Of a DNA stretch of 64,000 nt, positions 1-64,000 are shown piece after piece; position 1 is the first letter of the stretch; each line of letters starts with the position of its first letter. Both the position numbers and the translations under genes were made by a program. Source of the DNA: Pseudomonadota bacterium (GTDB taxonomy: Bacteria; Pseudomonadota; Gammaproteobacteria; Burkholderiales; Thiobacillaceae). The notes below the pieces were generated by a model. That model was not told where the DNA came from. It saw only the letters and a program-made list of their open reading frames with translations, and did not search any database. The DNA lies in the NCBI GenBank assembly GCA_021826065.1, contig JAKADY010000006.1, forward strand, positions 1 through 64,000, written 5' to 3'.

Positions 1-1
1 T

Positions 2-2743
2 TCCGATCTTCCGCAGAAGCTTGCCGGCCAGAAACGCCGGCTGCCGGAGTTTGCGCTGCGCGACGTGGATTTTCTGACGGACTACTTCAAGGCCCGGGGG
101 CTGACGCCCAAGGATGCGGCGCGGCGTGCCCGGCAGGTTGCCGGACGGGTGCAAGCGGCGCGCAACGAGAATAAGGACTTGTTTGGTTTACCTGACATCA
201 AGGCCGATGAACTGAACGCCGATCTGGCTTGGCACGTGCGTGCTTGGGGCCGTTGGGTGCTCAAGCACGCGCGCAAGGATCTGGCGCGCTTTTACCCGAC
301 CTATGCGGAGTATTGCAGCCTCAAGCCCTATCGACGGGTCGAGCTCAATACCGACGAGCCCCTGAAGCTGGTTCCGGTCAACGACGATGGCGAGCCGCAA
401 GTCGAGGTGCTCAACACCGGTTTCGATCCCGCCTACTTGGAAAACCCTGCCAACCCACGCTGGGTGGCCAAGCCCACGGTGGCCTACCTGTGGGCCCGGA
501 CGGTCACGTGCAAGGCATGCCGTGCTGAAGTCCCGCTCCTGAAGACGCGCTGGCTGGCCAAGAAGGACAACAAGCGCGTGGTCCTGACCATGCGCCCTCG
601 CGCTGACCGAAGCGGTGTCGAGTTCGGCATCGACGCAGAGGCCAAAGTCCAAGGCGGCAACGCAGCCCAGCGGCGCGAGTACGACAAGAAGCTCGGCCAG
701 GGAACGATGAGCCGCTCGGGCGTCACCTGCCCCTGCTGCGGCACCATCATGACGATGGAAGACTTGCGCCTGGAGGGCCGCGCGGGCCGCGTCGGCGCCG
801 TCATGACCGCCGTCGTGGTTGACAGCCCCGCGGGCAAGGAATACCGGCGGCCTACCGCGCACGAGATCGCGCAGGCCGAAGCGGCCAAGGCAGAACTGGC
901 GCGCGTGTATGCCGAGGTGCCCTTTGGCCTGCCGACGGAGCCGATTGATCGATATGGGAAAGCGGGGGGCAGCTACGGCTTTCCGATCATCACGCATGGT
1001 ATCGACCAGTGGCACAAGTTATTCACACCGAGACAGCTGGTCGCCTTGGGCTCTTTCGTGGACGTCGTTCGGCAGGTGCGAGATGAGCTGGCGAAGTATG
1101 GCTACGGCGCTGGAGAGGCTGAGGCCATTGCAGCCTACTTGCAGTGCGGTTTCGACCGCATGCTCGATTTCAACTCGAACATCTTGGCGTGGATCACCTC
1201 CGTCGAAGCAATCAGGAACACGTTCGGCCGTTTTGCGCTCCCGATGAACTGGGATTTCAGCGAGGCCGCGCCCATCAACGACGTGCGTGGCGGCTGGTGG
1301 ATGTGCCTGGATGCTGTTGCGGAGTCCATCGAGACGATTCTGCGGGCCACCAACCCGGTCGCCCCGGTGCCGAAGGTGCTCAACCAGAGCGCCATCGAGT
1401 GCCCGGAAGCAGGGGCCTACGACGTTATCGTCACCGACCCCCCGTATTACGACGCCATCCCGTACTCAGACCTGATGGACTACTTCTACGTCTGGGATCG
1501 GCGTCAACTGGCAGATCTCTCAACCGCCTACGCGCAGGCCTTTGCATCGCCTCTCGGCCCCAAATGGCGCAGTGACGCCAACGATGGTGAGCTGATCGAC
1601 GACGCATCGCGCTTTGGCGGGGATCGCGAGGCGTCCAAGCGCAACTACGAAGAAGGCATGGCCCGGGCCTTCAAGGCGTGCCATACGGCACTGAGGCCGG
1701 AGGGGCGGCTCGTCATTGTGTTTGCGCACAAGCAGCCCGATGCGTGGGAAACCCTGGTCTCGGCGATCATCAAGGCTGGCTTCGTCGTTGACGGGTCCTG
1801 GCCTATCCAGACCGAACAGGCGGCCCGTATGCGCGCCCAAGGCTCGGCCGCGCTGGCTTCGTCCGTCTGGCTGGTCTGCAAAAAGCGCGACCCGCTCGCC
1901 CGAGCCGGATGGGACACCCAGGTGCTCAAGGAGATGGAGTCGGGCATCACCACCCGGCTGCGCGACTTCTGGGACGCCGGCATTCGTGGCCCAGACTTCA
2001 TTTGGGCCGCTACCGGGCCGGCGCTGGAAGCCTACAGCCGCTACCCGGCGGTCAAGAAGGCCTCTGAGCCCGGTCAGCTCATGACGGTGAGCGAATTCCT
2101 CGGTCATGTGCGCCGCATCGTGGTGGATTTCGTCGTCGGCCGCGTGCTCTCGCATGGGGCATCCGAACCTACGCCCGGGGACCATCCGCTGGACGACGTG
2201 ACCACCTATTACCTGCTGCATCGCAATGACTTCGGCCTCAAGGAAGCGCCGGCTGGCCCGTGCATCCTCTACGCCGTGTCTTGTGGCCTCTCGGAGCGTG
2301 AGTTGGTCGACCAGTATGAGCTGCTGGCAAAGAGCGGCGGTGGATCGCAAGCCGAGGAGGATGAGCCCTCGGACGACGACGAGGAAGGCGATGCCGAGGA
2401 GGCCGCATCGATAGGCGGTGGTGGCAAGTACAAGCTCAAGGACTGGCGCGCCCGCAAGCACCGCTCGCTGGGTGTGGAGACTGCGAGCGGACGCGCGATT
2501 CCGCTGATTGACCAGGTGCACAAGCTGATGCAGCTGTGGGTGGCCGGCGATGTCGTCAAGGTCAACGACTACCTGGACAGCCGCGCGCTGCGTCGCAGCC
2601 AGGTCTTCGCGCAGCTCATCCAGGCCTTGATCGAGAAGAGCCGCGCTGAAGGCTGCGCAGACGAGTGCTCAATCCTGGAGCGCTTGCAGAACTACCTGCG
2701 CTCTGTAGGCAGCACCGCGCAAGCGCCGCTCGGGCTTGAGTAA
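2..2743 (+). CDS. DUF1156-type adenine DNA methylase, 5'-truncated by window edge
   Basis: The reading frame is open from base 2, so the true start lies upstream; about 913 residues are visible. A DPPYYDAIPYSDLMDYF stretch near base 1436 is the catalytic DPPY motif of N6-adenine methylases in the layout typical of DUF1156 proteins. Cysteine pairs (TCKAC near base 505, CPCCG near base 730) look like a zinc-binding insert. A Glu/Asp-rich linker (about 2350-2400) precedes a basic C-terminal region. It sits 26 bp before a DUF499 ATPase, the usual partner, and probably modifies self DNA in an anti-phage system. The N-terminal DUF1156 domain itself is outside the window. Confidence 0.85.
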   Translation, partial: SDLPQKLAGQKRRLPEFALRDVDFLTDYFKARGLTPKDAARRARQVAGRVQAARNENKDLFGLPDIKADELNADLAWHVRAWGRWVLKHARKDLARFYPTYAEYCSLKPYRRVELNTDEPLKLVPVNDDGEPQVEVLNTGFDPAYLENPANPRWVAKPTVAYLWARTVTCKACRAEVPLLKTRWLAKKDNKRVVLTMRPRADRSGVEFGIDAEAKVQGGNAAQRREYDKKLGQGTMSRSGVTCPCCGTIMTMEDLRLEGRAGRVGAVMTAVVVDSPAGKEYRRPTAHEIAQAEAAKAELARVYAEVPFGLPTEPIDRYGKAGGSYGFPIITHGIDQWHKLFTPRQLVALGSFVDVVRQVRDELAKYGYGAGEAEAIAAYLQCGFDRMLDFNSNILAWITSVEAIRNTFGRFALPMNWDFSEAAPINDVRGGWWMCLDAVAESIETILRATNPVAPVPKVLNQSAIECPEAGAYDVIVTDPPYYDAIPYSDLMDYFYVWDRRQLADLSTAYAQAFASPLGPKWRSDANDGELIDDASRFGGDREASKRNYEEGMARAFKACHTALRPEGRLVIVFAHKQPDAWETLVSAIIKAGFVVDGSWPIQTEQAARMRAQGSAALASSVWLVCKKRDPLARAGWDTQVLKEMESGITTRLRDFWDAGIRGPDFIWAATGPALEAYSRYPAVKKASEPGQLMTVSEFLGHVRRIVVDFVVGRVLSHGASEPTPGDHPLDDVTTYYLLHRNDFGLKEAPAGPCILYAVSCGLSERELVDQYELLAKSGGGSQAEEDEPSDDDEEGDAEEAASIGGGGKYKLKDWRARKHRSLGVETASGRAIPLIDQVHKLMQLWVAGDVVKVNDYLDSRALRRSQVFAQLIQALIEKSRAEGCADECSILERLQNYLRSVGSTAQAPLGLE

Positions 2744-2769
2744 AGAGAAGCAGGATAAGGAGAGCAACG

Positions 2770-5700
2770 ATGGCCAAAACCACCACCAAGCCCTGGCACC
2801 AGGTCGTGCAGCTGCGCGACGACATCACTAATCAGGAACTGTCGCAGAAGCAGTTTGCGGCGGACTTGTACGACGTGGTGATGGGGCGCAACCCGGGCGT
2901 CTACCACGATGCGAAGGAGTTCTTCGCGCTCACGTACCCCACGGTCAAGCTGCGAGATCTTGCGCGTGACGTCACCCACCGCCTGGCGGGCAAGTCCGAG
3001 AAGGCCGTGCGCCAGTTGCACATGACCTTCGGCGGCGGCAAGACCCACTCCTTGATCACGCTGGTGCACTTGGTGCGCGATCCTGCGAGCCTGCCTGACA
3101 TTCCAGCGGTGCAGCAATTCAAGGCGCACTGCGCACTCGAAGGCGGACTGCCAAAGGCGCGCGTGGCGTCGGTGGTGTTCGACCGCCTGGACGCCGAAAA
3201 AGGCGTGGAAGTCGTTGCGCCCGACGGAAGCCTGGCAACGGTCAAGATGCCATGGAGTGCGATCGCCTGGCAGCTGGCGGGTAGCGAAGGCATGAAGCTC
3301 TTGAAAGACGACGGCACGGAACGCACGACGCCTCCGGCCACAGGCGTCATGGAAGATCTGCTCAAGCTCGCCCGCAAGGACGGCGATGGCGTGCTGATCC
3401 TGTTTGACGAGGTGCTGTGGTTCGTGCGCGTGATGGCCGATACCGATCCGAAATGGATCGGCCGTATGCGCGAGTTCATGCACAGCCTGACCCAGGCGGT
3501 TGCCAAGGTGCCGCAGTGCTGCCTGGTGGCCTCGTTGCTGGCATCAGACCCCGGCAAGATGGACGAGCTCGGCAAACAGATCAGCAAGGAACTCTACGAC
3601 GAGTTCAAGCGCGTGGCCGATGAAGGCATCCAACCGGTCGAAAGCCAGGACGTGCCGGAGATTCTGCGGCGCCGGCTCTTGAAGCTCGAAAGCTACACCG
3701 ATCGTTCTCTGTGGGGCGCGCAGGTGGTCGCGGCGCTGAACGGCATTCAGGCCATCGATGATTACACGGCCAAGAACCGCGCCGCGGAGGAAAAGCGCTA
3801 CCTGGAGGCCTACCCCTTTCACCCCGACTTGATCGATGTCCTCTACAAGAAGTGGACGATGCTTGAGGGCTTTCAACAAACGCGGGGGATTCTCAAAACG
3901 CTCGCTTCAGCCCTGCGCGACGCGGTGAAGTGGGACCAGCAAGCACTGATTGGGGCCCAGGTGTTCCTGGGGCACCCGGATGCGGATGGGCTTAGCGTAG
4001 CCGCGGCACAGCTTGCCAATGATGCTCAGCTCGAACAGTACGAGGGTCGCCGGCAGAACTGGACGGCCATCCTGCAGGCAGAGCTCGCCCATGCGCGCAA
4101 GGCGCAGGATGGTCTGCTGGGTGTCCAGCACCGTGAGATCGAGCAAGCGGTGATGGCAACGTTCCTCCACTCGCAGCCCATTGGTCAGCGCGCGACCACG
4201 CGCGAACTGAAGGTCCTGATTGGCGTGGGATCGCCGGACCGCATCGTGCTGGACAAGGGGCTCGCGCGTTGGTCGGACGCCTCTTGGTATCTCGATGACA
4301 CGTTCACCGGAGACCGTGAAGGCGGGTTGCCCAAGGTATGGCGCCTGGGCTCCAAGCCCAATCTGAAGCAGATGCATTTTGATGCGCGCCAGAACGTGAG
4401 CTCGACGGCCGTGGAAGAAGTGCTGGAGGCCGAAATCGCCAAGGCCAAACAGCTCACCGAAGGCGCTCGCACGCTGGGTGCCAAAGTCCACGTGCTGCCG
4501 GCGCGTCCTGCCGACATCGAGGACGACGAGGACTTCCACTACGCCGTGCTCGGCCCCAAGGCGGCGTGCAATGGCAAGCCGAGCGCCGAGGCCAGGCGCT
4601 TCATTGACGAGACGGCGGGGCCGGACAAGCCGCGTGCGCGCAACCGCAACGCCGTCGTGTTGGCGGTGCCGTCCAAAGATGGCATCGAGGTGGCCCGTGA
4701 AAAGGTGCGTGACCTGCTGGGCTGGGAGAAGGTACGCGAGATGCTCAAGGAGCGCAACGACATCGACACCGCAGCCACAGCGCGCCTAGAAAGCAATCTT
4801 CGCGCGGCCCGTGGGGAGATGGGGTCGCAGATCGTCATGGCCTACTGCATCGCCGTCACGGTCAACGACGGTAACGAAGTGGCTGCCTACCGCATCAATG
4901 TCGATAACGAGCCCTTGTTCCCCAAGATGGTGGCGGACAAGCGGCTGCGCATCGAGAGCACGGCAGTCAATTCCGAGGCGCTGCTGCCTGGCGGACCGTT
5001 CGATTTGTGGGCGGATGGTGACAAGGCGCGCTTCGTGAAGGATCTGGTCGGCGCTTTTGCGGCTACGGCCAAGTTGCCCAAGATGCTGAACCGCCGCGCC
5101 ATCCTGGAAACCCTCCTGGCGGGCTGCGAGGCGGGAGAGTTCGTATTGCGGGTGACGCGCGCCGACAAATCGACGCGCACTTTCTGGATGTCCCGCCCGG
5201 ACGAGAACGCCGTCAACGACTCCAGCCTTGAGGTGGTGCTGTCAGATGCGGCCGTACTGTCCGAGCTGGATCCGCAGCTGCTGGCCCCTGGGCGGCTGCC
5301 GGGCCTTTGGAACAGGGAGCCTCTCACCCTGGCGGATCTTACGGCCTACTTCTCCGGTAAGCACTTCGTCGAGGTCGACAAGGGCGGTTACACCGAAAAC
5401 CTGCTGATCCCCGAGGCGACTCAGCAGGCCATCCTTGACGCCGTCACCGGGGCGGTCAAGAGCGGCCGGATCTGGTTGCTGAACGGGACGGTCAGCGTGC
5501 TGGGTGAAGACGTTCCTGCAGGGTTCATCAATGAGGCGGCCCAGCTGTTCTCGCCGCCACCGCCGCTTTCGGCCGTTGATGTGCTGCCTGCGCACCTGCC
5601 CACGGCGTGGCAAGGCGATGCGACTAACGCGCATCTCATTCATGCGGCGCTCTCGTCGAAGGGGGGCAAGGTGCTGCCATGGACGCGCGTCGCTGCGGCA

Positions 5701-6051
5701 CTCGATGAAGCCTTCCGGCTGGGACTCATCGAACGCTCCCTCGACTCGGGTCCCTGGCCCTGCGATCTGGGCGGTGCGGCGGCAGTCAAGATCGTGGCGC
5801 GCAAGAGCGAGGCTAAGGAGCCGGCTCCGCCAAAGCACTACGGGTCGAAAACCGCCACTGCGGAGCTTCAGACCCACGAGGTTCAGGACCTTGCCGACCA
5901 CATAGACGCATTGCGCGAAGCAACGGCTGGGCATCCGCTGCGTATCCGCGTGACTGTGGAGATCGGCGATGGCAACCCAGTTGATCAATCCGTTGTCGAC
6001 CGGGTCAACGCGGTGTTGGCCGAGGTCAAGGCGGGCTGGAAGGCTGAATAA
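2770..6051 (+). CDS. DUF499-family P-loop ATPase (defence-associated)
   Basis: A 1093-residue protein starting at ATG 2770, after a GGAGAGCAACG ribosome-binding region. Residues about 87-93 (FGGGKTH) form a Walker A motif in the arrangement typical of DUF499 proteins; residues about 208-217 (VLILFDEVLW) form Walker B with a DE pair. The length is normal for the family. DUF499 ATPases are found beside DUF1156 methylases, often with helicase and phospholipase-D proteins, in defence loci such as the Hma (helicase-methylase-ATPase) type. It probably acts as the energy-using component of the complex. The exact substrate is unknown. Confidence 0.87.
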   Translation: MAKTTTKPWHQVVQLRDDITNQELSQKQFAADLYDVVMGRNPGVYHDAKEFFALTYPTVKLRDLARDVTHRLAGKSEKAVRQLHMTFGGGKTHSLITLVHLVRDPASLPDIPAVQQFKAHCALEGGLPKARVASVVFDRLDAEKGVEVVAPDGSLATVKMPWSAIAWQLAGSEGMKLLKDDGTERTTPPATGVMEDLLKLARKDGDGVLILFDEVLWFVRVMADTDPKWIGRMREFMHSLTQAVAKVPQCCLVASLLASDPGKMDELGKQISKELYDEFKRVADEGIQPVESQDVPEILRRRLLKLESYTDRSLWGAQVVAALNGIQAIDDYTAKNRAAEEKRYLEAYPFHPDLIDVLYKKWTMLEGFQQTRGILKTLASALRDAVKWDQQALIGAQVFLGHPDADGLSVAAAQLANDAQLEQYEGRRQNWTAILQAELAHARKAQDGLLGVQHREIEQAVMATFLHSQPIGQRATTRELKVLIGVGSPDRIVLDKGLARWSDASWYLDDTFTGDREGGLPKVWRLGSKPNLKQMHFDARQNVSSTAVEEVLEAEIAKAKQLTEGARTLGAKVHVLPARPADIEDDEDFHYAVLGPKAACNGKPSAEARRFIDETAGPDKPRARNRNAVVLAVPSKDGIEVAREKVRDLLGWEKVREMLKERNDIDTAATARLESNLRAARGEMGSQIVMAYCIAVTVNDGNEVAAYRINVDNEPLFPKMVADKRLRIESTAVNSEALLPGGPFDLWADGDKARFVKDLVGAFAATAKLPKMLNRRAILETLLAGCEAGEFVLRVTRADKSTRTFWMSRPDENAVNDSSLEVVLSDAAVLSELDPQLLAPGRLPGLWNREPLTLADLTAYFSGKHFVEVDKGGYTENLLIPEATQQAILDAVTGAVKSGRIWLLNGTVSVLGEDVPAGFINEAAQLFSPPPPLSAVDVLPAHLPTAWQGDATNAHLIHAALSSKGGKVLPWTRVAAALDEAFRLGLIERSLDSGPWPCDLGGAAAVKIVARKSEAKEPAPPKHYGSKTATAELQTHEVQDLADHIDALREATAGHPLRIRVTVEIGDGNPVDQSVVDRVNAVLAEVKAGWKAE

Positions 6052-6074
6052 GGACACCAAAGGCATCGCGGCAT

Positions 6075-7427
6075 ATGCGCTTCATTGCTGGCCCCCTCAA
6101 CAAGCAATTGCTACAGAACTTGCTCGGCGAGGTTATCGAACCCTGCACGCGTGTTCGTGCAGCGGTTGCCTACGCTAACCGCGACAACATGCAGTTGTTC
6201 GAAGCTTGCGCGCGGCACATGAAGCCGCTGGAGTTCTACGGACGTTACGACCATACGGTTCCTGTCGACCCCGCCGTGTTGAAGTGGTTCCTGGACAAGG
6301 CCAGCCCCAACTATCACTGCAAACTGGTGCCCGACATCCTCCACTCCAAGGTCATCTGGTGGGTGGACGCGGGGGCCTACATCGGGTCAGCCAATCTGTC
6401 GGACAGGGCTTGGATCTCAAACATCGAAGCCGGCGTCTTTCTGCCACATGACGAGCTCGCCGAAACGGGCATGGAACGCGAGCTGCTGCACTTCTTCGAG
6501 GAGGTGGACGACAGATCGGTTCCGCTCAGGGAAGAGATTTACCTGGAGCAGCGGCAGCTCGCTGATCGACGACTGCAGCTTTCGAAACAGGACTATGAAC
6601 TGGAACAGCAGTTCGACAAGAAGCGCTTGCTAGACAAGAATCGCGGTCTCGTGTTCGTTGAGACGAAGCGGTCAACGGAGAAGCGCTTCCGGAAGTTCGA
6701 GCAGGAGTGGAACGATACCCTGCAGCTGATGCGTTCCATTGCAGCCCGCGTATCTGCTCCGGGCGTGAAGCCAGGCTGGATCGATGACTCTGTGCCGCCC
6801 GGGGTGCAGGCGGACCAGTTCCTTCACGCGTACTACTACAAGCAGGTCAAGGACGGAAACCGCCATCCTTACGAGGAGTTCTTCGCACGGAACTCGAGGA
6901 ACCCAGAACTGGCGCTGCGGGAGGCCTTGGAATGGTGGCATGCCGCCGAATTCGATCACTCTTTCGAAGAGCGTACGATTTACGAGTGGTCGCCGCGACT
7001 TCGTGAACTGCTCGCGCGCGAACGCATTCTTAATCTGACTGAGGAAGAGTTCGTTGACGCTATATCTCGGGTGCACGCGATCCGAGACCACGCGATCAAA
7101 CAGGAGAACGAGCACTTGGGTTTGCCTGACAAACCTCAGGCGGGTGACGACAAGGTGCAGAAGTTCGGCGAGTGGCTGTGGAAGCAACGCTCGCGCGAAG
7201 GCAAGACGATGCTCGATCTGCTGAACTACGTTGTGTGGGGAAGTGGCCATGTGGCAGAGCGCATTTGGAATGCCATTCGCAGTGACGACTGGGCAATCCC
7301 TCATATCGGTCTGAGCAGTCTTGGCGAGATCGTCGGCTGGGCCAGGCCTGACGAGTATCCGCCGAGGAACATGCGTACGAGTAAGGGACTGCGAGCGCTT
7401 GGGTACAACGTCAAGATTGGGATGTGA
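6075..7427 (+). CDS. phospholipase D-fold (PLDc) protein of the DUF1156/DUF499 cluster
   Basis: 450 residues, starting 23 bp after the ATPase stop. Residues 90-92 (HSK) followed by SANLS at 105-109 match a single HKD-type active site (H-x-K ... S/N), as in nuclease members of the phospholipase D superfamily that act as dimers. The remaining 300 residues are charged, partly helical and have no motif I recognise. Co-location with a methylase and an ATPase suggests a DNA-processing nuclease in the same defence complex. No helicase gene follows, although one is common in such loci; it may lie upstream of the window or be absent. Confidence 0.72.
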   Translation: MRFIAGPLNKQLLQNLLGEVIEPCTRVRAAVAYANRDNMQLFEACARHMKPLEFYGRYDHTVPVDPAVLKWFLDKASPNYHCKLVPDILHSKVIWWVDAGAYIGSANLSDRAWISNIEAGVFLPHDELAETGMERELLHFFEEVDDRSVPLREEIYLEQRQLADRRLQLSKQDYELEQQFDKKRLLDKNRGLVFVETKRSTEKRFRKFEQEWNDTLQLMRSIAARVSAPGVKPGWIDDSVPPGVQADQFLHAYYYKQVKDGNRHPYEEFFARNSRNPELALREALEWWHAAEFDHSFEERTIYEWSPRLRELLARERILNLTEEEFVDAISRVHAIRDHAIKQENEHLGLPDKPQAGDDKVQKFGEWLWKQRSREGKTMLDLLNYVVWGSGHVAERIWNAIRSDDWAIPHIGLSSLGEIVGWARPDEYPPRNMRTSKGLRALGYNVKIGM

Positions 7428-7522
7428 TGCCCACTGCAGCCAGCAGGCCCAAGACCGTAGATCGACCGACACCGTAAGAGCAGGTCCAGATCGAAGAACC
7501 AGAGGGGACGAGGTGATCATCG

Positions 7523-8350
7523 ATGGGAAAGTTGATCGAAGGTGACGACGGGATGCCGGCTGAGGAGGTGGGCAGCTGGGCCAAAGAGAAGCATGACTAC
7601 CTTTGCCGGTACATCGACATCTCCCGCGCAACCCGAGCAAAGTACATCGGTGATCGAAAAGGGGGCGCCACGTTCATCGACCTCTTCTGCGGACCAGGCA
7701 GGTGCCAGGTCCGGGAGACTGGGGATTGGATTGACGGTGGCGTTGTTGCTGCGTGGAAGAAAAGCTGTGAAGGCGGAGCACCCTTCACGCAGATCTACAT
7801 TGCCGACCTCGATGCACAACGGCGGCGGGCGGCCGCCGAACGACTGCGGCAGTTGAATGCACCAGTCATTGAAATTGATGGTGCTGCAGCACAGGCCGTG
7901 AAAGAGGTCGTCACCCGGGTGAATCCCTACGGCCTGAATTTTGCCTTCCTTGATCCGTTTGACCTGGCCAACCTGAGCTTCGACATCATCGTCGCGTTGG
8001 CCAGCCTGAAGCGAATCGACATGCTGATTCACGTCAGTCAAATGGACTTGCAGCGGAATGCGGTTTCCTACGCGATTGCCGATGAATCTGCCTTCGATTC
8101 CTTCGCGCCGGGATGGCGGGACAAGGTAGCCCGCGACCAATCGCAGCAAGCGTTGCGGCAACAGGTCCTCCAGTATTGGCGAGGAAAGGTAGCAGACCTC
8201 GGGGTGTGGCCATCCACCGAGATGAGGCTGCTCAAGGGCGGGAAGAACCAGCCCCTGTATTGGTTGTTGCTAGCAGCGAAACACGAGCTCGCACACAAGT
8301 TCTGGGCAACCGCGTCCAACGTGGAAGGCCAGGGTAAGTTCGACTTCTAA
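7523..8350 (+). CDS. tcmP: three-Cys-motif partner protein TcmP
   Basis: 275 residues, starting at ATG 7523, with the family hallmarks: an N-terminal KEKHDYLCRYI-like helix, FIDLFCGPGRC at about residues 51-61 (a methyltransferase-like loop), and NFAFLDPF at about residue 140. TcmP proteins are named for genomic pairing with proteins carrying a three-cysteine motif. Here the neighbour on the opposite strand (8347-9093) carries such a motif, and the two genes converge with a 4-bp overlap. The biochemical role is not established; the Rossmann-like signature suggests nucleotide or S-adenosylmethionine binding. Confidence 0.8.
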   Translation: MGKLIEGDDGMPAEEVGSWAKEKHDYLCRYIDISRATRAKYIGDRKGGATFIDLFCGPGRCQVRETGDWIDGGVVAAWKKSCEGGAPFTQIYIADLDAQRRRAAAERLRQLNAPVIEIDGAAAQAVKEVVTRVNPYGLNFAFLDPFDLANLSFDIIVALASLKRIDMLIHVSQMDLQRNAVSYAIADESAFDSFAPGWRDKVARDQSQQALRQQVLQYWRGKVADLGVWPSTEMRLLKGGKNQPLYWLLLAAKHELAHKFWATASNVEGQGKFDF

Positions 8351-9093
8351 GCGCAAGTCATCGCTTCCGGGTACTCGTCCCACGTGCGGCCCCGGAAGAT
8401 GCGGCCGTTTGCCTTCTTGTGGCGCTTGACACCGTCGGCACCCCAGCCGCCCCATTGCTTGAAAAAGAATGCCGCACCAGCAGCCTCGGCCTGGGCCTGT
8501 ACGTTCGCCACCCATTCTTCTCGCATCGGCCGGGCTTTGTGCCCGGACTCGCCACCGACGATGACCCAGTGAATGTCGCGCAGGTCGATTCGTCCGAGGT
8601 CTTCCAGCAGCGGCTCGACGGACAAGAATCGAATATGCGCATCTACCTTGCGCAGGTGTGCGATGCGCGGAACACCGTACTTCTTGTCTTCGACCGAAAC
8701 CCCAAGCCAAACATTTCTCGGGCAGGCACGGCGAGCAAAATACTCCGGTAACCGTTCCGCTCGCTTGGTGAGGATCTGGTACGTGTGGTGAGGGGTGCGC
8801 TCGATGATCGAGAACACACGATCCAGGAAGGCGTCCGGAACGGCCTCGTGGAACAGATCGCTCATGCTGTTGACGAAGTACGTCGTCGGCTTCTTGCGCA
8901 GCAGTGGCTGTTCGAGCCGGCTCTCATGCAACGTGAGCTTGAACCCGTTCTCGTAGCCTGGCGCGCCCATGGCGTGGAGCCGGCGCGCCATCACTTCCGC
9001 GTAGCAGTTCTTGCACCCCGGTGAAACCTTGGTGCAACCGGTGGTTGGGTTCCACGTCTGCTCAGTCCACTCGATGGTCGATTGAGTCGCCAC
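8347..9093 (-). CDS. phage Gp37/Gp68-family (DUF5131) three-Cys-motif protein
   Basis: 248 residues. The N-terminus reads STIEWTEQTWNPTTGC then TKVSPGCKNCYAE: three cysteines spaced C-x6-C-x2-C, a pattern typical of this family and reminiscent of a radical-SAM-type cluster loop. Further conserved text includes NSMSDLFHE, WLGVSVED, FLSVEPLLEDLG and VIVGGESGHKARPM. It converges on tcmP and is presumably its functional partner. The family is common in phages and genomic islands; a nucleic-acid modification role is suspected but unproven. Confidence 0.85.
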   Translation of the reverse strand: MATQSTIEWTEQTWNPTTGCTKVSPGCKNCYAEVMARRLHAMGAPGYENGFKLTLHESRLEQPLLRKKPTTYFVNSMSDLFHEAVPDAFLDRVFSIIERTPHHTYQILTKRAERLPEYFARRACPRNVWLGVSVEDKKYGVPRIAHLRKVDAHIRFLSVEPLLEDLGRIDLRDIHWVIVGGESGHKARPMREEWVANVQAQAEAAGAAFFFKQWGGWGADGVKRHKKANGRIFRGRTWDEYPEAMTCA

Positions 9094-9108
9094 GTCAGCC
9101 TCCAGTGA

Positions 9109-9444
9109 TCATTGAGGCGCAGCACGCGTAACGCGAGTCTGCGCGTGTTCGGACACAAAGGCATCCACCAACCGAGATAGCGCCAAGCGCGCCTGCCGCA
9201 GGTCGGGGTCCGCCAGGGCGGCGCGAATGCGTTCTGCCAGTTGGTCGGCGGTGGGGGCGTCTTCCGCGTTTGCCGCATGCACCAGCTGCATGCACTGCTC
9301 GATCACTCGGATCGGTGGGCTTGCCTTGCCGCTCTCGTAGCGGCTCACCGAGGACTGTTTCACGCCCAGGAAGGCAGCGAACTCTTTCTGGCTGCGCCCG
9401 TTGCGGGCGGCTTTGACCAGTTCTCCCACGCTGGTGATCGCCAT
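9109..9444 (-). CDS. XRE-family helix-turn-helix regulator
   Basis: 111 residues using the ATG at 9444. An upstream in-frame ATG at 9495 would add 17 residues, but I prefer the internal start because the HTH domain begins directly after it. SQKEFAAFLGVKQSSVSRYE is a clear XRE-type HTH (about residues 18-37); the C-terminal half is helical and without motif. It lies between the DUF5131 gene and the phage lysis genes, so it may belong to either. The region upstream carries two TTGACG copies 21 bp apart that could be its own operator. Confidence 0.7.
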   Translation of the reverse strand: MAITSVGELVKAARNGRSQKEFAAFLGVKQSSVSRYESGKASPPIRVIEQCMQLVHAANAEDAPTADQLAERIRAALADPDLRQARLALSRLVDAFVSEHAQTRVTRAAPQ

Positions 9445-9461
9445 TGCCTTAGCCGTTGATG

Positions 9462-9488
9462 CGTCAAGAGCATAATTTATCACGTCAA
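9462..9488 (-). promoter_or_regulatory. candidate operator: two TTGACG repeats upstream of the XRE gene
   Basis: On the minus strand TTGACG occurs at 9488-9483 and again at 9467-9462, exactly 21 bp apart (two helical turns), in an AT-rich patch just before the 9444 start. Upstream sits TGCATTATGTGCA. This looks like a repressor-binding region, but no convincing -10 box could be assigned. Confidence 0.3.
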
Positions 9489-9525
9489 TGCACATAATGC
9501 ATGCACGTCCCTGCTCCCGGATCTG

Positions 9526-9987
9526 TTACCCGTGCACGAGAAGACGCGCCTCGGCTTCCCGTCGAGCAACAAGTCCTGGCAACACCCTGCCACCGCCGTA
9601 CACCCACCGGCGAAGTTCAGCGGCGGCGGCTGACCAGTCCCGCTGATTGACCCGCCGCCGCAGCGTCGAGGTCTGCAGCCGCCCGGCGCCGAGGTTGAAG
9701 GTGAAGTCCACGATGGCCGCGAGCCGCCCTTCCGGCTCGGTCGCCAGCACAGGGCAGTAGCGCAGCGTGGCGGCCAGCGCCACCTTCAGATCCTGGGCGA
9801 GGTAGGCCTCGGCCTCTGCTTCGGTGATCGGCGGGTGCTTCGGATCGCAGAGGTGACCATAGCCGATCGTCGGATAGCCGGCCGGACAGATGTACGGATA
9901 GGCGCGGTTGGGATCGTGCTTGGGCACGCGGTGGAAGCCCTCAAAGCGCTTGGCCAACTCGATGGCCGCTTGCGGCACGGGGATCAC
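9526..9987 (-). CDS. phage endolysin, GH24 lysozyme
   Basis: 153 residues from a GTG start at 9987, whose GTGA overlaps the stop of the holin gene (translational coupling). RFEGFHR near the N-terminus supplies the catalytic Glu of the T4-lysozyme family, and PTIGYGH carries the conserved Thr/His region; FNLGAGRLQTSTL is also family-typical. No signal peptide is seen, so release depends on the adjacent holin. It is the last gene of the phage late operon. Confidence 0.9.
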   Translation of the reverse strand: MIPVPQAAIELAKRFEGFHRVPKHDPNRAYPYICPAGYPTIGYGHLCDPKHPPITEAEAEAYLAQDLKVALAATLRYCPVLATEPEGRLAAIVDFTFNLGAGRLQTSTLRRRVNQRDWSAAAAELRRWVYGGGRVLPGLVARREAEARLLVHG

Positions 9988-10460
9988 GGCCGCACCCGAT
10001 CGAACACGCGGCCGAGGAACCAGAAGTTCAGCACGCCGGCCCATAGCGCCTGGTCCGCCTCCGTCCAGGCGGCCTGCACGGCCGGCATCCAATCGACGCC
10101 TGCATCGACGGCGCCGACGAAGGCGGCGGTCTTGGCCGCGCAGTAGAGCGCCATGAACCAGTAGGTGATCACCGGCCGCACGCTAATGGACAGCGCATCG
10201 GCCCATTTGGCGCGGGAATGCCGTCCCTGGGCGGTGACGGCCTCGCGCAAGGCCTCGACGGCGCCGCTGTTCCAGGCCGCATCGGCTGCGGCGTTGATCT
10301 CAGCCATGCGGGTGGCGCCGCGCAGCTTCTCGAACTCCAAGGCCTTGTCCTGCATGGCGAGTTCATGGCTGCGCTCGCCCTTGCGGTCGAGCCACTTCAG
10401 GACTTCGGGTGCCAAGCGGAAGGCCCCGCCGAGGAGGCCGCCAAGCAGGGTCTCGATCAT
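9984..10460 (-). CDS. holin-like protein (3TM GTA/phage holin type)
   Basis: 158 residues. A short N-terminal glycine-rich amphipathic segment (LLGGLLGGAF) is followed by a charged helical stretch, then hydrophobic segments around residues 95-118 (VRPVITYWFMALYCAAKTAAF) and 137-152 (WAGVLNFWFLGRVF). The SVRPVITYW and FWFLGR patterns match the three-TM holins found beside lysozyme genes in gene-transfer agents and many siphophages. Overlapping ATGA/GTGA junctions link it to DUF6127 upstream and the lysozyme downstream. Confidence 0.75.
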   Translation of the reverse strand: MIETLLGGLLGGAFRLAPEVLKWLDRKGERSHELAMQDKALEFEKLRGATRMAEINAAADAAWNSGAVEALREAVTAQGRHSRAKWADALSISVRPVITYWFMALYCAAKTAAFVGAVDAGVDWMPAVQAAWTEADQALWAGVLNFWFLGRVFDRVRP

Positions 10461-10747
10461 TGGCCACCTCCGAACACCTTGAGCTTGATGACGGCGCCCG
10501 CGACCAGCGCCAGGAGGAAGCCAGTGGTGACGAGCCGGATCACGGTCTGCCAGGCGGTGTGCTTGGCGGCGTTGAAGGCTTCGAGCAGGCCGCGCAGCTC
10601 GCGGATATCGTGGGCGGCGTCCTCGCCGTCAAGGCCGACGTCGGCAAGGGCGCGCCTCGCGCCGCGTTCGGCTGCGCGTGCGAGCAGCTCCTCGAACTCG
10701 TCGCGCGGCATGACGACCATGCCGTCTTGCAGAGTGGGTGGGCTCAT
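10457..10747 (-). CDS. DUF6127-family small membrane protein of the lysis cassette
   Basis: 96 residues with ATG at 10747 preceded by GGAGACC. The charged N-terminal part contains RAAERGARRALADVGL, a recognisable DUF6127 feature, and a single C-terminal transmembrane segment (LVTTGFLLALVAGAVIKL). It is placed directly before the holin, with which it overlaps by 4 bp, so a role in lysis timing or as a spanin/holin partner is plausible but unproven. Confidence 0.7.
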   Translation of the reverse strand: MSPPTLQDGMVVMPRDEFEELLARAAERGARRALADVGLDGEDAAHDIRELRGLLEAFNAAKHTAWQTVIRLVTTGFLLALVAGAVIKLKVFGGGQ

Positions 10748-10767
10748 TGCTGGTCTCCAGAAACGAA

Positions 10768-10789
10768 GAACCCGCCGGGCGGCGGGTTC
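10768..10789 (-). terminator. hairpin before lysis genes (terminator or attenuator)
   Basis: GAACCCGCC and GGCGGGTTC form a perfect 9-bp stem around a 4-nt loop. On the minus strand it is followed by TTCGTTTCT and then GGAGACC, the ribosome-binding site of DUF6127. The same hairpin, TTCGTTT and RBS module recurs at 25432-25456 and 36560-36589. Confidence 0.55.
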
Positions 10790-10814
10790 GGTGGATGCAG
10801 TAAAGAGAATGCGA

Positions 10815-11165
10815 TCAGACGGCGATGCCGGTGCTCCAGCCGGTCGCCTTGTAGACGGAGAGCACGCCCTCGTCCTCGACGAAGCAGGTCCAGCCGATCT
10901 TGGGGACGTGGTACTCCCACGCGCCCGCGATGCGCACGGCGATCTGGTCGGTCCTGCCGGCCCAGGCGCCGGTGGCGGTTGCCGGGACGATGTAGCGATC
11001 GCCGTCCACGGGTGTCGCGGGTGGAGTGGCGAGGTCGCGGTCCTTGACCGACAGGCCCACCACGGCGCCGAGCCGCTTCAGGTTGGTGTCCATGCCGCCG
11101 TTCCAATTGTGTTCGCCCTGGGCCCAGCCGTAGGCGAGGCCGAGGTTCGGGTCATTCAAGGCCAT
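10815..11165 (-). CDS. DUF2793 phage protein
   Basis: 116 residues. The text DRDLATPPATPVDGDRYIVPA and AWAGRTDQIAVRIAGAWEY is characteristic of DUF2793 proteins that decorate or extend siphophage tail tips. Its start overlaps the stop of the host-specificity gene by one base, and a hairpin separates it from the lysis genes. It probably acts as a carbohydrate-contacting or structural tail accessory protein. Confidence 0.75.
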   Translation of the reverse strand: MALNDPNLGLAYGWAQGEHNWNGGMDTNLKRLGAVVGLSVKDRDLATPPATPVDGDRYIVPATATGAWAGRTDQIAVRIAGAWEYHVPKIGWTCFVEDEGVLSVYKATGWSTGIAV

Positions 11166-13366
11166 CAGACACCTCCGTAGTAGTCGCCGTAACGCAGGCC
11201 GTAGCCGGTACGGTCGAATTCGATGACGTGTTTCTGCCAGGACACGTGGCCGTCGCGGCTCGCCTCGATCTCCACCTTGACGTGCGCGTTGACGCGCCCG
11301 AGGCCGGAGTCGGCGAGCTCCTGCGCCAGCGGCCAGGTGGTACCGTTACCCGTGATGCCGCTCACCGTGCGCGCGAGCTGCCCATTCTCGTTGTAGAAGC
11401 GCACGGTGACGGTCTGGCCCGCCTCCGGCGTGATCGCCCCCTCGGTCTGCAGGACGAGGTAGGCGGTCTGGGACTGGCGGTTGCGCGTGGCCCAGCTCAC
11501 GTTGATCTCGCCGGCCACCACGGTCGGATAGCGCTTGCCGTTGATCTGGGCGTTGCCGGGGCAGTACGGACGGATGAAGCGCTTGTCGAGTGGCAGGCTC
11601 ATCTCCGTGGCCGCCGCCTCGGGCAGCGTGCCGCGTGCCGTGCGGGTGAGGAGCTTCACGCGCACCGTCTCGCCGGCGACGTACTCGGGCGTGAGGTAGT
11701 GGCGGAAGCCGTCGACGAACCAGATGCGGCTGCCTGCGGGGTGGCTCGCCGGCACCGTATCGAGCATCCCGCGCTCCAAGGTGACGGTCTGGGTCGCGAG
11801 GTTGAGCGACACCACCTTGAGCCATTCGCCGTCGATCACCGTGAGTCCTCCGGCAGTCACCTCCTCGAGGCCGATGCCGGAGGTCAGCCCCACACTCACC
11901 TGCGCGGCCGACTGCGGCAGCATTGCCGTGAGAACCGCCGTGGGCGTGAAGATGCCGAAGCCCTTGTCGGCGAAACTGCCGCTGACGCGGGCCAGCGCCT
12001 TGAAGCCGAAGGCATCCGACGAGGGGCGCGAACCGCAGGCTGCCACCAGGCCGTCGAGATCGTCGATGTCGCCGAGCAGGCTCTGGGACTCGCCGGTGAA
12101 GTCTTTGACCACCGACCAGTACGGCACCTCGAACAGAGTCTGGTGGGGGCACGGTGCCGGCAGACTGGTCGGCTCCGTCCAACCCGAGGGGGGCGGCGCC
12201 GAGTAGACCGACTGCGGCAGGCCGAAGATGTCCTGCACGCACTCCACCCGCACCGCCCCGTTCGCCAGTTCCCCGTAGGCAATGCGGGCGACGCGCATCA
12301 CCATCTGGTCGATGCCGTAGGGCGGCCAGGAGAGCTTCACCACGTCGCCGATGTTGAGGCCGGAGGCCTGGCGGTTGGCGACGAAGGTGCATTTGGCGAG
12401 GGGGCTTACGAGTTGCTTCAACTCGCGCATGGCCACCCGGTTGGCCAGCTCCGCTCGGCTGATGCCGGGGTAGTTGACCGTGGTCGCCACCACGCCGCCG
12501 TTGAGCTGCACGGCGGCGATGTCCTGCACCGTGACGCTGCCGTCCTTGTCTGTGGCGCCGTCGCGGTAGACGACGGTCACCTGGTTGGTGATCTCGCCCC
12601 AGGAGGGCCGCGTGAACTCCTCGATGCGCAGGATGTTGCCCGGATCGAAGGTCGGCAGGCTGGAGAGCGTGTAATCGGCGCGCGCGAGCTTGAGGGTGAA
12701 GAGCCCGGTGCGCGGATGGACGTAGAGCAGCCCGTCCACGTGCCTGAGCACCGACAGGATGAAGTCCTCGATGGTCTCTTCCTTGTTCCACAGCAGCGAC
12801 AGCCCGAAGCCCTCGGCATGGAGCGTGTCGGCGGCCGCCGTGAAGCTGGCATCGTCGATGTCGCTCGTCGGGTAACCCATGCCCCACTCGCCGTTGGTGA
12901 GGCACTCGCGCACGATGTGGGCCGGGTTGGCGTCGCCGGAGATCTCGGCCTTGGCCGCGTACCACTGCCTCGGCACCCGCTTGGCGCGCACCGACCAGGG
13001 CTTGATGTAGGGGTTCATGGCCGCGACCCACACCCGGCGCAGGATCAGCGACACCACGCCGCGGAAGGCCGGGATGTCGGCGCCGAGGCGCTCCTGCAGG
13101 TAGGCGTTCCGTCCCTGGGTCGGCCCGCCCATCAGGATGTCCACCGGCCCCTGCACGCCGCCCTCGCGCTCCTCCCCGCCGAAGAGATTGGGGTTGTCGA
13201 TGGTGATCGTGGTGTTGCCGGTGACGTTGCCCGACCAGGCGACGCGCTCGCCCACCCGGATCTCGGTGATGGCGTCCAGCGGGCCGTGGCACAGGGCGAG
13301 GTGGGCGCCGAGGCCGTACCAATAGCCGACCGTGTACTCCTGACTGCCTTTGCCGCCGCCGCTCAT
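11165..13366 (-). CDS. phage tail host-specificity / tip protein (J-like)
   Basis: 733 residues. The N-terminus (GYWYGLGAHLALCHGPLDAITEIRVG, with the Gly-Asn-rich segment after it) and the following YIKPWSVRAKRV are typical of siphophage tail-tip proteins of the lambda J / GTA gp15 group. The C-terminal part has beta-rich repeats resembling fibronectin-type or carbohydrate-binding modules (ETVRVKLLTRTARGTLPEA; YLVLQTEGAITPEAGQ). It sits at the distal end of the tail operon, as expected for the adhesin, and overlaps its upstream neighbour by 4 bp. Confidence 0.8.
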   Translation of the reverse strand: MSGGGKGSQEYTVGYWYGLGAHLALCHGPLDAITEIRVGERVAWSGNVTGNTTITIDNPNLFGGEEREGGVQGPVDILMGGPTQGRNAYLQERLGADIPAFRGVVSLILRRVWVAAMNPYIKPWSVRAKRVPRQWYAAKAEISGDANPAHIVRECLTNGEWGMGYPTSDIDDASFTAAADTLHAEGFGLSLLWNKEETIEDFILSVLRHVDGLLYVHPRTGLFTLKLARADYTLSSLPTFDPGNILRIEEFTRPSWGEITNQVTVVYRDGATDKDGSVTVQDIAAVQLNGGVVATTVNYPGISRAELANRVAMRELKQLVSPLAKCTFVANRQASGLNIGDVVKLSWPPYGIDQMVMRVARIAYGELANGAVRVECVQDIFGLPQSVYSAPPPSGWTEPTSLPAPCPHQTLFEVPYWSVVKDFTGESQSLLGDIDDLDGLVAACGSRPSSDAFGFKALARVSGSFADKGFGIFTPTAVLTAMLPQSAAQVSVGLTSGIGLEEVTAGGLTVIDGEWLKVVSLNLATQTVTLERGMLDTVPASHPAGSRIWFVDGFRHYLTPEYVAGETVRVKLLTRTARGTLPEAAATEMSLPLDKRFIRPYCPGNAQINGKRYPTVVAGEINVSWATRNRQSQTAYLVLQTEGAITPEAGQTVTVRFYNENGQLARTVSGITGNGTTWPLAQELADSGLGRVNAHVKVEIEASRDGHVSWQKHVIEFDRTGYGLRYGDYYGGV

Positions 13367-13635
13367 CCTGCCTGCTCCTTCTGTGCGCTTCGCGCATCCC
13401 TCGCTGCGCTCGGGACCAGCACTTCGTGCTGTCCTGCGGCCCTTTGGGCCTTGTCGGCTTCCTCGGCGACGCGGATCGCCATCGCGTCACCCGTGGCGCG
13501 CAGCCAGTCGGCCGGGACCCCTCGCTCCACGAATTCGGCCCAGGTGTGGCTGCGCCCCTCGAACCAGCGACGCATGCCGCGGGCGCAGTAGCCCAGGGCA
13601 CGGGCATGCTCCAGCCGAGCGATGACCTCGGTCAC
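13363..13635 (-). CDS. small phage tail-module protein of unknown function
   Basis: 90 residues from a GTG start at 13635 that overlaps the TGA of the previous gene (GTGA); its own stop overlaps the ATG of the tip protein. Sequence runs TEVIARLEHARALGYC then ARGMRRWFEGRSHTWAEF. These features resemble short proteins found just before tip genes in Rhodobacter-type phages. No catalytic motif is visible. Confidence 0.65.
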   Translation of the reverse strand: MTEVIARLEHARALGYCARGMRRWFEGRSHTWAEFVERGVPADWLRATGDAMAIRVAEEADKAQRAAGQHEVLVPSAARDARSAQKEQAG

Positions 13636-13871
13636 TTCTTGCCCCCGGAGGACTTGCGGATCGGCCGCACCTGGACGTCGCCGTACCAGACCACGTTGGG
13701 CCCGGAGATCACCCGCGTACCGAACAGCACCGGGATGGGCGCATCCTGGGAGGCGATGGGCACATCCTTGTCGCCGATCTGGCCCGGCTGGGCGTCCTGC
13801 ACCTTGGGGCGCGGCGCGAGCAGCGCCGACAGGACCGTGGTGACGACCCAAATGATGATCTGTTGCCACAT
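13632..13871 (-). CDS. small phage tail assembly protein with N-terminal membrane-like segment
   Basis: 79 residues. It begins with a hydrophobic helix (IIIWVVTTVLSALLAP) followed by DKDVPIASQDAPIPVLFGTR, a pattern seen in short tail proteins that precede or are fused to tip proteins (the PIPVLFGTR motif). The C-terminus is basic. It is coupled to the gene after it by a 4-bp overlap. Confidence 0.65.
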   Translation of the reverse strand: MWQQIIIWVVTTVLSALLAPRPKVQDAQPGQIGDKDVPIASQDAPIPVLFGTRVISGPNVVWYGDVQVRPIRKSSGGKK

Positions 13872-13880
13872 GGGAAAGCC

Positions 13881-14678
13881 TCACACGATGGCGTCGCCGG
13901 TGAAGGGGTTCTTCACCGGGATGAAGGGGAAGCCGCCGAAGTTGTCGAGGTTGCCGAACCTGTCCTTGCAATGCGCCATGGTGTGGTCGCAGCCGGCATA
14001 GAGCTGTATCGCATCGCCCGCTGCGAGGCCGACCATGGGCGCGACCAGCGTGAGGTCGATCCCGGCGTGACCGACGATCATGCGCGCGCCGGCGGTGGTG
14101 GCGAGCATGCCGCCCACGAAGTAGCCGTCCGGCCGGCTGGCGGCGACGGCGACCTGGACGGTCACGCCGCTCACCGCCGCTACGGTGCCGTCCACGCGGA
14201 AGCTGTCCTTCAGCGCGCCGCAGCCGCTGGAGTACAGCACGTGGCGGCACAGCAGCTGGTAGCGGGCACGCAAGCCCGGCCGCTTCAGGCTCGAGGCGAT
14301 GGGCTCGCACTTGAGGGTGGCCTCGGCGCCGGACAGCCGCGCGCCGGTGATGCGCCCCTTCCAGTAGGTGATGAACTCGGCGTCGCCGACATGGCGCCGG
14401 TAGATGGTCACGCTCACCACACCCTCGGGCGGGGCGGCGAGAAACAGACTCGCCACGGCCAGGTCGCGCGGCATGCGGATCTCCAGCCCCAGCCGCGCGA
14501 GCTCGTTGCTCTGCTCGAGGCCGCCGCGCGAGATCGTCGCCGGCTGATAGGTCTCGGATTGGTAGTCCACCGCCGCCTGCCCCGAGGTGTAGAGCCAGCG
14601 CTGCGCGCCCTGGGAGAAGCGGTAGAGCTCCTGCGGTTGTCCGCCGTGGGCGGACTGTTCGATGCCCAGATAGCTCAT
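13881..14678 (-). CDS. phage BR0599-family (DUF2163) baseplate/tail hub protein
   Basis: 265 residues. Family features include the N-terminal LYRFSQGAQRWLYTSGQ (a 'what can be measured at the tip' domain), CRHVLYSSGCGALKD with paired cysteines, and CDHTMAHCKDRFGNLDNFGGFPFIP near the C-terminus, which is highly characteristic. In GTA-like and siphophage tails these proteins belong to the distal tail hub. It follows the 563-residue tail protein after 9 bp. Confidence 0.85.
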   Translation of the reverse strand: MSYLGIEQSAHGGQPQELYRFSQGAQRWLYTSGQAAVDYQSETYQPATISRGGLEQSNELARLGLEIRMPRDLAVASLFLAAPPEGVVSVTIYRRHVGDAEFITYWKGRITGARLSGAEATLKCEPIASSLKRPGLRARYQLLCRHVLYSSGCGALKDSFRVDGTVAAVSGVTVQVAVAASRPDGYFVGGMLATTAGARMIVGHAGIDLTLVAPMVGLAAGDAIQLYAGCDHTMAHCKDRFGNLDNFGGFPFIPVKNPFTGDAIV

Positions 14679-14687
14679 GGTCTTAGC

Positions 14688-16379
14688 TCATGATCTCAAC
14701 GTCCGGGTGGAGAGCTGCACGCGCGCCGTGGCGTCCGTCTCCCAATGCAGCTCGACCGCGTCCTGGTCGAGCCGGGCCAACTCCAGGTACGAGACCTGCA
14801 GGAACTGCTGGGGATCGAGGGTCACGCCCAGCGGCGCGTCCAGGGAGAGCAGCTCCTCGTCCTCGGAGATCTCGTTCGCCCCGGTGATACGGCGATGGAA
14901 GGTGCCGGCCGTGGTGAGGAGCCGCAGGTCGCGCCGCAAGGGATCGGCGGCGACGAAGCGGGCATAGCCGACGTTGCGGACGACGAGGCCGGCATCCGTG
15001 GCCGCCACCGTGCGGCTGACTTCGAGGTCGGACTCGAAGGTCGGCAACCAGCAGGGATTCGCCCGTCCCGCGCGTGCGGCGAGCCAGCCCCGGAAGGCGG
15101 TCGCCTTGCTCCGGTCGGTGAGCAGCCAGGTCAGCGTGCGTCCGATGAGCGGGGAGCCCGACTCGTCGTCGAAGGTCGGCAGTCCCGTCCCGTAGTCGAT
15201 GATGGAGAGGCGCCGAAGCCACCTGTCCTCGAGGTCGGTGCTCCGGTTGGGCCGCCAGTCGAACACCCGGTAGCCCTGATAGGCCGGGCCATAGTCGGCG
15301 ACCGCGGGCGCCGTGATGTCCTCGATGCCGAAACGGCAGCGGCCGACGGCGATGGTGTCGGTGGGACGCGCCACGGCCACCTCGCCCTCGAGGCGGGCGA
15401 GCCGCGCCGGGAACACCCGCGTACCGGCCGGCCAGCTCCCGGCCAGGGGGAGCTTGAGGGTCAGCGTGTTGCCGGCGATGGAGAGGATCTCCACCGCCTC
15501 GTGCCGCGTGTTGGAGCGCCACAGTACCGCCAGACCGCCCGCGTGGTAGTCGCTGTTGGCGGCATCCTGCACGGTGAGCGCGGTGCTGCCGATGGCTGCC
15601 TCGCCCGCAAGGGTGGAGACGTCGGTCCACACCGGCAGGCAGTAGATGCGTGCGCCCCAGGCGAACAGAAGGTGATCCAGCACCTGGGCGTCTCGACCCT
15701 CGATCAGGAATCCATACTCGAAACCGCGTCGCGGCAGCTGCCGCAGGCGCACCCGCTGCTCGGTGCCGTCGTAGGCCTCCAGCACCTCGGTGAGCCATTC
15801 CAGCCGCTCGGTGATCCCTTGCGACCAGTCCGGACGCATGCCGAAGACCACCACGCGGCGGCCGGTGACCACCAGCAGCGCGGTGAGCCCGCCGGCAAAG
15901 ACGAAGCGGTAGGCGGCGTCGATCACCGGCGCCCCGCGCGTGCCCGCTGCGAAGGTGTAGAGGCGCGATTGCAGCGGCCCGAAGGCGAGCGGCGGCGCCG
16001 GCTGGCCCGAGAGCAGCAGCCCGTCCGTTCCGGTCTCGTCGATGGCATCGAGCGTCTGCGCGTCGAACCGGGCGTTCCACACCTCCAGCACCCGCTCGAC
16101 CGGGCTCACCAGGTTGCCGAGATCGATGGTCGAAGGGATGACGTGGATGCGGTGGTACCAGTCGGCCCCGAAGGCGGGCAGCAGAGCGCCGTTGACGCCG
16201 AGCCGCAGCTCGTCGACGGGCTGGGTGTCGAGTCGCGCGCCCGGACGCATGACCGAGCTCGCACTCTGGTCGAACGGAAAGGCGACCGGCACGCGCTCGG
16301 AGACCTCCGGCGAGCGCGACCAGGTCGGCGGCTCCTGGCGGGCGGCACCAGGCAGGATGGAACCGGGAAAGGTCGGCAT
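14688..16379 (-). CDS. large phage tail/baseplate protein
   Basis: 563 residues without a named motif, but in the fixed position between the tape-measure block and the DUF2163 protein in this type of tail operon. Repeated beta-rich segments (LLSGQPAPPLAFGPLQSR, GHRALTLKLPLAGSWPAG-like text) and many arginines and tryptophans fit a distal-tail structural protein. The ATG at 16379 lies 7 bp after the stop of the preceding gene. Confidence 0.6.
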   Translation of the reverse strand: MPTFPGSILPGAARQEPPTWSRSPEVSERVPVAFPFDQSASSVMRPGARLDTQPVDELRLGVNGALLPAFGADWYHRIHVIPSTIDLGNLVSPVERVLEVWNARFDAQTLDAIDETGTDGLLLSGQPAPPLAFGPLQSRLYTFAAGTRGAPVIDAAYRFVFAGGLTALLVVTGRRVVVFGMRPDWSQGITERLEWLTEVLEAYDGTEQRVRLRQLPRRGFEYGFLIEGRDAQVLDHLLFAWGARIYCLPVWTDVSTLAGEAAIGSTALTVQDAANSDYHAGGLAVLWRSNTRHEAVEILSIAGNTLTLKLPLAGSWPAGTRVFPARLARLEGEVAVARPTDTIAVGRCRFGIEDITAPAVADYGPAYQGYRVFDWRPNRSTDLEDRWLRRLSIIDYGTGLPTFDDESGSPLIGRTLTWLLTDRSKATAFRGWLAARAGRANPCWLPTFESDLEVSRTVAATDAGLVVRNVGYARFVAADPLRRDLRLLTTAGTFHRRITGANEISEDEELLSLDAPLGVTLDPQQFLQVSYLELARLDQDAVELHWETDATARVQLSTRTLRS

Positions 16380-16386
16380 GATCCGC

Positions 16387-17379
16387 TCAGGGGATGAGTC
16401 TCACGGCATAGCCGTGCAGGCCGCTCTTGCCGTTCTTGGAGTGGGCCGGAAAGGCCATCCACTGCTCGGCGCCCAACGCGAAGGCCTCCGCCGGCGCGTA
16501 GTGGGTGATGTTGAGATAGCGCAGGTGAGCGGTGTGGCCGAAGGGCGAGAAGAAGCCGGACGGCCGCGCCACGAACAGGTAGAACGGCAGCATCGGCGTC
16601 ACGCCGTTCAAGGTGTTGGGCACGTGCCCCCACCAGTAGCGCGCCAGACTGTCGCGCGGCGTGCCCGTGCCCCGTTCCCACAGCGCCTTGGCGCGCTTGC
16701 CGGTGAGCGCCCAGTCCTTGCAGACCGAGTGCCAGTCGGTGGCGCCGTCCACCTCGGCGAGAACGAAGTTCGCGCCGCCGTAGTACTTGTAATCGTTGAA
16801 CGGCAGGCCGAAGTGCCGGTCGTGGTCGTAGCCGAAGACATAGTCGTTGAAGCCGCTGTACGTATAGGTGTAGGCGTCCGGGCCGAACGCGCCCGACACG
16901 AACGCCCCGCCGCCGTAGCTGCCGAACTTCGTGAGATCCCCGAAGGCGAGATGGTGATAGACGCCGGGCGAGACCTCGGCGACGAGCATGATCAGTTCGG
17001 GCGTGGCGGCCGAGAGTAGGTGGTAGGTGTTGGCGGTGCCCACCTCGAACAGGCCGCAGGCTTCGGCGCGGTAGCTCGTGGTGTTGCTCACGTAGCTGGC
17101 GTTGACGATCGATTCGGGTTGATCCCACCAGGGCTTGCCGGCATCGAATCCCGTCGAGCCGATCAGCCAGATGCCGGTGATGGTGTTGTAGCGTGTGGAG
17201 AGGCGCTCATTCACCGCGGAGCGCAGATGGACGTAGAGCCCGCCCTTGGCGAGCGACAGGGTCTGCCCGGTGCCGTCTGGGGCCCAGCGTAGCTGGGTCC
17301 AGCCGTTGGCCACCGCGAACACGCGCAGGGCGTCGAGCAGCTGATCGGGGTTGGCGGAGGTACCAGTCTGGTAGGCCAT
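16387..17379 (-). CDS. phage tail structural protein, paralogue 1
   Basis: 330 residues. It opens with MAYQTGTSANPDQLLDALRV and shares the opening layout (MA-x-x-x-GTA/S, LLD, FxxxNGW-like text) with the next gene upstream. Tyr/Phe/Gly-rich middle parts (GVYHHLAFGDLTKFG; FNDYVFGYDHD) look like beta-structured distal-tail or baseplate proteins. No enzyme motif was seen. Confidence 0.6.
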   Translation of the reverse strand: MAYQTGTSANPDQLLDALRVFAVANGWTQLRWAPDGTGQTLSLAKGGLYVHLRSAVNERLSTRYNTITGIWLIGSTGFDAGKPWWDQPESIVNASYVSNTTSYRAEACGLFEVGTANTYHLLSAATPELIMLVAEVSPGVYHHLAFGDLTKFGSYGGGAFVSGAFGPDAYTYTYSGFNDYVFGYDHDRHFGLPFNDYKYYGGANFVLAEVDGATDWHSVCKDWALTGKRAKALWERGTGTPRDSLARYWWGHVPNTLNGVTPMLPFYLFVARPSGFFSPFGHTAHLRYLNITHYAPAEAFALGAEQWMAFPAHSKNGKSGLHGYAVRLIP

Positions 17380-17385
17380 GGTCGG

Positions 17386-18318
17386 TCACGAAAGGCGCAG
17401 CGCCCAGTAGTCGCGCACGCTGGTGCGATACACGTTCTGCACCACGAGGTGGTCCACGCCGCCCACCGTGATCAGGTTCTCGGCGGCGTTGTTGAACCCG
17501 GAGACGTGATAGATGCCTTCCAGCTCGCCGAAGAGGTCGTGATCGGTGCCGGAGTTGTTCTGCGTGAGCACCACGGGCGAGAGCACGTAGGTGCCGTCCG
17601 GCGCCTCGCGCAGGTTGTCGAGGTAGGTGTAGTTCGTCGGCCAGACCGGGCGCGGCCCGTCGTAGCGATACTCGGACGACGAGTAGGCGAGGTTCTGGAA
17701 CGGCAGCCAGGCGCCCGAGGGGCCGCGCAGCATGCAGGCGGTGTTGGCGTTGTTCTGTCCATCCTCGCCCGGGTCGACGAAATGGCGGTGGTTGGGCGAG
17801 GTCACGCTGTAGTTGCGGCCCCGCTGGCCGGTCATCGAGCCGCCGACGAGCAGCGGGTACGGGTACTGACCCGGCGTCGCGTAGGGCAGGACGAAGCCCA
17901 GGTGCGCCGCCTGGTAGACGGTCGAGATCTTCGCCACCACCACGGCACGTCGGCCGTTGGCCACGAACCAGTACGGGATCGCCGTGTTCCAGAGCGACAT
18001 CATCGGCAGCCAGCCGCTGATTGCGCCCGGTTGCGCATAGAAGTCGTTGGCCGGATTGAAGCCGATGAAGCCGTTCAGGTCCCACATGTAGTAGCCGGCC
18101 GTGGCGTTCTCGTAGGCCCGGATGCCGCAGTAGATCTCCTCGGCACCGGCCAGGCCGGGCGCTTTGAGGATGAGCTCTTTCGTGGCGGCGTCCGTCGTCC
18201 AGTGCAGCGCCTGCCACTGCTGGCCCGCGGCGACCAGATTCGGGTGAGTGGTGAGGAAGGCATGGAAGCGGTCCAGCAGATCGCGGTAATCGCTGGCCGT
18301 GCCGATTTCGAACGCCAT
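17386..18318 (-). CDS. phage tail structural protein, paralogue 2
   Basis: 310 residues beginning MAFEIGTASDYRDLLDRF. It resembles the adjacent 330-residue protein in length, N-terminal pattern and composition, suggesting tandem duplication. It directly follows the tape-measure gene (1-bp junction), the usual place of the distal-tail protein. It contains no catalytic signature. Confidence 0.6.
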   Translation of the reverse strand: MAFEIGTASDYRDLLDRFHAFLTTHPNLVAAGQQWQALHWTTDAATKELILKAPGLAGAEEIYCGIRAYENATAGYYMWDLNGFIGFNPANDFYAQPGAISGWLPMMSLWNTAIPYWFVANGRRAVVVAKISTVYQAAHLGFVLPYATPGQYPYPLLVGGSMTGQRGRNYSVTSPNHRHFVDPGEDGQNNANTACMLRGPSGAWLPFQNLAYSSSEYRYDGPRPVWPTNYTYLDNLREAPDGTYVLSPVVLTQNNSGTDHDLFGELEGIYHVSGFNNAAENLITVGGVDHLVVQNVYRTSVRDYWALRLS

Positions 18319-21300
18319 TTACGCAAGCACCTGTCTGACGGCTCCCGCATTGCGTTGCAGGATGTTGAGGATGGTCTTCTCGCCCGCGGACGAGTTGAGG
18401 TAGTCGGCGGCCATCGCCGGGTCGATCACGTTGACGATGCGCACCGCCTGGCCCTGCGGTTGCGGTGGCGGCGCCTCGGGCACCAGCCCGCCGGCGGCGA
18501 AGGCGAGCCGGGGCCCCTGGATGCGCGGTCCGCCTTCGATGCCGTTGATCGCCTCCAGGAATGCCACGCCCACGCGCTTCACGGCGGCGGCATTGACTAC
18601 GTACTCGCCGGCGGAGAGTCGTGCCGGGATCGAGTCGCTGGTGGAGGTGCCCGGGCCGGTGACGTAGCCGCCGCCGGCGAAGCCCTGAAACAACGACGAG
18701 ACCAGCGATCCCAGGCTGAACCCGCCCGCGCCGCCGCCCCCGAACAGGCTGCCGAACAGCGCCTCGGCGAGCTTCTGCGAGGCGATGCGGTTGATGGCGG
18801 CGAGTACCGAGCGGGCGAAGTCGGCGAAGGCGTCCTTGGCCGATTTGGCGCCGCTGCCGATGGCCTCGAACATCTGCGCGAAGCCGTCCTGCACCGCCCC
18901 GTCGATGGCGACCGCCACGTCGTCCACCACGAGCTTCACCTGCGCGATCTCGTTCTTCCAGGCCTGCACGCGCGCCGCCGCCTCGGGGCCGATGGCCGCG
19001 GCGGCGGCCTCCAGTTGTGGCAACAGTCCTTCCAGCGCCGCCCCGGTCTCCCGGTGCAGCGCGAGGATCTGCTGGCGGGCCTGGGATTCCGTGAGCAGCC
19101 CCGACTGGCGCTGCAGGTTGATCGACTCCTCGGATGCACGCATCCGGGCGAGCGCGTCGTTGAACTGGCGCTCGTAGTCGGCGAGATCGGCGGCCGCCGA
19201 CTTGACGTCGATGAGGCGCCCGACCGTGGCCACGCCTTCGGTGTCGCCCTCGGCACGCAGCCGCTCGATCAGCGTCTGGTACTGCCGCTCGATCGCCGCG
19301 CGTCGATCCTGGCTGGTCGCCGCCCCGGTGAGGTCGAGCAGTTCGTCGCGCACCTTGGCAAGCTCCTCGCGCAGCTCGCGCTCGTCCTGGGCGGCCTTGC
19401 GGGCATTGGCGACCTCGACGTCCGCGCGCTTGTTGTTGAGGACGGTGAGCTCCGCTTCGAGCTTGGCGACCTCGGCTTTCGCCTTGAGGCGTGCCGGTTC
19501 GTCCTTGCCGGTCTCTTGCAGGCGCTGCTGCTCCGCGAGCGAGACCTGCACGCGCCGGATCTCCGCATCGATCTCCTGCTGCTCGATCCGGGTCTTGGCG
19601 GCGTAGTAGTCCTTGAGCGAGATCAGCCGGTCTTCGAGGGAGGCATCCAATGCCCGCGCCTGACGGTCCAACGCGTCCTTGAGGAGCTTGAATTCGGTCT
19701 CGGCCTGGGCCTGCACGAGGGCGAGCTTCGCTGCTTCGCCTCCCTTGTCGGGGGCGGACAAGGCCTGCGGCTGCGGACGGCCGAAGACGCCCGGCTGGGT
19801 TGGCTCGGGGCGGATGCGCCGGGCGATGGCTTGCGCGGCCTCCCCGACGTAGTCGCGGGTGACGGCGTCGCGCACGGCTCCAGCCAACTCCTTCCCGAAA
19901 TCCCGCACCTCGCCGAGCTGGCGGCCGAGTGCTGCGCGCAGCGCCTGCATCGAAAAGTCGCCGCTGAAGGCCGCTGCCACGTCCTGGCCCAAGGCCTTCG
20001 CCAGCTCTCCGATGTCGGAAAAGGCGCTACGAAAGCGCTCGACCAGGAAGGCGGCCGTGATGCCGACGACGCTGCCGATGGCGTTGAACGCGCCGATGAC
20101 GACATTGACCATCGCGCGGACCGCCGTGCCGATGGCGTTCAGCGCGGCGACCATCGCCGCGCGCACGCGGGCCCAGGAGAGATCGTTGGTGCCGACCAGC
20201 CTTCCTAAGGCGCTGACGACTTCCCCGACCTTCTCGACGACCAGGTTCCAGGCGGCGGCGACGATCTGCTTGATCGAGGCGGTCCTGCCGCCGAACTCGA
20301 CCACGGCGTCGCGCGCCGAATAGAGTGCGCCCGCGAGCAGCCCCGCGGCGGTCACGATGACGCCGATGGGCCCGCCCAGGAGCGCGAGCACCCCGCGCAA
20401 CAGACCCGCGGCGCGACCGAGCAGGGACGTGGACGCTACTGCCTGAGCCACGGCACCGGAAGCAGCGGTGGCTTGCAGCCGGGCCTTGGCCGCATCCGCG
20501 ACCAGCGCGCCGGTGGCAAGCCCTTGCGCACGTGCCTGAGCCAGGGCGGCATCGGCGAGCCGCACCCGGGCGAGCGCCTCGGCTTCCAGCGTGCGCAGGT
20601 TGGCCAGGCGCGCGGCCGCTTCCGCCCGGGCGGCGGCAACACTGGTCGCGAAGGCGCCTGCCATCCGCCCGAAGGCGGCGACCAGCACGACACCGGCCAG
20701 GTCGATCAGCAGCTCGAGATGCCGGGCGACGAACTGGATCGCCTGCGCCAGTCCCGCCGTCAGACCCGAGCTCGCGTCGCGTTCGCCAAAGGCCCGCTGG
20801 AAGGCGTTCTTCAGGCGGGTGAGCGCACCCGACACCGTATCGGGGAGGCTCGCGTACTCCTCGGCGAGGCGCGTCCGCTCCTTGAGCAAGGCGTCGAGCA
20901 CGGCCTTCGAGGTGATCTTGCCTTCCTGGGCCAGGGCTCGCAGTGAGCCGAGCGGCACGCCCATGCCGTCGGCGATGGCCTGCGCCAGGCGCGGCGTCTG
21001 CTCGATGACGGAATTGAACTCCTCACCGCGCAGCTGGCCCGAGGCGAAGGCCTGCCCCAGCTGCAGCAGGGCACCGGCCGCCGCGTCGCTGGATGCGCCG
21101 GAGAGCGACACGGCCTGCCCGATGGCGTCGGTAGCCGCCAGCACGTCCGCCTGCGAACGCCCCAACGCCTGCACCGAGGGTGCGAGCCGCGCATAGAGGG
21201 TGATGGTCTCTGCCAGGGGCGCGCGGTTTTTCTGGGCGATCTCGAAGAGGGCCGCGTCGGCGCGGTTGAACTCCTCTTGCGAGGTGACCGCGAGCTTGAG

Positions 21301-21516
21301 GCGCGCCTGCAGGTTCTTGTACTGGTCGGCGACCTCGACCAGTTCGCGCACCCCCAGCCCAAGGCCGATCGCGCCGCCGATGCGTGAGAGTACCTGGCCG
21401 ACCTGGGCGGCTTCGCCGCGCAGGCGGGCGAGATTTCCCTGTACGGACTGGAAGGCCCGTCGCGTCTCATCGACGGCGGTGATGAGGATCTGGGCACGGT
21501 TACCGGCCACGTTCAA
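18319..21516 (-). CDS. phage tail tape-measure protein
   Basis: 1065 residues, the largest phage protein here. It contains long alanine-rich helices, a 'tape measure' N-terminal domain (SLSGASSDAAAGALLQLGQAFASGQLRGEEFNSV is split text from about residues 105-140), a hydrophobic central region (about 355-400 and 460-495) and a C-terminal end with FAGGGYVTGPGTSTSDSIPA, the GG-rich motif common at tape-measure C-termini. It sets tail length and is ejected during DNA injection. It overlaps the DUF6441 gene by 4 bp. Confidence 0.93.
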   Translation of the reverse strand: MNVAGNRAQILITAVDETRRAFQSVQGNLARLRGEAAQVGQVLSRIGGAIGLGLGVRELVEVADQYKNLQARLKLAVTSQEEFNRADAALFEIAQKNRAPLAETITLYARLAPSVQALGRSQADVLAATDAIGQAVSLSGASSDAAAGALLQLGQAFASGQLRGEEFNSVIEQTPRLAQAIADGMGVPLGSLRALAQEGKITSKAVLDALLKERTRLAEEYASLPDTVSGALTRLKNAFQRAFGERDASSGLTAGLAQAIQFVARHLELLIDLAGVVLVAAFGRMAGAFATSVAAARAEAAARLANLRTLEAEALARVRLADAALAQARAQGLATGALVADAAKARLQATAASGAVAQAVASTSLLGRAAGLLRGVLALLGGPIGVIVTAAGLLAGALYSARDAVVEFGGRTASIKQIVAAAWNLVVEKVGEVVSALGRLVGTNDLSWARVRAAMVAALNAIGTAVRAMVNVVIGAFNAIGSVVGITAAFLVERFRSAFSDIGELAKALGQDVAAAFSGDFSMQALRAALGRQLGEVRDFGKELAGAVRDAVTRDYVGEAAQAIARRIRPEPTQPGVFGRPQPQALSAPDKGGEAAKLALVQAQAETEFKLLKDALDRQARALDASLEDRLISLKDYYAAKTRIEQQEIDAEIRRVQVSLAEQQRLQETGKDEPARLKAKAEVAKLEAELTVLNNKRADVEVANARKAAQDERELREELAKVRDELLDLTGAATSQDRRAAIERQYQTLIERLRAEGDTEGVATVGRLIDVKSAAADLADYERQFNDALARMRASEESINLQRQSGLLTESQARQQILALHRETGAALEGLLPQLEAAAAAIGPEAAARVQAWKNEIAQVKLVVDDVAVAIDGAVQDGFAQMFEAIGSGAKSAKDAFADFARSVLAAINRIASQKLAEALFGSLFGGGGAGGFSLGSLVSSLFQGFAGGGYVTGPGTSTSDSIPARLSAGEYVVNAAAVKRVGVAFLEAINGIEGGPRIQGPRLAFAAGGLVPEAPPPQPQGQAVRIVNVIDPAMAADYLNSSAGEKTILNILQRNAGAVRQVLA

Positions 21517-22160
21517 ACCTTCGACATTGCTTTACGGATGGCCGCCGTCAGGCGGGGAAGATCGCCTCGCACCGAGCGGGCGAGGTCGAACCGTTTTCTC
21601 AAGCTCACGCGTCGCACGAGCACGGCGATGGGAATCTCCTGGCCGCGCCGCACGCGCCTGGCGCCGGTGCGCTCCCGCTCGGCACGACGAAAGCGCGCGA
21701 GCGGCCGGGCGTTCTCGGCGATGTTCTCGGCCATCAGGATCTGCCGGCCGTTCTTCTCGATGAAGAAGGCATTGCCGGAGCGCATCAGGGCATCGATCAC
21801 CCGAGCGAACGCCTTGCGCCCGATGCGCCGGTGCTGCGGCAGCAGCGGGACGAGCATCCGCCCCCGGATCGTTCCGCCCTGTTCGTGGATACCCAGCCAG
21901 GGCACTTTCGAGCCGATGTAGAGGGCCGGGAATTCCTTGGCCTTGCGGTCGAACACCTTGGCGTGCATCGAGCGGAGGAACTTCGGCTTCACGACCTTGA
22001 AACCGGCGCGCATTTCGCCCCGCGCCCGCTCGGCCATCACCTTGCCGGTGTCGCGCATCGCGCGGGCCACGGCGGTGTGGATCGCCTTGCGGGTGTCGCC
22101 CTGCCAGGCGCTGAAGCGCCGCCGATCCAGCAAGCCCTCAGCGACCAGATCGATCTTCAT
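21513..22160 (-). CDS. DUF6441-like phage minor tail protein
   Basis: 215 residues using ATG 22160 (MKIDLVAEGLLD); a further in-frame ATG upstream at 22196 adds 12 poor-looking residues and overlaps the chaperone extension more deeply. The protein is very basic. KAIHTAVARAMRDTGKVMAE and WLGIHEQGGTIRGRMLVPL resemble minor tail/completion proteins (the IHEQGG motif). Its position between tail chaperone and tape measure is unusual, because the chaperone normally abuts the tape measure. Confidence 0.6.
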   Translation of the reverse strand: MKIDLVAEGLLDRRRFSAWQGDTRKAIHTAVARAMRDTGKVMAERARGEMRAGFKVVKPKFLRSMHAKVFDRKAKEFPALYIGSKVPWLGIHEQGGTIRGRMLVPLLPQHRRIGRKAFARVIDALMRSGNAFFIEKNGRQILMAENIAENARPLARFRRAERERTGARRVRRGQEIPIAVLVRRVSLRKRFDLARSVRGDLPRLTAAIRKAMSKV

Positions 22161-22745
22161 CACGCATGCCCCGATGGAGTTCGGTCTGGAGTTCACGGAT
22201 GCCGTCGCGACTGCCCTGGGCGGCAGCGGTCATGACGGCAAGCCGGGTGGCGAGCCGTTCGTGTTCGAGGCGGCGATCGGCGGCGAGGAAGGCGTTCAGC
22301 TGGCCCAACGTGTAGCCGAGGATGTCCGGGTAGCGGTGACCGCCCCGTATCAGGCGGGCGATGGCGTCAGCCCAGCCAGACGGCCGTTCAGACGCTGCGC
22401 CAGATCGCCGACTTTCGGCGCGATCCGGCGCACGAAAAAATCCGCGTTCACCTCGAACACGGTCGCCGCCAGGGTGATGGCATCGTCGAGAGCCAGCGCG
22501 TCCACCCACTCGCGCGGTTGGCGGCTGGCGATCGCCAACCCGGTGAGCAAGGCATCGCCGTGGTCCGAGAGCAAGGCGAGCCAGTCCGGCTCGCCCGCCA
22601 GTCGTTGCGCGAAGGGCTGCACGGCCTTGAGCATCGCCGGCAGCTCGCCGAGCACCAGCGGGCTGATCGCGAGGCGTTGGCCGGCCAGATCCACAACTTG
22701 AGGCTGCGGCACGAGAACATCCAGATCGGAAGCACTCATCGTCAT
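22138..22745 (-). CDS. tail assembly chaperone -1 frameshift product (gpGT-like)
   Basis: The open frame 22509-22138 has no credible start codon, continues past the gpG stop and lies in the -1 frame relative to gpG. Shifting at 22440-22434 joins 104 zero-frame residues to 98 residues read from 22434 (first codon CGT), giving about 202 residues. The T-domain text includes IARLIRGGHRYPDILGYTLG. This matches the conserved gpG/gpGT strategy of lambda-like tails. The extension ends 22 bases inside the DUF6441 gene. If expressed, the short and long forms would be made in a fixed ratio. Confidence 0.7.
22350..22745 (-). CDS. phage tail assembly chaperone (gpG-like), zero-frame product
   Basis: 131 residues starting at 22745. 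VLVPQPQVVDLAGQRLAISP and LGELPAMLKAVQPFAQRL are typical of short tail chaperones following the tail-tube gene. About 80 bases before its stop it contains the heptamer T TTT TTC in the zero frame, followed by a strong hairpin. A fraction of ribosomes should therefore shift into the -1 frame and make the longer form listed next. It acts transiently on the tape-measure protein during tail assembly. Confidence 0.75.
   Translation of the reverse strand: MTMSASDLDVLVPQPQVVDLAGQRLAISPLVLGELPAMLKAVQPFAQRLAGEPDWLALLSDHGDALLTGLAIASRQPREWVDALALDDAITLAATVFEVNADFFVRRIAPKVGDLAQRLNGRLAGLTPSPA
22393..22440 (-). promoter_or_regulatory. programmed -1 frameshift signal: slippery TTTTTTC plus hairpin
   Basis: The heptamer TTTTTTC (22440-22434) is phased T TTT TTC in the gpG frame. 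Two bases later GCGCCGGATCG pairs with CGATCTGGCGC (11 bp including one G-T), a 2-nt bulge follows, and CCGA pairs with TCGG around an AAG loop. The basal pairs lie closer to the heptamer than the usual 5-9 nt, so they may be melted when the ribosome pauses. Confidence 0.72.
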
Positions 22746-22749
22746 CCCC

Positions 22750-23502
22750 TCACAGCAGCACGACGCGGCCGAACTGGCCGAGGTCGCCGGCGGCGGGCTT
22801 GAGCGTGTCGGCCAGCACCTGGCCCGAAAGCTCGAACTTCAGCAGCTCGTCGGTGATGACCGAGAGCTCCTTGGCCGGATTGATGGCCACGCGGTAGAGA
22901 TCGATCACCACCTCGCGGTTGCCGTCGGCGGTATTGAGTCCCTCGAAGCGCACCCAGCGCTCGGGCAGCGGCTGGGTGAACATCGCGGTGACCGAGGCCG
23001 TGCCGTAGGCGTAGTCGACCTTGAAGGGCTCGACGTAGGGTCCGCCGGTGGTGGCGTCGAGGATCACCAGCGAGCCGTGCTTGGCGTTCACCGAGTACTG
23101 CGCGGCCGGCAGAATCTTGGGGGTGGCGCTGGAGTCCTTTACCACCACCGACGAGACGTCCTGCTTGGCGAGCAGGTAGAGGCTGCCGGGAGTGACCGGG
23201 TTCGGCAGCGCCTCGGCGGTGACCGTGCCCGGGGTCTGGGCGGTGGTGGCGCCGTAGAGGGCGAGCGCCAGGTTGGTCGCGATGAGCTCCTCCAGCGTGC
23301 AGGCGAACTCGCCCTTCTTGGTCTTGATGAGCTGCAGGTCGGTGAGGCGCTGGCCGCTCACCGACTCCTGGTGCTCCAGGGTCTCCACCGAGAGGGAGAC
23401 CTTGAGTTCGGGCACGTTGCCCACGTAGGCCAACCCCTGCGGGTTGCCGAGTGCGTCGCGGGCGCCGATGTAGACGCGCCCCTGTCCGGAAAAGTAAGGC
23501 AT
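22750..23502 (-). CDS. phage major tail tube protein
   Basis: 250 residues. GQGRVYIGARDALGNPQGLA and PELKVSLSVETLEHQESVSG followed by a KTKKGEF segment match tail-tube proteins of lambda-like phages. LALALYG and the C-terminal FELSGQVLAD region are also typical. It lies between the tail-terminator-type genes and the chaperone, the canonical position. It polymerises into the tube around the tape measure. Confidence 0.82.
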   Translation of the reverse strand: MPYFSGQGRVYIGARDALGNPQGLAYVGNVPELKVSLSVETLEHQESVSGQRLTDLQLIKTKKGEFACTLEELIATNLALALYGATTAQTPGTVTAEALPNPVTPGSLYLLAKQDVSSVVVKDSSATPKILPAAQYSVNAKHGSLVILDATTGGPYVEPFKVDYAYGTASVTAMFTQPLPERWVRFEGLNTADGNREVVIDLYRVAINPAKELSVITDELLKFELSGQVLADTLKPAAGDLGQFGRVVLL

Positions 23503-23504
23503 GG

Positions 23505-23699
23505 TCAGTCTCCTTTACGGGTCTTGATCGGGGTCTGGGGTTGGGGGTCGGCCGGCCGCGCGGCTCCGCGCTCGATCAGCCCCCGCGCGGTCCCGCGCTC
23601 GATCAACCATTCCGCCGCTGCCTCGTCGAGATCGAGGATCTCGCCGGGGGCGTGGAGTCGGCCGGCGTGGGTGTGTGGTTCGATGAGTTCGATGTGCAT
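23505..23699 (-). CDS. small phage protein (DUF7210-like)
   Basis: 64 residues from ATG 23699. HAGRLHAPGEILDLDEAAAE and two near-identical tandem copies of L/GLIERGTAR-type text (IERGTARGLIERGAARP) are visible; the DNA carries the matching short direct repeat at 23570-23605. Similar 'pH-sensor-like' short proteins with WLIERGAA endings occur between head-tail joining and tail-tube genes in many siphophages. Function unknown. Confidence 0.6.
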   Translation of the reverse strand: MHIELIEPHTHAGRLHAPGEILDLDEAAAEWLIERGTARGLIERGAARPADPQPQTPIKTRKGD

Positions 23700-23704
23700 G
23701 GTGA

Positions 23705-24133
23705 CTATCCTTTTTGGGTGAGGTCGGAGGCCAGGGTGCGGTAGCGGATCTCGTAGCGCGCGGGCACGGCCAGGGCTTGGCTGTCTGCGTCCTCCGCGTC
23801 CCACTCGCAGTCGATCTCGCGCACGCCCAGGGCCAGCCCGCCGAGGCTCGGCTCGGCCATGAGCGCGCCGTGCGCCGCGACGATGAGCGCGTCGGCCACG
23901 TCGAAGGCGTCGCCTTCGCGCGCGAGCGCGACCAGCCTCAGCGTCAGGGCACGCTCACACCGGTCGTTCGCTTGCGCGAGGACTTGATCGCCTTCGATGA
24001 ACAGGAGGATCGCGGGGCTCGCCTCGCGCGGGAGCGGCACGGTGGGCTGGCGATGCAGCGGCGTCGGTGCGATCGCGGGACCGATACGCGCCACGACCGC
24101 CCGGACCAGGCGCTCGCGGACGGAGGACGTCAT
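23705..24133 (-). CDS. phage tail terminator / minor tail protein
   Basis: 142 residues from ATG 24133, overlapping the upstream joining gene by ATGA. ERLVRAVVARIGPAIA at the N-terminus, LFIEGDQVLAQ and LRLVALAREGD followed by DVADALIVAAH fit tail-terminator (gpU-like) proteins. It sits just before the tail-tube block, consistent with completing the tail end that meets the head. Confidence 0.6.
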   Translation of the reverse strand: MTSSVRERLVRAVVARIGPAIAPTPLHRQPTVPLPREASPAILLFIEGDQVLAQANDRCERALTLRLVALAREGDAFDVADALIVAAHGALMAEPSLGGLALGVREIDCEWDAEDADSQALAVPARYEIRYRTLASDLTQKG

Positions 24134-24411
24134 AGCCGGGTCAGCTTGGCCTGCATCTCGGAGCCGTCGCGCAGCTGGCGGACCTCGCGCACCCGATACG
24201 GGCTTCCTGCGATCTCCACCGTGTCGCCGGCGGCGAGGGTGAGCCAGGCGCTCGGGTACTCGAGGTGGTAGTCGCGGTTCAGTGCGAGCCCGTCGAGCGC
24301 CAGCTCGTCCGGGGCGCTGAAGACGCACTGCACCGTGAGCGAACCCACCATGACGTCGGTGAGCAGCCCGGCGCGGCCGGCGGCCTCGTAGAGATCCGTC
24401 ACCTGCGCCAT
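24130..24411 (-). CDS. phage head-tail joining protein
   Basis: 93 residues. Start ATG at 24411 shares a base with the capsid gene stop (TGATG). The text LEYPSAWLTLAAGDTVEIAG and YRVREVRQLRDGSEMQAKL is typical of the small gpFII-like joining proteins that close the connector. The position between capsid and tail-terminator genes supports this. Confidence 0.7.
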   Translation of the reverse strand: MAQVTDLYEAAGRAGLLTDVMVGSLTVQCVFSAPDELALDGLALNRDYHLEYPSAWLTLAAGDTVEIAGSPYRVREVRQLRDGSEMQAKLTRL

Positions 24412-25415
24412 CACGCTGCCGTCAGCTTCACCAGCACGCCGGGCCGGTGGCACATGGGCAGCGGGTTGCTCTGGGTGTGCAGGTCGGTGCCGCGGTCGAA
24501 CTTGCGCGGCTCCTGCTTGGCGTAGAGCGGCAGGCCCAGGGTGTTGACCGTCTCGTTGAAGTCGGCGGGCGCGACGTAGGTGGCGAAGGTGTCGACGGTG
24601 CCGAGCGGGAAGCAGTGGGCCTCGCCCGCGGCGATGAAGCGGCGCGCGTTGCCGTTGGCGTCGGTGGCCTGGCCCCGGTACTCCTCGAAGGTGATGCCGG
24701 CGAAGACGAAGCCCGCGCGCACGTCGTTGATCAGGATCGCGCCCTGTTGCCACTGCGCGTAGGCCTCCTTGACCGACTTGTGGCCGGTGAGCGCTCGGAA
24801 GAACTCGGGCGAACAGAGGACGTGCACGCCGGTCATGAACTCGCCCTTCAGGTTCTCCTCGATGTGGGCCAGCACCTCGTAGCAGTGGCCCTTGACGTCG
24901 CTCGCGGCATTGGCCAGATCGAAGGCGATGGTGGTGGGCCTGAGATCGAACTCGTCGAACAGGTCGTAGATCGTGCTGCCGTCGGCGTCCAGGATCTGGC
25001 CCTTGAGTGCGCCCATACGCAGGTGTTCGAGGGTGATCGCGTGCTTGTTGCGCATGGTCTCCAGATGCCGTGCCAGCACGCCCGCGACGGCCTCCATCTC
25101 CGTCTCCGAGCCGAAGGCCCGGATGCCCTGGACCTCCTCGGGCAGCACCACGTCGTCGTGCGGGATGTGCGGGACGACGAAGGAACGCAAGGAGCGCTGG
25201 CCGCGTTCGCCCACCGTGCCCGGCGAGCCGGGCGGCCGGGTGGGCAGCAGGTTCAGGCGCCCGGCGTACTCCTCGATGACGACCTGGCGCGTGCGCACGG
25301 GCTTGGCCGGAAACAGGTTCAAGGCTTCCAGCCGCCCGTAGCGGTTGGGGATCAGGTTGATGGCGGCGGTCAGGCTCGCCATCGAGAAGCCGGGGGAGTC
25401 GAAGGGGTTGAGCAT
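24411..25415 (-). CDS. phage major capsid protein, gpE type
   Basis: 334 residues from ATG 25415, preceded by GGAGACC; a TTG four codons upstream is less likely. RTRQVVIEEYAGRLNLLPT, RSFVVPHIPHDDVVLPEEVQ and GVHVLCSPEFFRAL are hallmarks of the lambda gpE capsid family (HK97 fold). It follows the decoration protein gene and a hairpin that could attenuate or process the transcript to raise capsid expression. Confidence 0.93.
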   Translation of the reverse strand: MLNPFDSPGFSMASLTAAINLIPNRYGRLEALNLFPAKPVRTRQVVIEEYAGRLNLLPTRPPGSPGTVGERGQRSLRSFVVPHIPHDDVVLPEEVQGIRAFGSETEMEAVAGVLARHLETMRNKHAITLEHLRMGALKGQILDADGSTIYDLFDEFDLRPTTIAFDLANAASDVKGHCYEVLAHIEENLKGEFMTGVHVLCSPEFFRALTGHKSVKEAYAQWQQGAILINDVRAGFVFAGITFEEYRGQATDANGNARRFIAAGEAHCFPLGTVDTFATYVAPADFNETVNTLGLPLYAKQEPRKFDRGTDLHTQSNPLPMCHRPGVLVKLTAA

Positions 25416-25431
25416 GGGGGTCTCCAAACGA

Positions 25432-25456
25432 CAGAACCCGCCAGCGGCGGGTTCTG
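25432..25456 (-). terminator. hairpin between decoration and capsid genes
   Basis: CAGAACCCGCC pairs perfectly with GGCGGGTTCTG (11 bp) around a 3-nt loop. On the minus strand it is followed by TCGTTTGGAGACC and the capsid start codon. There is no uninterrupted U-tract, so it may stabilise or process mRNA rather than stop transcription. It belongs to the same module as 10768-10789. Confidence 0.5.
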
Positions 25457-25481
25457 AACAGGGGGCTCGATGAGTACTCGA

Positions 25482-25859
25482 TCAGGCGCTGTCGCGCACC
25501 ACGATGCCGCGCGCTTCGAGCTGGGCGATCGCAGCGAGCTGCTGCGCGGTGGTGATCCCCGCGGGCCAGACCAGTGCGTTTCGCGCGACGATGGCGTGGC
25601 GGGCGATCAGGATCGCGTCCTCCCGGTCGATCAGCGTCGCATCCACGGCCAGCGCGAGCACGCCCACGGCGACATCGCTGCCGTCGCCGGCGGCGGGGTC
25701 GAGGGCCTTGAGCTTGGCCGTGGCCGTCTCGCGGCCGACCACGGCGCCGAGCGGCAGGTTCTGCCCGGCGGCCACGGTCGCCTGCTCGCGCGAATACAGG
25801 TTCGGCGCCTCGTACTTCAGCAGGTCGCCGAGGGTGGGGGCTTGGGTGAGCGTGGGCAT
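25482..25859 (-). CDS. phage head decoration protein (gpD-like)
   Basis: 125 residues. LKYEAPNLYSREQATVAAGQ and LPLGAVVGRETATAKLKAL are typical of the gpD/HDPD family that forms trimeric spikes on lambda-like heads. DREDAILIARHAIVARNALV and LEARGIVVR complete the conserved C-terminal half. It lies between the protease/scaffold gene and the capsid gene, as in lambda. Confidence 0.88.
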   Translation of the reverse strand: MPTLTQAPTLGDLLKYEAPNLYSREQATVAAGQNLPLGAVVGRETATAKLKALDPAAGDGSDVAVGVLALAVDATLIDREDAILIARHAIVARNALVWPAGITTAQQLAAIAQLEARGIVVRDSA

Positions 25860-25862
25860 GGT

Positions 25863-26186
25863 TCACTCCCGGGTCACGAGTTTCTTCACGGCGGCGACCA
25901 CGGGCGAGGCGGCCGGATCGGCGCCGGGGGCGGCCCAATCGTTGGGCGCGTGGGTCGAGCGCACGGCCGACTCCATGCTGTGGGCGGCGCGCGCCTCGAT
26001 CAGGGCGCGGCGCACCTCGGCTTCGGTGCGGCCGGCGGCGATGAACTCGGCGGCACGCTCGGGGCAGCCGGCGAGCAGACACAGTTCCGCGATCGCTTGC
26101 GCGGACTGCGCCACTTCGCGGCGGGCCTCGGCCACCAGGGCGGCGGCTTCATCCACGCCGAGCGTCTCGGACGGGGTGTCGGTCAT
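25863..26186 (-). CDS. nested in-frame scaffold protein (Nu3-like)
   Basis: Within the protease gene an in-frame ATG at 26186 (MTDTPSETLGVDEAAAL) is preceded by GAGGAACCCCCACC, a good ribosome-binding site. Initiation there gives 107 residues, mainly acidic and helical, resembling lambda Nu3, which is also made from the 3' end of the protease gene. I infer expression from this analogy; there is no direct proof. Confidence 0.5.
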   Translation of the reverse strand: MTDTPSETLGVDEAAALVAEARREVAQSAQAIAELCLLAGCPERAAEFIAAGRTEAEVRRALIEARAAHSMESAVRSTHAPNDWAAPGADPAASPVVAAVKKLVTRE

Positions 26187-27086
26187 GGTGGGGGTTCCTC
26201 GGAGAACGGTCGCCTTCCCGGTCGGGGCTTGGCGCGGCGGGGAAGACGGACGCCGCGTGGCAGAAAGATGTCGGTCGAACTCGGCGAGCACCGCGGGGAG
26301 CGTGGCCACCCTGTCGGCCAGCCCCGTCTCGACGGCCTGCGGGCCGAAGAAGAGCGCGGCCTCGGTCGCGCGCACCGCGTCCTCGGGCAGGCCGCGCATC
26401 GCCGCCACGTGCGCGACGAAGAGCGCGTGGAGCCGGTCCACCTCGGCCTGCAGCGCCGCGCGGGCGGCATCGTGTAGCGGCTCGTGCGGCGAGTAGTCGT
26501 TCTTGCGCTCGCCCGCGGTGATCGCGGTGTAGCGGTAGCCGTCTTGGGCGTCCTTGACCGACTGGTCGACGTGCAGCGCGATCACGCCGATCGAGCCCAC
26601 GCCGCCGGTCTCGGTGACGAAGAGCCGCTCGGCGGCGCAACCGATGGCGTAAGCCGCGGAGAAGGCGGCGTCGTTGGCCACCGCCCAGACCGGCTTGAGG
26701 CCGGCCGCCTCGCGCACGCGGCGTGCGAGCTCGAAGCACCCGCCGGTCTCGCCGCCGGGTGAGTCGATGTCGAGCACGATGCCGGCAACCAGAGGGTCGC
26801 CAAGGGCTGCCTCCAGCCGCGCGCCGATCTCGGCGTAGCTCGTCAGCCCCGAGGCCGCCTCCAGCCCCAGCGTGCGCTTGACCAGGGTGCCGTGGATCGG
26901 CAGGACCGCGATCGAGCTTGACGCAGACGCCGCAGGGTTCGGGGCCCTCGGCAGCGGCGGCGCGAGTGCGACGTCCGGCGCGGTGAGATGGAGGCGCTCG
27001 GAGAGCACCGCGAGGATCACGTCGAGCTTGGCGCGCTGGACGAGCAAGGGCGTGCCAAAGAGCCGGGAGGCGAGATGGGGCAGCAT
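25863..27086 (-). CDS. S49-family phage head maturation protease with C-terminal scaffold
   Basis: 407 residues. The N-terminal two thirds form a SppA-like serine protease: IVLDIDSPGGETGG, the nucleophile Ser in AFSAAYAIG and a Lys in TAGERKNDYSP match the Ser-Lys dyad of S49 peptidases such as lambda gpC. The C-terminal about 107 residues are helical, Ala/Glu-rich and begin at an internal ATG with its own Shine-Dalgarno sequence. Placement between portal and decoration protein is as in lambda. Confidence 0.9.
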   Translation of the reverse strand: MLPHLASRLFGTPLLVQRAKLDVILAVLSERLHLTAPDVALAPPLPRAPNPAASASSSIAVLPIHGTLVKRTLGLEAASGLTSYAEIGARLEAALGDPLVAGIVLDIDSPGGETGGCFELARRVREAAGLKPVWAVANDAAFSAAYAIGCAAERLFVTETGGVGSIGVIALHVDQSVKDAQDGYRYTAITAGERKNDYSPHEPLHDAARAALQAEVDRLHALFVAHVAAMRGLPEDAVRATEAALFFGPQAVETGLADRVATLPAVLAEFDRHLSATRRPSSPPRQAPTGKATVLRGTPTMTDTPSETLGVDEAAALVAEARREVAQSAQAIAELCLLAGCPERAAEFIAAGRTEAEVRRALIEARAAHSMESAVRSTHAPNDWAAPGADPAASPVVAAVKKLVTRE

Positions 27087-27091
27087 CGGTG

Positions 27092-28570
27092 TCAGTCCTG
27101 AAGTTCGGTGTCGGGCGCAGGTGTCGGCACCAGCCTCGATGCTTGGTCGTGCCGCGGATCCGAGTCGAAGACCAGCCCCAGTTCATCGGCGCGGGCGTTG
27201 TCCGCCGCGATCTCGCGGTCGATGTCCTCGGCGTCGTAGCCGTAGGCCGAGATCGCCTCCGAGCGGCTCATCAGCCCTGCGCGGATCGCGAGCTTGAGCG
27301 CGTTGAACTCCTTCAAGGGATCGACCCACTGCCAGCCCTGCGGGATCCACTTGGCGGCCTGGTACGCGCGCCGGCGGCGGGCGTAGCCGGGCAGGCTCAG
27401 CGCCCCTTCGAGCACGGCCTGCTCCATCCAGGCCCGCCACACCGGGCGGCACAGCTGGTGCACGATCACCCCGTGCTGGATGGCCTCGCAACGGCGGCGG
27501 AACTCCAGCAGCCCCGCGCGGATGGACGAGTAGTTCACCTGGGTGAGATCACCGGTGAGCATCTCGTAGGTGATGCCCATGGCGGCGGCCACCGCCCGGA
27601 ACTGCTGGCGCATGAACTCGCCGTAGCTCGCGCCCACGTCGGCCGGCGCCGAGAACTTGATGTCCTCGCCCGGCTCCAGGATCTGCAAGGTGCCGGGTTC
27701 CAGCCCGGCCAGTGCCGCACCCTGGGCGTCCGGCAGCCCTTCGCCCATCAGGCTGTCCTCGGGCGCGAGCCGCGTGATGAAGCCGGCGAACATCGCCGCG
27801 GTCTTCTTGCGCACCAGTTCCGCGTCGTCGTACTGGTCGAGCTCGTGCAGCTTCACCAAGGCGCGGGCGAGCCAGGGCTCGCCGCGGATCTGCCCCGGGC
27901 GCAGCGGACGGAACAGGTGGATGACCTCGTCCGCCGGCACGCGCACGGTCTCCATGCCGCTAGTGCCGGACATCGGCGCCAGGCTTCCATCCCCAGGGTG
28001 CGAGCGGGTCAGGTGATAGGCCACGCGCCGCCCGAGCCGGTCGAACTCGATGCCGGCGCGGATGACGTGACCCGAGGGCAGGTCGCGGTTGAGCGTCGTC
28101 GGCAGGTGTTCGGGCTCCAGCACCTGCAGCTGCAGGCCCACCGGCAGACCGTCCTCCGGGCGGCGCCAGCGCAGGCGCACCAGCGCCTCGCCGCCTTCGA
28201 GCATCGCGCGGCAGGCCAGCGCCTGCAGGCCGTAGAAGTCGGTGAGTCCTGCGGCGTCGGCCTCCTCCACCCAGTCCCACCATAACGCGTGGATGGCCTC
28301 GCGCACGGCCGCATCAGTCACCATGCTCTGCGGCTTGATGCCGGTGCCGATGGCATTCGCCACGAAGGCCTCGATGCCTGCGGCCGCCCAGGCGTTGCGC
28401 CGCGCGAGATCGCGGCTCTTGGCGCGCAGCTCGCCCTGGGTGGAGGCGAGCGCCGCGACCGCCCCGGGGTTGCCGACCTGCCAGGCCACGGCCCTACGGC
28501 CGCCGCCCACGCCGTCGTAGGTGGGGCTCGTGCCGAGCAGCCGGCGCTTGAGGGTATGCCACCAGCCCAT
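27092..28570 (-). CDS. phage portal protein, lambda family
   Basis: 492 residues from ATG 28570 (MGWWHTLKRRLLG), which overlaps the gpW stop. SRDLARRNAWAAAGIEAFVA, NAIGTGIKPQS, GEALVRLRW and GEPWLARALVKLHELDQYDD are classic lambda gpB-type portal segments; QVNYSSIRAGLLEFRRR is also diagnostic. It forms the dodecameric DNA entry ring of the capsid. A long in-frame extension upstream of the ATG is not coding. Confidence 0.94.
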   Translation of the reverse strand: MGWWHTLKRRLLGTSPTYDGVGGGRRAVAWQVGNPGAVAALASTQGELRAKSRDLARRNAWAAAGIEAFVANAIGTGIKPQSMVTDAAVREAIHALWWDWVEEADAAGLTDFYGLQALACRAMLEGGEALVRLRWRRPEDGLPVGLQLQVLEPEHLPTTLNRDLPSGHVIRAGIEFDRLGRRVAYHLTRSHPGDGSLAPMSGTSGMETVRVPADEVIHLFRPLRPGQIRGEPWLARALVKLHELDQYDDAELVRKKTAAMFAGFITRLAPEDSLMGEGLPDAQGAALAGLEPGTLQILEPGEDIKFSAPADVGASYGEFMRQQFRAVAAAMGITYEMLTGDLTQVNYSSIRAGLLEFRRRCEAIQHGVIVHQLCRPVWRAWMEQAVLEGALSLPGYARRRRAYQAAKWIPQGWQWVDPLKEFNALKLAIRAGLMSRSEAISAYGYDAEDIDREIAADNARADELGLVFDSDPRHDQASRLVPTPAPDTELQD

Positions 28571-28791
28571 CACGTCCCCTTGGTCGTGTGAAGGCGGATC
28601 TGCCGCGGTGCGCCGGGCCACAGCCCCGTGGCCACGGCCTGCTCGAAGAGGTCGCGTTTCACCTGGCGAATAGCAGCTTGCAGTTCCTCCACGCTGCGGT
28701 ACTCGACCGTCTTGTCGCCGAAGCTCACGCGCTTCTCGCCCTTGGCGAGTGCGGCTTGCAGGGCCTCGAGGTCGGCTTGGGTGTAGGCCAT
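28570..28791 (-). CDS. phage head-tail joining protein, gpW family
   Basis: 73 residues. YTQADLEALQAALAKGEKRV and SFGDKTVEYRSVEELQAAI are a typical gpW domain. One-base overlap with the gene upstream and adjacent to portal downstream, as in lambda-like operons. It fills the connector after DNA packaging. High-confidence small protein despite its size. Confidence 0.9.
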   Translation of the reverse strand: MAYTQADLEALQAALAKGEKRVSFGDKTVEYRSVEELQAAIRQVKRDLFEQAVATGLWPGAPRQIRLHTTKGT

Positions 28792-29183
28792 CAGCGGTAG
28801 ACCACAAGGTCGATCTCGGGGGAGTCGGCGAAGGACGCCGCGGTGGTCGCGCAGCCCACATCGACGTGCGTCGGCGTCTTCTCGTCGGCGGTCGCGCGCA
28901 CGATCAGCAGCCGCTGCGTGCCGGTGTTGGTGCTGCTGCGGGCCACGCCCACCCAGGCATAGTTCGCGTCCGGCAGCGGGCTGGCGAAGTGCACGCGGTA
29001 GCGCCCTGCGGCCAGCCGGGTGACCGAAGCGACGTTGTGCGCAGCACGCACGACGACCTGGTTGCCGACATAGCCGAAACACACCCAGGCGCGCGCCAGA
29101 CCCGGGTGGTCGGCGCCGACCTTGACCTTGACCTCCCGCCCGATGCGGCCGGCCAAGGCGGCGATGCGCGCAGCCAGACTCAT
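28791..29183 (-). CDS. phage fibre-like protein between terminase and portal, short form
   Basis: 130 residues beginning MSLAARIAALAGRIGREVKV, an amphipathic helix shared in pattern with the next gene (MSLTTRIESLVIRVAQEFND). The rest is beta-rich (GRYRVHFASPLPDANYAWVG) like the C-terminal domains of some tail fibres and appendages. The one-base overlaps on both sides suggest co-translation. Which virion part it belongs to cannot be told from sequence. Confidence 0.55.
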   Translation of the reverse strand: MSLAARIAALAGRIGREVKVKVGADHPGLARAWVCFGYVGNQVVVRAAHNVASVTRLAAGRYRVHFASPLPDANYAWVGVARSSTNTGTQRLLIVRATADEKTPTHVDVGCATTAASFADSPEIDLVVYR

Positions 29184-29674
29184 CAGAGCAGCGCCCCTTC
29201 GAAGATCGCGACGAAGTCGGTGTCGGTGTCGCCCACTTCCACGCTCGATGCGGCACCGATGTTGCTGCGCGCCTGGGCCTGCTCGGTAGCCGTCAGGGTC
29301 TGCGCCGCGTCGAAGCGCACGCGGTGGTTGACCGCGGCAAGCAGCGCGTCTAGGCCGCTGGTGCCGTCTTGCAGCAGCTGCTGGATCTCCAGCAGCGTGT
29401 CGTAGGCGGCATCGGCCCCGCCCAGGATCTCGGCCTTGAGCGTGTCGAGCAGCGTGACGATCTTGCTTGACGAGTAGGTGCTGGTGGTGGCGACCTGGGT
29501 GTCGTCGATCGCTCCCGAGGCCACCACCGCGGCCTTCAGCTCGTTGATGGCCGCCACCAGACTGGACTTGTCGGTGGTGGTGAGGTTGGCGAGATTGCCG
29601 GCCTTGGCGCGGACGTCGTTGAACTCCTGCGCGACGCGGATGACCAGGCTCTCGATGCGGGTGGTCAGTGACAT
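29183..29674 (-). CDS. phage fibre/appendage-like coiled-coil protein
   Basis: 163 residues. After the shared N-terminal helix comes LTTTDKSSLVAAINELKAAV and TYSSSKIVTLLDTLKAEIL, then QTLTATEQAQARSNIGAAS: repeated text typical of phage tail-fibre/neck-appendage shafts (the 'SSLVAAINE' and 'QARSNIGA' motifs). The unusual location, immediately after the terminase, suggests a head- or neck-attached fibre, or a horizontally acquired cassette. Confidence 0.6.
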   Translation of the reverse strand: MSLTTRIESLVIRVAQEFNDVRAKAGNLANLTTTDKSSLVAAINELKAAVVASGAIDDTQVATTSTYSSSKIVTLLDTLKAEILGGADAAYDTLLEIQQLLQDGTSGLDALLAAVNHRVRFDAAQTLTATEQAQARSNIGAASSVEVGDTDTDFVAIFEGALL

Positions 29675-29686
29675 AGCGTCTCCTCG

Positions 29687-31660
29687 TCAGGACAGCCAGC
29701 GGCTCTTGATCACGCGCCGGCCGGTGTTGCGGTTGCCAGAAACACCCAGGCCACCTCGATGGGTGGCCTCGGTGATCGATTCAGTAGGTGTTTCAAGGGC
29801 TGGCGGACTGGCCAGCCCCAGTTGCCGCTCCAGTTCGCGCCAGTGGCGCTCCTCGAAGCGGTCGAGACCGCTCGCTGCCGCGGCGGCGCGGGCGTACACG
29901 TAGCAGTCCAGCGCCTCGTTGCGCTCGCGTAGCTTCTGCCACTCGCGCACCGGAAAACCATTCCTGTCGCGGCGGGTGATCAGTTGCTCGGCGCAGAGCT
30001 GCTGGATGAACTCGGCGTCGATCTTGGGCAGGTGGACGAATCCGGCCGGGTAGGTCACCGTCACGCCGTCGTCGGCCACCTCCGCGCTCTGGCGCAGGTG
30101 GTTGTAGAACTCCAGCTTGGCGAGCCCCACCGCGACCGCATACACCTTGATGCCCCGGCGCAGCTTCTTGCCCGCCTGCGAGACATCGACCGCCGTCGGT
30201 GTGCCGATCAGGGCTGCGCCCCCCATCGAACCCGTCCGCACGCCCTTGACCGCCATCACCCGCGCGTCGCGGCAGGCGCGCACGAAGGCGTAGGCCTCCT
30301 GTGTCGCAAAGCCGGTGTCCAGCGCCAAGCGGGCCAGCGGCATGGCCGCGCCCGAGGCATGGGTCCAGGTCTCGGCGAGCATCCCGCCCAGCGCCTTCCA
30401 CACCGCATCCCGTGCGGTGTCGCCCATCAGCACCCGGTGCTCGATGAGCCAGGCCTCCTTGCCACGCCCGAAGGCCCAGACCGAGACCTCGATGCGGTCC
30501 TTCTGCACGTCGGCGCCGGCGGTGAGCAGCAGGCCGCCTGCGGGAATGGTGCCGATGGCATAGTCCTCGCGGCGCTCCAGCAGGCGTTGCCAGTCGGGCG
30601 CTTCGCCCTCCTCGACCCAGGTCTCGCCGAGCTCGGTGTTCTTGAAAGTCTTGATGGCAGCGGCCGATCCCGACTCTTTACTGACGGCGGCTTCCCACGC
30701 AGCGGCGATCTCGCACCAGGCGCGCCAGCCCAGCGGGCTGTACAGCGACGACAGATGAAACCCCGCCGTCTTGCCCGAGCCTTCCGCCGTCGCGCGCCAC
30801 TCGCCGTGCTCCAGCATCCAGGTCTTGTGGTGCTCGGCGATCGCCGTCTCGCACGATTCGCAGACGTAGGCCGCCGTCTCGGGCCGGCCCTTCTCCCAAC
30901 GCAGTTGCTCGAAGCGCAGCCACTGCCGGTGCGAGCAATGCGGGCAGGGCACGAAGTAGCGGCGCTGGTCGCTGGCCTCGTACTCACGCTCGATGGCCGA
31001 GGCGCCCGCGATCGTCGGCGTCGAGACGATGAAGATCTTGCGCCGCGCAAAGGTGCGCGTGCGCGCCTCAGCGAGCGAGATCGCATCGCCCTCCCCCTCG
31101 ACATCGAGCGGGTAGGCGTCCACCTCGTCGAGAAAGAGATAGCGCACCGGCATCGAGCGCAGGCCCACCGCGCTGTTCGCGCCGGTCATCACCAGCACGC
31201 CGCCACGAAACTCCTTGGCGAGGATGGTGTTGCCCGAGTCGCGCGAACGCGCCGGAGCGATGAGTTCGCAGAGCACCGGCGACTCCTCGATCAGCGGGTC
31301 GATGCGCTGCTTGGAGTTGCGCTTGGCCATCTCCACGGTGGGCCACACCGCCATCATCGGCCCGGGGGCGTGGTGGATCACGTAGCCGATCCAGTTCGAG
31401 CCGGTCTCGGTCGCGCCCACCTGCGCGCCCTTCATGAACACCACGCGCTCGACGGGCGAGGTCGGCGACAGGCAGTCCATGATCGCCTTCAGATACGGCG
31501 TGCGGCTGGTGCGCCAGCGCCCCGGCTCGCTCGAGGCCTTGCTCGACAGCACCCGGTGACGGTCGGCCCATTCGGAGACGGTGAGCAGCGGGTCCGGCGT
31601 GAGGCCCTCGCGCCAAGCGCGCTCGATGACGTCCCAGCCCTCATAGGCGAACTCGTCCAT
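29687..31660 (-). CDS. phage terminase large subunit (GpA family)
   Basis: 657 residues from ATG 31660. VVFMKGAQVGATETGSNWIG supplies the Walker-A-like adenine/P-loop region of lambda gpA terminases; RYLFLDEVDAYP is Walker B. A CPHC ... CESC zinc-binding pair (about residues 230-265) and ALDTGFATQEAYAFV in the C-terminal nuclease domain are also typical. It cuts and packages phage DNA with the small subunit encoded just upstream. Confidence 0.95.
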   Translation of the reverse strand: MDEFAYEGWDVIERAWREGLTPDPLLTVSEWADRHRVLSSKASSEPGRWRTSRTPYLKAIMDCLSPTSPVERVVFMKGAQVGATETGSNWIGYVIHHAPGPMMAVWPTVEMAKRNSKQRIDPLIEESPVLCELIAPARSRDSGNTILAKEFRGGVLVMTGANSAVGLRSMPVRYLFLDEVDAYPLDVEGEGDAISLAEARTRTFARRKIFIVSTPTIAGASAIEREYEASDQRRYFVPCPHCSHRQWLRFEQLRWEKGRPETAAYVCESCETAIAEHHKTWMLEHGEWRATAEGSGKTAGFHLSSLYSPLGWRAWCEIAAAWEAAVSKESGSAAAIKTFKNTELGETWVEEGEAPDWQRLLERREDYAIGTIPAGGLLLTAGADVQKDRIEVSVWAFGRGKEAWLIEHRVLMGDTARDAVWKALGGMLAETWTHASGAAMPLARLALDTGFATQEAYAFVRACRDARVMAVKGVRTGSMGGAALIGTPTAVDVSQAGKKLRRGIKVYAVAVGLAKLEFYNHLRQSAEVADDGVTVTYPAGFVHLPKIDAEFIQQLCAEQLITRRDRNGFPVREWQKLRERNEALDCYVYARAAAAASGLDRFEERHWRELERQLGLASPPALETPTESITEATHRGGLGVSGNRNTGRRVIKSRWLS

Positions 31661-32202
31661 CAATCGACCCGAACCTTGAGTTCCCCGAGCTCGGCGAGGT
31701 GCTCGCGCACGGCGGCATCCAGGGCCACGTGCAGGGTGTGGGCCTCCACGCCGAGCCGGGCCGCCATCTGCGCCGAGATCCGCGCCGGCCAGTTGAGCCA
31801 AGCGTCGCGCTCCGTACGGGCGAGCTTGAACACATGCGCGATGGCCTGGTGGCGATCGACCAGTTCGCCCTTGAGGCGGGCCAGCCGCACCTTGTTGGTC
31901 TGCGCCTTGACCACCTCGTTGACCGTGCGCGCCTGCACGAGCGTGGTGCCGCCTGCGGGCAGGCCGGTGGCGAGGTTGGGGGCCGGATCCCCCGCCACCC
32001 GCACCTTCACGGTCCGGGAGCCCGTTCCCGCCTTCGGCGGCTCGGAGTTCCGGGTCCAGTCGCGGTCGGCCCGGTCTGGGTCGATGGTGCCGTCCGCCTC
32101 GGGCGTGATGCGTCCGGTGCGGATGGCCTTGTGTACGGCGGTGTCCGATACCCCACGGTGGCGGGCGTAGGCGCGAATCGACAGTCCCATGGTCTCCATC
32201 AA
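31660..32202 (-). CDS. phage terminase small subunit
   Basis: 180 residues; starts at 32202 or, more likely, the third Met at 32190 (MGLSIRAYARHRGVSDTAVH). The N-terminal HTH (RAYARHRGVSDTAVHKAIRT) binds the packaging site, and the C-terminal part is helical, ending in EHLAELGELKVRVD. One-base overlap with the large subunit. The gene marks the left end of the long late operon and faces away from the early operon. Confidence 0.75.
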   Translation of the reverse strand: MMETMGLSIRAYARHRGVSDTAVHKAIRTGRITPEADGTIDPDRADRDWTRNSEPPKAGTGSRTVKVRVAGDPAPNLATGLPAGGTTLVQARTVNEVVKAQTNKVRLARLKGELVDRHQAIAHVFKLARTERDAWLNWPARISAQMAARLGVEAHTLHVALDAAVREHLAELGELKVRVD

Positions 32203-32229
32203 GCATTGGCGCCGTCCCGCTCGGATTCC

Positions 32230-32260
32230 GCTTGGCTTCGCTCGGGAACAGCGCGTTCAT
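32230..32260 (+). promoter_or_regulatory. leader repeat R1 before DUF6900 gene
   Basis: TTGGCT (32232-32237), a 17-nt spacer and GTTCAT (32255-32260), 35 nt before the 32296 start. GCTTGGCTTC and CAGCGCGTTCAT are conserved in all plus-strand copies. The arrangement looks like an extended promoter with consensus spacing. Confidence 0.55.
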
Positions 32261-32295
32261 GTCATCACCATCAACGACACCCCGAGGAGAAGCAC

Positions 32296-32484
32296 ATGAC
32301 CGAGCAAGCCGAAAAGGACATCGACCGGCAACTGCAGCAGATCGCGCTGGATCACCTGTTCATCGACACCCTGGAAACGCGCAACAGCGACCGGCTGGAC
32401 TTCCACGAGGTCAGCGTCTGGGCCGTCAAGAGCGCCTTGATGGCCGCCTACCAGGCAGGCCGGCAGGCCGCGCGACAGGGCTGA
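32296..32484 (+). CDS. DUF6900 small protein
   Basis: 62 residues: EKDIDRQLQQIALDHLFIDT then LETRNSDRLDFHEVSVWAVK, matching the DUF6900 family found in conjugative elements and phages. The ribosome-binding site GAGGAG lies 9 nt upstream. First gene of the four-gene plus-strand early block, each with its own copy of the leader repeat. Function unknown; the family is acidic, possibly a protein-protein adapter. Confidence 0.75.
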   Translation: MTEQAEKDIDRQLQQIALDHLFIDTLETRNSDRLDFHEVSVWAVKSALMAAYQAGRQAARQG

Positions 32485-32500
32485 GAAAGCAGCGGAAAGC

Positions 32501-32531
32501 GCTTGGCTTCTCCAGAGAACAGCGCGTTCAT
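32501..32531 (+). promoter_or_regulatory. leader repeat R2 before DUF3489 gene
   Basis: GCTTGGCTTC then ACAGCGCGTTCAT. TTGGCT (32503-32508), 17-nt spacer, GTTCAT (32526-32531), 34 nt before ATG 32566. The intervening sequence ends in GAAGGAG, the ribosome-binding site. Confidence 0.55.
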
Positions 32532-32565
32532 GACCACACCATCAACCATCACGAAGGAGCATCAG

Positions 32566-33138
32566 ATGAGCACCATCCAACTCACCCCCGCCCAGCACGC
32601 CATCCTGGCGTACGCCGTCGAGCACACCGGTGGCAAGATCGAGTGGTTCCCCGACAACGTGAAAGGCGGCGCCCGCAAGAAGGTGCTGGACGGCCTCTGC
32701 AATCGGGCCCTGATCACCACCGACGGCACCGACTGGTCCGTCGCCGCCGAGGGTTACGAAGCCCTGGGGCGCCCGCGTCCCGCGCCGGCGCCGGTGGAGG
32801 CAGATGCGGATCTCGAGGCGGAGGTCGCAGCCGCCGAAGCCACCTGGGCACCGCAGCGCGCCGAGACCAAGCCCCGCACCCGCGAAAACGAGCGCAGCGA
32901 AGTTTCGCGAGGCGAAGCCGAGAGGGTGCGAAGCACCCGGCAAAACAGCAAGCAGGCCCAAGTCATCGCGATGCTCCGGCGCCCGGAGGGCGCGACGGTG
33001 CGTCAGATCTGCGAACTCACCGGCTGGCAGGCGCACACGGTGCGCGGCACCTTCGCCAACGCCTTCAAGAAGAAGCTGGGGCTGACCATCACCTCGGACA
33101 AGCCCGAGGGCGGCGAGCGCATCTACCGGATCGCGTGA
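32566..33138 (+). CDS. DUF3489 domain protein
   Basis: 190 residues. The N-terminal LTPAQHAILAYAVEHTGGKI and the C-terminal KQAQVIAMLRRPEGATVRQI followed by WQAHTVRGTFANAFKKKLGL are diagnostic of DUF3489, whose C-terminal half is a winged-helix-like DNA-binding domain. A charged linker joins the two. These proteins often travel with DUF2924 and serine recombinases, as in this window. Likely a transcription factor of the element. Confidence 0.85.
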   Translation: MSTIQLTPAQHAILAYAVEHTGGKIEWFPDNVKGGARKKVLDGLCNRALITTDGTDWSVAAEGYEALGRPRPAPAPVEADADLEAEVAAAEATWAPQRAETKPRTRENERSEVSRGEAERVRSTRQNSKQAQVIAMLRRPEGATVRQICELTGWQAHTVRGTFANAFKKKLGLTITSDKPEGGERIYRIA

Positions 33139-33169
33139 TTCGAGCGGAATGGGAAGCCAAGCAGAAAAC

Positions 33170-33200
33170 GCTTGGCTTCCCGCGCCGGCAGCGCGTTCAT
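33170..33200 (+). promoter_or_regulatory. leader repeat R3 before the 70-residue protein gene
   Basis: TTGGCT (33172-33177), 17-nt spacer, GTTCAT (33195-33200), 36 nt before ATG 33237. It lacks the AACAGC seen in R1, R2 and R4 (GGCAGC here). Confidence 0.55.
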
Positions 33201-33236
33201 ACGGGTGTCGCAACCATCCACGCCAAGGAGCACAGC

Positions 33237-33449
33237 ATGAAACCCACCCGCGCCATCCTCACCCACAGCAACTACGACGCCGACGACTACGCCTACCTCA
33301 CCGCCAAGGGCTGGAGCGATGACGAAATCCTGGCCCGCTGGAGCGAAGAGGCTGCGCACGGCAACGGACCCTGCCACTGGGAAAGCGCGTCGGCCCGCGC
33401 CAAGCTGGCCGCCGTAACCGGTCGCCAACAGACGACGCGAGATGATTGA
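33237..33449 (+). CDS. small acidic protein of the early block
   Basis: 70 residues starting at ATG 33237, with CAAGGAG as ribosome-binding site. AILTHSNYDADDYAYLTAKG and WSDDEILARW suggest a compact helical protein; similar short proteins are annotated as hypothetical in mobile elements. No function can be assigned. Confidence 0.65.
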   Translation: MKPTRAILTHSNYDADDYAYLTAKGWSDDEILARWSEEAAHGNGPCHWESASARAKLAAVTGRQQTTRDD

Positions 33450-33455
33450 GATTGA

Positions 33456-33486
33456 GCTTGGCTTCCTGATCGAACAGCGCGTTCAT
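33456..33486 (+). promoter_or_regulatory. leader repeat R4 before the 122-residue protein gene
   Basis: TTGGCT (33458-33463), 17-nt spacer, GTTCAT (33481-33486), 34 nt before ATG 33521. The downstream ACGTGTGTCGCAACGATC is nearly the same as in R3. Confidence 0.55.
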
Positions 33487-33520
33487 ACGTGTGTCGCAAC
33501 GATCAACGAAGGAGACAACG

Positions 33521-33889
33521 ATGACCACAGCCAAAACGATCCCCGCCACCCGCAACGAAGCCTGGGGCTTCTGGGGCACGATGGACGCGCACGCGCAATC
33601 CGCCTGGCCCATCGCGATGAACGCCATCTCCGACGCCACGGGACAGCCCTTCGAAGCGGTGCGGGCCTTCCTCGACAGCCGCCACGGACGCCACTTCGCG
33701 GACGAAGTCCTCAACCGCAAGCATGCGGGCCATGCCCTCCACGACGCGATCCGCGCCGCCACCCGGCAGTGGATGGAATGGACCATCGGCCGCCAGACCA
33801 GCAAGGACTACGGTATCCCGCGCGGGCTTCCTTATCTGACCGGGTTCGTGATTCACTGCGCGATCGCCGACGAGTCGCTCGCCGCCTGA
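33521..33889 (+). CDS. phage/plasmid early protein of unknown function
   Basis: 122 residues from ATG 33521 with GAAGGAG ribosome-binding site. NEAWGFWGTMDAHAQSAWPI and ALHDAIRAATRQWMEWTIGR are conserved-looking helical segments found in hypothetical proteins of conjugative elements. Its 3' end overlaps the convergent methylase gene by 37 bp, so antisense interference is possible. Confidence 0.65.
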   Translation: MTTAKTIPATRNEAWGFWGTMDAHAQSAWPIAMNAISDATGQPFEAVRAFLDSRHGRHFADEVLNRKHAGHALHDAIRAATRQWMEWTIGRQTSKDYGIPRGLPYLTGFVIHCAIADESLAA

Positions 33890-35118
33890 TCGAAGGCCAG
33901 GCCATCCGCCTCGCGGGTGGCTTGCTGGCCCGTCCAGTCCTGCCAGCGCCGCACGATCACGTCCGCATACTTCGGGTCGAGTTCGATCAGGCGCGCCACG
34001 CGCCCGGCCTTCTCGGCGGCGATCAAGGTCGTGCCCGAGCCGCCGAAGGGGTCGAGCACCACGTCGCCGGGGCGGCTGGAGTTGCGGATGGCCCGCTCGA
34101 CCAGATCCACCGGCTTCATGGTCGGGTGCAGGTCGTTCTTCTGCGGCTTCTTGATCTGCCAGACGTCGCCCTGGTCGCGGTCGCCGCACCAGTGGCGCGT
34201 CGCGCCTTCGGGCCAGCCGTAGAGGATCGGCTCGTACTGGCGCTGGTAGTCCGAGCGGCCCAGCGTGAAGGTGTTCTTGGCCCAGATGATGAAGGTCGAC
34301 CAGTGCCCGCCGGCGGCGCGGAAGGCCGCTTGCAGCGTGTCCAGTTCGCTGGAGGACATGGCGACGTAGATCGCGCCTCGGGTGTGCGCCATGATCAGCG
34401 CCAGCGCATCAAAGAGGAAATCGTAGAAGCCTTCGCCCAGCGCATCGTTGAGGATGGGGCGGTGTTTGCCGCGCAGCTTGTCCTTCGCGCTGTTGGCGTA
34501 GTTCACGTTGTAGGGCGGATCGGTGAAGACCATGTCCGCCCGCTCGCCGTCCGGAAACAGGCGCGCGTAGGCCTCGGCGGTGGTCGCGTCGCCGCAGACC
34601 AGGCGGTGCGGCCCGAGCCGCCAGACGTCGCCCGGCTTGGACACCGACTCTTCCGGCATCTCCGGGACGGCGTCGTCCGCGGTCTGGCCCTCGTGCTCCG
34701 GTTCCTCACCAGCGAGCAGTTCGGCCAAGGCATCGGCATCGAAACCGGTCAGGTCGAGATCGAAGCCATCGTCCTGCAGCGCCTCCAGTTCGATGCGCAG
34801 CAGGGCATCGTCCCAGGTCGCGAGTTCCGCGAGCCGGTTGTCCGCGAGCACCAGGGCGCGGCGCTGGGTCGGCGTCAGGTGATCGAGCACCACCACCGGC
34901 ACGGTGGCCAGACCCAGCTTACGCGCCGCGGCAAGCCGCCCATGGCCCGCGACCAGCACACCGTCGGCGCCGGTGAGAATGGGATTGACGAAGCCGAACT
35001 CCGCGATGGAGGCCGCGATCTGGGCGATCTGCTCGTCCGAGTGCTGGCGGGCGTTGCGCACGTAGGGCAGCAGCTTGTCGATCGGCCAGTGCTCGATGCG
35101 ATCGGCCAGCCAGCTCAT
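33853..35118 (-). CDS. ParB-domain DNA adenine-type methyltransferase
   Basis: 421 residues. The N-terminal about 110 residues are a ParB/Srx-like nuclease-fold domain (SDEQIAQIAASIAEFGFVNP; GHGRLAAARKLGL). The methylase part carries DPPYNVNYANS (motif IV) near residue 200 and DPFGGSGTTLIAAEKAGR (SAM binding) near 375, the order of a beta-class enzyme. TRD lies between (WGDRDQGDVWQ-like text). It probably protects phage DNA from host restriction. It overlaps the next methylase by 4 bp, so the two form an operon. Confidence 0.92.
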   Translation of the reverse strand: MSWLADRIEHWPIDKLLPYVRNARQHSDEQIAQIAASIAEFGFVNPILTGADGVLVAGHGRLAAARKLGLATVPVVVLDHLTPTQRRALVLADNRLAELATWDDALLRIELEALQDDGFDLDLTGFDADALAELLAGEEPEHEGQTADDAVPEMPEESVSKPGDVWRLGPHRLVCGDATTAEAYARLFPDGERADMVFTDPPYNVNYANSAKDKLRGKHRPILNDALGEGFYDFLFDALALIMAHTRGAIYVAMSSSELDTLQAAFRAAGGHWSTFIIWAKNTFTLGRSDYQRQYEPILYGWPEGATRHWCGDRDQGDVWQIKKPQKNDLHPTMKPVDLVERAIRNSSRPGDVVLDPFGGSGTTLIAAEKAGRVARLIELDPKYADVIVRRWQDWTGQQATREADGLAFDQAASDSSAIAQ

Positions 35119-36539
35119 GCAGTGACCTCCGCCGTCTCGCCCAGCCGCTCGGCGGCGACTTCGGCGAAGGTCCGGCCGCTGCCCTCCAACACCGGCACCG
35201 TGCCCGGGTGGTGCTGCAGCCAGCGGCGCAGCGCGACGTCCACGTACTCGGGCGCGAGTTCGATGGCGCGTACCGGGCGGCCGGTGAGTTGGCCGGCCAG
35301 CAGCGTGGTGCCCGAGCCCGCGAACGGCTCGAAGACGATCTCGCCCGCGTCGGTGTAGGCCTCGATGAAGAACTTCGGCAGGCCCAGCGGGAACACCGCC
35401 GGATGATCGATGCCTTCACCGATGCGGCCGCGCTGGCGCGTCACCTCGACGACCGAGTCTGGGATGCGGAACTCCTGCGTGGGCTGTCCGGCATGGTTCC
35501 AGGCGCCGACCTTGCCGTCCTTGCCGCGCATCGCGGTGGACGATCCGTCGGCGCGCAGGTGCGTCTCGTGCCCGGCCCACTTGCAGGGCACGATCTTGTT
35601 CGGCTTGCGCGAGCGTCGGTTGAAGTGGAAGACGAACTCGTGCCGGGGCGCCAGCCGCCCGGCCCAGTCGCCGGGCACGGTCACCGACTGGTCCCACACG
35701 TACCAGCCAAAGCGCCGCCAGCCTTGAGTGCGCATCCATGCGATCCAGCCGTCCCAGTACGGCTGCCACTCGTTGTCGCGATGCACGAGCCCGAGGTTGA
35801 CCAGGAGTTGCGCGTCCTCGCGCAGCGCCGCGCCAGCAGCGCCGAACACACCTTGCATCAGCGCGTCCCAGTCCGCGATGCCGCCGGTGGTGTACTCGCG
35901 CTGGTTGGCATACGGTGGGCTGGTGAAGAGCAGATGCGCCCGCTCGCCCTCGAGGAGGCGCGCGACGGCGGCCGCGTCGCGGCTGTCGGCGCACAGCAGC
36001 CGGTGTTCACCGAGCAGCCACAGATCGCCGGGGCGCGTGACCGCCACCGTGGGCGGTGTGACGTCGTCCTCGTCCGGGTCGCGGACCAAAGCACTCGTGT
36101 CCTCTTCGGCAGACGGTTCCGTCTTCTCGATGGCGTCGAGCAGGCCTTCGATCTCGGAGGCAGAGAAGCCGGTCAGATCCAGGTCGTAGCCCGCGTCGGC
36201 CAGTTCGGCGAACTCCAGCGCGAGCATCGCCTCGTCCCAGCCGGCATCGAGTGCGAGCCGGTTGTCGGCGATCACGTAGGCGCGCTTCTGCGCGGGCGTC
36301 AGGTGCGCGAGCTCGATCACCGGCACTTCGGTGAGCCCCAGCTTGCGTGCGGCCAGCAGCCGGCCGTGACCGGCGATCACACCGTGCTCGCCATCGACCA
36401 GGATCGGGTTGGTCCAGCCGAACTCGGCGATGCTGGCGGCGATGCGCGCGATCTGCTCGTCGCTGTGCGTGCGCGGATTGCGGGCGTAGGGGATCAGCGT
36501 CTCGACCTTGCGGTACGTGACGGCGAGCGTGTCCAGAAT
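35115..36539 (-). CDS. ParB-domain DNA methyltransferase with TSPPY motif (probable N4-cytosine type)
   Basis: About 474 residues. The N-terminal ParB-like domain (SDEQIARIAASIAEFGWTNP) is paralogous to that of the downstream methylase. TSPPYANQREY near residue 235 suggests cytosine-N4 specificity, and EPFAGSGTTLLAGQL is the SAM loop. No ATG, GTG or TTG follows the hairpin at 36560-36589; the best initiation is ATT 36539 or CTG 36536 after GAGGCACC. An ATG at 36698 would force the operator and hairpin to be coding, which I consider unlikely. Confidence 0.8.
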   Translation of the reverse strand: MLDTLAVTYRKVETLIPYARNPRTHSDEQIARIAASIAEFGWTNPILVDGEHGVIAGHGRLLAARKLGLTEVPVIELAHLTPAQKRAYVIADNRLALDAGWDEAMLALEFAELADAGYDLDLTGFSASEIEGLLDAIEKTEPSAEEDTSALVRDPDEDDVTPPTVAVTRPGDLWLLGEHRLLCADSRDAAAVARLLEGERAHLLFTSPPYANQREYTTGGIADWDALMQGVFGAAGAALREDAQLLVNLGLVHRDNEWQPYWDGWIAWMRTQGWRRFGWYVWDQSVTVPGDWAGRLAPRHEFVFHFNRRSRKPNKIVPCKWAGHETHLRADGSSTAMRGKDGKVGAWNHAGQPTQEFRIPDSVVEVTRQRGRIGEGIDHPAVFPLGLPKFFIEAYTDAGEIVFEPFAGSGTTLLAGQLTGRPVRAIELAPEYVDVALRRWLQHHPGTVPVLEGSGRTFAEVAAERLGETAEVTA

Positions 36540-36559
36540 CGGTGCCTCGGAAACGAAGA

Positions 36560-36589
36560 AGCCCGCCGACGGCGGACCGTGGGCGGGCT
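36560..36589 (-). terminator. hairpin in methylase leader
   Basis: AGCCCGCC pairs with GGCGGGCT (8 bp) around a 14-nt loop that can itself fold. On the minus strand it is followed by TCTTCGTTTC and then GAGG of the methylase ribosome-binding site. It is the third copy of the module at 10768 and 25432. Confidence 0.5.
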
Positions 36590-36624
36590 GGGGGTGTCGG
36601 GGAGAAGGTCTCGGGCTGGAGGGC

Positions 36625-36658
36625 TGCAAACCGCAAACCCTGCAAACCTCGGTTTGCA
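36625..36658. repeat. TGCAAACC repeat cluster, candidate operator or iteron
   Basis: TGCAAACC at 36625-36632, GCAAACC at 36633-36639 and TGCAAACC at 36641-36648 in direct orientation, then GGTTTGCA at 36651-36658. The last two form a perfect 8-bp inverted repeat with a 2-bp centre. Periodicity is about 8 bp. Placed upstream of the methylase start. Confidence 0.6.
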
Positions 36659-36913
36659 CCCTGACGCTATCGAAGCGCCGCGCTCGCGCCCCCCGCATGG
36701 CTCGGTGCCCAGGAAGGACCCGTGGATGGCTGGGCGGCTTCCTCGACCGTCACCGCTGTCCAGACCTTAGCCGAAATGCTACCCCCAAACGGGCGGATCT
36801 GTTGCAGTGGCGAAAGCCGCATTTCGCCGCCGATGCGCGCGGATGCGCGACCGCACCCGCCAAATCACGCCAAAACACGCAGGCGTGGTGGCATGCGCTC
36901 GTGCCCCGCGACT

Positions 36914-37234
36914 TCAGAGCACGGCCTCCAGCCCCTTGCGTTCGATGAGGTCGAGCAGCTTCTGCGAGGGACCACTGGGCTTCTTGTCGCCCACTTCCCA
37001 CTTGCGCACGGTCGAGACGCTGGTGTTGAGGACCGATGCCAGCACGGCCTGACTCAAGTGCAGGCGTTCGCGCAAGGCGCGCACTTTGTCGGCATCGAAT
37101 TCGGGCACCGGCTCCAGGCACAGCGCGTCGTACTTGCGCATCTTGCGCTTGTCGATGAAGCCCAGGCGATGCAGGTCGCGCGCCGTCTCATGAACGGCTT
37201 CGAGGATCCGGTCGTCGCGCTTCTTCGTGGCCAT
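36914..37234 (-). CDS. HTH antitoxin-like regulator (HigA2/NadS type)
   Basis: 106 residues. LRERLHLSQAVLASVLNTSV followed by STVRKWEVGDKKPSG is an XRE HTH with the KWE signature of HigA-type antitoxins. The N-terminal RILEAVHETARDLHRLGF helix is common in these antitoxins. Its own HigB-like toxin is absent; instead it follows parD and parE by 23 bp, so it may have become the transcriptional regulator of a three-gene module, or be an orphan. Confidence 0.78.
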   Translation of the reverse strand: MATKKRDDRILEAVHETARDLHRLGFIDKRKMRKYDALCLEPVPEFDADKVRALRERLHLSQAVLASVLNTSVSTVRKWEVGDKKPSGPSQKLLDLIERKGLEAVL

Positions 37235-37257
37235 CCAAGACGCCCACTTGGCCGGTG

Positions 37258-37551
37258 CTAGCCACCGAACTGGGCGCCGATATCCCGTGCGCCATGCAGG
37301 ACGCGCACGATGCTCACTTCATCGTCGGAGGCGCAGAAGAAGATCACGTAGTTGCCGTGGGCGCAGGATCGAATGCCGTCGCCGAGCTCGGGGCGAAGCC
37401 GATACGCCTGGGGTGCCGCGGCGATCTTCCTGCATTGCATGCGAAGTTCTGCCATGAAGCTGACGGCCCGGCTCGGATTGTCCTGGGCGATGTAGTCGCC
37501 GATTTCCTCGATGTCGCTTGCGGCCAGCGGGGTGATGACGAGCCGGTTCAT
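37258..37551 (-). CDS. parE: ParE-family toxin
   Basis: 97 residues. TPLAASDIEEIGDYIAQDNP, FMAELRMQCRKIAAAP and the C-terminal YVIFFCASDDEVSIVRVLHG are standard RelE/ParE toxin features. ParE toxins inhibit gyrase. Four-base overlap with parD upstream gives coupled translation of antitoxin and toxin. Confidence 0.9.
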   Translation of the reverse strand: MNRLVITPLAASDIEEIGDYIAQDNPSRAVSFMAELRMQCRKIAAAPQAYRLRPELGDGIRSCAHGNYVIFFCASDDEVSIVRVLHGARDIGAQFGG

Positions 37552-37814
37552 GTCGTCCGGCGCTTCGCTTGACCCCGATACTTCGCCTCCAGACGATCAA
37601 AGACCTCTTCGGCCGGCTGCCCCGGACCACTGGATCGACCGGCTGTGATGGCCGCGCGCAGCTCTTCCAGCTGCAGGGCGTGACGCTGGGCTTGCTCTTC
37701 CAGCAAACGCAGGCCTGCGCGAACGACCTCGCTGGCGTTGTTGTAGCGACCGGAGGCGACTTGCTCCTTGATGAACGCCTCGAAATGGGGGCTGAGGGCG
37801 ACACTCGTCGGCAT
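37548..37814 (-). CDS. parD: ParD-family antitoxin
   Basis: 88 residues. The N-terminal SVALSPHFEAFIKEQVASGR and YNNASEVVRAGLRLLEEQAQ are a ribbon-helix-helix ParD/CopG domain; the C-terminal part wraps the toxin. It directly precedes parE, and a palindrome upstream is the likely operator. In a phage it could stabilise the prophage or act in superinfection exclusion. Confidence 0.9.
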   Translation of the reverse strand: MPTSVALSPHFEAFIKEQVASGRYNNASEVVRAGLRLLEEQAQRHALQLEELRAAITAGRSSGPGQPAEEVFDRLEAKYRGQAKRRTT

Positions 37815-37827
37815 GGGCTTGTATCCT

Positions 37828-37844
37828 AACAGTTAATAACTGTT
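37828..37844 (-). promoter_or_regulatory. parDE operator palindrome
   Basis: AACAGTTAATAACTGTT is a perfect 8-bp inverted repeat around a central A, 14 bp before the parD start, and is the only strongly AT-rich block nearby. ParD ribbon-helix-helix proteins usually bind such sites. It overlaps the 3' end of the DUF6362 gene. Confidence 0.65.
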
Positions 37845-38276
37845 ATTGGATTCCTGCAACCCCGTCTTGTCAAGCGAACGGCTGGGCAGGCGGTCCGCTT
37901 CTCGGTTGCCGTTGAGCGCGTCCGCCACGATCTGCAACGCCCGCTGCCACCGCCGCCACGCCGTGGTCCGGTCACAGCCGAAGCGGGCGCAGATGTCGCG
38001 CCAGCGGTGGCGCTCGGCGCGCATCCACACGAGATGCCGTTCCTCTTCCTCCAGCCACAAGACCCAGCGCATGGTCTCGAGCATCCGCTCGACCGTCTCG
38101 GGTGCGGGCGGGAAGCGCCGGATCGTGGGTTCGGCCCCCAGCGTCTCCCAGGGCATGCGCCGGATCGCGGGCCAGGTGTTGAAGTAGCCCTGCACGCACA
38201 CGGGCGGCAGGCGGTGGGCGGTGATGGCCGCCTCCCGGAAGCGTTCGGCCACACGCTCGACGGTCCACTCAGCCAT
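37833..38276 (-). CDS. DUF6362 phage protein (HTH-like)
   Basis: 147 residues from ATG 38276 (MAEWTVERVAERFREAAITA). RRFPPAPETVERMLETMRWV and RWRDICARFGCDRTTAWRRW contain the DUF6362 pattern and a C-terminal HTH; the family is found between RuvC-like and small-terminase genes and may be DNA-binding. The last codons lie in the parDE operator. Confidence 0.75.
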   Translation of the reverse strand: MAEWTVERVAERFREAAITAHRLPPVCVQGYFNTWPAIRRMPWETLGAEPTIRRFPPAPETVERMLETMRWVLWLEEEERHLVWMRAERHRWRDICARFGCDRTTAWRRWQRALQIVADALNGNREADRLPSRSLDKTGLQESNNSY

Positions 38277-38478
38277 GGCGCGCCTCCCGTGCACCGTAGA
38301 GCCGCTCGCCGATTCGGCGGATCAGCTCGCGCTCCACCCAGTCGAGCCGGTCGTCGTCGACGGAGACGACGAGCAGGCGTTGCTCGCGCCAGCCGCGGCG
38401 CTTGACGGCCTCCACGTCCATCGGCTCGGGCTGCAGGCGCCCCAGCGGGCAGCGGTAGCGAGGGGTCGGGAGGTCCAT
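38269..38478 (-). CDS. small phage protein of replication block
   Basis: 69 residues from ATG 38478 (MDLPTPRYRCPLGRLQPEPM). It ends in DWVERELIRRIGERLYGARE. Unknown function; it is packed between RuvC (1-bp gap) and DUF6362 (8-bp overlap), which supports it being real. Confidence 0.6.
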   Translation of the reverse strand: MDLPTPRYRCPLGRLQPEPMDVEAVKRRGWREQRLLVVSVDDDRLDWVERELIRRIGERLYGAREARHG

Positions 38479-38479
38479 C

Positions 38480-38956
38480 TCACGCCTCCTGCGCCGCGTC
38501 GTGGAGCGGGAGGGCCCAGTGCAACAGCGCCAAGGCGTCGGCCTCGTCGTCGTCCGCCGGGGCGTGACCCCGCGCACGCACGGCCGCCATCACCGCGTCC
38601 TTACCGGCGCGGCCAGAGCCGGTGGCGTGCTTCTTGATCGTGCCCACCGGCACGCCCTGGTAGGGAATGCCGTGGTGCTCGCACCAGGCCGTGAGCGTGG
38701 CGAGGAACCCGCCGTAGGCGTGGGCCGCATCGGTCGAGACGTGGCGGCGCACTTCCTCGAAGACCAGCGCGTCGATCCCGTCGGCGTGGGCCTTGAGTTC
38801 GGTGAGCCAGCCCTTGAAGCGCAGGAAACGCATGCCGCCGCCTTCGAAGCGTCGGGGCTTGAAGGATTGGCTGCCGCTGGTGATGCGGCCCGTGCGGTCG
38901 CGCAGCGCCCAGCCGGTGGTGGTGCCCAGGTCCAGGGCCAGGATCGTGGTGTGCAT
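38480..38956 (-). CDS. RuvC-like Holliday junction resolvase (phage)
   Basis: 158 residues. LALDLGTTTGWAL gives the first catalytic Asp, ALVFEEV the Glu, and DDDEADALALLHW the C-terminal acidic cluster of an RNase-H-fold RuvC-type nuclease. Similar proteins occur in phages near primase genes. It probably resolves branched replication intermediates before packaging. Confidence 0.85.
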   Translation of the reverse strand: MHTTILALDLGTTTGWALRDRTGRITSGSQSFKPRRFEGGGMRFLRFKGWLTELKAHADGIDALVFEEVRRHVSTDAAHAYGGFLATLTAWCEHHGIPYQGVPVGTIKKHATGSGRAGKDAVMAAVRARGHAPADDDEADALALLHWALPLHDAAQEA

Positions 38957-39098
38957 GGTGTCAGTCCTCGTTCGGTGGGGACTGACGCATCCGACGCACG
39001 ATATCGATAGTTCCCGTGAGGCGCGCGCACGCGCGCGCGCGTAGAGACTTACGATGGACAGCGTCAGATGCGTCAGTCCTGTCGGTGGTCACGGGTGT
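38957..39098. promoter_or_regulatory. intergenic region with nested inverted repeats and alternating GC tract
   Basis: GACTGACGCATCCGACGC (38980-38997) and GCGTCAGATGCGTCAGTC (39061-39078) are inverted copies with one mismatch. GTCAGTCC (38960-38967) also pairs with GGACTGAC (38979-38986). Between the arms lies GCGCGCGCACGCGCGCGC-type alternating purine-pyrimidine DNA (39020-39043) and ATATCGATA (39001-39009). Candidate origin or regulator-binding region between primase and RuvC. Confidence 0.55.
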
Positions 39099-41381
39099 TC
39101 AGTCGTCGGCATAGGGGGTGTAGGCGGGCTGCATCGGGTGCTTGAGACCCACGCCACGGAAGCCCCGGATGCCGGCGGCGTTGCGCCATTTCTCGACGCC
39201 GCGGGTGATCAAGAGGTCGGAGAAGCGGCGCTGTGAGCCGACGAACTCGCCGGCGGCCTCCGCCCACTGCTTCCAGTCGGCGAACAGCTCGGCGGTCAGT
39301 GACTTGGCGTTGGCCTGCCGCACGCAGCGTTCTTCCAGCCAGCGGCCCAGCGCATCCTCGGCCTCGAAGTACTCCTCGGTGGCCGCCACCACCTGCGACG
39401 GCGGATCGAGCCGGCCTAGGCGCTGCCAGGCCAGGCACCCTTCCAGCGCCCAGGCTAGGATGCCGTCCCGCTCGGCCAGCAACTTCTGCTGCAGATGCTT
39501 GTCCCGCCGCTCGGGCGGCACGGTGATCGTGAAGGGGATCAGGTGCAGCCGCCGCTTCATCGCCTCGTCGATGTTGCGGATGGCGGGCTTGTGGTTGCCG
39601 GCGACGAAAAGCTTGAACTGCGGCCAGAACTCGAAGAAGTCCTGGCGCATGAAGCGCGCGGAGATCTTGTCGCCGCCCGTGAGGCTCTTGACCTTGGACT
39701 CGTTCCAGCGCCGGCCCTGCTCGGTCTCGATGGAGGAGACGAAGCGCGCCCCGCGCAGGCCCGCCATGTCGGTTGGATGCCGGTCGCTGCGCGTCTCCAT
39801 GAAGGTGTCCATCGGCGCGCTGGCGGCGTAGTCGCCGAGGATCGTGGCTAGGGTGTTCACGAACACCGACTTGCCGTTGGCGCCGGTGCCATAGAGGAAG
39901 AACAGCGCATGCTCCTGGGTCGAGCCGGTCAAGCAGTAGCCGCTGACGCGCTGCAAATAGGCTTGCAGGTCGGCGTCGCCGCCGGTGACTTCGGCAAGGA
40001 AGCGCCGCCAGGTCGGGCAGTCGCCGGCCGGCGTGGCGGTGGTGATCTTGGTCATGCGGTCGGCGCGGTCGTGTGCGCGCAGGCGGCCCGTCCTGAGGTC
40101 GACCACGCCGCCTGGGGTGTTGAGCAGCCAGGGATCGGCGTCCCACTCGGCGGTGGTCGCGGCATGACGTCGGTCTGCGCGAGCCAGGCGTTCGACGCCG
40201 CCGACGGTGCCGGAGGTGGCCAGCTTGGCCGCCAGCTTGGGGTTGTCGGCCTGGAGGGCCGCGTGTCGGCAGACACCGCGGATCAAGTCGGTGGCCGCCA
40301 GCGTTTCCTCGTTGCGCCAACGCCGGCCATCCCACACCAACCAGCGGCCCCAGGCCGCCACGTAGCGCCAGTCGCGGTGGTAGCGGCGGGTGAAGGCCAG
40401 CGCCAGGGCATCTTCGGTGCCCCACACCGATTCATCCGCGCCGATCAGCGGCTCGCCGGGGTCCGCAATGTCATGCACCTGCACACGCGGGCCGTGGGCG
40501 AGGAAGGCCGCGACGTCGAAGCCCTCGGCCACGGCATCGGCCGCATCCCAGCCCTCGGCGGCTTCCTCGGGTGGGTAGAGGATGTGGCAGGACTTCGCGC
40601 CGGCGGACAGGATGGCCTGAGCCGCTTGCACCGCGTACTCCCAGCCCGGCTTGTCGCGGTCGGGCCAGATCAGCACCGCCTTGCCCGCCAGCGGCGTCCA
40701 GTCGGTCTTGTCCACCGGGGCGTTAGCCCCGTGCATCGCGGTGGTGGCCACGATCCCAGTCTCGATCAAGGCCTGGGCGCACTTCTCGCCCTCGACCAGC
40801 ACGACCTGGGCGGCGTTGTGGATCCCCGGCTGGTTGTAGAGCGGCCGCGGCTCGGGCGGAGCCATCTTGCGGCGGCGCGCGTCCCAGGGCCGGAATTCCT
40901 TCTTGCGCCCGGGCGGGTCGTAGCGGTAGACCACGGCGATGAGGCGCCCTTGTGCGTCGAGGTAGTCCCACTTGGCGGTGGCCGGGCCGAGGTCGTCGAT
41001 CGAGGCCTTCTTGGCCGCCTTGCGCGGCGGCGCCGTGGGCGCTCGGCCGACGAGGTCCTCGGCCAGGTCGAGGACGCGGGCGAAGTCGCCGTGCACGTCC
41101 ACGCCGTAGTGGCCGCCGATCAGGTGGAACACATCGCCGCCGGAGCCTTCGGCGCGGTCGGTCCACAGTCCCGCCTTGTCGCCGTCGAGCACGACTTCCA
41201 GGCTGTCGCCCGGGCTGCCGAGCACGTCGCCGATGACGAACTTGCCGCGGCGCTTCTTTCCAGCGGGGAACAGGGTGAACAGCACCGACTCCAGCCTCGC
41301 GAGCAGCGCGGCGCGCACGGCCTCGCGGCGTTCGGACGCCGGGATCTCGGGCGCGGGTGCGGTGTCATTGAAGTCCAGCAT
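39099..41381 (-). CDS. phage primase/helicase, D5/P4 family
   Basis: 760 residues. The N-terminal part binds DNA and has a Toprim-like segment (VVLVEGEKCAQALIETG, about residues 193-210). The C-terminal SF3-like helicase has Walker A GTGANGKSVFVNTLA near residue 500 and ARFMRQDFFEFWPQFKLFVA with GNHKP (motif C) near 585. It initiates phage DNA replication. Its first codons overlap the end of the upstream HTH gene by 17 bp. Confidence 0.93.
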   Translation of the reverse strand: MLDFNDTAPAPEIPASERREAVRAALLARLESVLFTLFPAGKKRRGKFVIGDVLGSPGDSLEVVLDGDKAGLWTDRAEGSGGDVFHLIGGHYGVDVHGDFARVLDLAEDLVGRAPTAPPRKAAKKASIDDLGPATAKWDYLDAQGRLIAVVYRYDPPGRKKEFRPWDARRRKMAPPEPRPLYNQPGIHNAAQVVLVEGEKCAQALIETGIVATTAMHGANAPVDKTDWTPLAGKAVLIWPDRDKPGWEYAVQAAQAILSAGAKSCHILYPPEEAAEGWDAADAVAEGFDVAAFLAHGPRVQVHDIADPGEPLIGADESVWGTEDALALAFTRRYHRDWRYVAAWGRWLVWDGRRWRNEETLAATDLIRGVCRHAALQADNPKLAAKLATSGTVGGVERLARADRRHAATTAEWDADPWLLNTPGGVVDLRTGRLRAHDRADRMTKITTATPAGDCPTWRRFLAEVTGGDADLQAYLQRVSGYCLTGSTQEHALFFLYGTGANGKSVFVNTLATILGDYAASAPMDTFMETRSDRHPTDMAGLRGARFVSSIETEQGRRWNESKVKSLTGGDKISARFMRQDFFEFWPQFKLFVAGNHKPAIRNIDEAMKRRLHLIPFTITVPPERRDKHLQQKLLAERDGILAWALEGCLAWQRLGRLDPPSQVVAATEEYFEAEDALGRWLEERCVRQANAKSLTAELFADWKQWAEAAGEFVGSQRRFSDLLITRGVEKWRNAAGIRGFRGVGLKHPMQPAYTPYADD

Positions 41382-41619
41382 CCGACTCCTCCTCGTGCCC
41401 TGCGTCGGCCGTGAGCAGGGCTTGACGTTCCTCCATCCACGCCATCAGTTCGGAGAGCTTGAAACGCAGCAGCTTGCCCACCCGGTAGTGCGGCAGGCGC
41501 AGACGTCGGCGCTCCTTCGCGTGCGTGAGCCAGTAGTGCGGCAGATTGAGCGCCAGTGCCGCCTCGCGTGCGTCGATCAGGCGCTCCCCGAGCACCGGGT
41601 GCAGTGGTCTGTCGGTCAT
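41365..41619 (-). CDS. small HTH DNA-binding protein (excisionase-like)
   Basis: 84 residues from ATG 41619. LIDAREAALALNLPHYWLTH followed by LPHYRVGKLLRFKLSELMAW is an AlpA/Xis-type winged HTH with the KLLRFKLSEL element. It overlaps both neighbours, so it is part of the replication operon. Role likely in transcription or excision control. Confidence 0.75.
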   Translation of the reverse strand: MTDRPLHPVLGERLIDAREAALALNLPHYWLTHAKERRRLRLPHYRVGKLLRFKLSELMAWMEERQALLTADAGHEEESDAGLQ

Positions 41620-42362
41620 GCCGCGGCCCTCCAGCACCGGTCCTGCCACGGACACATCCGGCACTCGACATGGGTGGGATCGGAGAACGAGCGCGGCAGC
41701 AGTTCGCCCGCCTCGGTGGCCGTGATGACCTTCACCGCCCGGTCGGACATGCGCTGCGCCAACGCCGCATCGAAAGGCACCAGCTCGGCGTGGATCTCCA
41801 TGGTGTCGGCGTTGACCGCCGTGAAGAGCGCCGGGCGCGCGTGTAGCCCCAAGTAGGCCTGATAGAGCGCAACCTGCGCCGCGTAGACGGGCTTGGCCAC
41901 CGCCAGCCGGTGCTTCTCCAGATCCCGCCAGGACTTGGCGCCCAGACACTTGTTCTCCCACAAGGCCGGGTAGCCGGAACCGAAGCCCAGGTCGGGCCCG
42001 GCGACGAGCACGCCATCGACGTGGCCCTGCAGGCGCCCGTCCAGCGCCGAGAAGCCGAATTGCTCCTCCGCGTCGTTACGCGTGCGCAGATCGAAGCCCG
42101 CCGCGCGCAGCCATCCGACCATGCAGTCCTCGATGAGGTGGCCGCGCTCGAAGACGCGCAGCAGGCGGCCGTCGGTCTCGCGACCCGGATCGACCGGGGC
42201 GTCGGCAAACTCGTACTGCAGCGCGCGCTCGCAGGCGGCCCCGAGGCGCGAGGCGCCCAGGTACGTGCGGCGAGGCTGCGCCGCGCGAGACTGCTGCAGC
42301 CCGGCATCGATCAGCGCCGTGAGCTGACCCGACAGGCTCTTGGAGGCGTTGAAGTCCATCAT
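41616..42362 (-). CDS. PD-(D/E)XK nuclease (Cas4/RecB-like)
   Basis: 248 residues from ATG 42362 (or 42359). HVDGVLVAGPDLGFG gives the Asp, LWENKCLGAKSW the Glu-x-Lys motif, and the C-terminal CRMCPWQDRCW a cysteine cluster as in Fe-S RecB-family nucleases; an N-terminal Cys (LGAACERALQYEFA) may be the fourth ligand. Beside a Sak4-like ATPase and probable SSB, it probably resects DNA for phage recombination. Confidence 0.83.
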   Translation of the reverse strand: MMDFNASKSLSGQLTALIDAGLQQSRAAQPRRTYLGASRLGAACERALQYEFADAPVDPGRETDGRLLRVFERGHLIEDCMVGWLRAAGFDLRTRNDAEEQFGFSALDGRLQGHVDGVLVAGPDLGFGSGYPALWENKCLGAKSWRDLEKHRLAVAKPVYAAQVALYQAYLGLHARPALFTAVNADTMEIHAELVPFDAALAQRMSDRAVKVITATEAGELLPRSFSDPTHVECRMCPWQDRCWRAAA

Positions 42363-42874
42363 CGCCGCGCCTCCTTGGGTGCTGCCGTGCGTGCCGTCTG
42401 CGCTTGAGCCTTCGGCTCCTCCCACGGCAGATCGTCCTCGAGGTCGGCGAACGGGTCGGACACCGGGTCTTTCAAGCCCCGCACCGGCGGATACTTGGTC
42501 GCCTCGTGGTGCTCGACCATCGCCTCCGTGTAGCAGGTGACGATGGCGTCGATCACCTGGAGCGCCTCGGCCTCGGAATACTCGCCCAGCGGCTTGGCAA
42601 AGCCGATCTCGCCCGCGACCTCGCCGAAGGCCTTGAGGCACTTCCTCATCGCGGCCATTTCGACGTCAGACGGGTCGATCATGGCCACCTCCGTCTTGGG
42701 CGTGCGGCCTTCCTGCACGCGCAGCCAGTGGCCGTAGAGCGCGTGAAACGCCTCCTGGCAGCGCCGCGAGCAGAACACCCAGTCGATCGGATAGCGCCGG
42801 GCATCGCCCACCGGATGCCGGAGGTCCGAGTGGCCGTAGCCGCGCGCCTGTCGTTTGCAGACCCAACACTTCAC
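42359..42874 (-). CDS. DUF6511 zinc-binding phage protein
   Basis: 171 residues from GTG 42874 (KCWVCKRQARGYGHSD), with GAGGAGG just upstream. CWVCKRQ and FCSRRCQEAFHALYG are paired Cys motifs of the DUF6511 family. The C-terminal half (AAMRKCLKAFGEVAGEIGFA and beyond) could be started separately at ATG 42682, but the Zn domain supports the long form. Unknown role in the recombination operon. Confidence 0.72.
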   Translation of the reverse strand: MKCWVCKRQARGYGHSDLRHPVGDARRYPIDWVFCSRRCQEAFHALYGHWLRVQEGRTPKTEVAMIDPSDVEMAAMRKCLKAFGEVAGEIGFAKPLGEYSEAEALQVIDAIVTCYTEAMVEHHEATKYPPVRGLKDPVSDPFADLEDDLPWEEPKAQAQTARTAAPKEARR

Positions 42875-42885
42875 TGACCCTCCTC

Positions 42886-43512
42886 TCACTGCGCCCAGGC
42901 GGGCTTGCCCGGCATGGCGGGGCGTTGCGGGTTGACGGGCGGCGTCGTGCGCGGCGGGGTTGCTGCGGCGGGCGCGCCGGTGGAACCACTGCCGGGGTTC
43001 TTCGGCGGCAGCCCCATCAGCCGGGCGTAGTCCGGGTGGTCGGGCTCGACGGCGCTCTTGACGACGTTCTTCAACTCGCCGCGGCCGTCCTTCTCGACGT
43101 CGATGCGGGCGAGGAACTCGATGCCGTCGAGCTCGTGGAAGCCCTGGATGCGCCGCGCGGCGGCGGCCTGCGGGCTCATGTCCTGCGGATGGACGTTGCG
43201 GGCGGAATTGAGCACGGCGCGCACGAAGCTGCGCCCCATCTGGCCCCAAGCCGGGCCCTTCGGGGAATGCAGGCCGATGTTGCTCCAGAGCTTGCGCCGA
43301 GCGTACTCGCCCTCCAGCACGACGAACTCGGCCGCGAGATACACCGAGCCAGTTCCAAAGCTCTGCGTGGCGTAGCCGCCGGTCCAGCCCTGGGCCGGGT
43401 CGTCGTAGCCCCCGGGCTTGAGGGTCATGCGCACGCGGGCGAGCGTGCCCTTGGGGATGAGGTCGAAACTGGGCTGCTGCTGCGCGTCGTTGAAATCGTT
43501 CCAGGCGGTCAT
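42886..43512 (-). CDS. probable phage single-strand DNA-binding protein
   Basis: 208 residues. FDLIPKGTLARVRMTLKPGG and YLAAEFVVLEGEYARRKLWS followed by NIGL resemble DUF669/gp2.5-like OB-fold proteins; the disordered C-terminus is Pro/Ala-rich (GAPAAATPPRTTPPVNPQRP). It is encoded 3 bp after a Sak4-like ATPase, whose usual partner is an SSB. The call rests on context plus these segments. Confidence 0.6.
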   Translation of the reverse strand: MTAWNDFNDAQQQPSFDLIPKGTLARVRMTLKPGGYDDPAQGWTGGYATQSFGTGSVYLAAEFVVLEGEYARRKLWSNIGLHSPKGPAWGQMGRSFVRAVLNSARNVHPQDMSPQAAAARRIQGFHELDGIEFLARIDVEKDGRGELKNVVKSAVEPDHPDYARLMGLPPKNPGSGSTGAPAAATPPRTTPPVNPQRPAMPGKPAWAQ

Positions 43513-43515
43513 GGC

Positions 43516-44346
43516 TCACTCCTCGAAGGCGGTAGCGGATGGCGGAAGGCGGGTGGCGGCGGCGCACTTGTCGATCAGCGCGCGCAGGTTCGGCGGCTCC
43601 AGCAACTCGAGCTGGCCGGAGCGGTCCTTGGCCGGGACGCCGTAGGGGTTCACCGTGTGGCAGACGAAGGCGCGGTAGGACGATCCGTCCTCGGCCTTGA
43701 TCTCGGCCAAGGTGACCACCTCGTCGACGATGCCGGGCAGTTCTGCGGCGGTCTTGGCGCCCTCGATCTGCGGCACGAACACCCTGCGGTTGAAGTCGTC
43801 CAGGCGCTCGTCGAGGATGGCGACGAACACGACGTGCTTGCCGCGCGCGTGCTGCAGGTGGGTCAGCGCCCCGATGAGCTCGGCGCCGAGCAGGCCGTAG
43901 GCGCCCCGGGTGTCGGGTTTGCCGGTGCGCTCGCTGACGGCCTGCGGCTGGGTCTTGGCCCAGACGAGCGCCAGACGCGCGAGCACCGTGATCGAGTCGA
44001 CGAAGTAGGTGTCGTACTTGGCGAGTTGACCGGGATCGCCGTAGCGCTCGCACACATGCCGGTAGTGCGCCTCGGAGAACGGTGCGTCCGCAGGCAGCGC
44101 CGGGTTCGGGCCGGCCAGGAACACCACGAGATCGCGGAACTCCGGCCAGGTGCTCGGGCGCACGCAGTCGCCGCGCCAGTCCTTGACGGCCAAGTCGCCG
44201 GCCTCCAGATCGACGAACAGGGTCGATCCTTCCGGCAGCGTCTTGAGCTGGCTGGTCTTGCCGATGCCGCTCTTGCCCAGCAGCACGAGCTTCACGCCCT
44301 GCTTCTCGCGCAGCCGCTGGTCGGCGGTGATGATGGGAAGGGCCAT
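43516..44346 (-). CDS. Sak4-like RecA-fold ATPase
   Basis: 276 residues from ATG 44346 (GTG 44349 also possible). VKLVLLGKSGIGKTSQLKTL is a Walker A; TYFVDSITVLARLALVW is Walker B. TLFVDLEAGDLAVKDW and VVFVAILDERLDD are typical of Sak4/AAA_24 annealing-type ATPases in phages. With the SSB-like and nuclease genes it forms a recombination module. Confidence 0.82.
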   Translation of the reverse strand: MALPIITADQRLREKQGVKLVLLGKSGIGKTSQLKTLPEGSTLFVDLEAGDLAVKDWRGDCVRPSTWPEFRDLVVFLAGPNPALPADAPFSEAHYRHVCERYGDPGQLAKYDTYFVDSITVLARLALVWAKTQPQAVSERTGKPDTRGAYGLLGAELIGALTHLQHARGKHVVFVAILDERLDDFNRRVFVPQIEGAKTAAELPGIVDEVVTLAEIKAEDGSSYRAFVCHTVNPYGVPAKDRSGQLELLEPPNLRALIDKCAAATRLPPSATAFEE

Positions 44347-45107
44347 CACGCCACCTCCTTCAGCACTTCAGCGACCGCCGGGTTCCAGAGGATCTGGTAG
44401 CCGCTGTGCCCGTTGCGCGAATACGGCATCGCCTCGGCCCAGGCCTCGCCGGCTTCGGTCAGTTCCCACTCGTCCCGCTCGTTGCGCAACTGCAGGCCGT
44501 GGTGGGCCAGGCGCTGGTTGGTGGCCTTGGCCGACAGGCCGAGCAGCCTGCCGAGCTGGGTGGCGTTGAGCGAGCAGATCGCCTCGTTCGCCGCAGGCAG
44601 CGCGCGACGCAGGGTCTGGACGCTCAACCCCGTGTTCTCCTGGATGCAGGTGAGCGTGGCCGCCATCGCGATGCCGGGTTTGACCCCCGGCACCTTGGCC
44701 ACGGCCTCGCCGATCAGCAGCAGAGCGGCGACGCGGTCCTGGGTGGGTGCCGGCAGGGTCGGGCGTGCACTTGGCACCGTGTAGCTGCCCGTCTTGCGGA
44801 TCGCCGGCAGCACCTCGTGTGTCACCCAGCGCTTGAAGCGCTTGGCCTCGCGCTTGCGGCTGCCGAGGACCAGGCTGTACAGCCCGGGCTCGTTGACGAC
44901 GTTGACCTGGTCATTGCCGCGCGAGATGCCCTGAATCGAGATCAGGGCTTGCTCGTCAGGGTCCAGCCGCGCCAGGGCGCGGGTGGTGTTCGGCAGTTCA
45001 AGAACCGCGCACACATCCGCCGCGACGAACCACGGTTCGCCTTGGGCATCCGTGACGACCCGGACCGGACGGCCTTCGAAATCAAACGGGATCAGTTCGG
45101 TGCTCAT
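44346..45107 (-). CDS. BRO-N domain antirepressor
   Basis: 253 residues. The N-terminal EGRPVRVVTDAQGEPWFVAA with DVCAVLELPNT and VNEPGLYSLVLGSRKREAKR followed by FKRWVTHEVLPAIRKTGSY are canonical BRO-N. The C-terminal half looks like a DNA-binding HTH (LGLSAKATNQRLAHHGLQLR). Such proteins counteract repressors on induction. Shares TGATG with the ATPase gene. Confidence 0.9.
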   Translation of the reverse strand: MSTELIPFDFEGRPVRVVTDAQGEPWFVAADVCAVLELPNTTRALARLDPDEQALISIQGISRGNDQVNVVNEPGLYSLVLGSRKREAKRFKRWVTHEVLPAIRKTGSYTVPSARPTLPAPTQDRVAALLLIGEAVAKVPGVKPGIAMAATLTCIQENTGLSVQTLRRALPAANEAICSLNATQLGRLLGLSAKATNQRLAHHGLQLRNERDEWELTEAGEAWAEAMPYSRNGHSGYQILWNPAVAEVLKEVA

Positions 45108-45110
45108 GGA

Positions 45111-45590
45111 TCACTCCTCCGAGACGAGGGCCAGCCGGAACGTGGGCTTGCCGGGCTTGACGGTGCGGGCGGCCTCGAACCCGGCGCGCAGTGCCGGCGG
45201 CCAGTTGGAGAAGCGCGATTCCGAGACGGAGTACTCGACGTCGAGGTAGTCCTCGACCTTCTCGCCGGCGGCGGCGATGCGCCGGGCAATCGCCGCCAGT
45301 TGCGCCTGGTCCCAGGACACGCGCTTCGGGACATCGACCGTCACGCGCAGCGCACCGTCCTGCAGGTGCACGACGCCGAAGTCCTTGCCGGCCTCGAGGC
45401 GTGCAGCGCGCGCCTGCTCGCCGTAGGCAGCCTCCAGCGCCGCATCGAACTTCGCGCGGGCCTGCTTGAGCCAGGCGAGCGCTTCGTCGAGGTTGCGGCT
45501 GATCTCCGCCTTCTGGGCGGGCGGCAGCGCGGCCAGCTGGCCGACGGACATCGCGGCGATGTCGGCGGGGTAGAGGGTCAAATCGCTCAT
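45111..45590 (-). CDS. phage early protein of unknown function
   Basis: 159 residues, DLTLYPADIAAMSVGQLAAL then helical coiled segments (AEISRNLDEALAWLKQARAK) and KDFGVVHLQDGALRVTVDVP. Similar proteins precede BRO or SSB genes in related prophages. It has no enzyme motif; composition suggests a structural or regulatory helper. Confidence 0.65.
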   Translation of the reverse strand: MSDLTLYPADIAAMSVGQLAALPPAQKAEISRNLDEALAWLKQARAKFDAALEAAYGEQARAARLEAGKDFGVVHLQDGALRVTVDVPKRVSWDQAQLAAIARRIAAAGEKVEDYLDVEYSVSESRFSNWPPALRAGFEAARTVKPGKPTFRLALVSEE

Positions 45591-45601
45591 CGCATCCCCC
45601 T

Positions 45602-45865
45602 TCAGCGCGCCGCGCGCTCGGAGGTCGAGTCGTGCAGGGCGCCACGCTCGAACTCGATGACCGACTCCAGGGGGTAGCTGACGCGCTTGGACAGCTTCAG
45701 GTAGCGCGGGCCGCGCCCTTCGCTGCGCCAGCGCTGCAGGGTCTTGGGGCTCAGGCCCCAGCGCTGCGCGAGCTCGTTCTCGTTGAGGACCCGACGGTCG
45801 CCGGGAGACAGGCCGTTGATCGCATCGACCGGCGACCGGGTGATGGTGCTTGCCGTTGTCGGCAT
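45602..45865 (-). CDS. AlpA/excisionase-like HTH protein
   Basis: 87 residues. LNENELAQRWGLSPKTLQRW and RSEGRGPRYLKLSKRVSYPL are a MerR-type winged HTH as in AlpA/Xis. It is the first gene of the long minus-strand replication operon and lies about 170 bp from the IS91 junction. It may regulate the operon or assist the serine recombinase. Confidence 0.8.
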   Translation of the reverse strand: MPTTASTITRSPVDAINGLSPGDRRVLNENELAQRWGLSPKTLQRWRSEGRGPRYLKLSKRVSYPLESVIEFERGALHDSTSERAAR

Positions 45866-45992
45866 GGAAGCCTCCTATGACGCTGTTGAGGAACAGGTGT
45901 CATTGCAGGCTTCGGGTGGCGAACCTTGGAGGGACCGAATGGCGAACCACGCGCAAGCTTCGGGTTCGCCAATCCGTACGCGCCCATGCCAA

Positions 45993-46017
45993 AACGGCGA
46001 GCACGCGGCTCGCCGTT
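45993..46017 (-). terminator. hairpin terminator 18 bp from the left IS91 junction
   Basis: AACGGCGAG and CTCGCCGTT form a 9-bp stem around a 7-nt loop; on the minus strand the stem is followed by TTGG, making TTTTGG at its 3' side. Its orientation fits the end of the recombinase operon, now 4.4 kb away, if the IS91 block is removed. Confidence 0.6.
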
Positions 46018-46034
46018 CTTGGGGACAGGGGGAT

Positions 46035-46039
46035 GGTCA
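46035..46039. other. candidate attachment core, left junction of IS91 block
   Basis: GGTCA in ATGGTCAGCGGCCC. It is identical to and in the same codon phase as 50441-50445. It marks the boundary between phage DNA (left) and the transposase C-terminal half. Confidence 0.5.
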
Positions 46040-46901
46040 GCGGCCCACATCGGCGCAACTGACGGAACTGGCCAACACCATCGCGCACCGGGTGTGTCGG
46101 CACCTGACGCGCAAAGGCTGGCTCGAAGGGGAGGGCGAATCGGCCTTCCTGGCAGACAGCGCTGCAGGCGACGACAGCATGGATGGGCTGCGGATGAGTT
46201 CGATGACCTACCGCATCGCCACCGGTCGCGACGCTGGCCGCAAGGTCGTCACGCTGCAAACATTGCCCGGTGACGCAGGCTCGCTGGAGGGCGATGCCGG
46301 CAAGGTCGGTGGCTTCTCGCTGCATGCCGGCGTGGCCGCGGAAGCACACGAAAGCCACAAGCTCGAAAAGCTGTGCCGCTACATCACGCGCCCGGCGATC
46401 AGCGAGCAGCGACTGTCGATCTCATCGCAGGGTAGGGTGCGGTATCAGCTCAAGACGCCGTGGCGAAATGGCACCACGCATGTCGAATGGGATGCGGTGG
46501 ACTTCATCGCCAAGCTGGTGGCACTGGTCCCGCCACCACGCGCGCATCTCACCCGCTTCCACGGCGTATTCGCCCCGAATGCAAACCTGCGCGCGCAGCT
46601 GACGCCCTCGGGGCGCGGCAGGCGGCCTGCGGGCGATGCGGCGCCGGTTGACGCAAGCGCCCACGACGAGCCGCGCAGCCCCGAGCAGAAGCGCCGTGCG
46701 ATGAGCTGGGCGCAACGGCTCAAGCGGGTCTTTTCCATCGACATCACCACCTGCGCCCACTGCGGCGGCGCGGTACGGATCGTCGCCAGCATCGAAGACC
46801 CCAAGGCCATTCGCGCCATCCTCGCCCACTTCGAGAAACACGGCGCGCTGGAGCAAGCGCACTACCGGCCCGCAGCGCGCGCCCCGCCGCCCGCCGCGTG
46901 A
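46035..46901 (+). pseudogene. IS91-family transposase, C-terminal half (split gene)
   Basis: 288 residues without a start. SAQLTELANTIAHRVCRHLT, MTYRIATGRDAGRKVVTLQT, KLEKLCRYITRPAISEQRLS and LTRFHGVFAPNANLRAQLTP are standard IS91 segments; CRYITRPA carries the catalytic tyrosine, and TCAHCGGAVRIVASIEDPKA ends the protein. The N-terminal half with the HUH motif lies at 49766-50445, so neither part should be active alone. Confidence 0.9.
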
Positions 46902-47179
46902 TGAGGCGCCGGCCACACAGCCGGCAGCCAAGCCAGAGTCCGATCCGATGCGGCCACGACCCCGCAGGGCTGCGCTCGGCCCTGTGCCGGGATTCGGTGA
47001 GAAATGGCTACGCACTGAGCCGCTGCGTGGCCCCGCGATGTCGAAAACCCACGCATGAACCCCCGATCTGTGCCCGATCTGTGCCCAAAGCGGCGCTTGC
47101 GCGGCCGCTTCCTACCCGCTAGACTCGCAAAAAAGGGCGGTTGAACTTCCTATACCCTACAAACCGGGGAGGACGCAGC

Positions 47180-47809
47180 ATGAGTGGCGGACATGAGGTC
47201 GATGTCGGGTCGCCTGAAAAGCGCAAGACCCTGTGGGTTGTCCTGTGGCTTAACGTGGCCATCGCGATCGGCTTTTTCGCGGTCGGGTATTTTGCCGATT
47301 CTAATGCGCTGTTGGCGAACGGCCTCGATAATTCATCCGATGCCATCGTTTATGCGCTCAGCCTGCTCGCGCTGACCCGCTCACGGACCTGGAAACGCGG
47401 GGCCGCACGTTTCTCCGGCATCATGCTGCTGATCTTCTCTGCTGGGGTTATCTTCGATGCTTACCGACGGTTTGTGGAAGGGTCCGATCCGGGCGGGATA
47501 TTGATGATGGCGATGGCGTTCATCGCGGGGATGGTCAATCTCTATTGCCTGCGCCTGCTGCAGAAGATGGAGAACAAGGACGTCAATATGCGGGCGGCGA
47601 CCACCTTCAGCTTCAACGACTTTATCTCTAATGGCGGGATCATTATCGCCGGCATCATTGTGATGCTGACCGGAACCAACTGGCCCGACCTCGTTGTGGG
47701 CATCGCGGTAGCTTGCATCGCTCTCTATGGCGGCATCGAGATTCTGCGCGACGCTCACATGGATAGCCACGACGATGCGGGAACCAAACACGGCGAGAAG
47801 AGGAATTGA
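47180..47809 (+). CDS. cation diffusion facilitator-type metal transporter
   Basis: 209 residues from ATG 47180 with GGGGAGGAC as ribosome-binding site. About five to six transmembrane segments, beginning [20 protein letters not shown]. The [20 protein letters not shown]-like text ([20 protein letters not shown]) has the D-x3-D metal site of CDF proteins and [11 protein letters not shown] the second. It is shorter than typical CDF proteins because the cytosolic C-terminal domain is missing. TTGAAC ... CTATACCC upstream may be its promoter. It is cargo of the IS91 block. Confidence 0.8.
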
Positions 47810-47861
47810 CCCTATTCGATCTTCCTGCACAATGTGTCCGATGCGCTGGCTTCGGCCCACG

Positions 47862-48328
47862 TTCTCGACCGCGCGGAACGCGGCATCCGGGGTCAGCACG
47901 CGCTGCTTGTCCAGCTCGTGCGCGAACACGTTGAGCAGCACTTCGGAGTCGGATTCGGTGTTGACGTTGCGGCGGTCCTGCTCGAACACCTCGCGACGCA
48001 GGGTGTCGGTGTTGATCAGGTTGCCGTTGTGCGCCAGCGCGATGCCGTACGGCGAATTCACGTAGAACGGCTGCGCTTCGTCGCTGCCTTCGCTGCCCGC
48101 CGTGGGATAGCGGCAATGGCCGATGCCGACGCGGCCCTACAGCAGCGCCATCTCGCTCGCGCGGAAGGCATCGCGCACGAGGCCGTTGCCCTTCACGACG
48201 CGCAGCTGGGTGCCGTTGGCGGTGGCGATGCCGGCGGCGTCCTGTCCGCGATGCTGTAGAACGGTCAGGCCGTCGTAGAGGGAGGCCGCGACGTCCGAGG
48301 TGCCGACGATGCCGATGATGCCGCACAT
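47862..48328 (-). pseudogene. purF: purF 5' fragment with nonsense codon
   Basis: CGIIGIVGTSDVAASLYDGL, with Cys-1 after the initiator, and QHRGQDAAGIATANGTQLRV identify amidophosphoribosyltransferase. At 48137-48139 TAG interrupts the frame (MALL[18 protein letters not shown]); beyond it [20 protein letters not shown] continues the match to about FRAVENV, after which homology ends near 47862. About 155 of roughly 490 codons remain, so it cannot be functional. Confidence 0.82.
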
Positions 48329-48410
48329 GATGGTGACTCCGGTGAAGCGCTTGATGACGCGAATGCGATGCGAAAAACAGTGCGGCGCCACGAGGGCGCC
48401 GCGCGATGGA

Positions 48411-49490
48411 TCAGGGGTGCGGGCGGACGATGCCGTCCACGCCGGCTTTCGACTGGATCTGGGCCTTGAGCTGGTCGGCGGCGGCGCGGTCGAGCACCGG
48501 GCCGACGCGCACGCGGGTGAGCTTGCCCTGGTCGGTCGTCACCGATTCGGTGAAGGCGGTGAAGCCGGCGGCGCGCAGGCGTTCGCGCATCGCACCGGCT
48601 TCGGTGGCGTCGCTGAACGCGCCGACCTGCACGGCGAAGCCGACCTTGGCGGCGGCCGGCGGCGCGGGCTTGGGCGCGGCGGGCTTCGGAGCCTCGGCGG
48701 GCTTCGCGGGGGTGGGTTTCGGCTCTGCGGGCCTGGTCGCGACCGGCTTGGGCGCAGGCACGGCAGACTTCGATTCCGGCTTGGGCTCGGGTTTCGTCTC
48801 TGCAGGCTTCGGCGCGGCCGGCTTGGGCGGCTCGACGGCGGCGACCGGGGTCGCGGCGGGCGTCGTGGCCGCGGGCGCGACCGGGGCCGGCTCGGCGTCC
48901 AGCGCGACCACGCGCACCGGCACGTCGCTGCGCACTTCCAGCGCCTTCAGGCGCGCGGTCTCGGCGTCGGCGCGCGTGGCGTACGGGCCGATGCGGACGC
49001 GGAACGCGGGCTTGCCGTTGATCGTGGTGGCTTCGGTGTAGGCCGGCAGCTGCGCGGCGGTCGCCAGCGCCGCGACGGTATCGGCGCCCTTCTGGGTGGC
49101 ATAGGCGCCGAAGTGCACGGCGTAGTTGCCGCCGGCGGCGGAGGCCGGCAGCGCGGACGCGGGATCGGCCGGCGGCGTGGCGCCCGCAGCGGCGGGATCG
49201 GTGGCGGCGGCGCCGTCGGGCGTCGTCGGCAGGGCCTGCGCGCCGGGCTTGTCCATCGGGGTGGCGTTCATGCCGACCGCGCCGCCCTTGGGCACGTCGC
49301 CGGGCATCACCAGCGGCAGGTCGCGGGTTTCGGTCTCGCCCTCGGGCGCGTCGGGCATCTTGATGGAGACATCCGAGACGCCGCTGTCGGGCGCCGGGCC
49401 CTTCACCAGCATCGGCAGGAAGATCACGGCCAGCGCGATCAGAACGGCCGCGCCGATCAGGCGCTGCTTCAGTCCAGTGTCCATCGACAT
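48411..49490 (-). CDS. SPOR-domain membrane protein (DedD-like)
   Basis: 359 residues. N-terminal membrane anchor LIGAAVLIALAVIFLPML; two SPOR domains at about 122-185 (YAVHFGAYATQKGADTVAAL) and 280-350 (GFAVQVGAFSDATEAGAMRE), separated by a Pro/Ala/Lys linker (KPAETKPEPKPESK). SPOR domains bind denuded peptidoglycan at the septum. In many gammaproteobacteria the order is folC-dedD-cvpA-purF; here cvpA is missing and flanking genes are fragments. The Xanthomonad-like style suggests a foreign donor. Confidence 0.85.
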   Translation of the reverse strand: MSMDTGLKQRLIGAAVLIALAVIFLPMLVKGPAPDSGVSDVSIKMPDAPEGETETRDLPLVMPGDVPKGGAVGMNATPMDKPGAQALPTTPDGAAATDPAAAGATPPADPASALPASAAGGNYAVHFGAYATQKGADTVAALATAAQLPAYTEATTINGKPAFRVRIGPYATRADAETARLKALEVRSDVPVRVVALDAEPAPVAPAATTPAATPVAAVEPPKPAAPKPAETKPEPKPESKSAVPAPKPVATRPAEPKPTPAKPAEAPKPAAPKPAPPAAAKVGFAVQVGAFSDATEAGAMRERLRAAGFTAFTESVTTDQGKLTRVRVGPVLDRAAADQLKAQIQSKAGVDGIVRPHP

Positions 49491-49502
49491 CCTGAAAGTG
49501 GG

Positions 49503-49668
49503 AGGAGGCTGGGAGGGGCGGGCGGAAATAGGTCAGCGGCGTGGTCGTGCCGTCGGCATCGGTCCGCGCGGCCTCGACCGCCTCGAAGGCGGCGACCAGC
49601 GCGGCATCGTCGACCTCGACGCCATCGATACGCACGCGCTCGTTGTAGCGCAGCAGGTGCGGCGAGGT
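49503..49668 (-). pseudogene. folC: folC internal fragment
   Basis: TSPHLLRYNERVRIDGVEVD and DAALVAAFEAVEAARTDADG, then TPLTYF, are the N-terminal-region text of folylpolyglutamate synthase (TSPHL/YNERVRI motif). Only about 55 codons remain. The fragment runs straight into the sequence upstream of the SPOR gene, so most of folC has been deleted. Confidence 0.75.
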
Positions 49669-49765
49669 GTCGCGGCAATGTCTGACGCGAAGATCAGAAA
49701 ACGCCGATATGAACGCGTGCTCGCGGGCGCAACCCTGAGCAGCCGTCCCTGCAACGGAGCGCTGC

Positions 49766-50445
49766 GTGCCGCGCCTGACCGCACCCCGGCGGCAGGCCGA
49801 GGTGTGCGCGCCACTGCCGGCCGCCCACGCCGCTGCGCGTTACGCGCGCCACCTGCCCGAGCGCACGCTGCTGTACGCGCTGGTCGAGGCGCACTACCCG
49901 GACTTCATCGCGCGTCTTGAGGCCGAAGACCGCCCGCTGCCCGAGTATGTGCGCGAGGAGTTCGAGACCTACCTGCGCTGCGGCGTGCTCGAGCACGGCT
50001 TCCTGCGCGTGGTCTGCGAGCAGTGCCGGGCCGAGAGGCTGGTGGCGTATTCCTGCAAGAAGCGCGGCTTCTGCCCCAGCTGCGGGGCGCGGCGCATGGC
50101 CGAGAGCGCGCGGCACCTGGTGGAGGAGGTGTTTGGCCCGCGGCCGGTGCGGCAATGGGTGCTGAGTTTTCCGTACCCGTTGCGCTTCCTGTTCGCCAGC
50201 AAGCCTGAGGCGATCGGCCCGGTGCTGGGCATCGTGCATCGTGTGATCGCCGGTTGGCTTGCCGATCAGGCCGGCGTGCCGCGGGATACGGCGCAATGCG
50301 GCGTGGTGACCCTGATCCAGCGCTTCGGCAGCGCGCTGAATCTCAACATCCACTTCCACATGCTGTGGCTCGACGGCGTGTACGAGGACACCACCGAGCG
50401 TCCGCAGCGCAAGCCGCGCCTGCACCGCACCCGTGCGGCCGGTCA
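49766..50445 (+). pseudogene. IS91-family transposase, N-terminal half (split gene)
   Basis: 225 residues from GTG 49766 to the junction. GFLRVVCEQCRAERLVAYSC and CPSCGARRMAESARHLVEEV form the N-terminal zinc-binding region; LNLNIHFHMLWLDGVY contains the HUH motif. The gene is cut at RAAG (GCC GGT CA) and would continue in frame with 46035. Joined length would be about 513 residues, normal for IS91. Confidence 0.9.
50441..50445. other. candidate attachment core, right junction of IS91 block
   Basis: GGTCA in GGCCGGTCACTGGG. Its reverse-strand TGA is also the stop codon of the ParB-like gene. It pairs with 46035-46039; rejoining the halves across it gives ...GCC GGT CAG CGG CCC ACA..., keeping the transposase frame. 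Confidence 0.5.
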
Positions 50446-50931
50446 CTGGGCCGGTGGCGGAAAACCCAGCAGCCGACGCTGCTCGCCCCAGTCGCGAGGC
50501 AGCAGGTCTTGGCGGCCACGCAGCGTGTGCAGATTCAGATGCCGGGGCTGGCGGCCCTCGAAAATCGCCTCGACGATGTCGGGGGCCAACAGGGTCAGGC
50601 GCAGCACCTCGGCCACCCAGCCGGGCTCCAACTTCAGGGCGCGGGCCAGGTCGGTCGTCGTGGGATAGCGCCCCTCCTCGAGCAGCCGCTTCCAGTAGAA
50701 GGCCTTGCCGAGCGTCTTGATCATCGGCGCATCCAGGCCGCCCGCGGTCGCAGCGGAGGTCTCGGGCGTCGGCGGGATCAGGAGCTTGCGGTTGTGCCTC
50801 CGCTTGATCGTCAGGGGCACCAGGGTCACCCGCTGCCCGTCGCTGACGTAGCTGCGGGCATCGTGGCCGACCTCGACCCGGATCGCGCGACGGCGGGAGT
50901 TCGGCGTCGGATCGGGAGGCGACCGGGTCAT
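50443..50931 (-). CDS. ParB/KorB-like HTH protein of the recombinase operon
   Basis: 162 residues from ATG 50931, which overlaps the recombinase stop (ATGA). DLARALKLEPGWVAEVLRLT followed by LLAPDIVEAIFEGRQPRHL is a ParB-type HTH typical of the third gene in DUF2924-recombinase operons. It probably helps recombination directionality or regulation. Its stop falls in the attachment core, and its expected terminator is displaced to 45993-46017. Confidence 0.7.
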   Translation of the reverse strand: MTRSPPDPTPNSRRRAIRVEVGHDARSYVSDGQRVTLVPLTIKRRHNRKLLIPPTPETSAATAGGLDAPMIKTLGKAFYWKRLLEEGRYPTTTDLARALKLEPGWVAEVLRLTLLAPDIVEAIFEGRQPRHLNLHTLRGRQDLLPRDWGEQRRLLGFPPPAQ

Positions 50932-52358
50932 GCCAAGGCCTCCTCGGCAGGCGTGCGGCACTCGTCGACCAAGGGATGCACGCCGATCTCGGGCCCCAAT
51001 CCCAGCCAGCCGTCCTCGCGCCAGAGGATGTCGAGTCCGTGCTCATGCAGTTGCACCCGCTCGATCAGCAGCCGCGCGATGCGTTGCTGCTCGGCCGGAA
51101 ACAACTGCGCCCACACATCGCCGATGCGCCGCATCGCCACCACCACCTGCGCTTCATCGAGGGCAGCACCGGCCGGGTGGCGCTGGCACGCCCGCCAGGT
51201 GCCGATCAGCACCTCCGGCGCCGAGAGCGCCGCGTGGATCTGCGTCAACACCGCGTTCTCGATCTCGGCCGCGGGCAGATGCCCGACGTCCGGGGCGTCC
51301 GGCGCCAGGCTCGCGCCCGCGTTGCGGCGCTTGTGCAGGTAGGGGACGTAGTAGCGGTAGGTGCGTCCGCTCTTCTTCTTGACGAAGGTATGCAGCATGC
51401 GCTGGCCATCGGGCGCGAACAGCAGCCCTGCGAGCAGCGCCGGATGCTCGGCCCGGTGTTCGCGCGGCGCCTGCTTGCGGCGCTCGATGAACGCGTGCGC
51501 GGCGTCCCACAGGGCTCGTGGCACGATCGCTTCGTGTTGGCCGGGATACCACGTACCGTGGTTGCGGATCTCACCGAGGTAGATGCGGTTGCGCAGCAAC
51601 GCGAAGATGTATTGCTGGTCGATGGGTCGGCCCGTGCGCCGGCGCCCGCCTTGGGTCACCCAGGCCTTGGTGGTGTGCCCCTCGATCGCCATCTCCCGCA
51701 CCAGCCGTGCAGCCGAGCCATGCTCGGCGTAGCGCCGGAAGATGTCACGCACGAGTGCTGCCTCGCGCTCGTTGACGACGAGCTTGCGATCGACGACGTC
51801 GTAGCCCAGCGGCGGCATGCCACCCATCCACATGCCCTTGGCCTTGGAGGCGGCGATCTTGTCGTGGATGCGCTCGCCGGTGACCTCGCGCTCGAACTGC
51901 GCGAAGGACAGCAGGATGTTGAGCGTGAGCCGCCCCATCGAGGTGGTGGTGTTGAACTGCTGCGTGACCGAGACGAAGGAGACGCCGTTGCGGTCGAACA
52001 CCTCCACCAGCTTGGCGAAGTCGGCGAGGCTTCGCGTCAATCGGTCGATCTTGTAGACGACCACGATGTCGATCCTGCCGGCCTCGATGTCGGCGAGCAG
52101 CCGTTTGAGCGCAGGGCGGTCGAGATTACCGCCGGAGTAGCCGCCGTCGTCATACCCCTCCTCGATGGCGATCCAGCCCTCATGACGTTGGCTGGCGATG
52201 AAGGCCAGCCCCGCGTCGCGTTGGGCCTCCAGGCTGTTGTACTCCTGGTCCAGTCCCTCGTCGGTGGACTTGCGGGTGTAGACCGCGCAGCGCCTCGATG
52301 GCGTGACGGGACCAGGCGTCGGCATGGTCGACGGGGATGCGGGCCATCGTGATCTCAT
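50928..52358 (-). CDS. large serine recombinase
   Basis: 476 residues from ATG 52358, preceded by AGAAGGAG and overlapping DUF2924 by ATGA. CAVYTRKSTDEGLDQEYNSL contains the catalytic Ser; VVVYKIDRLTRSLADFAKLV is the resolvase DRL signature; FEREVTGERIHDKIAASKAK is the linker helix. The Recombinase domain follows (YDVVDRKLVVNEREAALVRD). The expected CxxC zinc ribbon reads GLLFAPDGQRML, so the cysteines are lost. Likely integrase of this phage/element and the agent for the GGTCA junctions. Confidence 0.92.
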   Translation of the reverse strand: MRSRWPASPSTMPTPGPVTPSRRCAVYTRKSTDEGLDQEYNSLEAQRDAGLAFIASQRHEGWIAIEEGYDDGGYSGGNLDRPALKRLLADIEAGRIDIVVVYKIDRLTRSLADFAKLVEVFDRNGVSFVSVTQQFNTTTSMGRLTLNILLSFAQFEREVTGERIHDKIAASKAKGMWMGGMPPLGYDVVDRKLVVNEREAALVRDIFRRYAEHGSAARLVREMAIEGHTTKAWVTQGGRRRTGRPIDQQYIFALLRNRIYLGEIRNHGTWYPGQHEAIVPRALWDAAHAFIERRKQAPREHRAEHPALLAGLLFAPDGQRMLHTFVKKKSGRTYRYYVPYLHKRRNAGASLAPDAPDVGHLPAAEIENAVLTQIHAALSAPEVLIGTWRACQRHPAGAALDEAQVVVAMRRIGDVWAQLFPAEQQRIARLLIERVQLHEHGLDILWREDGWLGLGPEIGVHPLVDECRTPAEEALA

Positions 52359-52828
52359 GCCGGCTCCTTCTGGCCGTGCTTGGTCTTGAGGCCGAAGAAC
52401 GCGGGGCCCGACCAAGGCGTGCCGGTGATGTGGCGGGCAATCGCCGTCAGGCTCTTGAACCGCTGCCCCTGATACTCGAAGTCATTGGGCCCGCGCACCA
52501 GCACCCGGTGCTCGACGTCGTCGAAGAACCGTGTGAGCACGGTGCCCGGCAGCAGCCGATTCGCGTCGTGGCGAAGCTGGCGCGGCAGGATGCCCGTCTC
52601 ACCGATCTCCTCGAGCTTGCGGCGGGTCGCGGGCTTCAAAGCGCCGAAGGCGCGCTCCTGGATCCTGTAGGCGAGCCGGCTTTCCAGCCAGGTGCGGTGG
52701 TGATGCTTGGGCCGCTCCTCGAAGTACTCGTCCCACAGCGCCCAGAGGCTGTCCATCGACAGGTGGGGCAGCTGGGCGATGCGAGCGGCGATGGTGGTCG
52801 GGTCTGCAGGGCTTGCGTGTGTCGTCAT
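52355..52828 (-). CDS. DUF2924 protein
   Basis: 157 residues from ATG 52828. SMDSLWALWDEYFEERPKHH, LESRLAYRIQERAFGALKPA and FEYQGQRFKSLTAIARHITG are diagnostic of DUF2924, whose genes nearly always precede a serine recombinase. The C-terminal half (TPWSGPAFFGL) may bind DNA. A leader repeat (R5) lies 32 nt upstream. Probably an accessory factor of the recombinase. Confidence 0.9.
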   Translation of the reverse strand: MTTHASPADPTTIAARIAQLPHLSMDSLWALWDEYFEERPKHHHRTWLESRLAYRIQERAFGALKPATRRKLEEIGETGILPRQLRHDANRLLPGTVLTRFFDDVEHRVLVRGPNDFEYQGQRFKSLTAIARHITGTPWSGPAFFGLKTKHGQKEPA

Positions 52829-53049
52829 CGGCGAACTCCTCGTGCGTGATCGGGGTTCGCATTCACGCGCTGTGGACCGCACAAGCCAAGGCCAACCGAG
52901 TCGCTGTCGGTGGCGATATGGCCAGATGGCGGATAGGGGCGTGCGCGCAGCCGCAGCAGGGCGCAGGCCAGCAGATCGACGATCTCTTGGTGCGCGTGCC
53001 GAGGCCGATCGGCCTCGAGGGCCGGGGAGCGGGGTTCGAGTTCGTGCAT
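52825..53049 (-). CDS. short protein upstream of DUF2924 (uncertain)
   Basis: 74 residues, MHELEPRSPALEADRPRHAH then EIVDLLACALLRLRARPYPP; the C-terminal part (LGLCGPQRVNANPDH) is encoded by the R5 leader element. Short proteins with an EIVDLLA-type helix often precede DUF2924 in related operons, so it may be real, but it could also be a by-product of the leader. Coupled to DUF2924 by overlap. Confidence 0.4.
   Translation of the reverse strand: MHELEPRSPALEADRPRHAHQEIVDLLACALLRLRARPYPPSGHIATDSDSVGLGLCGPQRVNANPDHARGVRR
52861..52891 (-). promoter_or_regulatory. leader repeat R5 before DUF2924 gene
   Basis: TTGGCT (52889-52884), 17-nt spacer, GTGAAT (52866-52861), 32 nt before ATG 52828. ACAGCGCGT is shared with R1, R2 and R4. 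Found on the opposite strand and 19 kb away from R1-R4. Confidence 0.5.
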
Positions 53050-53205
53050 GGTCGGCGTTCGGATGGAAAACGCCGCTCATGCTAGGAATCGAGGGTACTT
53101 CGCGTAACGGGTTCTGGCGGGGATGCGCGGGCTTGCCCTGACCGATACTTCAAATGCAACCACGCCATTTGAACGGCAGGCGCGCGCCGCTGCGGACTTT
53201 GGACT

Positions 53206-54612
53206 TCAGAACAACAGCCTTCCGATGTCGCTGGCTGCGTTCAGCCCACCTCGCCAATCACTACCGCTCTTGGGCAGCGTGAAGGTGTACCGGTCGTCCC
53301 CCTGAAAAACGAGCTTGAAGTGCTTTCCATCTTCTGAGATGGAGAAACCCATGTCCTCCAACTCGCGTCTCAATTTTCCGTCAATGGTGCTCGTCCCTCG
53401 GAGCAGTCTCTTCAGTTGCTCTCGACGACCTTCAAGGGGATTCTCCTCCAGTCGGTTGGCTTCGAGGATCGACCTCAGCACATGTTGTCGGCGACTGTCG
53501 TGCTGAACCCGGGTGGCGGCATCTTCGATCGCGTCGAGGAGTATGCCGAGGACCTCGTTCGGATAGAGATCTCGCTCCCGCCCAAGCCTGAGCAGGCCAC
53601 CACTCGCGGTCCCTGCACGAGCCTCATACACCCGGAGTTCGTTCCGTAGGCGTTGAATCTCACTTTCGGCCTCTTCGAGGCGCTGATTCTTGGCTTCGAT
53701 CTCTTGGTCAAATTTCTCGACATACTCGTCGATCGGCTTGGAACCCGAGGCTTTGAGCGACAGAATGGCCTGTCGTGACGCGGTTTCACGGACGTAAGCC
53801 CAAGTGCACCGGGCGATCGGACGTCGATTCAGTAACGCAGCCCGGACTTCATCTTTGATGGCGCCCGCCAGATGACCCGGTGTCGAGTAATCGCCGCCCA
53901 GGAAGAAGGCTCGACGCCCGCCACCCTCGGGCCAGCAGATGCCGATCGTGCCGCCATAGACGTTCTCGGAATCGACTTCGAGTTGCAGGCGCACGGAAAA
54001 CGGCCTGTTGGGCTCGACGACGACATGCGCCATGCCCGACAGGTCTGCTGCGAGACGATTAACGTCAAGAATGTACCCGCCTTGAAACCGTGCGCTGACG
54101 TAGACGATGGGAAGTCGGCAGCCGGCGTCGCCGCGAATCAGCTTGGCGGCAAGATCAATGTCGGTATTGGTCAGTATGTGCGCAGTATCGCGAATCGGCA
54201 GAGGACCATCCGCTGCTCCGCCAAGGGATTCCAGCACGGTCCTTACCACGACAGGTTTCTTCGCTGACGGCAGCCGAGCCGCGGCATGCTGAGACTCGCA
54301 CTCGACACGAACACCCACCCAGGCGTCGGACGACGTTCTCGAAAACACGACGGTCGTCAGCCATTCCAGATCATTGTCGTGCCTGCTGTAGCGGATGCCG
54401 GCGAGATCGACGTCGGGCGAAGTGGCAAGGAGCGATTGAACTTTCTCTTTTCCGTTCTCGACATGCGCCTCGTCCTTCTGTAGCAGATCCCGAAGCATTT
54501 CGGCAGACAATCCAGTATGCGGAGACCCGGATATCCAGGTCACCATCGCCTGAAGGAAGTCCACGGTGGTTCGATCCGCTTCAACTGGAAACTCGGTGGC
54601 AAACGAAAGCAT
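53206..54612 (-). CDS. unknown protein with coiled coil and HicA-like C-terminus
   Basis: 468 residues from ATG 54612 with GGAGG upstream. The N-terminal half is a globular domain I do not recognise (FATEFPVEADRTTVDFLQAM). Residues about 300-335 (EAKNQRLEEAESEIQRLRNE) are a coiled coil. The end (LEDMGFSISEDGKHFKLVFQ then DDRYTFTLPKSGSDWRGG) resembles a HicA/dsRBD-like fold in rhythm, tentatively. Third gene of the XRE-ImmA operon, 29 bp after ImmA. Possibly an effector or sensor. Confidence 0.6.
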   Translation of the reverse strand: MLSFATEFPVEADRTTVDFLQAMVTWISGSPHTGLSAEMLRDLLQKDEAHVENGKEKVQSLLATSPDVDLAGIRYSRHDNDLEWLTTVVFSRTSSDAWVGVRVECESQHAAARLPSAKKPVVVRTVLESLGGAADGPLPIRDTAHILTNTDIDLAAKLIRGDAGCRLPIVYVSARFQGGYILDVNRLAADLSGMAHVVVEPNRPFSVRLQLEVDSENVYGGTIGICWPEGGGRRAFFLGGDYSTPGHLAGAIKDEVRAALLNRRPIARCTWAYVRETASRQAILSLKASGSKPIDEYVEKFDQEIEAKNQRLEEAESEIQRLRNELRVYEARAGTASGGLLRLGRERDLYPNEVLGILLDAIEDAATRVQHDSRRQHVLRSILEANRLEENPLEGRREQLKRLLRGTSTIDGKLRRELEDMGFSISEDGKHFKLVFQGDDRYTFTLPKSGSDWRGGLNAASDIGRLLF

Positions 54613-54641
54613 GGATGCCTCCAGAACGATCTCTACACAGC

Positions 54642-55547
54642 CTACTGTCGCCAATTTACGGCATCGAGAGTTTCGCCATCCTGCCAGGATCGATCCCAGG
54701 CGCGCGGCTCGGCACTTTCCAACAGCAGCAGGGTCAGGACGCGATCTCTCGAGGCGTAGCTGTGCTTGAACTCGCGCAGCTTCATGTAGGGTGCCTCCTC
54801 GGGGCACCAGATCGCGGCGGACATCTCGACGCCGTCCCATGCCTGCTCGACGCTCGCGTCGGCGGCGAGCGTGCCGGGTAACGGCTCTTGCGGATCGCCG
54901 CTGCGCCGGATGCGCGCCCGGGTTCTCACGGCGCTGCTGCTGCGCCATTCGTACTTCGCGTAGCCGTTGTCCCAGTAGACCAAGATGGCGCGCTGCGGGG
55001 TGAACTTGATGAAGCGGATGCACAACGCCTCGAACGAGACCTGGAATCGCTTGGCAATGCCACTGAGGACGTGCAGATCGATGCGTCGATTCGAGATCCA
55101 CTCGCGCAGCCGATCGCCGGGCATCAGCAAATTGCCGGCGAAGTCGTCGGCCTCGCGCTCGATCAGGCGCATGGTCTCGTGGCCGGAGTAGACGCTTTCC
55201 TTGTCACAGTTGAAGCGCGGCTGCCGGTCGCGGTGCAGGATGAAGTGGCCCAGCTCGTGCGCGATGGTGAATCGCTGGCGCTGCGGGCTGACCGTGCCGT
55301 TGTAGGCGATACCCCAGACCTCAGGGTCACCGGGGTCCCGCGCCAGCAGGCCCTCGAAGGCATCGTCGTTGAACTGCACCGGCGGACGAATCTCCCGAAC
55401 CCCTTTGCCGTAGGGCGTGGTCGGCAGCATCTGCCGCACGACATCGAGATCGACGGCCTCGGGCACGTCCGCGCCATACCAAGCCCGCAACCAGTGGTGG
55501 ACTTTGTTGGCGGCGATCGCGCCGTTGAGGGCCGGGGGCGTGTTCAC
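54642..55547 (-). CDS. ImmA/IrrE-family metallopeptidase
   Basis: 301 residues. FTIAHELGHFILHRD has the HExxH zinc motif and EREADDFAGNLLMPGDRLRE the distal Glu helix. Family members (ImmA of ICEBs1, IrrE) cleave XRE repressors on a damage or stress signal. The 4-bp overlap with the upstream XRE gene strongly suggests that the regulator is its substrate. The C-terminal about 110 residues are beta-rich and less conserved. Confidence 0.92.
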   Translation of the reverse strand: MNTPPALNGAIAANKVHHWLRAWYGADVPEAVDLDVVRQMLPTTPYGKGVREIRPPVQFNDDAFEGLLARDPGDPEVWGIAYNGTVSPQRQRFTIAHELGHFILHRDRQPRFNCDKESVYSGHETMRLIEREADDFAGNLLMPGDRLREWISNRRIDLHVLSGIAKRFQVSFEALCIRFIKFTPQRAILVYWDNGYAKYEWRSSSAVRTRARIRRSGDPQEPLPGTLAADASVEQAWDGVEMSAAIWCPEEAPYMKLREFKHSYASRDRVLTLLLLESAEPRAWDRSWQDGETLDAVNWRQ

Positions 55548-55891
55548 CTTTTGCTTTCCGGCAGATCCTTGTCCGGGAAGATGATCTTCAGCGCTTGGCG
55601 CACCCGGTCCTTCTCAGCTTCGGTCATGCCGGCATAGGCACGGAAGAAGGCCACATCCTCGGGGCTGGCCTCGGGGACCTGGGGCATGGGCTCGCCCATG
55701 ATGTCCTCCATCGTGACGCCCAGCACCTTGGCCAGCGCCTGCACGCGCTCGGCCGAGGGGCGTTGACCCTCCTTCATCTCCAGTTCCCAGATGTAGGCCT
55801 TGGTGCAGCCGACCGCGTCGGCCACCTGCTGCAGGGTCAACTTCTTCGCCTCGCGAAATCGCCGCAGGCGAGATCCAAACGCGGAAGCCAT
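55544..55891 (-). CDS. XRE-family repressor, probable ImmA target
   Basis: 115 residues from ATG 55891. RLRRFREAKKLTLQQVADAV and GCTKAYIWELEMKEGQRPSA form an XRE HTH; the C-terminal helical part ends DVAFFRAYAGMTEAEKDRVR. It is divergently arranged with the three-gene operon starting at 56135 and shares a 243-bp promoter region. Likely autoregulates and represses the nuclease operon. Confidence 0.88.
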   Translation of the reverse strand: MASAFGSRLRRFREAKKLTLQQVADAVGCTKAYIWELEMKEGQRPSAERVQALAKVLGVTMEDIMGEPMPQVPEASPEDVAFFRAYAGMTEAEKDRVRQALKIIFPDKDLPESKR

Positions 55892-55940
55892 GGCGATGTC
55901 CCGTCTCGAATCGACTGTCAGTGTAGAAAACCAGACCGCA

Positions 55941-55946
55941 AGTATA
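55941..55946 (-). promoter_or_regulatory. candidate -10 box of XRE promoter
   Basis: TATACT on the minus strand, 50 bp before the XRE start. A -35 box is not clear (GCGCTT region). The surrounding GGTATCTCGTGGCTATACT has partial dyad symmetry and could be an operator. Confidence 0.4.
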
Positions 55947-55985
55947 GCCACGAGATACCAAAAAGCGCCAGACGTGCCACGATGA

Positions 55986-56014
55986 TTGACAGGCGGAATT
56001 GGGCGGGACACAAT
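55986..56014 (+). promoter_or_regulatory. sigma70-type promoter of the three-gene operon
   Basis: TTGACA (55986-55991), 17-bp spacer, CACAAT (56009-56014). The perfect -35 and spacing make this a credible promoter. It lies 40 bp from the divergent XRE -10 and gives a leader of about 115 nt before 56135. Confidence 0.6.
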
Positions 56015-56134
56015 CGCGCTGTATCTCGCTGCTTTACTCTGGCGAGATGCCCGTTCGGTAACCCCGTCGCCGGCCCGCGTGCCCGATCCATCGGTCCGCA
56101 GCCCTCGACACCTCTTGCGGAAAGGACCGAGAAG

Positions 56135-57376
56135 ATGAAGAAGACCTTCGTCGACGTGCTGCTCGAACTGCCGGTGGACGCGACCCTCAGCGCTTTCCTG
56201 GCCTCGCACGGCCTGCCCGTGGCCGACGATTTCGACTGGGAGGACACGCCTCGCGCCTCGCAGGCACTGGTGGAGGCCGTTCGGACCTGGCCCGACGTCG
56301 CCGCCCGTGACCGTCTGATCGGCAACCTCATGGCCAGCATCCAGCTGGCCGACCCGGCCGGCAAGCAGGCGATGTTCCAGGCCGCCGCCGGGGACGGCGC
56401 CGCGCTGCTGGGTCTCGTGGCATGCCGGAGCGACACCCACCGCTCCTTCTGGCTGTATGCCAACCATCCGGCGCTGTTCGAGCGGGCCTGCGAGTTCGAC
56501 TACCTCGAGCGCCACGGATCGCAAGCCCAGCAGCACGACCTCGGCGTGAAGCGCCGGCCGAACACCTCGGATGCCGCACTGGCCGCGCTGCGCCAGGCCA
56601 TCTCGGCCTTCTATCGGCGCGAGCTGCAATGCGGCGACGGCAGCGTGGCTTACCTGGTGGAACGCAGCCCCGGCGTGTTCCTGCTGACGGTCCACGTCAA
56701 GGATCTGGCGATGCTGCGCCTGGAGTTCGAGGGCGCCCATCTCACCCGTCGCATCGGCAACCCGAACATCCACATGGTGCTGGAGTACGCCGTGGCCACC
56801 GGAGTCGTTCGCACCCTCGTGCGCGGTGGCGCCAAGTACCACCAGATGCTCGTGGACGCCTTCGCCGAGCACCTGTTGGGCGTCAAGGTGGACGCGCACC
56901 GCATCAAGCCGCCGACGCTGGACCTGTCGGTCTTGCGCCTCGGCTTCGATGTGCCGCAGGCCGTGGCGGACGGTTTCGTGGCGCTGCAGGTCAAGTCCAT
57001 CTCGGTGCTGAGCCCGAGCACGGCACTGAAGCTCGATTGCACGGCGATGGCGTCGAGCGAGCAGCGCTGCGTCACCGAACTGCTGCGCGAGGAGTTCCCC
57101 GGTGAGGACCCGCTGGCCCGCGGCTGGTTGATCACGTCGGCACGCATCAACCTGTACTACCCGCCCGAACCCGGAAAGGCTCGTTCCAAGGTCATCACGG
57201 TCGAGGTGACGCGTCGCGGGCGGCTGAATCTGCACAAGTTCGATGCCGCGTTGCAGACGCAGTTGGAGGGCTACCTGGTCTCGCTGGGCATCTTGCAGCC
57301 CGGCCAGACGCTGAACGCCCAGGAAGCGCCGCCGGAAGCGGACACGGCCAGCCCGCAGCCGATCTACGAGGATTGA
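56135..57376 (+). CDS. unknown protein, first gene of XRE-flanked operon
   Basis: 413 residues from ATG 56135. I recognise no family. Visible text includes LASHGLPVADDFDWEDTPRA, an N-terminal helical part, CRSDTHRSFWLYANHPALFE, and beta-rich LVERSPGVFLLTVHVKDLAM and SARINLYYPPEPGKARSKVI. No catalytic motif or membrane segment. Only 3 bp from the next gene, so cotranslated. May be a specificity or scaffold subunit of a defence complex. Confidence 0.6.
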   Translation: MKKTFVDVLLELPVDATLSAFLASHGLPVADDFDWEDTPRASQALVEAVRTWPDVAARDRLIGNLMASIQLADPAGKQAMFQAAAGDGAALLGLVACRSDTHRSFWLYANHPALFERACEFDYLERHGSQAQQHDLGVKRRPNTSDAALAALRQAISAFYRRELQCGDGSVAYLVERSPGVFLLTVHVKDLAMLRLEFEGAHLTRRIGNPNIHMVLEYAVATGVVRTLVRGGAKYHQMLVDAFAEHLLGVKVDAHRIKPPTLDLSVLRLGFDVPQAVADGFVALQVKSISVLSPSTALKLDCTAMASSEQRCVTELLREEFPGEDPLARGWLITSARINLYYPPEPGKARSKVITVEVTRRGRLNLHKFDAALQTQLEGYLVSLGILQPGQTLNAQEAPPEADTASPQPIYED

Positions 57377-57379
57377 TCG

Positions 57380-58336
57380 GTGGCCACGCACGACGCTTGG
57401 GCCCTGGTGTGCCGCTTGTTCGCGGGCGGCACGCCCATCCTTCGAGCCGCGCTCTCAGCCCGCGAGATCGCCGCCTTGCCGGCCCTCGGGCAGGCGGTGA
57501 AGCCCACGGCCCTGGACCAGCGATTCGTGCTGTGCCCCTACTGTCACCAGCACCGGGCGCAGGTCTGGGGCGACGGGCAACGGGGGCGTACCTGCCATTG
57601 CCCCGAGTGCGGGCCGGTGGCCGTCGCAGCCGACGACACGGTCGCGTTGAGGTTGGACGAGGACTGGCTGCGCCGAAAGCTGCGACTGGCGCTTTCGATC
57701 GAGAGCCGCGACGGCATCGACGCCCTCGGCGATGGCGTGTGGCGCCTTGGCGATTCCCGGCGCTCGCCGGTCCTGCTGGCGCGCGATCTGATCCGGCTAT
57801 GGCGTGAGCCGGCCCTGCTGGAACGGGTGCGGGTAACAGAAGGGGCGATCCGCGTCATCACGCCGAAGCCACGCGAGACGCGCGGGGCGCCCTTCGGCCC
57901 GGGCGTGGAATGGTTGGCTCTGGAGGATCGCTTCGCCTTCTACGGAGGCGGCATCTCGTTCATCGGCATGCCGGGTGAGCCACCTGCTCCGCAGGCCAGC
58001 GATCCAACGACGCCGGTGAAGGGGCCTTTCTCGGCGGATTTCCGCTGGGTCACGCTGCCCGACTGGCCGGACGGGCCAATCCGGCTCACCGATGGTCAGA
58101 CGAAAGTGTTCAAATCCCTTTGGTCTTTGAAGGGCGAGCCCGCCACGGCAGAGCGCATCATGCAGCGTGCCGGCCTTGATAGTGACAAGTTGGTCGACGT
58201 GTTCAAGGTTAAGGCCAGAGATAAACACAAGGCGGATGCTGCGGGAGCGAAACACGCCTACGACACGCTTGTTTCCAAGAGGAGACGAGAGGGACTGTAT
58301 TGGATGCCGTGCTCAGATGAGCACGCGGAGCAGTAA
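57380..58336 (+). CDS. zinc-ribbon and winged-helix-like unknown protein
   Basis: 318 residues from GTG 57380. LCPYCHQHRAQVWGDGQRGR and TCHCPECG supply four to five cysteines of a zinc ribbon at about residues 52-82. The C-terminal segment (LTDGQTKVFKSLWSLKGEPA and beyond) looks like a winged-helix DNA-binding unit. Part of the operon 56135-59619. Probable nucleic-acid-binding subunit; no known family recognised. Confidence 0.6.
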   Translation: MATHDAWALVCRLFAGGTPILRAALSAREIAALPALGQAVKPTALDQRFVLCPYCHQHRAQVWGDGQRGRTCHCPECGPVAVAADDTVALRLDEDWLRRKLRLALSIESRDGIDALGDGVWRLGDSRRSPVLLARDLIRLWREPALLERVRVTEGAIRVITPKPRETRGAPFGPGVEWLALEDRFAFYGGGISFIGMPGEPPAPQASDPTTPVKGPFSADFRWVTLPDWPDGPIRLTDGQTKVFKSLWSLKGEPATAERIMQRAGLDSDKLVDVFKVKARDKHKADAAGAKHAYDTLVSKRRREGLYWMPCSDEHAEQ

Positions 58337-58347
58337 AAGGAGTCGAC

Positions 58348-59619
58348 ATGTATCGAAGCGACCGCAACTACCTCTTTTCAGAGGGCGACCTTGCAGGGGT
58401 ACTGGATGCGAATAAGTGTCGTATCCGCGAGTTGGTCGAGGCCATACCCCGAGAGCAATTCTTGGCAACAAGCACGGACACGCTTTGCGAGCACATCGTG
58501 GCCCAATTAGCAGTCGCCCCACTGGTGCTGCACGAAGACAAGATGACGATGGAGCATGCAGAGACAAAAATCGACGTAACGCACCGCTTTGAGTACGGTG
58601 GATCGCTTGATGGTCGCCCCGTCATGGCCGACGGTCACTTGCTGAAGTTCTACGTCCCATTTTCTGGCGACCACGATCTTTGGCGACTTCGGCCTAGCAC
58701 CTTCAGCTTGAATCCACCTCGTGGTGATATCGACGCGAGACGAAAGCTGCTGACGCTGTCCTTCGCCAATACCAGTCAGACAGAACAGACTTGGTTCAAA
58801 CAGCAACTGGAGAGCACGTTGGCCAGCATTCGTCAAAGCATCGCTACGCAATCGAACCAGATTCAGAGGTACAACGCCTCTTTGCCCAAAGCGGTACAGG
58901 AGGCGGTTGCGTACCGCCGAGATCAGATCTCCAAGCTACACGGACTGGTTTCTGCGTTCGACATCCCTCTGGTGCGCAAGCCGGGGATGCCGGAATACAA
59001 GCCCGTTGACGTAAGCCCGCGAAAACAGATCCAGCTGCCCAAAGTGCCGGTGGCGGGGTTCAAACCAGAACCAGCAATAGCCGACGATCTGTATGAGGCG
59101 ATCCTCGCCAACATTCGCCACATGGGGGCAACCTTTGAAGGTACGCCCCAGACGTATCAGGCGCTTGGTGAAGAGGGCCTGAGAGACATTCTCTTGGCTA
59201 GCCTGAACAGCGTTTATCAAGGACGCGCTGCCGGAGAGGTCTTCCGTCACTACGGCAAGACCGATATCCGTATAGAAGAAGAAACCCGTTCAGCGTTCGT
59301 GGCCGAGTGCAAGCTGTGGGGAGGCGAACAAGTGCTGGTAAGCGCGCTTGAGCAATTGCTGGATTACCTGACATGGCGCGACTGCAAAGCATCGCTCGTA
59401 CTCTTCAACAAGGGGGTCGCTGGATTTGCAGGCATACAGGAGACGATCACGGCCTCGTTGAGAGCCCACTCGAACTTCTTGCGGGAAAAGTCGGGACAGC
59501 CTGCCGGCGAGTGGCGCTTCGTGTTTCGATCCCGCGAAGATGCCGGACGGGAGGTCACAGTCCACGTTTTCTGCTTCAACCTCTTCGTTGCCCCTGCCAA
59601 GGCGGGACGGCGGCGTTAG
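58348..59619 (+). CDS. PD-(D/E)XK restriction-like nuclease
   Basis: 423 residues from ATG 58348. The C-terminal half contains YGKTDIRIEEETRSAFVAEC followed by KLWGG: D-x(n)-E-x-K of PD-(D/E)XK enzymes, with helical LEQLLDYLTWRDCKASLVLF after it, matching the 'AECK-WxG' subfamily. The N-terminal half is helical and charged (QTEQTWFKQQLESTLASIRQ). As the last gene of the divergent operon it is the likely effector that cuts DNA or RNA. Confidence 0.78.
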   Translation: MYRSDRNYLFSEGDLAGVLDANKCRIRELVEAIPREQFLATSTDTLCEHIVAQLAVAPLVLHEDKMTMEHAETKIDVTHRFEYGGSLDGRPVMADGHLLKFYVPFSGDHDLWRLRPSTFSLNPPRGDIDARRKLLTLSFANTSQTEQTWFKQQLESTLASIRQSIATQSNQIQRYNASLPKAVQEAVAYRRDQISKLHGLVSAFDIPLVRKPGMPEYKPVDVSPRKQIQLPKVPVAGFKPEPAIADDLYEAILANIRHMGATFEGTPQTYQALGEEGLRDILLASLNSVYQGRAAGEVFRHYGKTDIRIEEETRSAFVAECKLWGGEQVLVSALEQLLDYLTWRDCKASLVLFNKGVAGFAGIQETITASLRAHSNFLREKSGQPAGEWRFVFRSREDAGREVTVHVFCFNLFVAPAKAGRRR

Positions 59620-59879
59620 TGCGACTCTGGCGACTCTCGGTTCACATGAGGCTTTGCATCACCAAGCGTGCCGGGCAACCTCCCGCAACGACGCATACAC
59701 AGGTCATTGACGCGCAAGGCCTTCTGCGTGCGCTCCGGCGAGGAAGTTGGCGCAGGTTTTGAGAGAAGAGAGGGCGGATCAGAGTCGAACCTGCCCCATT
59801 CAGGCGCCCCCGGCAATGGGACGCAGCACACGCAGAACCGGCCTGAACCCCGCGCCGCGGCGGGGGCTCGCAAACGAAA
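59620..59879. other. non-coding boundary between accessory region and tRNA-Met
   Basis: No convincing gene on either strand. It holds a GC-rich dyad (CCCCGCGCCGCGGCGGGG near 59849) and a short tRNA-like segment (AGGGCGGATCAGAGTCGAAC near 59770) that only partly matches the tRNA T-arm. It may be the scar of an integration event, but no exact repeat of the tRNA 3' end was seen. Confidence 0.4.
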
Positions 59880-59903
59880 ACGCCCAACCGGAGAGGGTTG
59901 GGC
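59880..59903 (-). terminator. tRNA-Met terminator
   Basis: CGCCCAACC pairs with GGTTGGGCG (9 bp, 6-nt loop). On the minus strand it is followed by TTTTCGTTT, a standard intrinsic terminator, 10 bp after the tRNA 3' end. Confidence 0.85.
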
Positions 59904-59912
59904 GCTGAAAAG

Positions 59913-59989
59913 TGGTGGTGAAGGGCGGAATCGAACCGCCGACCTACGGGTTATGAATCCGTCGCTCTAACCGACTGAGCTACTTCACC
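59913..59989 (-). tRNA. tRNA-Met (CAT), elongator type
   Basis: 77 nt with encoded CCA. Acceptor GGTGAAG/CTTCACC pairs perfectly; the D-arm is TAGCTCAGTCGGTTAGAGC; the anticodon loop TTCATAA contains CAT; the T-arm GGCGG-TTCGATT-CCGCC is canonical. The G1-C72 pair indicates an elongator rather than initiator. It marks the edge between host genes and the accessory region, a common integration target. Confidence 0.95.
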
Positions 59990-60103
59990 GACCGGACACC
60001 GCGAGTACCAACGCGGTGGTGCAGCAAAAATAGAGCCTTATATTCTCTCCACCGGCTGTACGCCTGTCAATAATGGTATCCTGAAGACGATGGGGGATCG
60101 GGG

Positions 60104-60571
60104 ATGCGATTGATCATACTGGCGATCGGCGACAGGATCCCCGGCTGGGCCGAGGACGCCTGCGCCGAGTATGCGCGGCGCATGCCGCGCGAGGCGCGCC
60201 TGGAGATCGTGGCGCTCAAGCCGGAGCCGCGGGGCGGCAAGGGTGCCGAACAGATCAAGGCCGCAGAGTCGACACGTCTGCAGGCCCGCTGTCCGCCGGG
60301 CGCACTGCATGTGGCCCTGGACGAGCATGGCCGGCAGGTGAGCACGCGCGAGCTGGCGAATCTGCTCGCCGGCTGGATGCAGTCGGGACGGGACGTGGCG
60401 TTCTTCATCGGCGGCGCGGATGGGCTCGATGCGGGGTTGCTGGCGTGGGCGGACCTCAGGCTGGCGCTGTCGCGTCTCACCCTACCGCATGCCCTGGCGC
60501 GGGTGCTGCTCATCGAGCAGCTCTACCGGGCGGCGAGCCTCATCGCCGGCCATCCCTATCACCGTGAATAG
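60104..60571 (+). CDS. rlmH: 23S rRNA (pseudouridine-1915-N3) methyltransferase RlmH
   Basis: 155 residues, standard length. [20 protein letters not shown] starts the SPOUT fold; [20 protein letters not shown] carries the knot and SAM site; [20 protein letters not shown] ends it. It methylates helix 69 of the ribosome. Divergent from tRNA-Met; a TTGACA on the minus strand (60070-60065) and TATCCT on the plus strand mark the shared promoter area. Overlaps lipA's stop by 13 bp. Confidence 0.96.
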
Positions 60572-61494
60572 AGACCTGCCGCCTGTCGATCGGCGTGGTA
60601 GCTGGAGCGCACCAGCGGGCCGCTCGCCACGTGTCTGAAGCCCAGGGCGTAGCACAGGCGCTCGAACTCGGCGAACTGCTCGGGCGGGACATAGCGCGCC
60701 ACCGGCAGGTGGTGGCGGGAGGGTTGCAGATACTGGCCGATGGTGAGCATGTCCACATCGTGCGCACGCAGGTCGCGCAGTACGGCCTCCACCTCGGCAT
60801 CCGTCTCACCCAGCCCCAGCATGATGCCGGACTTGGTGGGCACGTCGGGCAGCCGCCGTTTGAACTCGGCCAGTAGCTTGAGCGAGTGGAGGTAGTCGGC
60901 ACCCGGCCGGCAGGCCTTGTACAGTCGCGGCACGGTCTCCAGGTTGTGGTTGAAGACGTCCGGCGGCGTGGCGGTGAGGATCTCCAGGGCGATGTCCAGG
61001 CGACCGCGGAAGTCGGGGGTCAGGATCTCGATGCGGGTGCCGGGCGTGCGGCTGCGCAGGGCGCGGATACAGGCGGCGAAGTGGGCGGCGCCGCCGTCGC
61101 GCAGGTCGTCGCGGTCCACCGAGGTGATGACCACGTATCTGAGCCCCATCGCCGCCACCGTCTCGGCGAGGTGGCGCGGCTCTTCGGGGTCGGGCGGCAG
61201 CGGGCGACCATGGCCGACGTCACAAAAGGGACAGCGCCGGGTGCACAGGTCGCCGAGGATCATGAAGGTGGCCGTGCCATGGTGGAAGCACTCGCCCAGG
61301 TTGGGGCAGGAGGCCTCCTCGCAGACGGTGTGCAGCCCCGCTGCGCGCAACAGGGACTTGAGCCGCCGCACCTCCGGCGAGGCGTGCGCCTGCGCCCGTA
61401 TCCAGACCGGCAGCCGCTGGCGCGGTTGCGGCTCGATCTTCACGGGGATGCGCGCCACCTTGGCGGCGCCTTTGTGCAGGAGGGGGTCGGCCAT
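60559..61494 (-). CDS. lipA: lipoyl synthase
   Basis: 311 residues from ATG 61494 (an upstream TTG at 61506 is less likely). [20 protein letters not shown] gives the auxiliary cluster cysteines and [20 protein letters not shown] the radical-SAM CxxxCxx[21 protein letters not shown] is family-typical. It inserts sulphur into protein-bound octanoate. The C-terminal R-S-S-Y is the usual RSSY motif (VRSSYHAD). Convergent with rlmH. Confidence 0.97.
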
Positions 61495-61596
61495 TGCGTG
61501 TTCCAAGGTTATGATTATTATTTTACCCTTTTAAGCTTGACGCACGCCGTCGATAGCCTGCACGCGACAAGGCGCTGCTTCGACACATTACACGGC

Positions 61597-62448
61597 ATGC
61601 ATTTCACCCCGCAAAGCTTCCGCGCCTGGCCCCAGAAGAAGGTGACCCTGCTGGGCATGTCCGGCGTGGGCAAGACCCATCTGTCCACGCTGTTGCGCCG
61701 CCACGATTGGTTTCACTACTCCGGCGACTACCGCATCGGCACGCGCTATCTCTACGAGGCCATCCTCGACCTGGTCAAGCTGCAGGCCATGCAGGTGCCC
61801 TTCCTGCGCGAGCTGCTGCGGCGCGACTGGATAGACATCCGCAACAACATCAAGATCGACGACCTGGGGCCGGTGCTCGCCTTCGTCGGCAAGCTGGGCG
61901 ACCCCGAGCTGGGGGGCTTGGACCTGGAGGAGTTCAGCCGCCGCCAGGCCCTGTACCGCGAGGCGGAGATCAAGGCCATGCGCGACGTGCCGGAGTTCGT
62001 GCGCAAGGCGCAGACGATCTACGGCTATGAACACTTCGTCAACGACGTCGGCGGCAGTCTGTGCGAGCTGGAGGACGACTCGGTCATCGAGCTGCTGGCG
62101 AGCCACACCCTGATCCTCTATATCCAGGTGACCACGCGCGAGGAGGAGGAACAGTTGATCCGCCGCGCGCAGTCCGACCCGAAGCCGCTCTACTACCGCC
62201 CTGCCTTCCTGGCCGAGCACCTGCCGGTGTTCATGGCGGAGCGTGGCTACGAGTACGTGGCGCAGATCCCGCCGGACGAGTTCACGCGCTGGGTCTTCCC
62301 GCGTCTGTTCCACTCGCGCGTGCCGCGCTACGAGGCGATCGCCGGCCCGCATGGCTACACCGTCACATCGCACGAGGTGGCGCAGGTGCGCGACGAGGCC
62401 GATTTCCTCGATCTCGTGGAGACCGCCATCGCCCGTAAGGGGGTGTGA
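61597..62448 (+). CDS. P-loop ATPase/kinase-like protein linked to metA
   Basis: 283 residues from ATG 61597. KVTLLGMSGVGKTHLSTLLR is a Walker A. HYSGDYRIGTRYLYEAILDL and YGYEHFVNDVGGSLCELEDD follow. Similar proteins of 270-290 residues are found beside metA in gammaproteobacteria and are annotated as ATPase. Only 1 bp separates it from metA, so the two are cotranslated. Kinase activity is a guess; target unknown. Confidence 0.75.
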   Translation: MHFTPQSFRAWPQKKVTLLGMSGVGKTHLSTLLRRHDWFHYSGDYRIGTRYLYEAILDLVKLQAMQVPFLRELLRRDWIDIRNNIKIDDLGPVLAFVGKLGDPELGGLDLEEFSRRQALYREAEIKAMRDVPEFVRKAQTIYGYEHFVNDVGGSLCELEDDSVIELLASHTLILYIQVTTREEEEQLIRRAQSDPKPLYYRPAFLAEHLPVFMAERGYEYVAQIPPDEFTRWVFPRLFHSRVPRYEAIAGPHGYTVTSHEVAQVRDEADFLDLVETAIARKGV

Positions 62449-62449
62449 G

Positions 62450-63532
62450 ATGCCACTGGTCGCGCACAACGACTTGCCCACCTTCGAGCGCCTGCATCAG
62501 GAGGGGCTGACCGTGCTCTCGGCAGACCGGGCGGTGCACCAGGAGATCCGCGAGCTGCACATCGGGCTGCTCAACATGATGCCAGACGCCGCCCTGGAGG
62601 CCACGGAGCGACAGTTCTTCCGGCTGGTGGGTGAGAGCAACCCCATCGCCCAGTTCTATGTCCACCCCTTCACCCTGGACAGCCTGCCGCGCGGCGTCAA
62701 GGGGCGCGCGCACATCGAGCGCTACTACGAGCCGTTCGAGAAGATCCGCGCCGAGGGCCTGGACGCCCTGATCATCACCGGCGCCAACGTCACCCACCCG
62801 GACCTGGCGCAGGAGCCCTTCTGGGAACCGCTGATCGAGGTGATCGACTGGGCGATGGAGAACGTCACCTCCACGCTGTGCTCCTGTCTCGCCACGCACG
62901 CGGTGATGCAGTTCCGCTACGGCCAGACGCGGGTCAAACAGCCGGCCAAGATCTGGGGGGTGTTCCCGCATCGGGTCGTGGAGAAGCGCCACCCGCTGGT
63001 GGGCGACGTGAACACCCGCTTCGACGTGCCGCACTCGCGCTGGAACGACATCTCGCGGGCCCAGTTCGAGGCGGCGGGGCTGCACGTGCTGGTGGAAAGC
63101 GAGACGGCCGGCGTGCATCTGGCGGTGAGCCCTGACGGCCTGCGCGCGGTCTTCTTCCAGGGGCACCCGGAGTACGACACCATCTCGCTGCTCAAGGAAT
63201 ACAAGCGCGACCTGCTGCTCCATGCCCAGGGGCAGTTGGAGGCGCCGCCGCCTTTCCCGGCCAATTACCTGAAGCCGCGCGAGCAGGCCATCCTCCAGGA
63301 ATACGCGGCGCGCCTGCTCGCCGCGGTGAAGCGCGGCGAGGCCGCACCCGAGTTTCCCGAGCGGCTGATCCTGCCGCGGCTGGACAACACCTGGCACGAC
63401 ACCGCCGAGGCGGTGGTCGGCAATTGGATGGGCTGTGTCTACCAGGTCACCCACCGCGACCGGCGCATCCCCTTCATGGAGGGCATCGATCCGGACGACC
63501 CGCTGGAACTCGGCTGGCGTCGCGGCGTCTGA
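62450..63532 (+). CDS. metA: homoserine O-succinyltransferase MetA-type
   Basis: 360 residues. ELHIGLLNMMPDAALEATER, LIITGANVTHPDLAQEPFWE and VFFQGHPEYDTISLLKEYKR are MetA hallmarks, and the Cys in LCSCLATHAVMQFRYG is the nucleophile (E. coli-type has CWGAQAG at this point). YQVTHRDRRIPF and GIDPDDPLELGW extend the usual C-terminus by about 40 residues. First step of methionine synthesis from homoserine. In operon with the ATPase. Confidence 0.85.
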   Translation: MPLVAHNDLPTFERLHQEGLTVLSADRAVHQEIRELHIGLLNMMPDAALEATERQFFRLVGESNPIAQFYVHPFTLDSLPRGVKGRAHIERYYEPFEKIRAEGLDALIITGANVTHPDLAQEPFWEPLIEVIDWAMENVTSTLCSCLATHAVMQFRYGQTRVKQPAKIWGVFPHRVVEKRHPLVGDVNTRFDVPHSRWNDISRAQFEAAGLHVLVESETAGVHLAVSPDGLRAVFFQGHPEYDTISLLKEYKRDLLLHAQGQLEAPPPFPANYLKPREQAILQEYAARLLAAVKRGEAAPEFPERLILPRLDNTWHDTAEAVVGNWMGCVYQVTHRDRRIPFMEGIDPDDPLELGWRRGV

Positions 63533-63543
63533 GGCTGTTTGCT

Positions 63544-63562
63544 GGCGGGTATCAAGCCCGCC
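63544..63562 (+). terminator. weak hairpin after metA
   Basis: GGCGGG and CCCGCC form a 6-bp stem around a 7-nt loop, 11 bp after the metA stop. There is no U-tract, so termination is uncertain. Confidence 0.3.
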
Positions 63563-63643
63563 TGACGTCATGCCGTAATTGGAACATGGCATAATCCGAG
63601 CTCATTTTTTACACACCATGCCCTAAACACAGGAGGCGAGGCA

Positions 63644-64000
63644 ATGGCAAGCGTAGCCAAGAAACCCACCCCCAAGACGCAAAAGGCAGAACCGGCCGAG
63701 GCCGCTGCGGGCCAGCCGGCGCCCAAGCTGGTGGCGGTGAACGCGAAGGCCACGCCGGCCGGCAAGGCCGCCAGCGCCAAGGCGACCGAGGCCAAGGTCC
63801 CTGGCGCCAAACCGGCCCCGGCCAAGGCCGACAAGGCAGCGCCGGCGGCAGGCGGCAAGACGGTCGCCAAGACCGCCAAGCCGGGCAAGGCGAGCCCTGA
63901 CAAAACCCCTTCCGCCAAGCCGCTGCCCGGTCACATGCTGACGGACGAGGACATCCTGGCGATGCCCGAGTCCGACTACATGAACGAGGTCCAGCTGCAG
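63644..64000 (+). CDS. dksA: RNA polymerase-binding factor DksA, N-terminal part (cut by window edge)
   Basis: 119 residues visible from ATG 63644, preceded by AGGAGGCGAGGC. About 95 residues of Lys/Ala/Pro-rich, probably disordered sequence (KPTPKTQKAEPAEAAAGQPA) come before MLTDEDILAMPESDYMNEVQ, which is the beginning of the conserved DksA domain (YMNEAQL-type). Such N-terminal extensions are known in several Chromatiales-like groups. CATAAT at 63590-63596 may be its -10. The coiled-coil and zinc finger lie beyond the window. Confidence 0.88.
   Translation, partial: MASVAKKPTPKTQKAEPAEAAAGQPAPKLVAVNAKATPAGKAASAKATEAKVPGAKPAPAKADKAAPAAGGKTVAKTAKPGKASPDKTPSAKPLPGHMLTDEDILAMPESDYMNEVQLQ

Follow-up and report, generated by a model that had tools for sequence, protein, structure and literature searches.

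A prophage tail operon in the 64,000-nucleotide stretch of DNA analysed here (the window) contains a reading frame, T, that overlaps the end of a putative tail assembly chaperone gene, G, in the −1 frame and lacks a start codon of its own. How is T translated? Comparing the site with its counterparts in related prophages and phages, we arrive at an answer that we hold with great confidence, namely a programmed −1 ribosomal frameshift in the tail operon yielding a predicted chaperone-T fusion.

The tail operon and its slippery heptamer

The tail operon runs in the order terminator, DUF7210, major tail protein, G/T, DUF6441 and tape measure (Table 1). An NCBIfam search left G, T and DUF6441 all without a match. 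The predicted fold of G (pLDDT 81) found its best BFVD matches among the chaperones of Stenotrophomonas phage DLP_5, Xylella phage Sano and others, with a probability of 1.00 for the 'Pre-tape measure frameshift protein G' of Sano; no PDB match was obtained for G by sequence or by fold. The initial annotation had recognized the gpG/gpGT layout of lambda-like tails, an assignment supported by the PHROG 1442 match, the predicted fold, the operon order and the conservation of T described below. Adjacent tail-region genes at 16387–18318 (−), encoding 330 and 310 aa, have similar beginnings and by eye look like paralogues. Two neighbouring genes at 33853–36698 (−) each code for a fusion of a ParB-like domain and a DNA methyltransferase (PHROG 498).

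Table 1 Features of the prophage tail region in the window.
Feature	Position	Strand	Description
Prophage structural genes		−	terminase, portal, head protease, major head protein, tail terminator, DUF7210, major tail protein, chaperone, DUF6441, tape measure, distal tail genes
Tail terminator	23705..24139	−	PHROG 4204, E 1.1e-41
Major tail protein	22750..23502	−	with Ig-like domain; PHROG 807, E 1.1e-84
G-like tail assembly chaperone, zero frame	22350..22745	−	131 aa; PHROG 1442, E 3.9e-35; Pfam DUF6631, E 5.1e-9
Shine-Dalgarno-like GAGGTG	22449..22454	−	positions −14 to −9 from the heptamer, GAGG ending 10 nt before it; likely 5' stimulator
Slippery heptamer T TTT TTC	22434..22440	−	codons GAT TTT TTC, X XXY YYZ phase
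T-like extension, −1 frame	22138..22434	−	98 aa plus stop; PHROG 13355, E 1.2e-16; also PHROG 14432
Downstream stem-loop	22396..22432	−	11 bp (one G-U) plus inner 5 bp; spacer 1–2 nt; possible lineage-specific 3' stimulator
DUF6441 gene, separating chaperone from tape measure	21513..22160	−	Pfam PF20039, E 2.5e-97
Tape measure protein	18319..21516	−	1065 aa; PF20155 TMP_3, E 4.3e-64; PHROG 2335, E 5.4e-199

The presence of T TTT TTC in the zero frame of G, as noted initially, as well as its coordinates and the junction peptide ADFF-RAPDR, were confirmed from the sequence. The zero frame around the heptamer reads GCG GAT TTT TTC GTG CGC (ADFFVR), and a −1 slip at T TTT TTC would join 104 residues of G to the 98 of T, giving a product of 202 aa that ends with the stop at 22138. 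The heptamer is the sole TTTTTTC on the two strands of the 64-kb window, and one of just two X XXY YYZ sites with A or T as Y that lie in frame in the 17 phage genes (7922 codons). The codons used at the site are minority choices in this phage, where TTT accounts for 12% of the Phe codons (21/178, against 157 TTC) and GAT for 22% of the Asp codons.

Both G and T are present in 176 loci, comprising the relatives and the window's own locus, and in 175 of these T occupies the −1 frame. All 139 non-redundant loci carry the heptamer T TTT TTY (T TTT TTC in 107, T TTT TTT in 32), in each case preceded by GA, with the codons GAT and TTT kept at the site and with a fusion frame free of stops. Clustered at 75%, the set comprises 28 representative lineages, every one retaining GATTTT; from their own codon usage, and assuming independence, about 10^-23 would be expected by chance. 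Most relatives were found via G-protein motifs including FEVNADFF, so that ascertainment accounts for part of the amino-acid conservation at the site, though not for its codon choice. The heptamer test was repeated on 40 non-redundant loci identified, or examined, solely by way of the T domain, a set partly overlapping the 139; single T queries were used for this, the T-domain alignment being too diverse for a pattern search. The phased heptamer was present in 40/40 of these loci, as TTTTTTC in 29, TTTTTTT in 10 and AAAAAAG in one, the distant Vibrio phage V-YDF132. That one slippery heptamer has replaced another without any change of position or frame argues strongly for ribosomal slippage. 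A tblastn search of cultured phages with G and with DUF6441 returned no match.

Several records deserve mention in their own right. For the phages PotUPM1 (L178, TTTTTTC), SM1 (L180, TTTTTTT), vB_PstS-pAN (L181, TTTTTTC) and V-YDF132 (L182, AAAAAAG), the T domain and the phased heptamer are present and the frameshift product is missing from the annotated features. Tail-gene DNA 94–99.98% identical to window positions 18353–26745 (L002, L082–L089) occurs across proteobacterial genera that differ by record name (Luteimonas, Silanimonas, Dyella, an Azoarcus MAG, a Thiobacillus MAG, Methylococcus and Methylocaldum), which suggests recent exchange of the tail module among proteobacteria. In one of these records, L086 (Thiobacillus sp. 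65-1059), about 3.4 kb of additional sequence (about 525–3982), perhaps a mobile element, is situated where the major tail protein gene ends, immediately upstream of G. In L004, G is 90% identical to that of the window, T and DUF6441 only 56–58%; the G/T overlap of this locus thus looks like a recombination boundary at which the heptamer was retained.

Elements flanking the heptamer

Upstream of the heptamer lies an SD-like GAGG that the initial annotation had not noticed. We scored SD-like motifs as GAGG, GGAG, AGGA, GGNGG or AGGKG located 6–17 nt upstream (PMC4066793) and found one in 130/139 loci, compared with 16% of positions elsewhere in G, so that a putative 5' stimulator of the type known from dnaX and IS elements is a feature of the family. 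Elements at such a distance stimulate frameshifting experimentally, and even without stimulators U_UU.U_UU.C and U_UU.U_UU.U give >0.10% frameshifting in E. coli (PMC4066793).

Downstream, the strong hairpin reported initially was recovered with an energy of −27.1 kcal/mol in 40 nt (RNAfold). Only 0.3% of the 40-nt windows in phage genes and 0.65% of synonymous recodings (p 0.0065) are as stable, and the structure is kept in close relatives, 13 close sequences having 82.7% of cells paired. These values would fit a hairpin that acts as the essential stimulator, a proposal concerning the stimulator and not the frameshift itself. We consider it unlikely: covariation in the same 13 sequences does not exceed that of shuffles, several relatives with the heptamer in place (e.g. 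L004, L005, L009 and L096) have a disrupted stem, and the mean stability z over the relatives, −0.38, is like that of control windows. On these three grounds the hairpin was rejected as a family-wide conserved element, and what stands of the initial proposal is an unusually stable structure in the window and its close relatives. The spacer had also been described as shorter than usual, in agreement with the 1–2 nt found here and the usual 5–8 nt (PMC4066793). With this spacer, and with a structure that is not conserved family-wide, the locus differs from sites with a conserved stem-loop 4–10 nt from the heptamer. We conclude that the conserved signal consists of the heptamer and the SD-like element, the hairpin being at most a lineage-specific booster. 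The case advises caution in calling hairpins from a single sequence in G+C-rich genomes.

Selection on T and alternative routes to its expression

For 20 close relatives whose T is equally long, we obtained dN/dS values of 0.14 for the G-only part and 0.15 for the T-only part in the −1 frame; read in the wrong frame, the T-only part of the same relatives gave 1.6. By this measure, purifying selection acts on the −1 reading of the T-only stretch. Within the 27-codon overlap of G and T, the zero frame is the better conserved of the two. Eleven diverse T domains share invariant residues, among them W21, G32, H33, Y41, T42 and Q45. Conservation of the heptamer and of both frames in relatives, the check named in the initial annotation, was thereby borne out.

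The fusion could also arise by transcriptional slippage, where RNA polymerase stuttering on T6 would add or drop bases and so produce mRNAs that join the two frames. The site is homopolymeric, the run is extended to T7 in 32/139 loci, and at L144:4305 (Thermomonas sp. S9) a T7C fuses G and T in one genomic frame; this T7C may be a homopolymer error, the contig name suggesting a long-read canu assembly, or a true constitutive fusion. Bacterial cases of transcriptional slippage, however, are described for tracts of about nine A or T (PMC5009743), and here six are followed by C. The exact X XXY YYZ phase everywhere, A AAA AAG in the Vibrio phage and the conserved SD-like element all fit ribosomal slippage instead, and we regard a transcriptional origin as very improbable.

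Slightly less credible still is a separate T protein initiated internally in the −1 frame, with no fusion formed. The −1 frame is open upstream and contains a GTG at 22509, and the T frame is entered as a protein of its own in some database records. Yet this GTG sits within the conserved coding region of G, and between heptamer and T domain there is no ATG, GTG or TTG in 136/139 loci, window included. An internal start would further leave the perfect conservation of the heptamer and the codon bias at the site unexplained. The initial annotation had relied on a −1 frame open for 98 codons without a start; both observations hold, but openness by itself is no evidence, because 98 codons is the median length of open −1 runs in the G+C-rich phage genes here. 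Although this median would suit a chance open frame beside a fortuitous T6C, such a coincidence is refuted by diverged relatives in which heptamer, frame and T protein sequence are all conserved, and its probability is negligible.

A model for the proposed frameshift and its relation to known systems

In the programmed ribosomal frameshift that we favour, most ribosomes would complete the 131-aa chaperone. A minority would pause as the 16S rRNA anti-SD pairs with the GAGG 10 nt upstream, and here perhaps because of the hairpin too, whereupon both tRNAs would slip from U UUU UUC into the −1 frame to give the chaperone-T fusion of 202 aa. If the two products act as lambda gpG and gpGT do, the short form would coat the tape measure protein and the long form would recruit the major tail protein.

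The gene following T may be touched by the same event. DUF6441 between chaperone and tape measure had initially been taken as unusual; it is in fact standard for this chaperone family, accompanying the module in 137/139 relatives and, where measurable, starting at the end of T. Its start overlaps the T stop by 4 nt in 41 loci, by 11 nt in 30 and by 23 nt in 24 including the window, and lies a few bases past the T stop in others. Zero-frame ribosomes terminate about 190 nt upstream of this region. Since nearly all relatives have DUF6441 starting across or right beside the T stop and the zero-frame stop comes earlier, translation of DUF6441 could be coupled to the frameshifted minority of ribosomes, a speculative idea drawn from the gene overlap to which we assign a low probability. 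If true, the slip would set the dose of a third protein of the tail operon besides the chaperone ratio. DUF6441 has no solved relative by sequence, and its predicted model (pLDDT 65.7) was too poor for meaningful fold matches. Among the papers searched, none names DUF6441, or TTTTTTC in a phage tail frameshift.

Among known frameshift signals, that of E. coli dnaX likewise combines an upstream SD-like stimulator, a homopolymeric heptamer and a 3' stem-loop. It differs in its heptamer (A AAA AAG), in belonging to an unrelated gene, in its efficiency of about 50% and in leading to an early stop, not an extension (PMC5009743). Closer counterparts are the Stenotrophomonas phages Summit and DLP_5 (Delepquintavirus), which have a homologous T domain (50% over 38 aa) and T TTT TTT at the site; a chaperone frameshift product is annotated in Summit, and DLP_5 provides the best fold match of G. 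In both phages, by contrast, the tape measure follows T directly and G is only about 25% identical, and Summit has no GAGG upstream of the heptamer. The PHROG database keeps the zero and −1 frames as separate families, and for annotators the practical consequence is to join PHROG 1442 (G) with PHROG 13355 (T).

The likeness to lambda G/GT extends from the operon order, with the chaperone gene placed after that of the major tail protein and before that of the tape measure, to the −1 slip near the 3' end of that gene and the T extension lacking its own start. As in lambda-type systems, the heptamer is an in-frame X XXY YYZ, the −1 reading frame is conserved as protein, and G resembles known tail assembly chaperones. 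The lambda heptamer is GGGAAAG; here, T TTT TTY is found together with a conserved upstream SD-like element, and DUF6441 separates T from a tape measure gene that usually follows directly, an adjacency we did not treat as defining. Chaperone and tape measure thus need not adjoin. The lambda G/GT −1 frameshift has widespread counterparts (Levin 1993; Xu, Hendrix and Duda 2004, reviewed in PMC5009743). The signal described here is of this well-known kind, a further case of the lambda G/GT class, and offers a clean, family-wide example of a tail-chaperone frameshift in proteobacterial prophages.
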